NCBI GenBank assembly: GCA_963920665.1
Contig: OY987271.1
Coordinates: forward strand, 5,149,350-5,213,349
Source of the DNA: Straminergon stramineum
Lineage: Eukaryota; Streptophyta; Bryopsida; Hypnales; Calliergonaceae
Length of the DNA stretch: 64,000 bases
Direction: 5' to 3'
Positions 1-64,000 of this stretch are shown piece after piece (the stretch's first letter is position 1; each line of letters begins with the position of its first letter). A program made the position numbers and the translations under genes. Under the pieces are notes generated by a model, which did no database searches, was not told the origin of the DNA, and was given only the letters and a program-made list of their open reading frames with translations.

Positions 1-439
1 CCTTGTACCTAACGTTGATGTGGTATTCCTTGGTGAGAGACACAAGGGTGTGAGGGTGGTGGGGCTCGCCGTATGGCGAAGCTTTGAACCTCCTTGGGGT
101 AAAAAGTCCTAGCGGTGCGTTAAAACCACCTCATGGGAAAGTCATGAAGTCTCGTGGTCCATTTTTCCACAAGGTTTAGTTCCCCAAACGTGAGGGGGAC
201 GAACCAAGGTTTAGGTCCCAAAAAGAAACCATAGGAACTAAGGGTCAAGATTGGCGTAGGTGACAATTAGTGACAAGTAGAGTAGTGCCCCCTCCCAAGC
301 AAACCTAATAGCAAAACCATGACCTTTTCACCCTCCTTTTTTAGAGCCCGAGATAGGAAAGGAGAACATTCCAGCAACAATCTAGTAGTAGCCCAACAGT
401 AGTTCAATAGTCTAGCAGCAGCCTAGCCACACCTCCAAC

Positions 440-700
440 AACCGGGTAAGGTAGGAAGTCGGGCACTGTGGGTTCTAGTACTAGAGAGGGGCTCGGGATC
501 AATGCTATGGGTTCCGGATACGGGGAGGGGCGTTGTGGGTTCTGGGTACGGGGAGAGTTGTTGTGGGTTCCGGGTATTGGGGAGGGGCTCTGTGGGTTCC
601 GGCACTAAGGGTTTTGGTATTCGAAAGGGACTTTAGGGATCGGCGTTGCAGTAGGGGTTTTGGTACTGGGGAGGGGCTCCGGGGATCAAGGTGGGCTCTA
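440..700. repeat. G-rich minisatellite, copy A
   Basis: Degenerate short units built on GTGGGTTC-(C/T)GGGTA-GGGGAG are strung together. On the minus strand they read as proline-rich peptide, an artefact of the repeat. The 89-bp segment 582-670 is single here but is exactly doubled in copy C at 49,712-49,889. Confidence 0.75.
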
Positions 701-1117
701 GGGCTTCGACACAGGTTGGGCTCTGGTTAACACTAGAGGGGAGGAAGGGGTGGTGGATTTTAGGCTCTCCAAGACCGAAGGGCACCGGAAAAGTTGCCAT
801 CTAAAACTAGAAGGAAGAGGGAGGAAGGTCCATAACACAACACAACCAACTATGCGAAGCAAACCGTCAGGGCCGGGAATCGCACTTCCCGTCTCCCACA
901 AAACCTCACCACGATAGAGAGAAAAAAGGAGCAAGGATGGCATAAGGCAAAAAGAATGAGGAGAAATGAGAAAGGGAGGGACCATTTGAAGGTGAAGAGT
1001 AGAAGTGGATAGGATAGGAAGGAAAATCTCCAAGACTTACTTAGGCCATTAGATTAGAAGTAGATAATCACCCTAAGATTAAGTGTGAGACGTAAGTATA
1101 GGACGTAGGAGCTATGA

Positions 1118-1201
1118 TGTGAGAAGTAGGATGTAAGAAGTGGGATGTGAGAAGTAGGAGGTAAGACGTGGGGTGTGAGAAGTAGGACGTAAGAAGTAGC
1201 C
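1118..1201. repeat. 28-bp tandem repeat, three units (copy A)
   Basis: Three units begin at 1118, 1146 and 1174, each opening TGTGAGAAGTAGGA. Copy C has only two (50,337 and 50,365), so copy number has changed since the A/C duplication. Confidence 0.8.
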
Positions 1202-1261
1202 CAACGTGGAGGGAGGTATGACCCGTACCTAAATTTAGCTTGGTAGGTGGGCCGCCTCAGA

Positions 1262-1302
1262 GTGGTGGTGGGTGGGTGGGTGGGTGGGGTGGGGTGGGGG
1301 GG
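1262..1302 (+). repeat. G-run block with quadruplex potential
   Basis: Many consecutive GGTGG and GGGTGGG runs occur, ending in a run of seven or more G. The pattern satisfies a generic four-G3-run rule. Copy C keeps only a short G run at about 50,455-50,462. Confidence 0.6.
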
Positions 1303-1960
1303 AAGAAAAGAGGGGAGGTGGAAAGAAATAGGAGAAGAAGCTTGGCAACTAAATCCTTGTACCCATTTATTTTATGATTAGAACGGTGGTTTGTTGTCTC
1401 ACAGCATGGGAGTTCATGGCGGAGGAGGTGGAGCTCCCGGGTGGCACGATCAACGACTCAAGTTCCGAGGTATGAGCGGAAAACCTTCCAACCTTTCCCT
1501 AGGGCTTCGACTAGAGTTTAGGGCGCCTGAGCCGAGGCCTACCCCTAAGTCAGACCCTCAAGACCGTAGGTCAGGTCATTTCCAGGGGCATAAGCTCAGA
1601 GAAGAAGGTCGTGGCTTTCCGAAACCCTAAGGCACGCCCAAATCGGACAAAAATTGAGCAAGTGATGGCCAAATGAAGTTTCGGATCAAGTTGGATGAAG
1701 AATAGCTAGACTCTAGTTTAGACAGGGAGATAAACACACTAAAAAGAGGCTCCCACCTAGGGTCCAGGGATGAAAGAAAAAACCAATTCTGAGTTGTAGG
1801 CTAGGAGAAATTAGCGGATGAAGTTTGGGTAAGGCTTGGATGAAAATTCAGTAGAAATCCCCGATCAAGGTCCAATTCCAAATCTGGGTAGGGGAAATCC
1901 TTTTAAACCATCTCCCAAAATTGCGGATCTTTCTGAATTAGGGAGCTAGGTATAATAGAC

Positions 1961-2001
1961 GGATGAAGTTTGAGGAACTGAGTAGCGATCAAACTTCATC
2001 C
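1961..2001. repeat. Short inverted repeat (13-bp perfect arms), copy A
   Basis: GGATGAAGTTTGA at 1961-1973 is the exact reverse complement of 1989-2001, with a 15-base loop. Copy C keeps both arms (51,121-51,133 and 51,149-51,161) while the loop differs. The arm word recurs in partial form nearby (about 1670 and 1817). Confidence 0.75.
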
Positions 2002-3732
2002 AACCATAACTTTGGCTAGAAAGGTTGGATAAGGTCGAGTCTTATATTTTTAGAAATGGCACGAGATGTAATAGAGGGTTCTTAGGATAGTTCTACCGTG
2101 GGTTGGGTCCCACCTAAATCATCCAGCAGGCCCTCTATTCAGTCGGCCTAAGACAACGGAAGTAGTCTGAGCGTATCTTGCAATTGGGGGTCACTTAGGC
2201 ACTTAGTATAAAGATCCATTCCTTGGAAGGCACAGTGGACCACACTTAGGCACCTGAAAGTAGGAGGCACTTAGTCAAACACTCAAACCTAGAACCTAGT
2301 TGTGTTCACGAATTACCAAGGGTGGGTAATTTTGTGCTCACAATAGGTTGTTTATTCAAACATTAAAACCATTGGGCTTGGCATTTTTCAATCCCAAGAC
2401 AAAATCCTTAACAATTCAATATTTTGAATCGTTCTCTACTTCTTTGCACTTACTATTTATTTCCTATATGTTGCATGATTCCAAATGCTCTGAAACTCTT
2501 CAAGAATGTAGCCAACTTTCCTTAACCCCTCACTACCCAATCAACCATATATGGTCGATCTGAAATTTTAGGCCAATTTTTGTGGGGGCAGTTGAATTCC
2601 TATGACCATCTAAAGATTTTTTCGGTCAATTTTGAGGGTTAACTATGGAAAACTTTCATTTTTCATTGAGAAAAGTACGTATTCAATTATTGAGAGGTCT
2701 TCAAAGGCATATGCGTACTAAAAGTGTAGTATAAAGCTTGCTCATTTTACTTCATTTCCCGGCATTATGCAAAACTTGGCAATTTCATTTGATTTGAAAT
2801 CTAAGAAATTGTACTTATCCATTTGCTTTCAAAATGGTCCCAATGCAAAGTTGAAAGTCTTTTCATCATTTTCACCATTGAAAATTTCAACATGCAAGTG
2901 TTTATTTGAAGCTATTTGCAAGTTCTACTTAGAAACAAAAATTACATTTCAACCATTGCTAGGTGGATTGTGTAATGAGTTTGATGTCTTTTCGTGTGAA
3001 ATGAAGTTTTTTGGAAGTGCATTTTAGTGTGCTAACAGTCTTTGAAGTTGGTCATGTTACCTCCAATTCCAAAAAACATATATATGCAAATTTTTGAAAC
3101 ATTGTGGACAAAGACAACGTACTAAAAGTACAAAATGTATATTTCCCTTTGAATAATCTCACAATTCCTAGGAAATTTTGCACTCAAAATTGGTGTGCCT
3201 ACTTATCAACAAGCTCTATTAACATCTATATAGTTAGATTTGTAAAAAAACACAATTTGCGTCATTGAGGATGACTACAAGCCAATGCTCTTTTTTCATA
3301 GTCAAAACACACTTGAAAAGGCTTGGGAATTTAGGGGTGAAAGAATGAATTCCAAGAGTAACCACCATTTTGGAAATTTCTTTCATACAAATGGGGCCTT
3401 GAGAAGTGCAACTGCCCGTTTTTTCACAAGGTCAAAAAAGGGATTTCTGTCCATTCAAACGGTAATATCTTACAATCGACACGGTAGAAATTTCTAGAAA
3501 AATTTCCACAACTCCTCTAATCAGCGTACTACAAGATCTTACAGTTACATGTGTTCAAAGATGTTTTTTTTCCAAAATTCGGTACTTGTAATAGAAATGA
3601 CACTTTGGGAGCATTTTTGGAGAAAACATAGTCTAAAACGTTGAGGGGTTAATTCGATTACAAGTACAATATTATCACTTTTTTAGTACAATTTGTTGGA
3701 ATGGATTTGAAATGAGGTTCTCTTAAGCTTAG

Positions 3733-3926
3733 GAGATGTTCTAGATCAAATCGACGGCCGACAATTGCGGCGACTGCCCTTGGCATACAAGGTACCCATT
3801 ATTTCTACCATTGTGGGAGCTCTTGCAACTCTCCAAGCCGTGAAGGGTTTGAAAGAAAGCCCTATAGAGATGATGGCTTTGCAGGATTTCTTTGCCAAAG
3901 ATGTTGTCTTAGCTAGAGCCAATTAA
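3733..3926 (+). pseudogene. Possible terminal exon of an unrecognised gene, copy A
   Basis: An AG acceptor (TTAAGCTTAG) precedes an open frame that ends in TAA. It reads as a 62-residue tail with the stretches QLRRLPLAYKVPIIST, LKESPIEMMALQDFF and AKDVVLARAN. The protein-like composition stands out in AT-rich DNA. The same segment occurs four times: here, 15,838-16,030, 48,325-48,518 and 52,884-53,077. The two copies at 15.8 and 48.3 kb carry in-frame stops. I do not recognise the family, and no upstream exon could be joined. It may be a fragment of a duplicated gene or chance reading of a repeat. Confidence 0.35.
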
Positions 3927-5079
3927 GTAGTGTTACTACCATAATCCGTTTTGTTTTTTTAATTTAAAGATAAAAATGGATTACGATAATTTGCGTAGTC
4001 CAATTCTTTTGGGAAGTGCAGTGAGGTTTTGGAATGGAGCTCGTTTTCTACAGAATCTCATGTAGAATAAGCCACCCCATATGTTGCTCGTTATGCGAGA
4101 GCCAATTGGGGTAATGCAAATGGATCAATGTACCTGTTACTATTGTGCACCATCCCATTGATGGTTGAAGGATGTCAAATTTCAATCTCAAATATCAATG
4201 GAAGTGCCTTTTGCCTCGAGTGCTATCTTCTTTGGACTTTTCAATCACCAACCTTTTTCCATTCTATGTGTTGGGAATTGTTAATTTTGATGGCTTCTCA
4301 ATGGGCAAAGTGGGAGTTGGAAGGATTTTGTAGTCACGATCTCACCGAAGGTTTGCGATGTAAGCCATCTCTTCACTCCAATTTCCTCATCTCCTACATG
4401 TCTTTCCCTAACGCACGTAGTTTTTACAACAAAAAGACCCACCTCATTTATTTTGATGTTTGAACCAACCTACAATAGCAAGGACCGACGTGGACGCTTG
4501 TTTGGAAGTTCCAAGGAGAGTTTATCTACCTAGTTAGGAACTTTGAGTGCAATTAGTTTTTGTCTGGCATATGAGGATACATATCAACACTATCAATATC
4601 CAATAATTTGTAAATATAATAGAGCATTATGACACGTCTTTTTATACTCCATGCAAATATTCATATTGTTTACAAAGCCCTTAAGCTAAACTTCAAAATC
4701 AAAGTTTGGAATGATCACCTAGTTGGGGAAATACAAGGAATTGCTCATGGTAGTGCTTGATGAGGCCTGGTTCATACTAGCCTTGGCATTGGATGGAAGG
4801 CTCGCCCGATTGCCCTTAATTCGGCCTTTTATCTAGCCCTAGTTCAACACTCCGGCCCCAGTTAATGTAAAGTGTTCAGGCCCAATTTGTAGGCCCAATT
4901 TCCGATTCATTTGCTCATGGATATTTTTAATGCTCAATTAAAAAAAGTATAAAATGTGGAGTTTTTCCTTTTTCCCCTACTTTTTCTATTTCAAAAATGA
5001 AAGAGAAAGTCTTAAAAAAAACTTTTGAACCTTTTCCTTTTCCTTCCCATTCTTCCTATTTCTTGTACTTTTCAAAAGC

Positions 5080-6760
5080 ATATGAAAATGCAATGTAACT
5101 TCATTTATTATTCTATGTTTTTTAATTATGAGTTTAATCAATACACATTGAGTCTCTTTTCGTGTGGTCAAATAATGTTTTTCAAATGAAAAACAATGCA
5201 ACCACAATAAACCTTTACGCTCAAACAAATTGAACTTGGGAAATGACAAATGTAGCAAGTACAATTTTAGAGGAGTTCCTCAAGTACTTACTCCACACCT
5301 TCCTCCACATCGATCAAGCCTCTAATGATTCCATCCTTGCACCAATGATTGGGCAACATGTATAAAAAACAGAAATAGAAAAGTTATGCAATATGGAAAC
5401 ATTCACCCAGAGTAAAATCTATGGTCCAAATCTAAGAGATTGACTCAAGCCAAGAATGGACCCTTCTTTGAATGCCTACAAACTGATAAATCCTAGCAAA
5501 GGTTTGACATTGCAAGTTCAAGAACTGGTTATTGGCATACCTGTAATAACCTACCTGCATTCAACCCAAAATTGAGGCACTATAAAAATGAAGGAGCTCA
5601 ATTAATGGAGTAACGAAATTCATCTGTAAAAATTACCTGAGGAACTAAATTAATCGTAAAAATTGATCAATTTAACTCAGGGCTGAATCAACTGTAAAAA
5701 TTGAGCTGAATAACTAGAAGTTAGTCGAACTGAACTAAATCATAGCTAAATGAAATGAGCCGAGGGCCAAACTCATGAACTGAATTGGAATGAACTGAAC
5801 TGAACTGGACTATGTTCAATGTTCTCGGAATTTCAGAACTCAACGAAATTACTGTCACTGTTCAGTTTATGAACGGCCAGATGTTTTGAAATTTCATTGA
5901 GGGCTGGAGCTCAAATCTGCTTTCCCAGTTTATCCCAAATGGCCAAATGTTTTGGACTTTAGGTGGGTACCGTCATTCTTTTTTAATATTGTGGCTATTC
6001 ACTACTATTCGACTAGTCAAATTTTCAATTACTCTTGTTGGCATGTGAAAGGTGGCTTCAACGCACCAAAGAACGTGACATGTGGATAGCCTATGTAAGA
6101 GTTAGGAAGGGTCACAATTTCAAATAATAACTTCCATTGATTCATGCTAGAGGTGTTCATGATCCAACGGAGGACCCCAATCCGGCCCTAGATGGGAATT
6201 CGCGCCACCCCAAGCCTCATCCCCATTACTCCCTTGGGGCCGAATGGTTTGGGGCCCACACTATGCCACTTGAGGGAACTGGTAGGATGAATTGTAGTCA
6301 CGGCCGGCCCCAAGTGCAAAGCCCTTGGGTTGGATTTGGAGAATTTGAGGGCCCCTATTGGTCCAAACTTGGAGAGTTCCAGCTAGCCTTCAATCCCGCT
6401 CCCAAGTAGAAACCGGCCTTGATGAAAACAAAATCCAATCCAATTGTCAGGGTATCATCATTCCCGATGATTGTGGAGGACATGCTTGTTGATCCACAAA
6501 CTCTCATCGCTTGACATTACATTTCAAATATATGTTCCATATAGAATTGCACAAAATTCTCTGCAATTAAATGTGGGGAACATTTAAGGTGACTCCATTC
6601 AAGTGGGTCTCTTGGCAAGGTCAAATGTTGACCAATGTCCACAATTCACTTTGAATTCGTGACAAATGTTGTAAGCTAGCACAAAATACGATGCTATCTG
6701 TGCATGCCTCGCTCTATTTCAAGTTCTAAGTTACTCAACCTGCAACAAAATACGTCCTAT
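5080..6760. other. ASR 3' flank, copy A, with quasi-periodic repeat
   Basis: This is intergenic sequence conserved in all three copies, with no supported gene. At 5,570-5,850 are loosely repeated words (AACTGTAAAAATTGA, GAACTAAAT, TGAACTGAACTGAACTGG). At about 6,137-6,520 is a GC-richer block rich in GGCCC and CCAA words. The open frame there is interrupted in A (stop at about 6,407) but longer in C, so it is not a maintained protein. Confidence 0.5.
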
Positions 6761-7431
6761 CTAATGACGATGCTGGCCATGATGGCGTCCGTGACGGTTG
6801 CCACCACCCAAATGGGATTCTTGCTTATGAATTTTGTTGGCTTCATGATGCTCATACAAAGCATACCCTCCCAGACCTAAAGCGGCAGCCTCTCCAGCTT
6901 GAGCTTCAACATGGTGTCGGTGTGCATGAGCAGGATCCACTTTCTCTTCATGCTTCTCATACTGGAATACAGAAAACATTGGGACATCAAAATGAGGGTC
7001 ACTCCTATACTTCTCATCGAATATTATACCAAGACAGAAACAGCTTGCATGCATTGGCGAGCTTCTCCAGAACTTGCAACAACACCGAATCACATGAACT
7101 TTGTTTGCATTTCCTAGTCTGTGACAACCCAATTGGGAGGTAGTTCCATGGAACTTACAGCAGCGAAAGCAACAGCCCCAAGAGCGCCCATCTCGGCACG
7201 GTGCTCATTTCGCCGATGCCGGTGCTCCTCGGCTTGCAGAGACTGCAACTCTTGACGAGGATAACCTCCATAGCCGCTGGGCTGTTGGTCCGGCATCACT
7301 TGTTGTCCGTAAGCTGGAGCGCCGTAGGAAGGACCTTGCTGTAACGGATCATAGTTATATGAAGGAGCGCCGTGACCGTAGGACGACGACTGGTGCCCAC
7401 GGTGGCCATGGCGCGCGTGACAAGGCGACAT
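6761..7431 (-). CDS. ASR (ABA/WDS-domain) protein, copy A, minus-strand partner
   Basis: Two exons (7431-7159 and 6961-6761) are separated by a 197-bp GTAAG...CAG intron and encode 157 residues. Residues 1-62 are low complexity, rich in Tyr, Gly, Gln and Pro (SYNYDPLQQ, YGQQV, SGYGGYP). Exon 1 ends with AEEHRHRRNEH and GALGAVAFAA. Exon 2 carries the ABA/WDS signature YEKHEEKVDPAHAHRHHVEAQ (split as YEKHEEKVDP and AHAHRHHVEAQ), then GLGGYALYEHHEA and a His-rich tail. Known ASR proteins are small, mostly disordered, zinc-binding, stress- and ABA-induced, and act in nucleus and cytosol as chaperones or DNA binders. ATG 7431 is chosen because it aligns with the MSRH start of the paralogues. It pairs head to head with the gene at 8498. 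The Tyr/Gly/Gln N-terminus replaces the usual His/Lys-rich start of angiosperm ASRs. Confidence 0.88.
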
Positions 7432-8497
7432 AATCACTTTCTGTCCAATCCTCAAGACACTTCGAATCTGTTTCAAAAACCCAAACTCACTCTCGCAGCT
7501 ATTCGAAACTACTCACGCCAGAAACGAGTGTATTCAATTCAAGACGACGGTACTCTCTCACTATTCAGTTCAAGACGTAGTACTCTCGCAACTCAAGACT
7601 AGCTAGTGCACTCTGATTGCCCTCAATTCTGATGAATCCGGTGAGAACGTTAAACCCCAAATGCTGGTGGAGTGAGCTAGGCTGCCGGAACCACTATATA
7701 TGAAACTATTCGTGTGGACAAGCACCGACCTCGTGTGGCGTGAACCAGCGTTACCTGGGAAACTAAACCGGCTTGAGAGCGAGTGAAGGTTTGGGAAGTT
7801 CACACGGCAACCAATTGTACCGAAAATGGAGTTGTGAGACTGCGGGAGACTGGAGATTCTTCGGAGAATGCTCTGGGTTTGGACTTGGTAGTGTCCCCTT
7901 CTTTACAAGGAATCTTCTGTTCATTTGTGAACCAATCAGAAAAGAATGCCCAAAAAATCTAACCAGCCGGCGGCGGAACGCTGGCTGGCTTCCCCGACGC
8001 CGAACGTTCCTTTCCCGTGGACGCGCAGCCGCGGTCGATGGACGCACGGGGCCGCGGCTGTTTCGGGAACTGAAACTTTCTCAGAAGAGCCTCCCCTTGT
8101 CCAATCAACGTCATCGATCTCCGCAGATAATTATCCAGTCTTTCGTGGTCGCCACCATAATCACCGTGTTCTCATCCCTGCGCCAGGGCACTCACAAGTC
8201 GCTTGAATTCAAATCCAACGCTGCTTCTCGAGGTGCCTGTGAGCTCGATACGGGCTCACATTGTTGATATAAATCAAGAGTCATGTATCTTACTCACACC
8301 AGGGTTGTCGATTGCGTGTTTGCGATCAGTTTCAGTTTGAGGTTTCAGGTTTGGGGATTCGATCCAGCTAGTCTGCTTGTGAATATTTGCAGGAAATTCA
8401 GGAGAGAATTTTGTGTTTTTAGTGAATAGTTTTCAAAGTGTGGAAGTAGGTTTGGGTGTTGAGGATTGGAAGACCTGAGCAGTAGTACGTGGTTAAT
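7432..8497. promoter_or_regulatory. Shared bidirectional promoter of ASR pair, copy A
   Basis: It lies between two divergent ASR start codons 1,066 bp apart. A TATA-like element for the minus gene reads CTATATATGA on the plus strand (7694-7703), about 265 bp from its ATG. GATATAAAT (8266-8274) lies about 230 bp before the plus ATG. Between them are CCAAT boxes (7932-7936, 8101-8105), a CRE/as-1-like ACGTCAT (8108-8114) and GC-rich CCGCGG/GCCGGC clusters. An ABRE-like TACGTGG sits at 8486-8492, 5 bp before the plus ATG, so in the leader. Small ORFs here are shadows. Regulation by ABA is an inference from the family and these motifs. Confidence 0.6.
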
Positions 8498-9213
8498 ATG
8501 TCGCGTCATCAGCGTCACGGGCGCATTGGTAGAAACCGGTCATCGTCGTCTGGTGACAGCGCTCCAGCATACAGCTATGATCCATTACAGCAAACCCCGG
8601 CTGCTCCACATGGGCAAACGGGGAATCCTGTGTATGGACAGCCATCTTCACATGGTGGGTATGGACAACAAGTGATGCCATACCAGCAGCCGAGCGGCTA
8701 TGGGGTCTATCCTGGTCAAGAGTTGCAGTATCTGCAGGCAGAGGAGCACCGGCATCGACAGAACGAGCACCGCGCGGAGATGGGCGCTCTTGGGGCTGTT
8801 GCTTTTGCTGCTGTAAGTTCCTGCAAACTTTATCTCAATCTACTTGTACTCTTTTTGGAAATGCAAATAAAAATTCAATTCGTGTGATTATCTGTTGTTG
8901 CAAGTTTTGGAGATCGAAAGTTGCTAAATATGCAAGTGGTTTCTGTCTTGGTATGATATTCGACGAGAAGCATCTGAGTGACCGTAATTCTGATGTCCAA
9001 ATGTTTTCTGTATAATTCCAGTACGAGAAGCATGAAGAGAAAGTGGATCCTGCTTATGCACATCGACACCAGGTTGAAGCTCAAGCTGCAGAGGCTGCAA
9101 CTCTAGGTCTGGGAGGGTATGCTTTATACGAGCAACACGAAGCAAGCACAGTACACAAGCAAGATTCTGATCTGGGTGGTGTGAAACACCACGGACACCA
9201 TCACCGTCATTAG
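8498..9213 (+). CDS. ASR (ABA/WDS-domain) protein, copy A, plus-strand partner
   Basis: Exons 8498-8812 and 9022-9213 are joined across a 209-bp intron (GTAAGT...TTCCAG) and encode 168 residues. The N-terminal ~75 residues are Tyr/Gly/Gln/Pro/Ser-rich (APAYSYDPLQQ, GGYGQQVMPYQQ, SGYGVYPGQELQ). Then come AEEHRHRQNEH and GALGAVAFAA at the end of exon 1. Exon 2 begins YEKHEEKVDPAYAHRHQVEAQ (split as YEKHEEKVDP and AYAHRHQVEAQ), has GLGGYALYEQHEA, and ends in a His cluster HHGHHHRH. The family core is normally P-x-HAHRH; this copy has Tyr for the first His, while copy C keeps His. Its role is as for other ASRs: small stress-related disordered protein, metal binding through His. Start chosen by alignment of MSRHQ in all three copies. 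Confidence 0.88.
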
Positions 9214-12200
9214 AGATGGAAGACACTCTCTTTGTTTAGTACGGAGCTAGCACCCTGACGAAGAATTTCAAGCAGTACCAGTTGGGTGTTTGTTGAGGGA
9301 GTTAGTAAATTTCTGCCTTCCAATTGATTCTTTTCTCTGAAAGTTGCAATGTTGTCATCTTGCCATCTACATGGCCATGCTAACAGAATAGACATGAACG
9401 ATTTCACCTTTCCTGTTCCCCAAGCACGCAGAAAAACTGCACAATTTTCTGTTTTCTACACAGTGGCTGAAATTATAGTGTCTTCGAGCTTAATCCATGT
9501 CCATACTCTGGAGTTTGGCTTGCACGGTAAGCCGCTCATGCACATGACCTGTTGAGTAGAATGAACTTCTAGGTTTGGGTCCCTGCAGCTTCAAATGAAA
9601 GCTCCCTGTGGGAATTGAAACCATTGTTGTTTGCATGAGGATTCCAGAAACATTCGGCAGTTCTTTCTTTCTTTTTTAATTAATTGAAAACGAACCTGCT
9701 CTCCGAGTGAGGTACTTTCAGTCGATTAGGACGTTTTCACGTAAATCCGAACTTGTTCCGAAGTAACTCTCGTGGCGGAGCTTTCTGGTGCTGTGAGCAA
9801 GTGGCCACCGGCCTGACAAAGGGCATGCATCTACATTCTAAAATGATCACACTGAGCACATTTGAATCATTTGCTAACGCTCATTGCCGAAGGCGGCCTG
9901 AACAAGTTCGAAAATAGCATTGCTTTTGAAGTGTTATAGATCTGAATGTGAGTGAGCTATAGAGATTTCAACCGAACAGTCTTGTAGTGTACATGTTGTG
10001 GATGACAAGAATCAAGTTTGTAGTCATTTGGTCACATACATTGCAAGATTATAATGTTTCCGTGTTGAAAAAGGATGCTGAAATTTTCCTAGAAACACAT
10101 TCAGAGGTGAAATTTGATTTCCAAACCGACTCAAATGGAAAAACTTTAAACTAGAAAGTGATTCAAAATCAATATACAAACACATTGGTAAAAAAAAAGT
10201 ATCATTCAATTGACTCATTTACAAAATGGCTTTGAAATGTCAAAAAAACTCATGAAAAGTTGCAAAAAATGCATCAAAACCTAAACCTCCTTCTACTAAA
10301 ATGCATCAAAACCTAAACCTCCTTCTACTAAAATGCTTCTCAATCCCTCATAACTTCTTGGATTGATATGAAATTTTAGCCACACAATCTACACTAGTAT
10401 GTGCAACTTTTAAAAAACACTTTATTGGTAACAAACATTGTATGAAGAAGAAACTAGTTTCCAAAGTTCAACATAATCCCAAAGTGTCTAGATTTTGAAC
10501 TTTGAATTGCTCCCCAAAATTCAAAACAACCTGGATTGACATGGAAATACAAACTAGACTTCAAGAGGACGGTAACCCAACAAATTTTTATTGAAAACGA
10601 ACATTCGACGAAGGAGATACAAGCCCCCCTATTCGTAGCCATTGAATGCAATTTGATGAACTCAAATTGAACTTAGTGACCTTTGATTGGCTTTCAAAAA
10701 CTCAAAACATCTTGGATTGATTTGAAAAGTTTACCACACAAACTTGAAGAGAGACCCCAAATTTTCCAACAAGTTTTATTGAATTGCAACATCATATGCA
10801 AAAGTTAAAGCACTTTGAATTGGACTTGAAATTAAGTGAAGACACTTTAATTTCCACGATGAGGGGTTAAACCCCTTTTGGTTCTACAACCCTCTATCTT
10901 AAGCCTAGAAGACCAAAGCTTGTTACTCACTCCCTCTCAAAATGATCTTGTAGTTCCCTGTCATTTCATTGCCATAAACTTAATAGTGCACTTTGAAAAG
11001 AAATTCCAAACTCTAAGTTTCAAGACAATAGGAATGCACTAAAATTCAACTTACAACTCAAAAAAAGTTGAAAGGAAGTTATTTCTAGCAAAAATTCCTA
11101 ATCATTTTGTCCAAGCAAAAGATCTTTGGGACGAAAGAAATACCATTTGATCTATCTCACTTGAGTTTTCTTTGTGCTCTTCATTTTCATGTCTTCAAGC
11201 TATTGGATAGAGAAAATAATGTCTCAAAGTGACACCATTGCCTATTTGTCAACTTCTATGATTTTTGGACTTTTGTTGTGATTCAAATTATTGCATTTTC
11301 TTAATAAACTTAGTCCATATATCAGTATCCATATCTTCTTGAAGAAAACATTGTAGCTTCTTCTAAGGTTTCATTCTTCATCATCTCATAACATTTCACT
11401 TGGCATGTCACACACCATCAACAACAACAAACGGATTATGTTTGTAATTACTAGAGCAATATTTTATATCCATATTTGAAGTATTTAGATAACTCCACCA
11501 AGACAATGCATCTTTTGCATCGGTGATTCCAAAAAAAGTGAAAGATAAAAATCAAGCTTTTTTCAATAAATAAAACTTGGACCTTGTTTGCATTGATGAA
11601 TTTGAAATTTGAAAATCAATTTGACTACATTGAATATTGAAAAACATTCATTGGTATTCTTCATCTATTTTTGAGATTTTCTTTTTCAAAACACTACATT
11701 TCAATGCAATCATTCCATTGGTCCAAACACTCCACTATAGCTTGAAAGCACCCATTTTGCAATCTTCGTTTGAACTTCACCAATGAAATTGGATGTTTTC
11801 TATAAGTGAATTTCTTCAAATTTATTGGTGATGATTTCAAAGTATCATGTTTTTTGAAGAAAAGGTGAAATTCATATCTAGTTCACATCGAATTCAAAAT
11901 TAGCTCAAGGGATCTGAAAATTTCTCCATAAGTGTATATTACAGTGAAGAATATTATAGTGTGACCCAAATCTCTGTCCTCAACTACAAATAGGGAATCA
12001 ATAGACCAAGGTAATAGGTCCAATGTTCAATATTCAGTAAAATTTTCCATTTTAGAAATGTAAGGAAAAAAATTCAAATTCGAGTGGACTTTAGACTCCA
12101 TGAGATTTATTTCCTTAGTTTCATGGCACATAAATTCTCCCAATATCATATACATCTCTTCAATTTAAATTCAAGAGCAAGGAGGTAGGAGTTGCCAAAA

Positions 12201-12616
12201 TACACTATCTAATGATGCATGTACCCATTCTTGTCACTTTATGAATTCCAACCTCATGTCCCACAAGTACAAATTTCCTTTTAAGAATGTACTCCATGGG
12301 TACACGAGGATGGAATTGGGTGCAAGGGTGAGAATGGGTATGTCTCCCTTAAAAAGGCTTTTTTGGTGATCTATGGCATGCAATTCCTCAATTTTTTAGA
12401 AAATTCTTAAGACACCACCCACAAGCCCCTTCTTGTGTGTGTTTTGAGAAGAAGAATCTATTGTAACTCAAAATGGATGACAACATGCCATTTTACATCC
12501 TCCAACATGCTTTTTTTTGTCATCCCAAAGTCACATTCGGCTCCTCCAATGTTCAAGGGTTAACTGCGGTTAAGTTTGGGGTAACTTGCACCTAGATGAA
12601 CTCCATCGTCAATGTA
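9214..12616. other. 3' flank and AT-rich tract, copy A, no gene
   Basis: This is ASR 3' flank to about 9,900, then AT-rich DNA conserved in B and C. The ORFs at 9,349-9,555 and 10,024-10,651 have no family resemblance or splice support. Within it a 32-bp unit is doubled at 10,269-10,332. Confidence 0.6.
10269..10332. repeat. 32-bp tandem duplication specific to copy A
   Basis: Units 10,269-10,300 and 10,301-10,332 are identical, each opening ATGCATCAAAACCTAAACC. Copy C has the unit once (about 59,364-59,395), so this is a recent slip in A. Confidence 0.9.
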
Positions 12617-12835
12617 AGGTAGGAGCACCCGAAAGCATCCGTGCATCTAATTGCGTCAGATTCTACGTCAGGAATTCATTCTAGAACATAAATGTAGTTG
12701 GACTGCTGACCTCTTATCAATTTAGGTCAAAAAAATAAGCTATGTTCTAAGTACTTACATTTATAGCCTAAAATGATTATGCTCTTTAGAATCTGACGCA
12801 ATTGGGTGCAGGGACGCTTTCGGGTGCTCTTACCT
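12617..12835. mobile_element. MITE, 219 bp, TA-flanked (copy A)
   Basis: The ends are inverted. The left starts AGGTAGGAGCACCCGAAAG and the right, reverse complemented, starts AGGTAAGAGCACCCGAAAG; similarity continues to about 50 bp (ATTGCGTCAGATTC). A TA lies on each side (12,615-12,616 and 12,836-12,837). Copy B has the uninterrupted site with a single TA at 25,715-25,716. There is no coding capacity. The TA target duplication suggests a Tc1/mariner (Stowaway-like) non-autonomous element. Confidence 0.88.
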
Positions 12836-14712
12836 TAAGTTATTCAATGTAGAGGAGGCAACTCAAAGGAATATAAAAGGACACTAATAAATGAGTTTAT
12901 GGCAGGACGTTGAATCCTCCATTGGAACTGGGCTCCATAGAATAGGTTTGTGGGTTATCCTGGGTAAAAGTAAAAAAGCCCCCTATTCTGACCCTAGTCT
13001 AGGATAATTTCTAGACCGCCCTTAGCATATTTGGAGTCTTAAATTGCAAATATGATTTTAGAATTTGCAAAAGAAGTAATTTGAAAAAGCTTAAAAATTC
13101 CTATGTTTTCCCTACGGTAAATTTACAGTTGCGGGGCCCAATTGAAATGGAGGATTTAACGTCTTCCAAGTTAATGTAACTTCTTGTACTTGAGTGAAAA
13201 TTCATTTTAACCTACCTGGGATACAGTGTAATTAATTTGTAACCCCTAAACAATGTGGCGGACATTTTTTGTCCAATGAATGATAATGAATTCTCATGTG
13301 TAGGACAAAAGTACAACTATTCATCCTCAGAGTTTGTGGTGGAAAATGAAAATCTTCTACAGTAGTTTTACTCCGAATGATTATTTTTTATTCTCTTAAA
13401 GTAGATGATGTCACACAGTTACAAAATGGTTGATTTCCACGGTCACCAACCTGGCGTTCAAGGGTTAAAGATTTCCTTGGTACATTTTTTAACAACATTC
13501 GGGATTTAAAAAGAAATTTATAGGTTATTTTCTATTAACCCCAAAATTGTCCACAGTCATCTCCAGAATTGATGATTTGAAAAGAAAGTCATAAAAAAGT
13601 GCAATTTGGAAGCATAATTCGGAATTCATTCACAAAGAATAGTTGAAGATTCCTGTTTGTAGATTCCACCTGTACGGTTAGTTTCAACAATGCTCTCAAG
13701 AATAGTTTTTCATAAATTTCCAAAGAGATTTCAAAATTCCCTTTTAGCCACTAAAGCTCTTCCACTATATTTCACCAAAAAAACCTCAAAATGGATTGTT
13801 TTGATGGCAAAGGCTCCCCCAAAACTCCCCCAAATGAAAACTTGTTGCATCAAAACGTAAGATCTCGTGTTAGACTACTTCACTATATTGTAGTGAAAAC
13901 ACGGAGGCTTTCACCTTACAAATTGTGAGATTATAGTGTTTAAAGTGGAAAGAAAGGTTTTGGGGGGGCATCCACATTCCGGGCTCCTCTAATTCAAGGA
14001 GGCCTTGGCACAAGTTCATTTCACTTTTGGGCTTGAACTTCTTTTGGCGTGATTTTTGTGATGAACTTGGCCACATGTTCAAAAACAATTAGAATATTTT
14101 GAATTTGGGAACATGTAACCACAAATTTCAATACGGAACTAGCTTCAAGAAAAGTCTCGTACAAAGCCCTTCTTTCAACAATTTATGGCTTGCACATACA
14201 ATTATATATTCAAAATTTGAAAGGTGGAGTTTTAGATTTCAACTAGCTCTAGAAGAGGAAAAAATAAAAATAAATATCACCCCAAACATCAAACTTTGAC
14301 AAGCTCAACCAATTTCTATCCAAGATTCCAAGTTGAAGTGAAGGGGCAATTGGGCATATTGGGCCTAACAAGGGAGGAGGTTGGGTCACAATTAGCGAAG
14401 CCCAACTCATCAAAACTCAATGACACTATTTCACATTCTCCTTGATTTCAAAGATTTTACACTTTCTCTTACTTTTGAAGATGTTCCTTGCACAATGAAA
14501 TATAATTTGAGGATATTCCACATTGAATGTTGATGATATAGAGATATTGTGACATAATTTTCAATCACTTTTATAGCCACATGCTTTAGGAGACATGTCA
14601 AGAGTGGATAAGAGGCTTATAGAAGTGGGGTAGTAAGAGGTAAAAGAAACCATGTGGGATATGTAAATTAGAATGACTAAGAAATCAACTCATGTCAAAG
14701 TGAAGTGAAAAG
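12836..14712. other. AT-rich tract, copy A, no gene
   Basis: Conserved between array copies. Short ORFs at 13,870-14,088 (minus) and 14,099-14,299 (plus) recur in B and/or C with substitutions, but have no recognisable domain, plausible splice context or start support. Confidence 0.5.
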
Positions 14713-15092
14713 TAGGAATTATGTTTAAAGTAGAATTTGAGACCTCATTTTGGCATAGTAGAATAACTTATGTCAAAAAACATGGAAGGAGAAAAGTTAG
14801 GAAATCAAGCTTAGTTTCAACTCCAAAAAACCCTTTGGGATTTAAAGTCTCCAATCAAAAGTTATGAACAAATTGTAGAGAGGGTTGGAAAAGACATTTT
14901 CATTGATGTTTTCAAACATCCTTTTGTGAATTTTGTTCATGAATTTCTTTTGGAGGCTCAAAATCACCAACCGGATTTTGGAAATGAGATTGAGCTTGAT
15001 TTATCAACTCTTTTTAGTTCAAAGTTTTTTGTCATAATTTATTTCACTATGCCAAAATGAGGTCTAAAGTTCTACTTTGAACATAATTCCTA
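14713..15092. repeat. Foldback element, 69-bp arms (copy A)
   Basis: The arm 14,713-14,781 is inverted at 15,024-15,092, with about 7 mismatches in 69 positions and a 242-bp loop. Shared core words are GACCTCATTTTGGCATAGT and TAGGAATTATGTT. It recurs in copy B (47,193-47,571), copy C (from 63,679, cut by the window end) and in diverged form inside the transposon (34,150-34,510). Transcripts would fold into a long hairpin. No target duplication was identified. Confidence 0.85.
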
Positions 15093-16437
15093 TGTTTTGA
15101 AAATGAGGAGTCAAGTTCTCATCTTCAAATTGTCCCATACCCTTTCAAAATTCATGGTGGACCATGGATTTGATTATAAAAGCAACCTCTCCACCCTCAT
15201 TCCTAGCACATGTCAACCATATAATTGTTTTCAAAGACCATCATATTTTATTAAGACATGTGATTGCCAAATAGTATATTGGTTCTTGATTCAATTGGTC
15301 TTGTAGGTGTTTTTGTTTTTATTTCAATTGGTAATTAGGAGTAACCTCTCTATTAGGCTAGAGGAACCTATAGAGAGTCTACCTCCTTGCTACCACCTCC
15401 TTCTACATTGGGTCAAATTTATTAATTCAAAAAATGTCAAAGAAGTATTTTGGTTTGAATCTAGGATAGGGGTTGTCAAAGACCCTGCCTAAGCTCTTCT
15501 GGGCCTTCCCAAGCAAAATTCCATGTAGTGTTCATTACCTTACTCATTTTGCCCACGGAACATGAAAAATGACATTGTGCCCCATAACTCCTCATAGGCA
15601 CATCTAATTCTAAGTTTTTTTTTGTAGAGTGGCAAGGTACTCCTCGTCCCCACATCCCAAAAAACTTTCATAAAATATAGGGAATTTTTCTATTCGTAGT
15701 GAGCTATCCAAAATCACTATGTTGCCAAAAAACACAACTTGGTCCTTTAGGGGTTAATTGGATTACAAGTAAAATATTATCATTTTATTAGTACAATTTG
15801 TTGGAATGGATTTGAAATGAAGCTGACTTGAGCTTAGGAGATATTCACGATTAAATCGATGCTAGACAATTGTGGCGATTGGCCATGGCATACAAGGTAT
15901 CCATAACACTTCCATTGAGGGAGCTTTGGCTACTCTCTAGGGCATGAAGGGGTTGAAAGAGAGCCCTATAGAGATGATGGCTCTACAGGATTTCTTTGTC
16001 AAAGATGTTGTCTTAGCCAAAGCCAATTAAGTATTGTTCATACCATAATCCATTTTTTTATATGAAGATAAAAAAATATTATGATAATTTGCTTCATCCC
16101 ATTATTTTTGGAAGTAGAATGAAGTTTTGGACTGGAGCTCTTTTTTTATAGAAGCTCATGTAGAATAAGCCAATCCCTATGTTGCTAGTTATGGAAGAGC
16201 TAATTAGAGTTATGGGGATGGATCCATACACCTATTACTACTATGCACTGTTCTATCGAAGGCTGAAGCATGAAAATATATCTGGCCCCATTAGAAGACG
16301 ATGAGTTCCCTACATTTGGGGAGTCAATGTACTACACCACTTCAACGTGTTGATGTGGTGGGGAGGCACCACCTCAGGTTTATTTATTTATTTTTATTTT
16401 CTACATTTTTTTCTACCTATTTTTTTATTTCAAGGGA
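15093..16437. other. AT-rich tract with decayed exon-like copy
   Basis: No intact gene. 15,838-16,030 is a decayed copy of the exon-like segment seen at 3733-3926, with an in-frame TAG in CTCTAGGGCATG. ORFs at 15,097-15,492 recur in copy B at 47,576-48,007 but have no recognisable product. Confidence 0.5.
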
Positions 16438-16456
16438 AATAATAATAATAATAATG

Positions 16457-16511
<55 letters not shown>
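16438..16511. repeat. (AAT)n microsatellite
   Basis: About 24 AAT units with one GAT interruption. The equivalent site in copy B (about 48,926-48,949) has about 8 units. The poly-isoleucine ORF across it is an artefact. Confidence 0.95.
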
Positions 16512-16637
16512 GTATTTATGATGGCTGATAGTAGTTAGCCATTCACGCACTTCTGTAGGGCAATCATAGGGAATTGGCATGAAACAACCTCCTCTCTTCC
16601 CCAAATCTCATGTAATGGATGTCCAATTAGAGTCTCA

Positions 16638-18250
16638 AATATCAATGGAAGTACTTTTGCCTCTAGTGCTATATTCTTGGGACTTTTCAAACACCAACCC
16701 TTTTAACATTCTATGTGCTAGGAATTATTAATGTTGATGGCTTCTTGGTGGATGTGGTGGAAGTTGGAACGATTTCGTAGTTAGGATCTCACCGAAGGTT
16801 TGTAGTGTTAGCCATCTCTTCAACCCAATTTGCTCATCTTCTACATGTCTTACCCTAATGCATATAGTTTTTGCAACAAAAAGATCCCCCTCATTTATTT
16901 TCACGTTTCAACCGACCTATAGGAGCAAGGACCCCTGTCAACCCTTGTTTGTATGTTCCAAAGAAAGTAAGGTAACTGAGCCTATGACAATCTAAATGGG
17001 AGTTTGCCCATCACATGCCAAATTTCAATAGTGGTGTACATTCTAGTTTTAAAATGTGCACCTCTAGAATATTTTTGCCTTGGCTGGGTTGGTTCCCATT
17101 TGGATTGTCGTAGCTTGAGTTACCTTATATTTGCCTAGTTAGGGACTTTTGAGTGCACTTAGTTTTTGTCTCGCATATGAGGATATGTATCAATACTATC
17201 AATATACAATATACTAAAAGTATAATACAACATGATGACACGTCCTTTTATATTCAATGCAAATATTCATATTGTTTACAAAGACCTTTATAGTATGTTC
17301 ACACCAATGTGTAAGAGGGTGATTGGAAGGAACACTTGTCCTATTTCTTGTAATCTTGCCCTTAGACAAGTGGTTTTGTACTCATAACTTTGGCATCCTT
17401 AGATCGTTTGGTGTGAAATTTGGAAGGAAGGTATTAGATGCGGAAGTTTCAGACATTCCCTAAATAATTCTATCAAATTTTTTCAATTATTTTACCATTT
17501 TTAACCTGCCTTCATTGGATGTCTATTTTCGCCATGGGGGGGGGGGGGAGGAGGGGGAGTACTATTTTCGACCCAAAAATGCGAATTTGAAGCCATAAAT
17601 TGGATTTGTTGGAGGTGTACTACTTTTTCAAAGACTAACAAAGAGTTTTTGAGAAAATAGCAACATGTTGTTTGCACACATGGGGTCAAAGTGACCTTCC
17701 TTTGTGCGAATGCTACAAAGAGGGAAACATTTTCCTACATGAATTTTTTGGTGCAATGGGAGTGCAATCTTCCATAGCAAAATGGTTTTTTTTAATGGAA
17801 TTTTTTTGAATTTTTTTTGAATTCCAAAAAATGATAAAGTCAACAGACCCTTTTTTGTTATTTTTTTGTTACTTGTGGATTCTATAGTACTACATAGTAC
17901 AGCATAGTACTAAATCAACGGTTCAAATTCACATGTGCACTGTTGACGCGCGAATTTGACAAGTCTTTGTAGTATTGCTAATCGTATGGCCAAAAATGAG
18001 AAGTATTTCTTGCAATCACCCAAGAGTGGTTGTAGAGGGCATTGGTAGAAGATAGCTTGTCTGTCCTTCCGCACAAGAGGTCATTTGCATTTGCCAATCC
18101 TACATGGATAAGGTTCCAGCGGGTGCTACAAGCACTCTTTCGAATGTAGATTTCATCCATTTTTTAAAATCACAAACGTTGGTTCCGCTATTAAAAGAAG
18201 ACCACCTCAAGGGACAACCTAGATTTCTAGCCAATAGCAACAATTCTTCA
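16638..18250. other. Copy A/B junction and B-specific tract
   Basis: 16,638-17,285 resembles copy A 4,175-4,690 (CTCAAATATCAATGGAAGT and onward). 17,286-18,250 has no counterpart elsewhere in the window. It holds a 13-G run at 17,536-17,548 and no supported gene. Similarity to copy A resumes near 18,250 (A about 5,090). Confidence 0.6.
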
Positions 18251-19887
18251 TAAAGGGGCAAAGCCCTTTTTTGATTATATGTTTTTAATCAATACACATT
18301 GAGTCTCTTTTCCTATTGTCAAATCATTTTCTTTTCAAATGAAAAACAATGCAACCATAATAGACCTTTATGCTCAAGCAAATAGAACTTGAGAAATGAC
18401 AAATGTAGGATGTAAATTTGAGAGGAGTTCCACAAGTAATTACACCATACCTTCCTCCACGTCGATCAAGCCTCTAATGATTCCATCCTTCCACCCAAAA
18501 TTGTGCAACATGTATAAAAAAAGAATAATAAAATTATGCAATATGGAAACATGCACCCATAGTAAAATCTATGATCCAAATACAAGAGATTGATGCAAGC
18601 CAAGAATGAACCCATCTTTGATTGCCTACAAATTGCTAAATCCTAAGAAAAGTTTGACATTGCAAGTTTGAGAACTGGTTATTGGCATACCTGTAATAAC
18701 ATACCTACATTCAACCCGAAATTCAGGCACTGTAAAAATTGATCAACTATGGAGCTCAACTAAGGAGCTCAATTGATTGAGTAACTAAATGTTCTGTAAA
18801 AAATAATTAAGAAACTAAATTAATCGTAAAAATTGATCAGTTGAACTCAGGGCTAAATTAACTGTAAGAACTGACCTGAATAACTGGACTAAATTTTAAC
18901 TAAATTAAATGAGCCTGAGGGCCAAATTCATAAACTGAACTGGAATTAAATTAACTGAAATGTTCAATGTTCCAGTAATTTCCGAACTCAACGATATTAC
19001 TGTCACAGTTCAGTTTATGAATGGCCAGATGTTTTGGAATTGAACTGAGGGCTGGAGCTCAAATGTGCTTTCCCAATTAATCCCCAATGGCCAAATGTTC
19101 TGGAATTTAGGTGGGTACGGCCAGTCTTTTTATTATTGTGAATATTCACTACTATTAGACTGGTCAGATTTTCAATTACTTTTGTTGGCATGTGAAAGGA
19201 GGTTTCAATGCACCAAAGAACGTGACATATCGATATCGTATGTAAAAGTTATAAAGGGTCAAAGTTTCAAATAATAACTTCCATTGATTCATGATAGAGG
19301 TGTTCATGATCCAACGGAGGACCCCAATCCGGCCCTAGATGGGAATTCAGGACACCCAAAACCTTGTCCTGCTTGCTCCATTGGAGACAAATGGATTGGC
19401 GCCAAAACCAAACCACCTGAGGCGACAGATAGGATGAGTTGTAGTTACAACCAACCCCAAGTGTAAAGCCCTTGAGCCAGATTTGCAGAATTAGAGGTAC
19501 TGAATTGGTTCAAACTTGAAGAGTTTTGGCCGGCCTTCAATCCGGCCCCAAGTATAATTTGGCCCTGAAATTACAATCCAACCCAATTGTCAGGGTATCA
19601 TCACTCCCAATGACTGATTATGACATGCTTGTTGATCTATAAAGTCTCTTAGCTTCACATTACATTTCAAGTGTCCCATATATATATCCAAAGAGTTCTC
19701 TGCAGATGTGGAGAAAATTGAAGGTAACTCCATTCCCGTAGGTCTCTTGGCAAGGTCAAATATTGACCAATGTCTACAATTCACTTTCAATTCCTGAAAA
19801 AGTTTGGAAGCTAGCACAAATTCTCTCTGCATGCCGGGCACTATTTCAAGTTCTAAGTTACTAAACCTCCAGCACAATATGTCCTAT
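18251..19887. other. ASR 3' flank, copy B
   Basis: Diverged counterpart of 5,090-6,760. It includes the quasi-periodic AACTGTAAAAATTGA-type words at about 18,715-18,960 and the GC-richer block at about 19,284-19,570. No gene is supported. Confidence 0.5.
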
Positions 19888-20627
19888 CTAATGCCGATCA
19901 TGACCACGACGGCGTCCGTGACGGTCGCCACCACCCAAATGAGATTCCTGCTCATGAATTTTGTTGGCTTCGTGATGCTCATATAAAGCATACCCTCCCA
20001 GACCTAAAGCGGCAGCCTCTGCAGCTTGAGCTTCAACATGGTGTCGGTGTGCATGAGCAGGATCCACCTTCTCTTCATGCTTCTCATACTGGAATACAGA
20101 AAACATTGGGACATCAAAATCAGGGTCACTCCGATGCTTCTCAGCGAATATCATACCAAGACAGAAACAGCTTGCGTGCACAGGCGAGCTTCTCCAGAAC
20201 TTGCAACAACACAGAATCACATGAAATTTGTTTGCATTTCCTAATCTTTGACAACCCAATTGGGAGGTAGTTCCATGGAACTTACACCAGCAAAAGCAAC
20301 AGCCCCAAGAGCGCCGATCTCGGCACCGTGCTCATTTCGCCGATGCCGGTGCTCCTCCGCTTGCAGAGACTGCAACTCTTGCCCAGGATAACCTCCATAG
20401 CCGCTGGGCTGCTGGTACGGCATCACTTGTTGTCCGTAAGCTGGAGCGCCATAGGAAGGACCTTGCTGTCCATACCCACCACATGGAGCCTGCTGGCCGT
20501 AAGCAGGAACCATCTGTTGCCCATACGGAGCTTGCTGTAACGGGTCATAGTTATATGAAGGAGCGCCGTAACCGTAGGACGACGACTGGTGGCCATGGCG
20601 GCCACGGCACTCGTGACGGTGCGACAT
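19888..20627 (-). CDS. ASR (ABA/WDS-domain) protein, copy B, minus-strand partner
   Basis: Exons 20,627-20,286 and 20,088-19,888 with a 197-bp intron encode 180 residues. It is 23 residues longer than the A and C versions, because the Tyr/Gln/Gly region holds extra YGQQ units (APYGQQMVPAYGQQ, CGGYGQQGPSYG). The A and C copies may have lost these by in-frame contraction. Exon 1 ends AEEHRHRRNEHGAEIG and AVAFAG. Exon 2 has YEKHEEKVDPAHAHRHHVEAQ (split as YEKHEEKVDP and AHAHRHHVEAQ), YALYEHHEANKIHEQES and a basic His/Arg tail. Start ATG 20,627 aligns with MSRH of the paralogues. Function as for the other ASRs. It shares a promoter with 21,669. Confidence 0.88.
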
Positions 20628-21668
20628 ATTCACTTTCTGTCAAATCCTTCAAATCCTCAAAATACTTCGAATCTGTTCCGAAAACCCAAACTCACTCTCG
20701 CAACTATGCAAGACTCCTCACTCCAGAAACGAGTGTACTCAATTCAAGACTACGGTACTTTCACAACTATTCAGTTCGAGACGTATTGGCCACTCTCAAG
20801 ACTCGTGCACTCTGATTGCCCACAATTGTGATGAATCCCGTAAATACGTTAACCCGAATGCTGGTGGAGTGAGCTCGGCTGCCGGAACCACTATATATGA
20901 AACTATTCGTGTGCACAAGCACCGAACTCCTGTGGCGTGAAGCAGCGTTACCTGGGAAATGAAAGCGGCTTGAAGGTTTGGGAAGTTAACACGGCACCCA
21001 ATTGTACCCAAGATGGAGCTGTGAGACTTCGGGAGGCTCAAAGGCTCTGCGGAGAAAGCTCTGGGTTTGGACTTGGTGGTGTCCCCTTCTTTGCAAGGAA
21101 GCTTCTGTTCATTTGTGAACCAATAAGAAAGAAGCCCAAAATATCCAACCAGCCGGCGGCGGAACGCTGCCTAGCTTCGCCGACGCCGAACGTTCCTTTC
21201 CCGTGGACGGGCAGCCGCGGTCGATGGACGCACGGGGCCGCGGCTGTTTCGGGAACTGAAACTTTCTCAGAAGAGCCTCCCATTGTCCAATCTCCGCCGT
21301 CTTCGAAGATAGTTATTCAGTCTTTCGTGGTTGCCACCTCCATTACCGTGTTCTCAGCCCATCTCCAGTGCACGCACCAGTCGCGTTAATTCACATCCAA
21401 CGCTGCTTCTCGAGGTGCCTGTGAGCTCGATGTGGGCTCAAATTGTTGATATAAATCAAGAGTCATGGATCTTACTCACACCAGGGTTGTCTATTGCCTG
21501 TTTGGGATCAGTTTCAGTTTCACGTTTCAGTTTCGAGGATTCAAGCTAGTCTGCTTGTGAATTTGCGGGAAATTCAGCAGAGATTCTGGTGCTCTTAGTG
21601 AATTGTTTTCAAGTGTGCAAGTAGCTTTGGGGCTTGAGGATTGGAAGACCTGGGCAGTAGTGGTTAAT
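20628..21668. promoter_or_regulatory. Shared bidirectional promoter of ASR pair, copy B
   Basis: TATA-like CTATATATGA (about 20,890-20,899, serving the minus gene) and GATATAAAT (about 21,447-21,455, serving the plus gene) are kept, as are the CCGGCGGCGG and CCGCGG blocks. Compared with A and C it lacks the ABRE-like TACGTGG next to the plus ATG (it reads GCAGTAGTGGTTAATATG) and the ACGTCAT element (it reads CAATCTCCGCCGTC). B may therefore respond differently (inference). Confidence 0.55.
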
Positions 21669-22381
21669 ATGTCGCGTCATCAGCATCACGGGCGCAATGG
21701 TAGAAACCAGACATCGTCGTATGGTTCCGGCGCTCCAGCATACAGCTATGGTCCGTTACAGCAAGCCCCGGTTGCTCCATATGGGCAACAGATGAATCCT
21801 GTGTTCGGACAGCCATCTTCACAAGGTGGGTATGGACAGCAAGTGATGCCACACCAGCAGCCGAGCAGCTATGGTGTCAATCGTGGTCAAGAGTTGCAGT
21901 ATCTGCAAGCAGAGGAGCACCGACATCGGCAGAACGAGCACCTCGCGGAGATGGGCGCTGTTGGGGCTGTTGCTTTTGCTGCTGTAAGTTCCTGCAAAAT
22001 TTATCTCAATCTACTTGTACTCTTTTCGGAAATGCAAATAAAAATTCAATTCGTGTGATTATCTGTTGTTCCAAGTTTTGGAGATCGAAAGTTGCTATGT
22101 ATGCAAGTGGTTTCTGTCTTGGTATGACATTCGAGGAGAAGCATCTGAGTGTCCGTAATTCTGATGTCCAAATGTTTTCTGTATTCCAGTATGAGAAGCG
22201 TGAAGAGAAAGTGGATCCTGCTCATGCGCATCAACACCAGGTTGAAGCTCAAGTTGCAGAGGCTGCAACTCTCGGTCTGGGAGGGTATGCTTTATACGAG
22301 CATCACGAAGCAAGCACAGTACACAAGCAAGAATCTGATCTGGGTGGTGTCAAGCACCACGGACACCATCACCGTCATTAG
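21669..22381 (+). CDS. ASR (ABA/WDS-domain) protein, copy B, plus-strand partner
   Basis: Exons 21,669-21,983 and 22,190-22,381 with a 206-bp intron encode 168 residues. The N-terminus has MSRHQHHGRNGRN, then SYGSGAPAYSYGPLQQAP and GGYGQQVMPHQQPSSYG. Exon 1 ends AEEHRHRQNEHLAEMG and AVGAVAFAA. Exon 2 reads YEKREEKVDPAHAHQHQ, then GLGGYALYEHHEAST and a His-rich end. Two changes touch the ABA/WDS core: YEKH becomes YEKR and HAHRH becomes HAHQH. Intron ends are canonical and the frame is intact, so the gene is probably functional. Paired with 19,888-20,627. Confidence 0.87.
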
Positions 22382-25300
22382 AGACCTAGACATGGAATTG
22401 AACACACTGTCTGTTTAGTACGTAGGTAGCACCCTGACGCAGAATTTTAAGCAATACTGGATGTTTGTTGAGAGAGTTAGTATATTTTTGTGCCGTCCAA
22501 TTGATTCTTTTCTCAGAAATTTGCAATGTTTTCATCTTGCCATGTACATGGCCATGCTTACAAATTAGGCATGAACGATTTCAGCTTTCCTATTCTCCAA
22601 ACATGCAGAAAAACTGCACAATTTTCTATTTTCAACATAGTGGCTGAAATAGTGTCTTCCAGCTTAATCCATGTGCATCCTCTCCAGCTTCGGCTTGCAC
22701 TGTAAACCACTCATGCAGATGACCTCTTCACTAGGAGCATGAACCTCAGTCTGGGTTTGGGTCCCTGCAGCTTCAAATGAAAGCGCCCTGTGGGAATTGA
22801 AATAATTGCTGTTTGTTTGAGGATTGTAGAAACATTCGGCACTGGTTGTTTTTTGAATTAATTAAATCCGAACCTGCTATCCGAATACGGTACTTTCAGT
22901 CAATTAGGACGTCTTCACGTAAATCTAAACTTGATCCAAACTCTTGTGGAGGAGCTTTCTATTGCTGTGCATCTACATTCTAGAATTATCACACTGAGCA
23001 CATTTGATTCATTTGAAACCCCTCGTTGCCTAAGGTGTGAACAAGTTCAAAAATAGCATTGCTCTTGAAGTGTTATAGAACTAAATGCGACTGAGTTATA
23101 GAGATGTCAACGGTTGAATCTTTTGGTGTACATGTTGTGGATGATGAGAATCAAATTTGGAGTCATTTTTGGTCACATGAATTGCAAGATAATAATGTTT
23201 TAGTGTTGAAAAAGGATATTGAAATTTTCCTAGAACACAGAGGGAGGTGAAATTTGATTTTTAGACCTACTCAAATGAAAAAACGTGAAACTAGAAAGGG
23301 ATTCAAAACGAGCATACAAACACATGAGTAAAAAATATATCATTCCATGGACTCATTGTGTCTACAAAATGGCTTTGAAATGTCAAAAAATAGCAAGAAA
23401 AAATGCAAAAATCACATCAATACCTAAACCTCCTACAAAAAAGCTTCTCAATCACTCATAACTTCTTGGATTGATATGAAATTTTAGCCACACAATCTAC
23501 ACTAGTATGTGCAACGTGGAAAACAAACACTCTATGCAAAAGAAACAAGTCATCGAAGTTCACCATAATCCAAAAGTGTCTAGATTCTCAACTTCCAATT
23601 GCTCCCAAAAATTCAAAACAACTAGGATTGGCTTGAAAAGTTTACTACAATAACTAGACTTCAAGAAGAACATAACCCAGCAAAGTTGATTGAAAATGAA
23701 CATTGGATGAAGGAGACACAAGCCCCCGAATTCAAAGCCATCAAATGCAGTTTTGTGAACTCAAATTGAACCTATAAACTTTGATTGACTTCCAAAAACT
23801 CAATAAATCTTGGATTGATCTAAAAATTTTACCACACAAACCAGAAGAGAGTGCAAATTATCCAACAAGTTTGATTGAATTGCAACATCATATGCAAAAG
23901 TTGAAGCACTTTGAATTGGACTTGAAATTATGTCAAGACACTTTTTGTCCCCTTCGACAATGACGGATTAAACCCCTTTTGGTTTTAGAACCCTCTATCT
24001 TAAGCCTAGAAGACCAAAGCTTGTTACTCCCTCGCTCTCAAAATGATCATCTAGTTCCTTGTCATTTCATTGCAATAAACTTAATAGTGCACTTTGAAAA
24101 GAATTTCCAAACTCTAAGTTTCAAGACAATAGGAATGCACTAAAATTCAACTTACAACTCAAAAAAAGTTGAAAGGAAGTTATTTCTAGCAAAAATTCCT
24201 AATCATTTTGTCCAAGCAAAAGATCTTTGGGACGAAAGAAATACCATTTGATCTATCTCACTTGAGTTTTCTTTGTGCTCTTCATTTTCATGTCTTCAAG
24301 CTATTGGATAGAGAAAATAATGTCTCAAAGTGACACCATTGCCTATTTGTCAACTTCTATGATTTTTGGACTTTTGTTGTGATTCAAATTATTGCATTTT
24401 CTTAATAAACTTAGTCCATATATCAGTATCCATATCTTCTTGAAGAAAACATTGTAGCTTCTTCTAAGGTTTCATTCTTCATCATCTCATAACATTTCAC
24501 TTGGCATGTCACACACCATCAACAACAACAAACGGATTATGTTTGTAATTACTAGAGCAATATTTTATATCCATATTTGAAGTATTTAGATAACTCCACC
24601 AAGACAATGCATCTTTTGCATCGGTGATTCCAAAAAAAGTGAAAGATAAAAATCAAGCTTTTTTCAATAAATAAAACTTGGACCTTGTTTGCATTGATGA
24701 ATTTGAAATTTGAAAATCAATTTGACTACATTGAATATTGAAAAACATTCATTGGTATTCTTCATCTATTTTTGAGATTTTCTTTTTCAAAACACTACAT
24801 TTCAATGCAATCATTCCATTGGTCCAAACACTCCACTATAGCTTGAAAGCACCCATTTTGCAATCTTCGTTTGAACTTCACCAATGAAATTGGATGTTTT
24901 CTATAAGTGAATTTCTTCAAATTTATTGGTGATGATTTCAAAGTATCATGTTTTTTGAAGAAAAGGTGAAATTCATATCTAGTTCACATCGAATTCAAAA
25001 TTAGCTCAAGGGATCTGAAAATTTCTCCATAAGTGTATATTACAGTGAAGAATATTATAGTGTGACCCAAATCTCTGTCCTCAACTACAAATAGGGAATC
25101 AATAGACCATGGTAATAGGTCCAATGTTCAATACTCAATAAAATGTTCCATTTTATGAATTTAAGGAAAAAATTCAAATTTGAGTGGGCTTTAGACTCCA
25201 TGAGATTTATTTCCTTCGTTTCACGGCACATAAATTCTCCCAATATCATGTACATCTCTTCAATTTAAATTCAAGAGCAAGGAGGTAGGAGTTGCCAAAA

Positions 25301-27275
25301 TACACTATCTAATGATGCATGTACCCATTCTTGTCACTTTATGAATTCCAGCCTCATGTGCCACAAGTACAAATTTCCTTTTAAGAATGTACTCCATGGG
25401 TACACGAGGATGGAATTGGGTGCAAGGGTGAGAATGGGTATGTGTACCTTATAAAGGCTTTTTTGGTGATCTATGGCATGCAATTCCTCATTTTTTTAGA
25501 AAATTCTTAGGACACCACCCACAAGCCCCTTCTTGTGTGTGTTTTGAGAAGAAGAATCTATTGTAACTCAAAATGGATGACAACATGCCATTTTACATCC
25601 TCCAACATGCTTTTTTTTGTCATCCCAAAGTCACATTCGGCTCCTCCAATGTTCAAGGATTAACTGCGGTTAAGTTTGGGGTAACTTGCACCTAGATGAA
25701 CTCCATCGTTAATGTAAGTTATTCAATGTGGAGGAGGCAACTGAAAGGAATGTAAACGGACACTAAATGAGTTTATGGCAGGACGTTGAATCCTCCATTG
25801 GAATTGGGCTCCACAGAAAATTTTTGTGGGTTATCCAGGGTAAAAGTAAGAAAGCCCCCTATTTTGACCCTAGTCTAGGATGATTTCTAGACTGCCTTTA
25901 GCATATTTGGGGTCTCAAATTGCAAATATGATTTTAGAATTTGCAAAAGAAGTAATGTACAAAAAATTAAAAATTCCTATGTTTTCCCCACAATAAATTT
26001 ATCATTGCGGGGCCGAATTCAAATGAGGATTTAATGTCCTCCAAGTTAATGTAACTTCTTGTACTTGAATGAAAATCCATTATAACCTACCTGGGATATA
26101 CCGTAATTAATTTGTAACCCCTAAACAACGTGGCGGATGTTTTTTGTCCGATGAATGATAATGAATTCTCATGTGTAGGACAAAAGTACAACTATTCATC
26201 CTTAGAGTTTGTGGTGGAAAGTGAAAATCTTCTATAGTAGTTTTAGTCCGAATGATTATTTTTTATTCTCTTAAAGTAGATGATGTCACACAATTACAAA
26301 ATGGTGGATTTCCATGGTCACGAACCTGGCATTCAAGGGTAGAAAATTCACTTGGTATTCTTGAACAATATACAAGATTTTTCAAAATTTTACCGGATAG
26401 TTTTTTCCACCCCTAATTGTCCAGAATCATCTCCATAATTCACAATTTGAGGAAAAAGTCATTATAAAGTGCAACTAGGAAGCATGTTTTGGAATTCATT
26501 CACAAAAAATAGTTGACAATTTTAGTTTGTAGATTCCATCTATACAATTAGCTTTAGCAATGTTGTCACCTACACTTTTACATAAATTTTGAAAGAGAAA
26601 TTTCAAAATTCCCTTGTAATCCCTAAAGTTCTTTGACTATGTTTCACCAAAAAAACTGTCAAAATGGATTTTTTTAATGGCAAAGGCTCCTCCAAAACTC
26701 ACCCAAATGAAAACTTGTTGCATCAAAACGTAAGATCTCGTGTTAGACTACTTCACTATATTGTAGTAAAAACACGGAGGCTTTCACCTTACAAATTGTG
26801 AGATTATAGTGTTTAAAGTGGAAAGAAAGGTTTTTGGGGGGCATCCACATTCCAGGCACCTCTAATTCAAGGAGGCCTTTGCACAAGTTCATTTCACTTT
26901 TGGGCTTGAACTTCTTTTGGCTTGATTTTTGTGATGAACTTGGCCACATGTTCAAAAACAATTAGAATATTTTGAATTTGGGAACATGTAACCACAAATT
27001 TCAATACAGAACTAGCTTCAAGAAAAGTCTCATACAAAGCCCTTCTTCAACAATTTACGGCTTGCACATACAATTATATATTCAAAATTTGAAAGGTGGA
27101 GTTTTAGATTTCAACTAGCTCTAGAAGAGGAAAAAATAAAAACAAATATCACCCCAAATATCAAAGTTTGACAAGCTCAACCAATTTGTATTCAAGATTC
27201 CAAGTTGAAGTGAAGGGGCAATTGGGCATATTGGGCCTAACAAGGGAGGAGGTTGGGTCATGGTTTGCGAAGCCC
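22382..27275. other. 3' flank and AT-rich tract, copy B, no gene
   Basis: Matches copy A about 9,214-14,400; stretches around 24,000-25,110 are almost identical to A 10,860-11,980. The MITE is absent, leaving a clean empty site at 25,715-25,716. The ORF at 26,743-26,961 is the B version of the unsupported 72-codon frame. The tract ends at the transposon insertion site. Confidence 0.65.
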
Positions 27276-27279
27276 AACT
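27276..27279. repeat. Target-site duplication AACT (left)
   Basis: AACT lies just outside each transposon end (27,276-27,279 and 46,884-46,887). The unoccupied sites in copy A (about 14,400) and copy C (about 63,370) have it once, in GCCCAACTCATCAAAACTC. Confidence 0.85.
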
Positions 27280-27304
27280 AAAGCCTTATTCGTTAAATTG
27301 AGAC
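27280..27304 (+). repeat. Transposon left terminal inverted repeat
   Basis: Reads AAAGCCTTATTCG then TTAAATTGAGAC. It is the inverted match of 46,859-46,883 with one difference at base 3. Confidence 0.9.
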
Positions 27305-27946
27305 AAGCAGCGGTCTCATTTTAATTCACTTCTATATTTAGAAAACAAAAGAGTTCATTAAATTGAGACAATTCAATAAATTGAGACTTAAAAATGTCCA
27401 AGTAATTTTTTAATTAATTTAATTATTGCTATAAATAGCAGGAAGAAGTCGCATTCATCTTTTGAACATTTTTACTTCATTAAAAATATACACTGTAAAT
27501 CATGCAAGATGTCATCAATTGAGACATTTCTTGAAATTGAGAGGTGCATCTACGGAAGGACTAATCTTTAGGTTGTTGATACCAAACTTTAACATCTAAG
27601 ACATCTTTATTACAAAACATTCAAATGAATACACTTAATGTAGAACATTCGAGAGAAATAAGAAGATAAAATATACTATTAATAGAAATCAACAATTGTA
27701 ACACAATCAAACTACCCTAATAAAATGGACAAAATATATTTTTGCGAACATCTCAAAACATGTAAATGCAAAGTCCATGCCACTTCACACCCTACAACAA
27801 AAACTACTTATATACCTATACACTATAATTCATCCTTCCGCCATAGACTCATCATCGTCTGAATTAGCCTTGAAGGCTTCCACTGATGCTTTGATGATGT
27901 CAATTTGAGGCTTTGGAATCACCACCCTTGGATCTGAAGTCCCCTC
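27305..27946. other. Transposon left subterminal region
   Basis: AT-rich, no gene. Direct AAATTGAGAC words (27,357-27,385, with relatives near 27,517-27,545) may be transposase-binding subterminal repeats (inference). The rest, to the transposase stop, is probably its 3' untranslated region. Confidence 0.5.
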
Positions 27947-30671
27947 TTACATACGAGGCTTCCAAGCGGTCATGATACAATCTGTGCTCGACCATGTTGG
28001 GGTTATTGCTCGATCTTCACGCCACACATTCCCTTTTTTTGTGTCCCATCCATCATATGTTTCCATGTTAATGTGTCGATCTGAAGCTGGCGTCCAATAT
28101 TGGATTTGGATCATATTCATATGTCCTGGATCCGGATTTGGATTCGTAATGGCTCTAGCAAGCCATAATGGCTTGGAGTCACCGTTAGCAAGCCGCACCA
28201 CGACAAAATAACCTACGAACGTATCGTGATTAACACGGAAAGAAGCACGGGGACGATCACGCCTTCGTCCAACAAAGGGTGCATCCTCTACATCCCCTTC
28301 AGGTAGTGTACCATCCCTCTCCCTGCGTTCTTCCTCATCATGGATGATCCTCGAAGCCGGCCAAAATCCATGTAGTAATGTCTCACGCGGCTCTAGAGGT
28401 GCATCAAGAGCTTCTCGAACACCTTTCCAATACTCTTTTATAGGGCCATTTTTCCTCCTGAATTCTCCAGATTGGTCATCGTCTGCCATTCCGCTCCAGT
28501 GTGCAATGAAACCGTTCAAACCTCTCTTGATCTCATCGAGAGAACGCATCTTCTCCGGAACTAGAGGTGGTGGATCACCGCTTGGAAGTATTGGACATCC
28601 ATCTTCAGTCTCAGACCACAAGCGAATTCCTTTGCTGTCCTCTGGCAACCATTTCTTGTCCATACACAGATTTTTATACTCCATCAAAGGCCATCCACTA
28701 GAATCCATGTAAAACTTGAACTGCTGGGACCTAGAATGACCTTCCAAAAAATCTCCTCTTGTGCCCAAATACCCATCTACATATCCCTTGAAATCAAGAA
28801 CTTCCTCGATGAGATGAGGAATGACGGGATGCGTTTCGCAATCCATGAAGGATTTCATGAGTTTCGGAAGTGTTGGATAGTTGTTTGTCTTCAATTTAGT
28901 GCTCCACCGACTAAAAAGAGCGTCAATGTCTTCATGAGTGTGCCCAACAATGAGGAAATTGATGTACACTTCGCGGAAAATCCCTTTGTATATAAGTAGG
29001 GAACAAAAAGCAAAAACCCATCTATTTTTATTGTCCCTGATGCATTATCCAACTGCAAAGTCAATATTGGTGGTAAAGGTTGAGCTAGAATTGCTTCTTC
29101 CTGAGGAGGAAGGAGAGAGTCCAAGCAAATATTTGCCTCTTCTAGAATCGCCTTGGTTAATGTGGATTGCGTCTCCTTTTCAGAGAATAATTTGTGCGAT
29201 GAATTCTTTGGTGGTTCTTCAACATCATGCAACAACTTTGTGATGCACCCGATGGTATGATTTGAATTTGTCGAAAAAATGTCTAAACTGTAGTGTGCAT
29301 ATCGAACATCTCCATGCACATGAGCAATTATACCCGTAACTACAACAGGCATTTTCATGTAGGAATCTGTTGATTTAGTTTTGTAAGAGAAGTGTGGAGA
29401 AGAGGTCTTGGAGTGATCCACTTTATCATGGATAGCATCTTCTCAGGATATGTTTCAGAAACATGTGGATTTGCATAGTACAGTTCTCTATGGGCCCTTT
29501 GGCCCACAAGGTGGGTATCCAAAGCAGCGGTCCACCCCTCTTGCGCGTACGAAAGGGGAGTGCATGCGCTCCTCAATAGCTTGTATCTATCACACAAGCC
29601 ACATCTAGCGAAACTGTCTCCACGTGCTTTTGGAGCAAATTCTGGGAAAGAAGCACGTTGAATGTTGCTCAAGCCACTCGAAGAAATTGGTTGCAAATTT
29701 AAAGTTGCATTGGCCTCATTGATTTTTGGTAATTGATCACTCCACCAAAATGTAGACGGCAAAACCATTGCAGGGACTTTCTCCCCTGATTCCAATGTCC
29801 TCGTTTTGTGTGGCATTTTGTCAGCTTCAGGAACCACTAGTGTCCGAAGTGTTGCAACAACTTGCACAATATGTTTCCGTGGTTTTTTGGACCCCAAATT
29901 CCCATGCGCCTCTTCTTGCTTCCCATCCTTAGCCATCTCTTTGTACCTATAAAAGGTAGCTTTCGAAATCCCATGAATGGTCCACCATGTAGTGGGACAC
30001 ACTTCCCTCCCTTTCAAAGTAATCTACTTTTTGCCAGCAGGATCTTTGTGGATCTGCCTATGCACTTCAAGAAGACACTTCTTCCGAGCATATACCCCAT
30101 CGTTTACATGGAGTTCAAAACGAATGGTTTGAATTTGCCCACGCGGAAAAGGGTGCAAACAATTGTTTGGACAACAAGTTTTGGTAGAGACTTCAATGAT
30201 CGCTTGAGGAACCAAGAGGGTCTCTTTTGGGGGATAACTGAGCTCCATTCTCTCTCGAAAGCTTTCATAGGATTGAACCCCTTTACGAATTCTTCTATTC
30301 GTAGCATTCATGGCCGTGTTATAAATATGCGTCTGGTCATGGTCATACAAACTGACACCAAAGAGAAAAACTCTCTTGATGTGCCAAGAGTGAATTGACC
30401 ACATCCACCCGGTTGGGACTTCTGCCTCGCACAAGGACTGTGCAATTTGAACGGAAACTCGATCATCACCAAGAGGCTTCCTGTCGTTGTCTACCACAAC
30501 ATCTGGGTCGACACTTTGTAAGACTGCATTTGCGACATCGTCCCCTGCTTCATTACGGAGAGTGACTGGTTTAAAGTTCCACTTCACACGAGGAATCCCG
30601 TCACATGTGCAGACATCAGGGTATAACGTAGGCACCGGGTTTGCAAAATCTTCAGGTCCGTGAATATCCAT
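27947..30671 (-). pseudogene. DUF7869-type transposase, broken
   Basis: Read from about 30,671 (MDIHGPEDFANPVPTLYPDV, just after a possible CCGTAG acceptor) down to 27,947. The order matches large plant and invertebrate DUF7869 proteins: a Cys motif with CCPNNCL; a short region with REVCPTTWWTIHGISKATFYRYKE; RGDSFARCGLCDRYK; HLVGQRAHRELYYAN; IHDKVDHSKT; LQLDNAS followed by a DNKN-like stretch; FLIVGHTHEDIDALFSRWS; and a C-terminal WLARAI plus TYDGWDTKKGNVWRED. The LQLDN and GHTHEDID acidic residues look like a DDE-type catalytic core (inference). Three lesions are visible: an in-frame TAG at 30,022-30,024, a 1-bp shift near 29,440 just before IHDK, and a 1-bp shift near 29,027 just after LQLDNAS. 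The family name is from memory of motif patterns. Confidence 0.75.
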
Positions 30672-32184
30672 TCTACGGGCTAGAGCCAATAGGTGAATGA
30701 GAACAATTATCTCAGATACGAGAACAACACATAATCGTCTAAATGTATCACACTCAACTTCAAACAGAAGACTATATGAAATATACATTATACACAATCT
30801 ATTTTTCAATATATTACAAAGAGAATTCATATCTTCAAATCGATGTGAACTCTTAATCAATTGGAATTGTAGATAACACAAATCAAATTAGCTGACACAC
30901 TAATCACAAAATACATATGTCCATCCTCGAACCGAGGATAGAGTAAAGAATTGTCTTTACCTCAAAATTTGTAACTACAAAACGTTTCCTCGTGAATAAT
31001 TTCTAAATATATTTTTGATATGAAGTAATAAATTCAGAAAGACTTCAAGAGACAACTAACAAATGATTGGTCCAATAATGTATAGGAAATTTTGACTATT
31101 TCTAAATGACGTATAATGTGACTCTATTAATTAGCAAGTTCTTAATCATATAGAAAGTAGAATGTGACTGTCCAATTTAGAAATGGGTACCATCGACTCG
31201 ACGATAATCGTGTGTGAAACCAAAAATGTAAACCTTCCAACATTATCAGATAAAGAGCTTCTCATCAATTACGAGATATACAACATACGACTTCTGAATA
31301 TATAAATCTCACATTCATGACAAAATAGATAATACTAATGTATTCATAAATAAAATAAATATCATCGAATCGACGATAACAAAACCTATAAACGGACATA
31401 AAGGCTATCTTCAAATCTAAGATAATGTGTTAGAGACATTCCAAGGAATACCAACAGAACATAGTCGAATAATGTACGGATGTATATTATCAATTTATAA
31501 AACAAATGAAAATGAAAGGATTATGCACGAAGTAAAAATGAATACCATTGAGTCAACAATATCCTCTTGAGAAAACAAACATATTAACCTTCCTTAGTTA
31601 TAATCTAACTTGGAATCCAATATAGCCTTATCGATGATAGAGGTCATTCTTGAAAATGTGACTTATCCTCGAGTCGACAATATGACCATCAGACAAATAC
31701 TTTTCTAAAATGTTTTACAATTTATAAACTAGGGATCCAAATTACGAGATTTAAATATCGTCGACTCGAGGATAAAACTTCTTGAAATATAAACCTTCCA
31801 TCATTAGACTTTAAGATGGATATCGCCCATTACAATATAAAATCGATATAATTCATAGGAATATAAAACTAAGACCTATCTTTGTGTCGACGATAAGACC
31901 CACATATTACTAAATTAAATGGATATAGTTGACTCGAGGATATGATGAATGAGTCTCAGGAATGCAAACCAATCTATCTTCTCTTGGAGTCCACGATTCT
32001 CAATTACATATTGAGTTCTCTTGATATCGTCGACTCGACGATATACTCTATATTGATATAATATAGGATCCTTTGTAATTTTCAGCGAAAATGTCGAGAA
32101 ATGTATTCCTCACCATCTCGATGATGCACAACACCAACACTTGCATCGGACACAATAGCAATCAAATTTCTATGTTTCACTCTT
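30672..32184. promoter_or_regulatory. Upstream region of transposase with nine-palindrome cluster
   Basis: AT-rich DNA just 5' of the minus-strand transposase. It carries 19-bp palindromes at 30,922, 31,188, 31,360, 31,543, 31,664, 31,756, 31,877, 31,924 and 32,025 (first bases). The copy at 32,025-32,043 is perfect: TATCGTCGACTCGACGATA. Spacing is irregular, 47-266 bp. Upstream introns or promoter of the transposase probably lie here. No other gene is supported. Confidence 0.7.
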
Positions 32185-32401
32185 TTGCGAATGAAACTAA
32201 TAATCGAAAATCAATGGGATTCCGGTACAACAATAACAGGAAGTAGTGCGTACTCTACAAATGATAAGTCAAAGCACAATACTACTTACAAGCAACTGCA
32301 ATCAAGGTACACACTCGTCTTCTTAAAGTCCCTACTATCTAAACAAGCCTATTGGAAACAAATGAGGATTGGAAATGCAAAAAACAAAATGCTGAAGCGT
32401 C

Positions 32402-32590
32402 TTCTCGGTCAGAGATGAGCAACTAAAAAATGAGAACGATCAAATGGCGCGGCTGTGTAGGCAAAACATAGTTGTGACGTCAAAATTGCAAAGGGGAGAG
32501 CTTGAGCTTCCGCTTTCGAGGGGTGCGGAAGAATTGGCACAGGAATTCAAATTCTTTGGAAATACATGGCATCTGACAATGTTCGTGGTC
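32402..32590 (+). pseudogene. Possible captured exon, coiled-coil-like
   Basis: A GC-richer island in AT-rich DNA. The plus frame through 32,444 reads VRDEQLKNENDQMARLCRQN, then ELELPLSRGAEELAQEFKFF, with heptad-like charged and leucine spacing. There is no supported start, partner exon or named family. It could be a host exon fragment carried by the transposon. Confidence 0.25.
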
Positions 32591-32676
32591 CACTTTCTGT
32601 GGCAGCACTTAAATGCCTCTTTATGTGCCACTTTGTGTCAGCTTTGCGGCATAAAGATGCGGTTGAAGAAGAAAAG

Positions 32677-32846
32677 CAGCCCAGAAAGGGTTTCTATAAT
32701 ACCAGCCCAGAAAGGCTTTACTAAGACCAGCCAAAAAAGGCTTTACTAATACTAGACCAAAAGGCTTTACTAATACCAATCAAAAACAGTCTTTGCTAAT
32801 ATCAACCAAAAAAAGGCGTTACTAATACCAACCAAAAAAAGGCGTT
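32677..32846. repeat. ~25-bp tandem repeat in transposon
   Basis: About seven degenerate units of 24-26 bp built on ACTAATACCAACCAAAAAAGG with CTTT or CGTT following. Later units are shorter in C and richer in A. Confidence 0.85.
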
Positions 32847-33027
32847 CGTTTATAGTGTATCTACTATTCATATCATTGTCTTAATTTTTGTTCATGTGAC
32901 TATCATTAATAGGGGATTCCTAATAATTGCTTCTTTGCTTATACTTTGTCCAGTGTCCAAGTTTCTTAAAAAATCCTTCCTTCGACGGTTTAAGATCCTA
33001 ATTATGTACAATGTAGGAATCACGCCT

Positions 33028-33065
33028 TAGGGTTTAGGGTTTAGGGTTAGGGTTTAGGGTTTAGG
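33028..33065 (+). repeat. Interstitial telomere-type repeat (TTTAGGG)n
   Basis: About five and a half TTTAGGG units, one of them shortened to TTAGGG. This is the plant telomere type. A two-unit CCCTAAA stretch in the opposite sense lies at 34,377-34,392. Confidence 0.9.
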
Positions 33066-34149
33066 ATTATGAACAATTCTAGATTTCTAGGAAAAAATTT
33101 GGAATCTACTAAGTTTCTTAGGAGATGCAATTTATGTGAAGTTCATCGCTTGATTGTATGAAAGTATTCTTTAACCCCTAAAGTCCCAATGTGCTTATGG
33201 GGGACAACATGGATTTCAGGTACATTCCTATGAGCTCCTTTGTTAGTGGTTTTTTAAAAACTTTCTCGTAAGATATAAAAACTTATTAGCTTTGGGGGAA
33301 TATAGTTTGTATTTCAATTAGTGTTCGGGAGCAGAAGATATGCCAAAATAACCTAAAAATGGGGAGAGCTGGAAGCAAACAAAATTTGTAAAAGATTGGT
33401 TGTTTTTTAAAAAAAAATTTATTCTTGTAGATTATATTTTTGTCTAAATGGGAAGCTTTGATTCATCCTATTTGGATTAGTGATATGATAGATATAGAGT
33501 TCCTTATTTACCAAGCAATTGGAAAGTCTTATTCAAACCAAAAATTTCTTTCACTGTGAATGCTAATACCTTTCAATGCAACATAGTCAATATATGTTTG
33601 TATTTAATTTTTGTGTTGAACTATAAAGTTGGGGGCAAGAGGAATTTGAAAATTGAGCAATTTAAAAATAAATAAAATCAGTGAAATTAAAGATCATGTG
33701 CCTATGCAAAGCTTGTATTCTACCAAGAATACAATATAAGAATTTAGATATACATTGGGATGAGGGAGAATACTTGTATGAGTTGTAGAGGTTGCATGGA
33801 GGGTGACCAATGTAGCTGGTATGCAACAATTATAGCAACTCTATTATAGCCCTACTCTTCTAATACAACTTCAATGTAGGCCTAGTCCTCGAGTTTCAAT
33901 GATTTTTCAAAAACAAATGAAAAGGGTCCAAATTGTTTTTTAGATTTCCTTGGGAATATGAACTTTGGACCTAGTTTGTTGATTTTCTAATTTTAGAATA
34001 GTATGATAACTTTCATTTATACCATGCTCTTATGCATTAAAATATAATGGTACTAATATGGTGAAAATTTCAGATTTTTTGAGTCTTCACGATAAGTAAG
34101 ATTGTTTTTCATTTTTCTCTTAAGAATTTCACAATAATTTGAAATAATC

Positions 34150-34510
34150 TCAAAGTAGAATTTCAAACCTCATTTGGGGCATAATAGAATAATTTTTTTC
34201 AAAAAACTTGGATCTTTAAAAATTTGTGAAATGAAGGCAAGTTTCATTTACAAAAATGGATTTGAGATTTGAAGACTCGAATAAAAAGTTATGGACACAT
34301 ATCAAAGAGAATGTTTTTAATTGACCAAAAAAATATCTCTTCCAATCCCTCTCTAAAACTTTTCCATAACTTTGACCCTAAACCCTAAACCTCAAAAAAA
34401 AAATTTAGAGATTAAACTTAGCTTAATTACCCACTTTTTTTTAGTTCAAAGTTTTTTGAAAGAAGGTATTCTACTATGCTAAAATGAGGACTAAAATTCT
34501 ACTTTGAGCA
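34150..34510. repeat. Diverged foldback element inside transposon
   Basis: The left arm, about 34,150-34,207 (AAAGTAGAATTTCAAACCTC), is inverted at about 34,451-34,510 (CTAAAATGAGGACTAAAATTC). Arm words and loop length (about 243 bp) match the copies in the host array. Confidence 0.7.
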
Positions 34511-36954
34511 CAATTCCTGCATTTTGACAATGAGTGGTCAAGCTCTCATCTTCAAATTATCCCATACCCTAAGAGGATTCATGATGGACAATTCATTATT
34601 AAAGGATGTTCCCACCTTGATTTTGAGGAAAGGTTCATTTAGAAACAATACTAATGAAGTTGATGGGGACCTCAACTGCGACTTGCTATGATGTTACCTT
34701 ATAGCATGTCAAGATGTTTTGAAGTCCCCATAGTAGAAGCTGTGTTTCTAAATTATAAAAGAATGCCTCGGCTGAGTGTTGCTACGACAAACCTTGTAGC
34801 ATCACAAGATGTTTTGAAGCACATCCTAGCATCATACCTTTCTACATTTGGATGACATGCATGTCAATGTTTTCACATACCTACACACGTGCTCCTATAA
34901 AATATTAAATCCTGCAAACCATAGAACATGTGAGAACGTTCAGAAAAATTCATTGCTAGAATTACTCTTGTAATGAATGTTTGAAATTTTTTTTCATCGA
35001 CATGTTTTATTTCTAATTCTAGGATGGGGAAGAAGCCTAGGTCCTGGATAAAGAAGAATAAAGTAGAAAGGTGGAAGGATGTTTGGATTGAAGATCACAA
35101 CAAATATGAATGTTTGTTTTGCAAATATATCATACCCAACTTTTAATGATTGGTACATATATGCCTTTCAGGACCTCTTACAAATTAAATATTTACCGTG
35201 TTTTAGTGAAAAAAAAGTTTTTAATAGTAACCCTTGAAAATTGCCTACAATATTTTTTGAAATAGTCAAGGGTATTGTATTGCCTACACAATGTCAAGCC
35301 TAAAATTTTATATCAACCATGAATAGTTGATTGGACAATTAGGAATAAATAGAAATATTCATTTGGCATTGGAAATTTAGTGCCTAAAAACGATATGGTA
35401 TTTCAAAGTTTATATCTAAATCACACAACTAACACTCAAACCCTACAATTGACACTTGAATTGTGTACACTGCTCAGTCGGATGAGTAATGACTAGAGGC
35501 CATCCATCAATTTTGTGACAATGGCCCTTCTCCAGGTACACCTGACTTATTCTCCAGGGTTGTATCTCACTACCCAATAATACGGATTGACTTCATGGTA
35601 TACGAACAACTTATTTTAGAACCACCCTACACTTCCCAATTTATCACGTTCAACATTTTTTTCCACTTGGTGTTTTGACATTTGGAAATTGTACTTAACT
35701 ACAATATGTATGATAGGAAATTTTTTTGCCTTCAATATAGTCTCTTATTGTGGACCTATAGCCTATTGTATTCTCCTTTCATCAAAAGTATGGTGAAGTA
35801 GATGGTGAGTGTCTCCAAACCCTCAAGCGTTAAGAGGTTAAGGGCCTTAAACTTTATAGATGACTTAAGAAAATAATGTTGCAATCTTTTTTTAGCTAGT
35901 GCTAACCAATTTTTCGTTCAATGTAGAACAAAAGAAAAATTTGAAATACTCTATAGATTCTTTGTCAAAAAGCATAAATCATACAAAATGCGTTGACTTC
36001 CAATGAACACTTCCATTTTCTTACAAATTCATTATGTAATGCATTTTCAAAATTTCCATGGTCAATAGTATGTCTTATAGGGAATACAAAATTAACCCCT
36101 GAACGTTGTGATGGATGTTTATTGTCCACTAAATGACAAGGAATTTTCCCCTATAGGTCAGAATTGCAACTATTCATCCTCAGAATTGGGGGTGGAATAG
36201 AAAGTTCTAAGGTGCATGATATCACATAATTTGAAAATGACTGATTTCCATGGTCACCAATCCGACATTCAAAGGTTTACCCCTAAGTGCCCTAGACACC
36301 AAAATGTTGTGTTTGCAAAACTTTGGAGTTAAAGAAAACACTAACAATTGGCTATTTTGAGAAGCTTGTATTTCTAGAAAGTTCTCTTTGAAGTTTACTT
36401 TTAGAATTACAAATCTGATTTTGAAAATGAATGATATTGATTTTTCTATCCAAGATTTTGTGCAAGGGTACCCATTGCAATATGGACTTTCCATAGTGTT
36501 GAGGGCTCTTGGAAATGAGCCTCAAATACACTAGATCTTTGAGAAATAATCACATTCAAAATTCATTTAAAAGAATTGTAGAGTATATTTTGAAAAGCCA
36601 TAAATTGATTGGGATTATGCATGTTAGGCCCTCTAATCTCATATTTTTTTTGGTCATCTATCAAACTTTTTAGATTTGACTTGTGAAAAGAGGATTGAAA
36701 GGCTTCACATCACTTTTCCAGTTTTAACACCCTCGTAGTCAAACATTATAATCTTTCACTGCATAAGTAATTTTTTTTTCCTATGTGATCTACAATATGT
36801 CTACTTTGAATTTGTATGGTTACAATTAAAAAAAATTGATACAACTTATCAAAATGTTGGCATTTTCTTCAACTGAGAGCAAATACCCCAAAACTCAAAA
36901 CAAGCCTTGGGCATTTAGGGGTTAAAGAACTTATAGAATAACCGCACCTCATGT

Positions 36955-38140
36955 TCGGATCCAAACGTGTAGGTTCAGCATCCATACAAGGGTTTGGGAA
37001 AATTGACGAACCTCCATACCAAGGCTGAGGTTCGGAACCGGGGTAGTTGGTTTGGTGGAGACCAAACCTCCTTTGGTGGCTCGGCGTAGCCTTGGGAGGT
37101 CTTCTCTCTCCCTTTGCTGTGTGTCGCTGTATGAAGCTCGTTGTGTGAAGTTGCTGTGTTTAGGGTCTGTGTGAAGTCGTTGTGTGAAGCCTGCTGTGCG
37201 AAGCTCAGTGTGTGAAGCTCACTGTGTGGAGCTCGCTGTGTGAAGCTCGCGAGTGTTGGAGCTCTGTATGAAGCTCGTTGTGTGAAGCTCGCGAGTATTG
37301 GAGGAGTGCACGGGCAGCTCATGAGTTGCGTTTCAGTGGCCGCAGACATAGAGGGAGGCTTGCGCGAGGGTTACTTCACCCTAAACGCGGATTTACGGAG
37401 TGTGCATTCTGTTGGTGTGAAGCTGTGAGTTGAAGTTCGCATTCAACTGTGTAGTTCTACGGTCTGCGCCAGTTGACAGAGTTCCCAACACTACACAACT
37501 TTGTCAAATTTGTGAGCTTCTTCTTTCTTTCTCACTACTTTTGCTAGTTATTCATGCATTGTTTGATTGTTTTGATAGTATTGCTAATTTTCTTTTTAGA
37601 AGTGGCTTACTTGATAGTTGATTGTACTTGAATGTTGGGCACTGCATTTTTTCCAAAGGCTTGGAATCACTCTGATTCCAATACTGTGGTTGCACATTGA
37701 CAAAGTAGAGGTGTTGTTGTTTCAGAATTGGATTTCCGTTGTTGGTTTTGTTTAAGAATTGGGTTTTGATTGTTGGATTTTGGAATTTGTAGTTCTGCTT
37801 TCGTGAATAATTGTTAGGAATAGGGTTTTGAACATATTTTTCTCAAATGTGGTGCTCATGGGCGTTGCTGCATTTCACGTTGACTTCTAAAACAAAGTTG
37901 TATGTTTAAAAATCTCTGAGATTCCTTTTCTGTGCGTACAGGTCTGTACTCCAATAAGGAAGAAGTGCCATTTCAATCTCCAAAAGCATTCAGGAAGTTT
38001 ATAGCATAGTGAGGTTTCAGGTATTCAATCTTATACAAATAAGTCTATGATTTAGGGTTTTAGAATCTGAGTTCAGTCTTAGTACACAATTTTTGTTTGC
38101 AAATTCTCCAATTTTAGGGATTCGCTTATTCAAAAGCATG
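36955..38140. other. Upstream region of right-hand gene block
   Basis: A GC-richer stretch (36,955-37,500) with ~14-bp tandem words, then AT-rich DNA with no supported gene up to the right palindrome cluster. It may contain promoter and leader of the 38,881 gene (inference). Minus-strand ORF 36,975-37,349 is repeat-derived. Confidence 0.4.
37117..37302. repeat. ~14-bp tandem repeat GTGTGAAGCTCG(C/T)T
   Basis: About a dozen imperfect units of GTGTGAAGCTCGCT type with 1-4 bp changes. Part of the block (TGAAGCTCG...GCGAGT.TTGGAG) is itself repeated. Confidence 0.85.
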
Positions 38141-38833
38141 TATTGTCGAGTCGAGGATACGTTACAAACCTAGTGAACAAATTATTCTGTAGAGTCCACA
38201 TGTTTAGGGTTTTGATCATCGAAGAAACGTATCGTCGACTCAAGGATATAGTCGTCCATGATAATCTAAACAAAAGTTTGATAACTAGGAAATTCTAATT
38301 CCCACATTCCCACCGAGGAATAACTCTGAAAATGCAATTAATAGAAAACGCCGCCTCCCAGATCATTTCCCTTATCATCGAGTCGACGATACCCTCTTCG
38401 ATAAAGAATTTACGAAATGACATACTAGAAATTCAAGAAAATACCTCAAATAGGTACTAGATCCCACCTCTATCATCGACCTGACGATACGTTCAATAAG
38501 AATTAAAGATAAATCCACCTATCCAACGAGAAAACAACTACAAATTAATGATCAAAAGAAACATCTGGACGTCATTGTCATGAAATATGGCTAATTTCAT
38601 GCCCTAATTCCGATGTCAGAGGAATAAATCACTAAGATATTAACAAATGAGGGTTAATGTTGATAGAAATCAATATCAATCCTCACAATAATTTTAGCCA
38701 ACACCCTCACCTAAATCCAGTTGCCATCGAGTCAATCATTTTTATACAACACTTAAAAACCATCACCCAATTGTATGCCCAATGCAATTTCTCCTCTAGC
38801 AATCCAAATGAACTTATCGTCGGATCGACGATA
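38141..38833. promoter_or_regulatory. Right cluster of 19-bp palindromes
   Basis: Palindromes at 38,141-38,159, 38,230-38,248, 38,373-38,391, 38,471-38,489 and 38,815-38,833. The last ends 47 bases before the ATG at 38,881. A further degenerate match lies near 38,722. The placement mirrors the left cluster upstream of the transposase. Confidence 0.75.
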
Positions 38834-40302
38834 GCTCAATTTCTAACACATTCACACAAATCATTTGACAAGATCAAAAGATGGAGAAGCAAGATCTCTA
38901 CGATTACTCCATAACAGCGCATCATCTTCAGCCATTCGTAAACCCCTTGAATGATGAGCCCTTCATCGATGAAATGGCAGATAGCTACATAATGCTGTGG
39001 GAGTTCAAAGATCATATCAGCACATGGACCTTCAGCGTGAACCGTTGGAAAAATTATGTCTACCTTAGATACCGAATTCAGGGAAAAACAAGTTACCTAC
39101 CTTGGAATATGAAAGAGAAGGTGACAGTGATTGAGGATCACCAAAGCAATTATGTTGTAATTGTGCTCTGCGAAGTTGACGAGAATGGAAACCAAAAAGA
39201 CCACTGTCACTCTATTGTCATCAATGTAAATTCTTATTATGGGAAGTTTGATCTCGAGAACCTCATGACATTCTTGGAGGGGTCGCAAATGGAGTCCCTT
39301 AATGAAGAATTTGAGAAATCTGGCTATGTTCCCTGGAAAAATGGCACTGCAAAGTCTAATGCGACTAGATTGCGCCGTATTTTCCAAACTCTTGATCGAT
39401 ATGCATTGGCAAATGTCGAGCCTGCACCATCAATCGGTAGAAACCCCTCACAAGGCCAGAGAGGGGAATCTGAGAGTCGTCAACAAGATGGATTTGCAGC
39501 CGGTGGTTCAGCGAGCAAAGCAACAAGACCAGGTCAGACGAAATCGGCAACAAGAAAGAGAGACAACACTTCAATAGAAGCCCCTCTCTCTAGCAGGAAG
39601 AAAAAGAGAAGTCTTCTCGGAGGAGTTGTAGGTGCTAGAAGTTCAAGATCAACGCTCACGACTGTATCGGCAGGTTCAGCATCCTCCGATACTCCACAAC
39701 CAGACTATGAGAAGTTTGCTTTAATTCAAAGAAACTTCTGAGCTGACCATAAGGCTTGTTTTTTACTCAGCCAAGAAACAGTATCCATGGACATCAAATA
39801 GTGCATCCTGGCAAGTGATCAATATGTCATTCGAACACTACAGAAGGATATCGTTGTTGTTGTGAAGAATGAACTCATTCAACTGATTGACATGAAGCAG
39901 AGGTAGAAGGTCTGCCTTACCCTCGTCGATTCTCATAATCAACTTTTGAAAAAGAAGCCAGAGAAGTGGGAAGAAATCATGAATGGGCGGTTTATGATTA
40001 TCAACGGTCAACACAGCATCACGGCTTCAAAAGAGCTTCAGAAAGGAGGCTGTGGAGAATCCCGCCGAGTAGAGCTTCAGACTTGGGATGCTTTCATTGT
40101 CTGGACCCTTGATCCAAACAAATTAAGAAACATCTCAAAATTCTACAATTGCACTCATCATTTGGATCATGCTCAACTAACGTAGGGTAACCAAATCATT
40201 AGCTGCCGAAACATCTAGCTGGCCTGCAAGCGCCCCACGGATGTTCACTTTGAGGATTTAACTCGGAACAATAAAGCCGTCTTCAGCTTGACGAACTATA
40301 AG

Positions 40303-40540
40303 GTATGCAATTGGTCTTCCTCATTATCATCGAGTCGAGGATAACCTATTCGTTTCCTATGAGAATGTAAGTGTATATTGATAATATTGAATATGAATAA
40401 CTCTACGGTTTACTACTGTTTAGTGCATTACTTTATGTATGGACTATCTATGTTTTTATTGACATAGTTTTATCGTCAACCCGACGATAGTACGAAAACA
40501 AATTCTACCGTTTTCATGACGGATTGTAACAGAATTATTG
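40303..40540 (+). other. Putative intron with two palindromes
   Basis: Donor AAG|GTATGC at 40,302/40,303; the acceptor is uncertain (near 40,530-40,545). The 19-bp palindrome occurs at 40,325-40,343 and 40,471-40,489. Confidence 0.45.
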
Positions 40541-41883
40541 TATCGGAAAGTGCGGAGCTTTACGGATGCAGTTGTCGAGAGATTTCAAAATATTAATCCT
40601 GAAAAAGATGGTGTGTCAATCAAAGGGACTACAGATCTGAAGAATGAAATTTAGATCATCACCTTGCCCGATGATCTCTGGGCATTCTGGAATTGATTTC
40701 TGACAAAGCATTCCGAAGGCAAGCTGATGGAGCTAGTGTCCTTGAAACTATTCAAGGAAAATTAAAGGTTTCAAGATTAAAGCAATGTCCTTGAAAAGAG
40801 AGTTTTTCAAGCACTGCGGATGGTTCACGAACATTGACTTTGGAGTTTTTGCGTAGCACTTGCTAGGTGAAACTCCAGGGCGTAAATCAATATACCCGAA
40901 AGTCTCTATTGCGAGAACAAAAATACTAGTTCCCAACAACATTGCGCATGGTGATTGGGTAGAGCGGAGGAAATGCAAGAAAGTTGTTCTACAGGATTTG
41001 ATGGACTTCAAACCGTCTCTGAAGTTCATAGACAATGGCAGCGATGTCATTGATGCGACCTGGAGAGCATGGAAGGCGAGGCACCAGTTTACTTCCGCGT
41101 CGTGGGATTTCCTTCTCTTGCATCCTTGTGTTGAGTATTTTAAGAAATGACTTAGGAACGATGCATGGCGGAAGTGGGCGAAGGATCTTGACAAACAGTT
41201 TCCGGAGGTCCTATACATGTTCAAGAGGTTTATGAAGCTGAAGTACCAACTTCCTAAACCTGCCGGAGGAGTGCAGGTACGGGGAATTGACTTCATTGCC
41301 AAGGCGCTCGTCACCAGCACAAATTATACCTATCATCAACGAGAGGTTAACTTGGCTGTCTTGGATATTAGGGTGGTGCCACGATCAAACCCAACTAATA
41401 CCGAAAGCGCTGTCGAACCCTTTCTAACTTTCCTTGATCAAAAACTAGAACCGAAAATGACTAAGCCCAATATCTGGCTCTTCATTCTCGGTGGGAAGGA
41501 GGACATGAAGGCTGTAACATCTTTTGCAGCTCTGAGGCTTCCTGGGTATGACTCAGTCATATCCACTTACGTCCCCAGTAGAGCAGAGATGTTGAATAAC
41601 GAGACAAATAGAGGAAAAGCACCAGACGTGCCGCTCCTCTTCGTTTTCAAAAAAGATAATGACTTTGCCACCGCCGCCCGCATGTGCCTCAAATCAAAAT
41701 ATGACACACCTTCCGGGTGTGTATACTATACCGATCTGTCCAAGAATATGGAAGCGAAGTGGAGGATACATCCTACTGAATTGCGGATGGAATTTTATCT
41801 GGACGTACTCCAAGCCTTCGCAAAGCTAGATGAAAATGTTCTTGGCATCTACACAGGACCAAAGTTCATGCTAGCTACGAAGG

Positions 41884-42073
41884 TTAGTGTATCTTCTCTC
41901 TCAGAAATGATATTCTTGTATCTTGTATAGTTCATCAGTTTTTCTTACTTTATCTTTGAAGTACGTGCAGTCCACTGTTATCCTTGGGTCGACGATAATA
42001 TCATCTACCTTGGATATACATTCAACATTGATTTAGAAACACAAAATCTAAAATGTTTGTATGTGATCTGTAG
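41884..42073 (+). other. Putative intron with one palindrome
   Basis: Donor AAG|GTTAGT and acceptor CTGTAG|ATGTTC join ...MLATK to MFGAYFYGFS in frame. It contains the palindrome at 41,979-41,997 (TATCCTTGGGTCGACGATA). Confidence 0.65.
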
Positions 42074-42606
42074 ATGTTCGGTGCGTACTTCTATGGCTTC
42101 AGTGACAGAGAAGATGCAAAGCCATACTCGAAAATCGCTCTCCTAGCGAATAAGATGGATAAGAATGACTTCTTGATTTCAAATTCACCTTATTCGCTAC
42201 TGTATGATCGTCCCACAAATTGTGGACCTGTGGTCGTTCACTCCAACTCACCTCCATCGCCGCCCATGACATTGGAGTCGCCGCTCGAAAGTAATGTCAT
42301 GGGGAATCGCCAAAGGGAAGCAGTTGGGCCACATGTAAGTACTGATTCTGGTGTTGAAGGAATTGATCAATTCGAGACGAACACATTCTAGCTCCACACA
42401 TGGATGGACACTCCTGCTGATCCGGTTGTAGTGCAAACTCAACATGATGACGAGGATGTGGAGACCAACACCGAGTTTGAGAGACATCCAGAGGAGCACA
42501 TTGGAGAGGAATGAGGGAGAGACTTTGAGGACGTTGTCATTACCGACGTGTTCGGATCCCAGGGGAATCGTGCAGCTAAAGAAAGTAATCCCTCAACGGG
42601 ATTGGA

Positions 42607-43012
42607 TAATCTTAGTTTTTTTCAACACTTCGGGTTTACTTGTTTTGTTAGGTCTCGACTTCTTTGCTATGATCTTTTTAGTGGTTTATGTAGGAGCTAT
42701 TGCCGTTCTATTTTTATTTGTAGTTATGATGTTGAATATTAAAATAGCAAAAATTCACGAGAATGTATTGCGTTATTTACCTGTAGGTGGTATTATTGGA
42801 GTTATTTTTTTGTTGGAAATTTTCTTTATTGTAGATAATGATTACATTCCAATATTACCAACGAAATTGAGTACAACCTATTTAACATATACAGTTTATG
42901 CTGAAAAGATACAAAGTTGGACTAATTTGGAAACATTAGACAATTTACTTTATACCACCTATTTTGTTCTGTTTTTGGTTTCTAGTCTTATTTTATTAGT
43001 AGCTATGATCGT
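42607..43012 (+). pseudogene. nad6: Mitochondrial nad6 fragment (NUMT) inside transposon gene
   Basis: The stretch reads as the middle and C-terminal part of mitochondrial NADH dehydrogenase subunit 6. Stretches include TSGLLVLLGLDFFAMIFLVV, YVGAIAVLFLFVVMMLNIKI, ENVLRYLPVGGIIGVIFLLE, FFIVDNDYIPILPTKLSTTY, SWTNLETLDNLLYTTYF and SSLILLVAMI. About 135 residues of the ~200-residue protein are present, with three to four membrane segments. The native start and end are missing. It is collinear and unbroken, and the codons already spell the protein without editing. Both edges pass straight into transposon sequence (SNPSTGLDN on the left, an acidic DDDD run on the right), so it was inserted, not expressed as nad6. 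The edges are accurate to about 10 bp. Confidence 0.93.
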
Positions 43013-43469
43013 CATCACTGATGATGATGATATCGATCATCTGCACTCATCAGACGATGACGATGACACAGATGGTGTTCCCAAGCAAGTTGAGTTAAAA
43101 CCTGTCATTGCACCCTCTAGAGTGGTGGTGAAGGTCGAGAAGGACTGGTGGAAGAAAGATCAGGAAGCCAGGGAGAGGAGGATAGCTAGGCAGAAGGAGC
43201 GGGAGGAAAAAGAAAGGCTGGCTGCTGAGCTACTGGCGGGCAACAAGGCTGCAAATGAGAAAATTACTGAACTCCAAGAGAAGTCAGACACAAAATATGA
43301 CGAGCTGCAAAGCCAGTTCGCAGTGCTCATGAATGCGTTGCAATCCCAGAAGAGCCAATCGCAGAGCTATCCGATTACATTCTCTGTTGCTCCGACTCCA
43401 AATCCTCAGTTGCGGTCAGGTAGCGCTCCAGCCATGCAAGAAATGGCCCACTTGGTCAGTGGGCTGTCC

Positions 43470-43488
43470 TATCCTTGAGTCGAGGATA
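43470..43488. promoter_or_regulatory. 19-bp palindrome within coding sequence
   Basis: TATCCTTGAGTCGAGGATA overlaps the TGA stop at 43,476-43,478. Restoring the symmetric CpG at that position would make the codon CGA, and the frame then runs on to 43,937. Confidence 0.75.
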
Positions 43489-43937
43489 AGGATGAGGCGG
43501 TCTCACTAGTACATGAGGAACTCGTCATATCAACTCCAGCATCCCAGATGCCCAAGATTCCATCTCCAGATGAAGGGGCCTTCGAAGTATTGTTTCCTGA
43601 GGCTGCTCCTGCCATTTCTCGACAAGAAGACATCATTCAAGGAGATGAACATTATTGTCAAGGCGATGATAATGTTGTCAAGGAGGCAGCACCAACTTCT
43701 GCGGTTGAGCCTCATAATGTAGCAATGTGTGAAGAATCACGTGAAGTCCGGGTGGAGGTGCAATCTCTCCTTTCTGTGGAGGAAGAAAGGATGGACTATG
43801 AAGTTGGTGATGAAGACCTTCTCGACAACGATCCGGAGGAGAGCGAGAAAGGAGAGCCTTCAGCAGCAGAAATGGCACCAGAGGATCTAGAAGGAACTGC
43901 TCAGGTACAACCTTCTGACCCTTATGATTTCGATTGA

Positions 43938-44408
43938 TTCCAGAACCTTGGAGTCATTCATGATTGTGTTCGGTGATAGCAACTAGGAAGTCCTCTACTA
44001 GTTATCGAATCTCATGTGTATCCATGCTTTTTGACAGGATGTCATCGCTGCTACTTGATTGCTTGGCGTTGACGACAAATCTATCTGTGGCTACCATCCA
44101 TGTACAATAGTGAAGCATAGTGCTCAGAGTAGTTTTCAATCAACTAGAGACGTACTAAAATTTTGTGGTTGTAATATGAAGACTTTGTAAATAAATTATA
44201 CCCAATTTCCATGGATTCGCACGTTGGTCTAATTGTCTTTGGCTTTCAATGTTTCTATTGCTCAGCTACACAAAAATAAAAGCGTGCACCGTCCGCTGCC
44301 AATGAAAGCACTTTCTAATGGGAGACCGCAGTTGATTAGGAGGACTAAATGCTTCTATCCACTCTCTGGATCTCTCGTTTCTGCATTTAAACAGGTAACT
44401 CCATTTCT
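43938..44408. other. Intergenic or leader sequence before FCP1-like gene
   Basis: No supported gene. The ORF at 44,233-44,433 (basic, ending ...GSLVSAFKQ before CAG|GTAACT) might be an upstream exon of the FCP1-like gene. The only nearby acceptors would give an intron of about 40 bp, too short to trust. Confidence 0.3.
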
Positions 44409-45272
44409 TTGTTGTTTTGTTTTCATCAAGTAGTAGCGGAGGGTGGGAGAGAAATCGTGCCAAGGAATGTGCCTCCCGTACTTCCTCCACCGTGGAGGAA
44501 ATGGCTGAACATTGTCTTCGACTTGAACGGCATACTCTGCCATACAGCAATGAAGTCCTATGGGGAGAAATTCAAACCATACATGCTCGAAGACAATGTT
44601 CTCTACCACAGAAATCCCATGATCATGAGACCCAAGGTGATATTCGCTCAACAAAATCTGGGTGAATTCCTCCGACAGGTTTCGGCAATTGCGGATAGGG
44701 TCTTAATGTGGACCACGATGTTGAAGTGTAATGCAGAACCCATCGCTGGACACCTGTTCAATGGTTGTAGAGCACCCTATGATATACTGAGACAGGAGCA
44801 ATGCAAAAAGATAGAGTACTCTCCGGGAAAGTTCTTTCATCTTGCTGAGAAAGTGCATTGTTTGAAAGTCCTCTCCGAGACCTTGTTCTACAATCTGAGC
44901 GGGAGCACGTCCTTCACCTCGGATAATACGCTTCTCATTGACGACTCTCCGAACAAGAGTGTCTGCAATGAGAATGGGAATGCCATATTCCTAGACTCTT
45001 GGATGCACTATAATCGCAGAGACGACGTCCTCATGGGGGAACTTCTGCCATGGCTCAGACGTCTAGATTCGAACTGCCAACTGGGCCAATTGCAAACATA
45101 TGTCGAGGAAAACTGCATTGGTTTGAATCCATTGGGAGTCGGGGACTACAAGGTGGAGTCGCTCATAGACGGGATGAGAGAGTCCTTGAAGGTCATGGGT
45201 TCTAGATACGAACTTCCTGGCATAGGCTTAATCATAGAGCGAGGCCGATGTAGGAAGTACGCTGTAAAGTAG
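44409..45272 (+). CDS. FCP1/NIF-like HAD phosphatase domain protein, variant active site
   Basis: An uninterrupted 287-residue ORF, the only long intact frame in the transposon. Motif I is NIVFDLNGILCHT (about residues 34-46). Motif II is VLMWTTMLKCNAEPI (about 98-112), matching the WTS region of FCP1/NIF proteins. Motif III is SDNTLLIDDSPNKSV (about 172-186). The usual motif I is DxDx(T/V): the nucleophile Asp is present but the second Asp is Asn here, so general-acid chemistry may be weak or lost. FCP1/NIF proteins dephosphorylate Ser/Thr, best known on the RNA polymerase II C-terminal domain. The real N-terminus is uncertain; MLFCFHQ may be intron or leader, with the protein proper beginning near PRNVPPVLPPPW. 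Why a transposon carries it is unknown. Confidence 0.7.
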   Translation: MLFCFHQVVAEGGREIVPRNVPPVLPPPWRKWLNIVFDLNGILCHTAMKSYGEKFKPYMLEDNVLYHRNPMIMRPKVIFAQQNLGEFLRQVSAIADRVLMWTTMLKCNAEPIAGHLFNGCRAPYDILRQEQCKKIEYSPGKFFHLAEKVHCLKVLSETLFYNLSGSTSFTSDNTLLIDDSPNKSVCNENGNAIFLDSWMHYNRRDDVLMGELLPWLRRLDSNCQLGQLQTYVEENCIGLNPLGVGDYKVESLIDGMRESLKVMGSRYELPGIGLIIERGRCRKYAVK

Positions 45273-45480
45273 ATTCTTCTTAGATGTGAGATAACATTTT
45301 GTGTATAGTCCTCCATTTGTACGCTACAATCTTTTGTAAATAATATATTGAGTTCGCATTTCCCTTGAATCTTTGCCATGGACTCGGGGGTTTACTCTAC
45401 ATGTCTTCCAGTCTCAATTGAAGATGCTTTTGCATTTGTTGGACGGAGGTAATGTGGGTGGGCTTATTGATCATATATGT
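45273..45480. other. Short spacer, probable 3' end of FCP1-like gene
   Basis: TTTTGTAAATAATATATTG (about 45,331-45,349) is AT-rich and could hold polyadenylation signals. Nothing else is seen. Confidence 0.35.
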
Positions 45481-46242
45481 ACTGCAGGTTGGAGGCGTTT
45501 GCTTTGTTGAACCATCGAAAAGGCAACGGTTGACTAGAAGTCTCCTCTCTGGATCGGAAGGTCGCTCTCCAACCCCTCGGAATCCAAGGGGGGGAGTTGC
45601 GACACCGCTCTGTATTCCAAACCGTACTTGCTGCGGTCTACTGCGGACGCTGCATCCGTGGCCATAGACTATTCCAAGGGGGACGTTGAAGATGGGGTCA
45701 TGGACAGCCCCCCGAGTCGCGGACCTGTGAGGACTCCCATATGCTCTCTGTCGCCGTTGAAGCGAGCATCCTCGAGTCATGGGAATTCCTTCTCGCCAAA
45801 ACCGCGAACGGACGCAGCAACGAGTCGCAAACTAAAACTACCCTTGCATGAAGCGCCGGGACATCCTCGGCTCAAAGATGATGTTCCAACTCCGTCTGCA
45901 GGTCCTAATGTCCGCATCGATGGATTGAAGTTGGCAGCTGTGTTGGAGGATGATAGAGGGGGGGTGTTACGGAAGCCGACTACTGATGTTACTGTTCTTC
46001 AGATTGAGGATAAGCAATCTCGTCTCTCGCAATCTGTAAGAGCCAGACGATCTCCTTCTGCCGATAGTCTTTTTAGGCAACGAATTTTTAGAGAACATTG
46101 CCATTCGCTGGACTCCAAAACAAGAGGGACTCCACTTCCGGACATAGATGCTGTCAATGTGTCGCTATCGAGGCAGCCTCGTGGAGGGTCAAGATTGCTT
46201 TCGGGTTCAAGGGCCCCCCAAGCCACTCGAAGGTCAAAGTGA
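45481..46242 (+). pseudogene. Basic Ser/Pro-rich ORF, frameshifted, probably captured
   Basis: The first frame reads EPSKRQRLTRSLLSGSEGRS, then PTPRNPRGGVATPL. A 1-bp shift near 45,610 joins it to the frame ending at 46,242, which continues YSKPYLLRSTADAASVAIDY, PPSRGPVRTPICSLSPLKRA and RARRSPSADSLFRQRIF. Composition suggests a disordered nuclear or RNA-associated protein, but I recognise no family. GC content is higher than in neighbouring DNA. It lies between the FCP1-like gene and the right terminus, and looks like host coding sequence carried by the element. Confidence 0.4.
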
Positions 46243-46858
46243 AAGGAAAATGGAGCTCAAAGCTTGAGCTTATGCGAGTCTTTGGGGGGGGGGGAAGTGG
46301 GCCGCACTATCATTCTCAACGTGAGGATATCTTTAAAGGACTAGCAAAGCTCAAAGCATTGGAAGCAGCTAGGAGCAATTGTACAGAAATAGACAAAGTA
46401 AAGATTTCACCATCAACAAGTAAATCAAACAAGTAAATATTTCAAAGCACTTAGTTTTGAGGTACCCTTTACTATTAATAGTATAGTAAGTAGACATACA
46501 AATATACTTTCAGAAGTTCAATGCTTCATACACAAGAAACTGCTACATTGATTCCATTGAATCTTATGCCTTCATAGTTCATTCACTACAAAGAATATTT
46601 ACATACTCTTTTTGTATTAAACCACACAAGTAATTCCAACTTACTCACTTTGAAATGACTCCCTTTCTTTGTACAGAGTACTTCACATCTTCTGTTGTAT
46701 TGATGCAATTATAATCTCATGTGTCAAGTCAATTGGGGTAGCTTGTTCAAGGCTTTCTATTGTTGTTACATGGCCGGCTCTACATATCGTTGGGTTCAAC
46801 AACTCTTAATTCGCTAGAGCTTTGCATCCATTTTTCAAAGTCTCAAAATTGTCATTTT
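46243..46858. other. Transposon right subterminal region
   Basis: AT-rich apart from an 11-G run at 46,284-46,294. No gene is supported. TCTCAAAATTG (about 46,840-46,850) is a partial copy of the terminal GTCTCAATTT word. Confidence 0.5.
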
Positions 46859-46883
46859 GTCTCAATTTAACGAATAAGGCCTT
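46859..46883 (-). repeat. Transposon right terminal inverted repeat
   Basis: Reads GTCTCAATTTAACG then AATAAGGCCTT on the plus strand and pairs with 27,280-27,304. The next 4 bases outside are AACT. Confidence 0.9.
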
Positions 46884-49060
46884 AACTCATCAAAACTCAA
46901 TGACACTATTTCACATTCTCCTTGATTTCAAAGATTTTACACTTGCCCTTACTTTTGAAGATGTTCCTTGCACAATGAAATATAATTTGAGGATATTCCA
47001 CATTGAATGTTGATGATATAGAGATATTGTGACATAATTTTCAATCACTTTGAGAGCCACATGCTTTAGGAGACATGTCAAGAGTGGATAAGATGCTTAT
47101 AGAAGTGGGGTAGTAAGAGGTAAAAGAAACCATGTGGGATATGTAAATTAGAATGACTAAGAAATCAACTCATGTCAAAGTGAAGTGAAAAGTAGGAATT
47201 ATGTTTAAAGTAGAATTTGAGACCTCATTTTGGCATAGTAGAATAACTTATGTCAAAAAATATGGAAGGAGAAAAGTTAGGAAATCAAGCATAGTTTCAA
47301 CTCCAAAAACCCTTTGGGATTTAAAGTCTCCAATCAAAAGTTATGAACAAATTGTAGAGAGGGTTGGAAAAGACATTTTCATTGATGTTTTCAAACATCC
47401 TTTTGTGAATTTTGTTCATGAATTTCTTTTGGAGGCTCAAAATCACCAACCGGATTTTGGAAATGAGATTGAGCTTGATTTATCAACTCTTTTTAGTTCA
47501 AAGTTTTTTGTCATAATTTATTTCACTATGCCAAAATGAGGTCTAAAGTTCTACTTTGAACATAATTCCTATGTTTTGAAAATGAGCAATCAAGTTCTCA
47601 TCTTCAAATTGTCCCATACCCTTTCAAAATTCATGGTGGACAATGGATTTGATTATAAAAGCAACCTCTCCACCCTCATTCCTAGCACATGTCAACCATA
47701 TAATTGTTTTCAAAGACTATCATATTTTATTAAGAGATGTGATTGCCAAATAGTATATTGGTTCTTGATTCAATTGGTCTTGTAGGTGTTTTTGTTTTTA
47801 TTTCAATTGGTAATTAGGAGTAACCTCTCTATTAGGCTAGAGGAACCTATAGAGAGTCTACCTCCTTGCTACCACCTCCTTCTACATTGGGTCAAATTTA
47901 TTAATTCAAAAAATGTCAAAGAAGTACTTTGGTTTGAATCTAGGATAGAGGTTGTCAAAGACCCTGCCTCAGCTCTTCTGGGCCTTCCCAAGCAAAATTC
48001 CATGTAGTGTTCATTACCTTACTCATTTTGCCCACGGAACATGAAAAATGACATTGTGCCCCATAACTCCTGATACGCACATCCGAATATCCGATTGTAA
48101 GTTTTTTTTTGTGAAGTGGCAAGGTACTCCTCATCCCTACATCCCAAAAAACTTTCAAAAAATATAGGGAATTTTTCTATTCGTAGTGAGCTCTCCAAAA
48201 TCACTATGTTGCCAAAAAACACAACTTGGTCCTTTAGGGGTTAATTGGATTACAAGTAAAATATTATCATTTTATTAGTACAATTTGTTGGAATGGATTT
48301 GAAATGAAGCTAACTTCATCTTAGGAGATATTCACGATGAAATCGACAATAGACAATTGTGATGACTGGCCATGGCATACAAGGTATCCATTATCACTTC
48401 CATTGAGGGAGCTCTTGCTACTTTCTAGGGCATGAAGCGGTTGAAAGAGAGCCCTATAGAGATGATGGCTCTACAAGATTTCTTTGTCAAAGATGTCATC
48501 TTAGCCAAAGCTAGGTAAGTAGTGTTCGTACCATAATCCATTTTTTTATATGAAGATAAAAAAATATTACGATAATTTGCTTCGTCCAATTATTTTTCGA
48601 AGTAGAATGAAGTTTTGGAGTGGAACTCGTTTCCTATAGAAGCTCATGTAGAATAAGCCAACCCTTGTGCTACTAGTTATGGAAGAGCTAATTAGGGTTA
48701 TGGGGATGGATCCATACACCTATTACTACTGTGCACCATCCTATCGAAGGCTGAAGCATGAAAATATATCTAGCCCCATTAGAAGACGATGAGTTCCCCA
48801 CATGGGGGGACTCAATGAACTACACCACTTTATCGTGATGATGTGGTGGGGAGGCACCACCTCATATTTTTATATTTTTTTATATTTTTTATATTTTTTT
48901 CTACCTATTTTTCTATTTCAAGGGAAATAATAATAATAATAATAATAAGTATTTATGACGGTTGATAGCAGTTAGCCAATCCTTCACTACTATAGGACAA
49001 TCATGGGGAATTGGTATGAAACGGCCTCCTCTCTTCCCCAAATCTCATCTAATGGATGTC
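46884..49060. repeat. Copy B continued after the transposon
   Basis: Matches copy A 14,402-16,620 closely. It includes the foldback at 47,193-47,571, a decayed exon-like segment at 48,325-48,518 (stop in TTTCTAGGGCATG) and a short (AAT)8 tract at about 48,926-48,949. The ORF at 47,201-47,539 spans the foldback and is frameshifted in copy A, so it is not a gene. Confidence 0.75.
47193..47571. repeat. Foldback element, copy B
   Basis: Arms 47,193-47,261 and 47,503-47,571, the same as the copy A element at 14,713-15,092. Confidence 0.85.
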
Positions 49061-49711
49061 CAATTAGAGACCCACATTGCTAGCCCTTTGAGTGTCAAGG
49101 TCCTCCCCTCTTCTTCCTTTTTTTTTCTGTCTTTGTACCTAACATTGATGTGGTATTCCTTGGTGAGAGACACGAGGGTGTGAGGGTGGTGGGGCTCGCC
49201 GTACGGCAAAGCTTTGAACCTCCTTGGGGTAAAAAGTCCTAGCAGTGCATTAAAACCACCTCACGAGAAAATCATGAAGCCTCATGGTCCGTTTTTCCAC
49301 AAGGTTTAGTTCCCCAAATGTAAGGGGGACAAACCAAGGTTTAGGTCCCAAAAAGAAACCATAGGAACTAAGGGTCAAGATTGGTGTAGGTGACAATTAG
49401 TGACAAGTAGAGTAGTGCCCCCTCCCAAGCAAACCTAATAGCAAAACCATGACCTTTTTTTCCTCCTTTTTTAGAGCCCGAAATAGGAAAGGAGAACATT
49501 CCAACAACAATCCAGTAGTAGTCCAACAGTAGTTCAATAGTCCAATAGCAGCCTAGCCACACCTCCAACAACCGGGTAAGGTAGGAAGTCGGGCGCTGTG
49601 GGTTCTAGTACTAGAGAGGGGCTAGGGATCAACGTTGTGGATTCCAGATATGGGGAGGGACGTTGTGGGTTCTGGGTACGGAGAGAGTTGTTGTGGGTTC
49701 CGGGTATTGGG

Positions 49712-49889
49712 GAGGGGCTCTGTGGGTTCCGGCATTGAGGGTTTTGGTACTGGAAAGGGACTTTGGGGATCGACATTGCAGTGGGGGTTTTGGTACTGGG
49801 GAGGGGCTCTGTGGGTTCCGGCATTGAGGGTTTTGGTACTGGAAAGGGACTTTGGGGATCGACATTGCAGTGGGGGTTTTGGTACTGGG
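49712..49889. repeat. Perfect 89-bp tandem duplication in C minisatellite
   Basis: 49,712-49,800 and 49,801-49,889 are identical and both start GAGGGGCTCTGTGGGTTCCG. Copy A has one unit (582-670). Confidence 0.92.
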
Positions 49890-52883
49890 GAGGGGCTCTA
49901 GGGATCAAGGTGGGCTCTAGGGTTTCGGCACAAGTTGGGCTCTCGTTAACACTAGAAGGGAGGAAGGGGTGGTGGATTTTAGGCTCTCCAAGACCGAAGG
50001 GCACCGGAAAAGCTGCCATCTAAAACTGGAAGGAAGAGGGGGGAAGGTCCATAACACAACACAACCAACTACACGAAGCAAACCGTCAGGGCGGGGAATC
50101 GCACTTCCCGTCTCCCACAAAACCTCACCACGATAGAGAGAAAAAAGGAGCAAGGATGGCATAAGGCCAGAGGAATGAAGAAAAATGATAAAGGGAGGGA
50201 CCATTTGAAGGTGAAGAGTAGAAGTGAATAGGATAGGAAGGAAAATCTCCAAGACTTACTTAGGCCATTAGATTAGAAGTAGATAATCACCCCAAGATTA
50301 AGTGTCAGACGTAAGTATAGGACGTAGGAGGTATGATGTGAGAAGTAGGACGTAAGAAGTGGGGTGTGAGAAGTAGGACGTAAGAAGTAGCCCAACGTGG
50401 AGGGAGGTATGACCCATACCTAAATTTAGCTTGGTAGGTGGGCCGCCTCAGAGTGGGGGGGAAAGAAAAGAGGGGAGGTGGAAAGAAATAGGAGAGGAAG
50501 CTTGGCAATTAAATCCTTGTACCCATTTATTTTATGATTAGAACGGTGGTTCGTTGTCACACGGCATGGGAGTTCATGGCGGAGGAGGTGGAGCTCCTGG
50601 GTGGCACGATCAACGACTCAAGTTCCAAGGTATGAGCGGAAAACCCTCCAACCTTTCCCTAGGGCTTTGACTAGAGTTTAGGGGGCTTGAGCCGAGGCCT
50701 ACCTCTAAGATAGACCCTCAAGACCGTAGGTCAGGTCATTTCCAGCGGCATAAGCTCAGAGAAGAAGGTCGTGGCTTTCCGAAACCCTAAAGCACGCCCA
50801 AATCGGACAAAAATTGAGCAAGTGATGGCCAAATGAAGTTTCGGATCAAGTTGGATGAAGAATAGCTAGACTCTGGTTTAGACAGGGAGATAAACACACT
50901 AAAAAGAGGCTCCCACCTAGGGTCCGGGGCTGAAAGAAAAAGCCAATTCCGAGTTGTAGGCTAGGAGAAATTAGCGGATGAAGTTTGGGTAAGGCTTGGA
51001 TGAAAATTCAGTAGAAATCCCCGATCAAGGTCCAATTCCAGATCTGGGTAGGGGAAATCCTTGTGAACCATCTCCCAAAATTTCGGATCTTTCTGAATTA
51101 GGGAGCTAGGTATAATAGACGGATGAAGTTTGAGGAACCGAATAGAGATCAAACTTCATCCAACCATAACTTTGGCTAGAAAGGTCGAATAAGGTCGAGT
51201 CTTATATTTTTAGAAATGGCACGAGATGTAATAGAGGGTTCTTAGGATAGTTCTACCCTGGGTTAGGTCCCACCCAAATCATCCAGCAGGCCCTCCATTC
51301 AGTCGGCCTAAGACAACGGAAGTAGTCTGAGCGTATCTTGCAATTGGGGGTCACTTAGGCACTTAGTATAAAGATCCATTCCTTGGAAGGCACAGTGGAC
51401 CACGCTTAGACACCTGAAAGTAGGAGGCACTTAGTCAAACCTAGAACCTAGTTGTGTTCACGAATTACCAAGGGTGGGTAATTTTGCGCTCACAATAGGT
51501 TGTTTATTCAAACATTACAACCATTGGGCTTGGCATTCTTCAATCCTAGGACAAAATCCTTAACAATTCAATATTTTGAATTGTTCTCTACTTCTTTGCA
51601 CTTACTATTTATTTCCTATATGTTGCACAATTCCAAATGCTCTGAAACTCTTCAAGAATGTAGCCAACTTTCCTTAACCCCTAACTACCCAATCAACCAT
51701 ATATGGTCGATTTGAAATTTCAGGCCAATTTTTGTGGGGGCAATTCAATTCCTATGACCATCTCAAGATTTTTTTGGGCAATTTTGAGGGTTAACTATGG
51801 AAAACTTTCATTTTTCATTGAGAAAAGTACGTATTCAATTATTGAGAGGTCTTCAAAGGCATATGCGTACTAAAAGTGTAGTGTAAAGCTTGCTCATTTT
51901 ACTTCATTTCCCGGCATTATGCAAAGCTTGGCAATTTCATTTGATTTGAAATCTAAGAAATTGTACTTATCCATTTGCTTTCAAAATGGTCCCAATGCAA
52001 AGTTGAAAGTCTTTTCATCATTTTCACCATTGAAAATTTCAACATGCAAGTGTTTATTTGAAGCTATTTGCAAGTTCTACTTAGAAACAAAAATTACATT
52101 TCAACCATTGCTAGGTAGATTGTGTAATGAGTTTGATGTCTTTTCGTGTGAAATGAAGTTTTTTGGAAGTGCATTTCAGTGTGCTAACACTCTTTGAAGT
52201 TGGTCATGTTACCTTCAATTCCAAAAAACATATATATGCAAATTTTTGAAACATTGTGGATAAAGACAACGTACTAAAAGTACAAAATGTATATTTCCCT
52301 TTGAATAATCTCACAATTCCTAGGAAATTTTGCACTCAAAATTGGTGTGCCTACTAATAAACAAGCTCTATTCACATCTATACAGTAGATTTGTAAAAAA
52401 ACACAATTTGTGTCATTGAGGATGACTACAAGCCAATGCTCTTTTTTCATAGTCAAAACACACTTGAAAAGGCTTGGGAATTTAGGGGTGAAAGAATGAA
52501 TTCCAAGAGTAACCACCATTTGGGAAATTTCTTTCATACAAATGGGGCCTTGAGAAGTGCAGCTGCCCGTTTTTTCACAAGGTCAAAAAAGGGATTTCTG
52601 TCCATTCAAACGGTAATATCTTACAATCGACACGGTAGAAATTTCTAGAAAAATTTCCACAACTCCTCTAATCAGCGTACTACAAGATCTTACAGTTACA
52701 TGTGTTCAAAAATGTTTTTTTTCCAAAATTCGGTACTTGTAATAGAAATGACACTTTGGGAGCATTTTTGGAGAAAACATAGTCTAAAACGTTGAGGGGT
52801 TAATTCGATTACAAGTACAATATTATCACTTTTTTAGTACAATTTGTTGGAATGGATTTGAAATGAGGTTCTCTTAAGCTTAG

Positions 52884-53077
52884 GAGATGTTTTGGATCAA
52901 ATCGACGGCCGGCAATTGCGGCGACTGCCCTTGGCATACAAGGTACCCATTATTTCTACCATTGTGGGAGTTCTTGCAACCTTCCAAGCCGTGAAGGGTT
53001 TGAAAGAAAGCCCTATAGAGATGATGGCTTTGCAGGATTTCTTTGCCAAAGATGTTGTCTTAGCTAGAGCCAATTAA
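52884..53077 (+). pseudogene. Possible terminal exon of an unrecognised gene, copy C
   Basis: Counterpart of 3733-3926 with the same AG acceptor context and TAA end. The frame is intact, reading RRLPLAYKVPIISTIVGVLA and LKESPIEMMALQDFFAKD. Differences from copy A are few (ALATLQ versus VLATFQ). Function unknown. Confidence 0.35.
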
Positions 53078-55852
53078 GTAGTGTTACTACCATAATTCGT
53101 TTTTTTTTAAATTTCAAGATAAAAATGGATTACGATAATTTGCATAGTCCAAGTCTTTTTCGAAGTGAAGTGAGGTTTTGGAATGGAGCTCGTTTTCTAC
53201 AAAATCTCATGTAGAATAAGCCACCCCATGTGTTGCTCGTTATGTGAGAGCCAATTGGGGTTACGCAAATGGATCGATGTACCTGTTACTATTGTGCACC
53301 ATCCCGTCGAGTGCTATCTTCTTTGGACTTTTCAATCATCAACCTTTTACCATTCTATGTGTTGGGAATTGTTAATTTTGATGGCTTCTCAATGGGCAAA
53401 GTGGGAGTTGGAATGATTTTGTAGTCACGATCTCACCAAAGGTTTGCGATGTAAGCCATCTCTTCACTCCAATTTCCTCATCTCCTACATGTCTTTCCCT
53501 AATGCACGTAGTTTTTACAATAGAAAGACCCACCTCATTTATTTTGATGTTTGAACCAACCTACAATAGTAAGGACTGACGTCGACGCTTGTTTGGAAGT
53601 TCCAAGGAGAGTTTATCTACCTAGTTAGGAACTTGGAATGCAATTAGTTTTTGTCTAGCATATGAGGATACATATCAACACTATCAATATCCAATAATTT
53701 ATAAATATAATAGAGCATTATGACACGTCCTTTCATACTCCATGCAAATATTCATATTGTTTACAAAGCCCTTAAGCCAAACTTCAAAATCAAAGTTTGG
53801 AATGATCACCTAGTTGGGGAAATACAAAGAATTGCTCATGGTAGTGTATGATTAGGCCCGGTTCATACTAGCCTTGGCATTGGATGGAAGGCTGGCCCGA
53901 TTTGCCCTTAATTCGGCCTTTTATCTAGCCCTAGTTCAACACTCTGGCCCCAGTTAATGTAAAGTGTTCAGGCCCAATTTGTAGGCCCAATTTCCGATTC
54001 ATTTGCTCATGGATTTTTTTAATGCTCAATTAAAAAAAGTATAAAATGTGGAGTTTTTCCTTTTTCCCCTACTTTTTCTATTTCAAAAATGAAAGAGAAA
54101 GTCTTAAAAAAAACTTTTGAACCTTTTCCTTTTCCTTCCCATTCTTCCTATTTCTTGTACTTTTCAAAAGCATATGAAAATGCAATGTAACTTCATTTAT
54201 TATTCTATGTTTTTTAATTATGAGTTTAATCAATACACATTGAGTCTCTTTTCGTGTGGTCAAATAATGTTTTTCAAATGAAAAACAATGCAACCACAAT
54301 AAACCTTTACGCTCAAACAAATAGAACTTGGGAAATGACAAATGTAGCAAGTACAATTTTAGAGGAGTTCCTCAAGTACTTACTCCACACCTTCCTCCAC
54401 ATCGATCAAGCCTCTAATGATTCCATCCTTGCACCAATAATTGGGCAACATGTATAAAAAACAGAAATAGAAAAATTATGCAATATGGAAACATGCACCC
54501 GTAGTAAAATCTATGGTCCAAATCTAAGAGATTGACTCAAGCCAAGAATGAAACCATCTTTGAATGCCTACAAACTGATAAATCCTAGCAAAGGTTTGAC
54601 ATTGCAAGTTCAAGAACTGGTTATTGGCATACCTGTAATAACCTACCTCCATTAAACCCAAAATTGAGGCACTGTAAAAATGAAGGAGCTCAATTCATGG
54701 AGTAACGAAATTCATCTGTAAAAATTACCTGAGGAACTAAATTAATCGTAAAAATTGATCAATTTAACTCAGGGCTGAATCAACTGTAAAAATTGAGCTG
54801 AATAACTAGAAGTTAGTCGAACTGAACTAAATCATAGCTAAATGAAATGAGCCGAGGGCCAAACTCATGAACTGAATTGGAATGAACTGAACTGAACTGG
54901 ACTATGTTCAATGTTCTCGGAATTTCAGAACTCAACGAAATTACGGTCACTGTTCAATGTATGAACGGCTAGATGTTTTGGAATTTCATTGAGGGCTGGA
55001 GCTCAAATCTGCTTTCCCAATTTATCCCAAATGGCCAAATGTTTTGGACTTTAGGTGGGTACCGTCATTCTTTTTTAATATTGTGGCTATTCACTACTAT
55101 TCGACTAGTCAAATTTTCAATTACTCTTGTTGGCATGTGAAAGGTGGCTTCAACGCACCAAAGAACGTGACATGTGGATAGCCTATGTAAAAGTTAGGAA
55201 GGGTCACAATTTCAAATAATAACTTCCATTGATTCATGCTAGAGGTGTTCATGATCCAACGGAGGACCCCAATCCGGCCCTAGATGGGAATTCACGCCAC
55301 CCCAAGCCTGATCCCCATTGCTCCCTTGGGGCCGAATGGTTTGGCACCCAAACTATGCCACTTGAGGCAACTCGTAGGATGAATTGTAGTTACGGCCGGC
55401 CCCAAGTGCAAAGCCCTTGGGTTGGATTTGGAGAATTTGAGGGCCCCTATTGGTCCAAACTTGGAGAGTTCCCGCTAGCCTTCAATCCCGCTCCCAAGTA
55501 CAAACCGGCCTTGATGAAAACAAAATCCAATCCAATTGTCAGGGTATCATCATTCCCGATGATTGTGGAGGACATGCTTGTTGATCCACAAACTCTCATC
55601 GCTTGACATTACATTTCAAATATATGTTCCATATAGAATTGCACAAAATTCTCTGCAATTAAATGTGGGGAACATTTAAGGTGACTCCATTCAAGTGGGT
55701 CTCTTGGCAAGGTCAAATGTTGACCAATGTCCACAATTCACTTTGAATTCGTGACAAATGTTGTAAGCTAGCACAAAATACGATGCTATCTGTGCATGCC
55801 TCGCTCTATTTCAAGTTCTAAGTTACTCAACCTGCAACAAAATACGTCCTAT

Positions 55853-56523
55853 CTAATGACGATGCTGGCCATGACGGCGTCCGTGACGGTTGCCACCACC
55901 CAAATGGGATTCTTGCTTATGAATTTTGTTGGCTTCATGATGCTCATACAAAGCATACCCTCCCAGACCTAAAGCGGCAGCCTCTCCAGCTTGAGCTTCA
56001 ACATGGTGTCGGTGTGCATGAGCAGGATCCACTTTCTCTTCATGCTTCTCATACTGGAATACAGAAAACATTGGGACATCAAAATGAGGGTCACTCCTAT
56101 ACTTCTCATCGAATATTATACCAAGACAGAAACAGCTTGCATGCATTGGCGAGCTTCTCCAGAACTTGCAACAACACCGAATCACATGAACTTTGTTTGC
56201 ATTTCCTAGTCTGTGACAACCCAATTGGGAGGTAGTTCCATGGAACTTACAGCAGCGAAAGCAACAGCCCCAAGAGCGCCCATCTCGGCACGGTGCTCAT
56301 TTCGCCGATGCCGGTGCTCCTCGGCTTGCAGAGACTGCAACTCTTGACGAGGATAACCTCCATAGCCGCTGGGCTGTTGGTCCGGCATCACTTGTTGTCC
56401 GTAAGCTGGAGCGCCGTAGGAAGGACCTTGCTGTAACGGATCATAGTTATATGAAGGAGCGCCGTGACCGTAGGACGACGACTGGTGCCCACGGTGGCCA
56501 TGGCGCGCGTGACAAGGCGACAT
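55853..56523 (-). CDS. ASR (ABA/WDS-domain) protein, copy C, minus-strand partner
   Basis: Exons 56,523-56,251 and 56,053-55,853 with a 197-bp intron encode 157 residues. The predicted protein differs from the copy A gene only in the tail (HGRRHGQHRH here, HGRHHGQHRH in A). It has the same layout: Tyr/Gly/Gln-rich N-terminal half, AEEHRHRRNEH, YEKHEEKVDPAHAHRHHVE, GLGGYALYEHHEA and a His-rich end. The near identity shows a recent duplication or gene conversion between A and C. Promoter shared with 57,592. Function as inferred for ASR proteins. Confidence 0.88.
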
Positions 56524-57591
56524 AATCACTTTCTGTCCAATCCTCAAGACACTTCGAATCTGTTTCAAAAACCCAAACTCACTCTCGCAGCTATTCGAAA
56601 CTACTCACGCCAGAAACGAGTGTATTCAATTCAAGACGACGGTACTCTCTCACTATTCAGTTCAAGACGTAGTACTCGATCTCGCAACTCAAGACTAGCT
56701 AGTGCACTCTGATTGCCCTCAATTCTGATGAATCCGGTGAGAACGTTAACCCCAAATGCTGGTGGAGTGAGCTAGGCTGCCGGAACCACTATATATGAAA
56801 CTATTCGTGTGGACAAGCACCGACCTCGTGTGGCGTGAACCAGCGTTACCTGGGAAACTAAACCGGCTTGAGAGCGAGTGAAGGTTTGGGAAGTTCACAC
56901 GGCAACCAATTGTACCGAAAATGGAGTTGTGAGACTGCGGGAGACTGGAGATTCTTCGGAGAATGCTCTGGGTTTGGACTTGGTGGCGTCCCCTTCTTTA
57001 CAAGGAATCTTCTGTTCATTTGCGAACCAATCAGAAAAAAAGCCCAAAAAATCTAACCAGCCGGCGGCGGAACGCTGGCTGGCTTCCCCGACGCCGAACG
57101 TTCCTTTCCCGTGGACGCGCAGCCGCGGTCGATGGACGCACGGGGCCGCGGCTGTTTCGGGAACTGAAACTTTCTCAGAAGAGCCTCCCCTTGTCCAATC
57201 AACGTCATCGATCTCCGCAGATAATTATCCAGTCTTTCGTGGTCGCCACCATAATCACCGTGTTCTCATCCCTGCGCCAGGGCACTCACAAGTCGCTTGA
57301 ATTCAAATCCAACGCTGCTTCTCGAGGTGCCTGTGAGCTCGATACGGGCTCACATTGTTGATATAAATCAAGAGTCATGTATCTTACTCACACCAGGGTT
57401 GTCGATTGCGTGTTTGCGATCAGTTTCAGTTTGAGGTTTCAGGTTTGGGGATTCGATCCAGCTAGTCTGCTTGTGAATATTTGCAGGAAATTCAGGAGAG
57501 AATTTTGTGTTTTTAGTGAATAGTTTTCAAAGTGTGGAAGTAGGTTTGGGTGTTGAGGATTGGAAGACCTGAGCAGTAGTACGTGGTTAAT
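56524..57591. promoter_or_regulatory. Shared bidirectional promoter of ASR pair, copy C
   Basis: 1,068 bp between divergent ATGs and almost identical to copy A. TATA-like CTATATATGA is near 56,789 and GATATAAAT near 57,360. ABRE-like TACGTGG is at 57,580-57,586, CCAAT and ACGTCAT elements are kept, and the same CCGCGG-rich block is present. Confidence 0.6.
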
Positions 57592-58307
57592 ATGTCGCGT
57601 CATCAGCGTCACGGGCGCATTGGTAGAAACCGGTCATCGTCGTCTGGTGACAGCGCTCCAGCATACAGCTATGATCCATTACAGCAAACCCCGGCTGCTC
57701 CACATGGGCAAACGGGGAATCCTGTGTATGGACAGCCATCTTCACATGGTGGGTATGGACAACAAGTGATGCCATACCAGCAGCCGAGCGGCTATGGGGT
57801 CTATCCTGGTCAAGAGTTGCAGTATCTGCAGGCAGAGGAGCACCGGCATCGACAGAACGAGCACCGCGCGGAGATGGGCGCTCTTGGGGCTGTTGCTTTT
57901 GCTGCTGTAAGTTCCTGCAAACTTTATCTCAATCTACTTGTACTCTTTTTGGAAATGCAAATAAAAATTCAATTCGTGTGATTATCTGTTGTTGCAAGTT
58001 TTGGAGATCGAAAGTTGCTAAATATGCAAGTGGTTTCTGTCTTGGTATGATATTCGACGAGAAGCATCTGAGTGACCGTAATTCTGATGTCCAAGTGTTT
58101 TCTGTATAATTCCAGTACGAGAAGCATGAGGAGAAAGTGGATCCTGCTCATGCACATCGACACCAGGTTGAAGCTCAAGCTGCAGAGGCTGCAACTCTAG
58201 GTCTGGGAGGGTATGCTTTATACGAGCAACACGAAGCAAGCACAGTACACAAGCAAGATTCTGATCTGGGTGGTGTGAAACACCACGGACACCATCACCG
58301 TCATTAG
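57592..58307 (+). CDS. ASR (ABA/WDS-domain) protein, copy C, plus-strand partner
   Basis: Exons 57,592-57,906 and 58,116-58,307 with a 209-bp intron encode 168 residues. Exon 1 matches copy A. Exon 2 keeps the conserved His in YEKHEEKVDPAHAHRHQVE, where copy A has Tyr, so C preserves the family core better. The C-terminus is GLGGYALYEQHEA and a His cluster. Frame and splice sites are intact. Head-to-head with 55,853-56,523. Confidence 0.88.
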
Positions 58308-61300
58308 AGATGGAAGACACTCTCTTTGTTTAGTACGGAGCTAGCACCCTGACGAAGAATTTCAAGCAGTACCAGTTGGGTGTTTGTTGAGGGAGTTAGT
58401 AAATTTCTGCCTTCCAATTGATTCTTTTCTCTGAAAGTTGCAATGTTGTCATCTTGCCATCTACATGGCCATGCTAACAGAATAGACATGAACGATTTCA
58501 CCTTTCCTGTTCCCCAAGCACGCAGAAAAACTGCACAATTTTCTGTTTTCTACACAGTGGCTGAAATTATAGTGTCTTCGAGCTTAATCCATGTCCATAC
58601 TCTGGAGTTTGGCTTGCACGGTAAGCCGCTCATGCACATGACCTGTTGAGTAGAATGAACTTCTAGGTTTGGGTCCCTGCAGCTTCAAATGAAAGCTCCC
58701 TGTGGGAATTGAAACCATTGTTGTTTGCATGAGGATTCCAGAAACATTCGGCAGTTCTTTCTTTCTTTTTTAATTAATTGAAAACGAACCTGCTCTCCGA
58801 GTGAGGTACTTTCAGTCGATTAGGACGTTTTCACGTAAATCCGAACTTGTTCCGAAGTAACTCTCGTGGCGGAGCTTTCTGGTGCTGTGAGCAAGTGGCC
58901 ACCGGCCTGACAAAGGGCATGCATCTACATTCTAAAATGATCACACTGAGCACATTTGAATCATTTGCTAACGCTCATTGCCGAAGGCGGCCTGAACAAG
59001 TTCGAAAATAGCATTGCTTTTGAAGTGTTATAGATCTGAATGTGAGTGAGCTATAGAGATTTCAACCGAACAGTCTTGTAGTGTACATGTTGTGGATGAC
59101 AAGAATCAAGTTTGTAGTCATTTGGTCACATACATTGCAAGATGATAATGTTTCCGTGTTCAAAAAGGATGCTGAAATTTTCCTAGAAACACATTCAGAG
59201 GCGAAATTTGATTTCCAAACCGACTCAAATGGAAAAACTTTAAACTAGAAAGTGATTCAAAACCAATATACAAACACATTGGTAAAAAAAAGTATCATTC
59301 AATTGACTCATTTACAAAATGGCTTTGAAATGTCAAAAAAACTCATGAAAAGTTGCAAAAAATGCATCAAAACCTAAACCTCCTTCTACTAAAATGCTTC
59401 TCAATCCCTCATAACTTCTTGGATTGATATGAAATTTTAGCCACACAATCTACACTAGTATGTGCAACTTTTCAAAAACACTTTATTGGTAACAAACATT
59501 GTATGAAGAAGAAACTAGTTCCCAAGGTTCAACATAATCCCAAAGTGTCTAGATTTTGAACTTTGAATTGCTCCCCAAAATTCAAAACAACTTGGATTGA
59601 CATGGAAAGTTTACAAACTAGACTTCAAGAGGACTATAACCCAATAAATTTTTATTGAAAATGAACATTGGACGAAGGAGAAACAAGCCCCCCAATTCGT
59701 AGCCATTGAATGCAATTTGATGAACTCAAATTGAACTTAGTGACCTTTAATTGGCTTTCAAAAACTCAAAACATCTTGGATTGATCTGAAAATTTTACCA
59801 CATAAACCTGAAGAGAGACCCCAAATTTTCCAACAAGTTTTATTGAATTGCAACATCATATGCAAAAGTTAAAAGCACTTTCAATTGGACTTGAAATTAT
59901 GTGAAGACACTTTTTGTCCCCTTCAACAATGATGGATTAAACCCCTTTTGGTTTTACAACCCTCTATCTTAAGCCTAGAAGACCAAAGCTTGTTACTCAC
60001 TCCCTCTCAAAATGATCTTGTAGTTCCCTGTCATTTCATTGCCATAAACTTAATAGTGCACTTTGAAAAGAAATTCCAAACTCTAAGTTTCAAGACAATA
60101 GGAATGCACTAAAACGAAACTTACAACTCAAAAAAAGTTGAAAGGAAGTTATTTCTAGCAAAAATACCTAATCATTTTGTCCAAGCAAAAGATCTTTGGG
60201 ACAAAAGAAATACCATTTGATCTATCTCACTTGAGTTTTCTTTGTGTCCTCCATTTTCATGTTTTCAAGCTATTGGATAGTGAAAATAATGTCTCAAAGT
60301 GACACCATTGCCTATTTGTCAACTTCTATGATTTTTGGACTTTTGTTGTGATTCAAATTATTGCATTTTCTTAATAAACTTAGTCCATATATCCATATCC
60401 ATATCTTCTTGAAGAAAACATTGTAGCTTCTTCTAAGGTTTCATTCTTCATCATCTCATAACATTTTACTAGGCATGTCACACACCATCAACAAAACCAA
60501 ACGTATTATGTTTGTGTTTACTCGAGCAATATTTTATATCTATATTTGAAGTATTTAGATAACTCCACCAAGACAATGCCTCTTTTGCATTGGTGATTCC
60601 AAAAAAAGTGAAAAATAAAAATCAAGCTTTTTTCAATAAATAAAACTTGGACCCAGTTTGCATTCATTAATTTGAAATTTGAAAATCACTTTGACTACAT
60701 TGAATATTGAAAAACATTCATTGGTATTCTTCATCTATTTTTGTGATTTTCTTTTTCAAAACACTACATTTCAATGCAATCATTCCATTGTCCAAACACT
60801 CCACTATAGCTTGAAAGCACCCATTTTGCAAACTTAGTTTGAATTTCACCAATGAAATTGGATGTTTTCTATAAGTGAATTTCTTCAAATTTATTGGTGA
60901 TGATTTCAAAGTATCATGATTTTTGAAGAAAAGGTGAAATTCATATCTAGTTCACATCTAATTCAAAATTAGCTCAAGGGATCTGAAAATTTCTCCATAA
61001 GTGTATATTACAGTGAAGAATATTATAGTGTGACCCAAATCTCCGTCCTCAACTACAAATAGGAAATCAATAGACCATGGTAATAGGTCCAATGTTCAAT
61101 AATCAATAAAATGTTCCATTTTAGGAATTTAAGGAAAAAAATTCAAATTCGAGTGGACTTTAGACTCCATGAGATTTATTTCCTTTGTTTCATGGCGCAT
61201 AAATTCTCCCAATATCAAGTATATCTCTTCAATTTAAATCAAGAGCAAGGAGGTAGGAGTTGCCAAAATACACTATCTAATGATGCAAGGGTAAGAATGG

Positions 61301-61579
61301 GTATGTGTACCTTAAAAAGGCTTTTTTGGTGATCTATGGCACGCAATTTCTCAATTTTTTAGAAAATTCTTAAGACACCACCCACAAGCCCCTTCTTGTG
61401 TGTGTTTTGAGAAGAAGAATCTATTGTAATTCAAAATGGATGACAACATGCCATTTTACATCCTCCAACATGCTTTTCCTTGTCATCCAAAAGTCACATT
61501 CGGCTCCTCCAATGTTCAAGGGTTAAGTGCGGTTAACTTTGGGGTAACTTGCACCTAGATGAACTTCATCGTTAATGTA
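58308..61579. other. 3' flank and AT-rich tract, copy C, no gene
   Basis: Counterpart of 9,214-12,616. Short ORFs (58,443-58,649, 60,718-60,909, 61,111-61,332) are unsupported and not kept between copies. Confidence 0.55.
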
Positions 61580-61799
61580 AGGTAGGAGCACCCGAAAGTG
61601 TCCCTGCACCTAATTGTGTCAGATTCTACGTCAAGAATTCATTCTAGAACATAAATGTAGCTGGACTGTAGACCTCTTATCAATTTAGGTCAAAAACAAT
61701 AAGCTATGTTCTAAGTACTTACATTTACAGCCTAAAATGATTATGCTCTGTAGAATCTGACGCAATTGGGTGCAGGGACACTTTCGGGTGCTCTTACCT
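61580..61799. mobile_element. MITE, 220 bp, TA-flanked (copy C)
   Basis: Same insertion and site as 12,617-12,835, with ends AGGTAGGAGCACCCGAAAG and its inverted partner, and TA on each side (61,578-61,579 and 61,800-61,801). Confidence 0.88.
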
Positions 61800-63678
61800 T
61801 AAGTTATTCAATGTAGAGGAGGCAACTGAAAGGAATGTAAAAGGACACTAATAAATGAGTTTATGGCAGGACGTTGAATCCTCCATTGGAACTGGGCTCC
61901 ACAGAATAGTTTTGTGGGTTATCCAGGGTAAAAGTAAAAAAGCCCCCTATTTTGACCCTAGTCTAGGATGATTTCTAGACTGCCCATAGCATATTTGGGG
62001 TCTTAAATTGCAAATATGATTTTAGAATTTGCAAAAGAAATAATGTGCAAAAAAAATAAAAAATTCCTATGTTTTCCCCACAGTAAATTTACAGTTGCAG
62101 GGCCCAATTGAAATGGAGGATTTCACGTCCTCCAAGTTAATGTAACTTCTTGTACTTGAGTGAAAGTTCCTTTTAACCTACCTGGGGTACACTGTAATTA
62201 ATTTTTAACCCCTAAACGATGTGGCGGACATTTTTTGTCCAATAAATGATTATGAATTCTCATGTGTAGGACAAAAGTACAACTATTCATCCTCAGAGTT
62301 TGTGGTGGAAAGTGAAAATCTTCTATAGTAGTTTTACTCCGAATGATTATTTTTTATTCTCTTAAAGTAGATGATGTCACACGGTTACAAAATGGCTGAT
62401 TTCCACGGTCACCAACCCGGCATTCAAGGGTTAAAGATTTCCTTGGTACATTTTTTAACAACATTCGGGATTTTAAAAAAAATTTATAGGTTATTTTCTA
62501 TTAACCCCAAAATTGTCCACAGTCATCTCCAGACTTGACGATTTGAGAAAAAAGTCATTATAAAGTGCAATTTGGAAGCATAATTTGGAATTCATTCACA
62601 AAGAATAGTTGAAGATTCCTGTTTGTAGATTCCACCTGTACAGTTAGATTCAACAATGCTCTCAAGAATAGTTTTTCATAAATTTCCAAAGAGATTTCAA
62701 AATTCCCTTTTAGCCACTAAAGCTCCTTGACTATATTTCACCAAAAAAACCTCAAAATGGATTGTTTTGATGGCAAAGGCTCCCCCAAAACTCCCCCAAA
62801 TGAAAACTTGTTGCATCAAAACGTAAGATCTCGTGTTAGACTACTTCACTATATTGTAGTGAAAACACGGAGGCTTTCACCTTACAAATTGTGAGATTAT
62901 AGTGTTTAAAGTGGAAAGAAAGGTTTTGGGGGGGCATCCACATTCCCGGCTCCTCTAATTCAAGGAGGCCTTGGCACAAGTTCATTTCACTTTTGGGCTT
63001 GAACTTCTTTTGGCTTGATTTTTGTGATGAACTTGGCCACATGTTCAAAAACAATTAGAATATTTTGAATTTGGGAACATGTAAACACAAATTTCAATAC
63101 GGAACTAGCTTCAAGAAAAGTCTCGTACAAAGCCCTTCTTTCAACAATTTATGGCTTGCACATACAATTATATATTCAAAATTTGAAAGGTGGAGTTTTA
63201 GATTTCAACTAGCTCTAGAAGAGGAAAAAATAAAAATAAATATCACCCCAAATATCAAATTTTGACAAGCTCAACCAATTTCTATTCAAGATTCCAAGTT
63301 GAAGTGAAGGGGCAATTGGGCATATTGGGCCTAACAAGGGAGGAGGTTGGGTCACGGTTAGCAAAGCCCAACTCATCAAAACTCAATGACACTATTTCAC
63401 ATTCTCCTTGATTTCAAAGATTTTACACTTTCTCTTACTTTTGAAGATGTTCCTTGCACAATGAAATATAATTTGAGGATATTCCACATTGAATGTTGAT
63501 GATATAGAGATATTGTGACATAATTTTCAATCACTTTTATAGCCACATGCTTTAGGAGACATGTCAAGAGTGGATAAGAGGCTTATAGAAGTGGGGTAGT
63601 AAGAGGTAAAAGAAACCATGTGGGATATGTAAATTAGAATGACTAAGAAATCAACTCATGTCAAAGTGAAGTGAAAAG
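61800..63678. other. AT-rich tract, copy C, no gene
   Basis: Counterpart of 12,836-14,712. It contains the empty transposon target site, near 63,370. The 62,836-63,054 frame is the C version of the unsupported 72-codon ORF. Confidence 0.5.
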
Positions 63679-64000
63679 TAGGAATTATGTTTAAAGTAGA
63701 ATTTGAGACCTCATTTTGGCATAGTAGAATAACTTATGTCAAAAAACATGGAAGGAGAAAAGTTAGGAAATCAAGCTTAGTTTCAACTCCAAAAAACCCT
63801 TTGGGATTTAAAGTCTCCAATCAAAAGTTATGAACAAATTGTAGAGAGGGTTGGAAAAGACATTTTCATTGATGTTTTCAAACATCCTTTTGTGAATTTT
63901 GTTCATGAATTTCTTTTGGAGGCTCAAAATCACCAACCGGATTTTGGAAATGAGATTGAGCTTGATTTATCAACTCTTTTTAGTTCAAAGTTTTTTGTCA
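63679..64000. repeat. Foldback element, copy C, truncated by window end
   Basis: Left arm 63,679-63,747; the right arm starts at 63,990 and is cut off by the window. Confidence 0.8.

Follow-up and report, generated by a model that had tools for sequence, protein, structure and literature searches.

The whole stretch of DNA analysed here, 64 kb long and referred to as the window, contains a short palindrome in so many copies that the question arises of which protein recognises it and for what purpose. At ≤3 mismatches, the pattern TATCNTCGANTCGANGATA matches 20 places, which together span 30,830 to 43,671. Dinucleotide shuffles of the window (n = 100) give an expectation of 0.10 and never more than 1 match, which rules out a chance origin, and permuting the half-site into ~200 control palindromes yields a mean of 0.4 matches with a maximum of 4 in the same window scan. 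All 20 sites lie inside a single transposon (Table 1) and none in the rest of the window, so the original claim of confinement to one transposon, with no copy in the host array, stands. The original list of eighteen copies is largely upheld, as 17 match at ≤2 mismatches; however, 31,543 is weak and sites at 30,830, 31,406 (2 mismatches) and 43,653 had been missed.

By region, one site falls at the 5' end of the transposase frame, nine lie between there and 32,200, five upstream of gene R, two in intron 1, one in intron 2 and two in the downstream coding region. None at ≤3 mismatches is found in exon 1, exon 2, 32,201–37,900 or 43,941–46,883. The nine and five sites bear out the predicted clustering upstream of both divergent gene blocks, and recurrence in introns is likewise confirmed, whereas coding sequence holds two sites rather than the one reported. 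The relative positions within the cluster upstream of gene R are near-identical in many close sister copies. A fragment, L047, which aligns with the window around the first coding-sequence palindrome, also has two sites, spaced 176 bp apart vs. 183 bp in the window.

Table 1. Features of the transposon and its palindromes (window coordinates).
Feature	Position	Strand	Remarks
DUF7869 transposon inserted in tandem host array	27280..46883		19.6 kb; TIRs, TSD and empty site
Transposase gene	27947..30887	-	DUF7869 in C-terminal pieces; PF25273, E 6.6e-33 and 1.3e-11, in two overlapping frames
Palindrome cluster 1, upstream of transposase	30922..32043		Sites 30922, 31188, 31360, 31406, 31664, 31756, 31877, 31924, 32025
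Margins of cluster 1			Weak 31543 (4 mismatches) inside; 30830 (3 mismatches) just left
Palindrome cluster 2, upstream of gene R	38141..38833		Sites 38141, 38230, 38373, 38471, 38815
Gene R exon 1 (OrfA)	38881..40302	+	N-terminal domain, basic linker, predicted ParB/sulfiredoxin-fold domain, FMIINGQHSIxAS box
Intron 1 palindrome, first	40325..40343		22 bp past 5' splice site
Intron 1 palindrome, second	40471..40489		Pattern match
Gene R exon 2	40542..41882	+	Start set approximately by homology; beta-class amino-methyltransferase fold predicted, DPPY absent
Intron 2 palindrome	41979..41997		Pattern match
Downstream coding region	42074..43940	+	In-frame mitochondrial nad6-like stretch; PF00499, E 6e-25
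Coding-sequence palindromes, two	43470..43671		43470-43488; 43653-43671 (3 mismatches)
NIF/FCP1-like phosphatase-fold gene	44391..45272	+	PF03031, E 1.3e-11; E 1.2e-12 in sister copy

The host element is a DUF7869 (PF25273) DNA transposon as judged by its domain, terminal inverted repeats (TIRs) and fixed-length target site duplication (TSD). Its 26-bp TIRs (27,280–27,305 and 46,858–46,883) differ by one mismatch and are flanked by the 4-bp TSD AACT (27,276–27,279 and 46,884–46,887), and the empty insertion site is seen in a host array copy at 14,404–14,407. The TIR pattern (≤3 mismatches) occurs at 305 + 340 places in the genome and the reversed pattern at 0, while the transposase has 116 genomic matches and gene R exon 1 has 136. 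The right-hand block also carries genes of other kinds. Its nad6-like stretch is closest to complex I chains, which we take to be those of land plants, and the translated NIF/FCP1-like gene reads DLNG in place of the DxDx(T/V) that is presumably the motif of such phosphatases. The last frame of this block has no Pfam match. TTTAGGG repeats are present in the element and, like the nad6-like stretch, suggest that the host is a land plant, with a bryophyte as no more than a guess. Searches of the window with Rfam at the gathering threshold and for tRNAs returned no match and no tRNA.

Beyond the window, the palindrome belongs to this transposon family. At ≤2 mismatches, the 326-Mb genome contains 2950 sites, while the reversed pattern is matched 77 times. 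Classification of the 50 exact sites listed over the initial 22.5 Mb of contig C1 puts 39 near sister elements (a transposase or gene R match lies no more than 22 kb away), 11 in MITEs of 255 bp and 0 elsewhere. A general genome repeat is rejected on these two counts. Co-occurrence with DUF7869-type elements, which the original prediction proposed to examine by genome search, holds for 39 of the 50 checked sites, the other 11 lying in the MITEs. Of the outcomes it named as contrary, a motif common outside such elements is not what is seen where examined, and among the sister elements examined only L063 and L065 lack this spelling. Gene R lies head to head with the transposase at 3–40 kb, mostly 9–14 kb, in 85 of 111 copies, with 26 lacking such a partner; this count took 111 of the 116 transposase and 116 of the 136 exon 1 matches, those left out being among the weakest and mostly short fragments. 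On viral contigs, eight stretches contain the exact palindrome, and a search of these contigs with gene R queries A1 or A2 confirmed no relative.

The MITEs extend the family to elements without these genes. The 11 identified by their palindrome have related TIRs, both in 10 and one in the remaining copy, and the genome contains 874 + 858 MITE-type TIR ends. When 20 MITEs were chosen by exact TIR instead of by palindrome (the first such on C1 beyond those already read), all 20 had one site (≤3 mismatches) at 43 bp from one end, and 11 had a perfect 4-bp TSD. As these MITEs form one family, their shared palindrome represents a single founder event. A test for special conservation of the MITE site after insertion did not find it (0.89 against 0.92).

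Evidence for selection comes from comparing the window element with two subfamilies, L040 and L039, with 66% and 35% gene R identity, respectively. Exon 1 of the window aligns with L040 over most of its length and with L039 in parts. In the 1.2 kb of upstream DNA, blastn finds three matches of 20–23 bp between the window and L040, all at palindromes, and no matches with L039. In intron 1, each of the three pairs gives a single palindrome-centred match of 21–33 bp and nothing else, and the intron contains two palindromes in all three subfamilies. Palindromes follow the first donor in clades A, M, B and a deeper clade, where the site has 3 mismatches and lies 80 bp past the matching donor. Clusters upstream of gene R recur in L040, L039 and L106, and L039 has six sites in a tandem array at 32-bp spacing. 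That the palindromes are a selected, element-specific, putative protein-binding site is strongly supported, because they are confined to the family in the sample, kept in sister elements and the sole DNA that blastn can align in the diverged upstream regions and intron 1. The originally predicted dimeric protein-binding site is upheld to this extent; its dimeric nature we only infer.

Palindrome spelling co-varies with gene R clade. T at position 5 occurs in 0 of 189 clade A sites (30 loci), many of which are orthologous and hence not independent, in 0 of 32 clade M sites (4 loci) and in 75% of 114 clade B sites (11 loci). The clades differ at positions 5 and 15, and window site 31,877 breaks the clade A rule at position 5. 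In a gene R exon 1 tree, the 34 A/M loci and the 8 B loci each form a separate clade with support of 1.0. The B loci L061, L062 and L064 were picked by their transposase (59–60%), with gene R present only in L062 within the 8 kb read.

This relationship extends to the most remote of the DUF7869 elements studied (transposase 49%), where the usual palindrome is absent and two copies of a relative, ATCACCTCGANTCGAGGTGAT, are found. The ATCACCTCGANTCGAGGTGAT pattern (≤3 mismatches) occurs 93 times in the genome vs. 2. A second cluster 14 kb away was located by this pattern alone, and the DNA there holds a gene R relative of ~27% identity (E 1e-34), a search with which gave at least 120 matches (120 of 451 candidates scored), many of them at ~40% identity. 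Among the 50 listed sites of the 93, 42 lie between −6 and +25 kb of a gene R relative and 26 between −6 and +5 kb, vs. 1.1% and 0.4% of random positions, respectively, drawn with rounded lengths for contigs C4 and C10. The other eight lie outside the −6 to +25 kb range and include two ATCAGCTCGANTCGAGCTGAA sites at C4:25.9 Mb. Most listed variants have a common core, TCGANTCGA, with varying outer arms, and some read TCSANTSGA.

The candidate reader, gene R, has exon limits drawn from homology and splice-like signals. The window copy contains in-frame stops, with open frames broken at 39,741 and 40,185, and such stops also occur within the first 286 codons in 28 of the 30 best-matching genomic copies. 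The longest exon 1 homologues are ~480–500 aa with a conserved FMIINGQHSIxAS box. No convincing match to gene R exists in Pfam or NCBIfam, where nothing is better than E 0.019, and a PDB sequence search returned two V-ATPase chains for A1 (E 5.2 and 7.3) and none for A2. Phage records gave chance-level protein matches only, and no bacterial source was found among the relatives searched. One relative is named as uncultured Leptolyngbya and is probably plant DNA in a mixed sample.

Structure prediction gives more indication of what the protein may be. Exon 1 is predicted to carry a ParB/sulfiredoxin fold; its AlphaFold model is weak (mean pLDDT 42) and gives nothing in Foldseek at E ≤ 0.001, while the top 13 rows of a closer structural alignment of this weak model consist entirely of ParB, Noc, KorB or PadC. 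A ParB CTP clamp was considered and rejected, since the GxxR and ENxxR boxes, presumably those that bind CTP in ParB, were not seen in the gene R alignment, where NGQHS and YNxxNH stand in their places. Exon 2 is predicted to carry a beta-class adenine-methyltransferase fold. Its model has a mean pLDDT of 53 and is better in the C-terminal half, the best 50 rows of each of two structural searches are all DNA or RNA amino-methyltransferases, and Foldseek reports a probability of 1.00, E 1.8e-4 and 20 rows at E ≤ 0.001. Catalysis is predicted to be lost because the DPPY motif IV occurs in 0 of the 31 sequences shown (of 32 in A2), which mostly have DxRxxP there; motif I is also degenerate. The palindrome centre is GANTC, which we take to be the target of CcrM, possibly an indication that the core is read by the methyltransferase fold.

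Taken together, we infer that gene R encodes the binder. Its protein, probably dimeric, would bind the two-fold symmetric palindromes ahead of each of the two divergent gene blocks as well as those in introns and MITEs. Once bound, it would keep the regulatory DNA of the element and its non-autonomous MITEs open against host methylation, allowing the transposase to be made and to act. We give about even weight to the reading that the palindromes are the cognate recognition sites of the gene R protein, with sequence-specific anti-silencing and expression control as its likely job. Anti-silencing appears the most likely function because of an analogy with Arabidopsis VANC, given that the sites are internal, flank promoters, lie inside intron 1 and occur in gene-less MITEs. 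Among the three roles originally offered (regulatory operator, transposase site or partition-like site), a site for this ParB-fold, pseudo-methyltransferase protein fits best.

The palindromes may instead be operators only, with an element-encoded repressor or activator using them to auto-regulate transcription of both divergent gene blocks and playing no part in silencing. The clusters that precede both blocks in the window, and gene R in L040, L039 and L106, are what such a circuit would show, and KorB, a ParB-fold transcriptional repressor, is among the fold matches. However, introns 1 and 2 and the coding sequence hold sites too, and the 255-bp MITEs that carry them have no room for these genes, making operators alone unlikely.

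Transposition accessory sites, bound by the transposase or a helper during transposition, would have a parallel in TnpA on the subterminal repeats of Spm. MITEs need only mobilisation, and each of the 20 examined keeps its site near one end; the transposase also co-varies with the palindrome clades. Against this, the nearest site in the window element (3 mismatches) is 3.5 kb from the left end and the nearest on the other side 3.2 kb from the right, so that a plain transposase site fits less well. In a second element (L053, L054), the outermost 3 kb at one end contain only a 3-mismatch match and the outermost 3.6 kb at the opposite end contain none, and the element ends bear their own repeated GTCTC motifs. 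This role is therefore quite unlikely.

Partition or copy-tethering is very doubtful: a ParB-like clamp spreading from parS-like sites, for segregation or clustering of copies, would suit the predicted fold and the many dispersed, two-fold symmetric sites, but a chromosomal element has no need of a segregation system and the CTP-binding boxes of ParB are not seen, the box reading NGQHS. A functionless neutral repeat or small mobile palindrome is scarcely credible. The MITEs did spread one copy each, but none of the 50 checked sites lies elsewhere, the palindromes were kept while their flanks became unalignable and their spelling is clade-specific around a common core.

Anti-silencing by gene R protein could form part of a wider account that we consider possible, though short of probable. 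A plant transposon would have captured a module of ParB and adenine-DNA-methyltransferase folds that later shed its catalytic activity and turned into a rapidly diversifying reader of palindromes. Each clade would have its own palindrome on the TCGANTCGA core and its own reader, freeing only its own copies and MITEs from host silencing, possibly with ParB-like spreading. Such a system would be independent of VANC and a case of convergence with it. If this holds, transposons have evolved sequence-specific self-recognition on more than one occasion out of unrelated protein parts, in this case a ParB-like fold and an inactive adenine methyltransferase. Several diverged pairs of reader and palindrome in one genome would then provide a natural series for studying joint change of DNA-binding specificity and dispersed sites, and the system might offer a tool for locus-specific chromatin opening in plants.

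Among known systems, ParB, Noc and KorB, bacterial binders of parS or operators, resemble gene R in dispersed palindromic sites and, as far as a weak model predicts, in the fold of the exon 1 C-terminal domain. They differ in that gene R has the NGQHS box with ENxxR not seen, is encoded by a plant transposon and has a methyltransferase fold downstream. The beta-class N6-adenine DNA methyltransferases M.RsrI, CcrM and MTA1, and METTL3-METTL14, share the predicted fold and the motif order, with IV before X and I; in gene R, DPPY is absent (31 of 31 shown) and motif I degenerate. DUF7869 is mentioned in none of 5.39 million open-licence papers, and the matches listed for ParB with transposons or demethylation in that literature include no such system.

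TnpA and MURA have known sites that are subterminal or in TIRs, while sites are internal in both full-length elements examined here. The likeness lies in a transposon-encoded protein that is tied to loss of methylation on the transposon itself, as described for En/Spm TnpA and MuDR MURA (PMC10398659) and as proposed for gene R.

VANDALs are MULEs, with VANA as the MULE transposase, whereas the present element is a DUF7869 transposon with a 4-bp TSD, its transposase matching DUF7869 and its gene R giving no convincing Pfam match. The predicted ParB-like and pseudo-methyltransferase folds also set its protein apart. The VANC motif is the 9-base YAGTATTAY (PMC5735166, PMC10398659), in contrast to the 19–21-bp palindrome here. 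VANC21 is reported to localise to introns as well as to intergenic and terminal non-coding stretches of the element that encodes it (PMC5735166) and to remove methylation there, and it is also reported that related VANCs use different motifs (PMC5735166, PMC10398659). Both systems repeat a short motif in upstream regions and introns of their own element, vary it between related families together with the protein and include some tandem arrays, as in the six L039 sites. Element-specific, non-coding motif clusters that diverge with the encoded protein are thus found in both, and by this analogy the gene R protein would probably perform element-specific anti-silencing, convergent with VANC in Arabidopsis.

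DUF7869 is very abundant in the host genome: a first look gave 862 candidates, and scoring 150 of them yielded at least 152 matches. A search of control genomes returned matches in 0 of 14. Contig C11 of the host, which is short (17.4 Mb), carries 60 of 116 matches to OrfA, the first exon of the candidate palindrome reader gene R, and 49 of 111 transposase matches. These counts took in 116 of the 136 OrfA and 111 of the 116 transposase matches, those omitted being among the weakest and mostly short fragments. C11 is possibly a sex or heterochromatic chromosome.

The element carries further features besides its palindromes. FCP1/NIF-type phosphatases have a DxDx(T/V) motif; judged from its sequence, the FCP1/NIF-like gene may be a second dead enzyme within the same element as gene R. 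The nad6-like stretch, whose best solved relatives we take to be land-plant complex I, is apparently mitochondrial DNA taken up by the transposon.

Features within the element (window coordinates)
Feature	Position	Strand	Remarks
nad6-like mitochondrial stretch	42603-43013		in frame; PF00499 match; within element coding region
FCP1/NIF-like phosphatase fold gene	44391-45272	+	DLNG where DxDx(T/V) expected
Short TTTAGGG run	33027-33065		plant telomere type

An additional spelling of the palindrome is found in ATCAGCTCGANTCGAGCTGAA-like sites at three places in the host genome (C4:26151088-26161105, C2:26359095-26368105, C3:18804251), each of which has one such site ~0.65 kb upstream from a diverged relative of gene R. 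At the sister-element locus L039 (1724-1902), six palindrome-like sites (≤3 mismatches) follow one another at an exact 32-bp spacing, a tandem arrangement that resembles the target arrays of VANC, the anti-silencing proteins of Arabidopsis VANDAL transposons.
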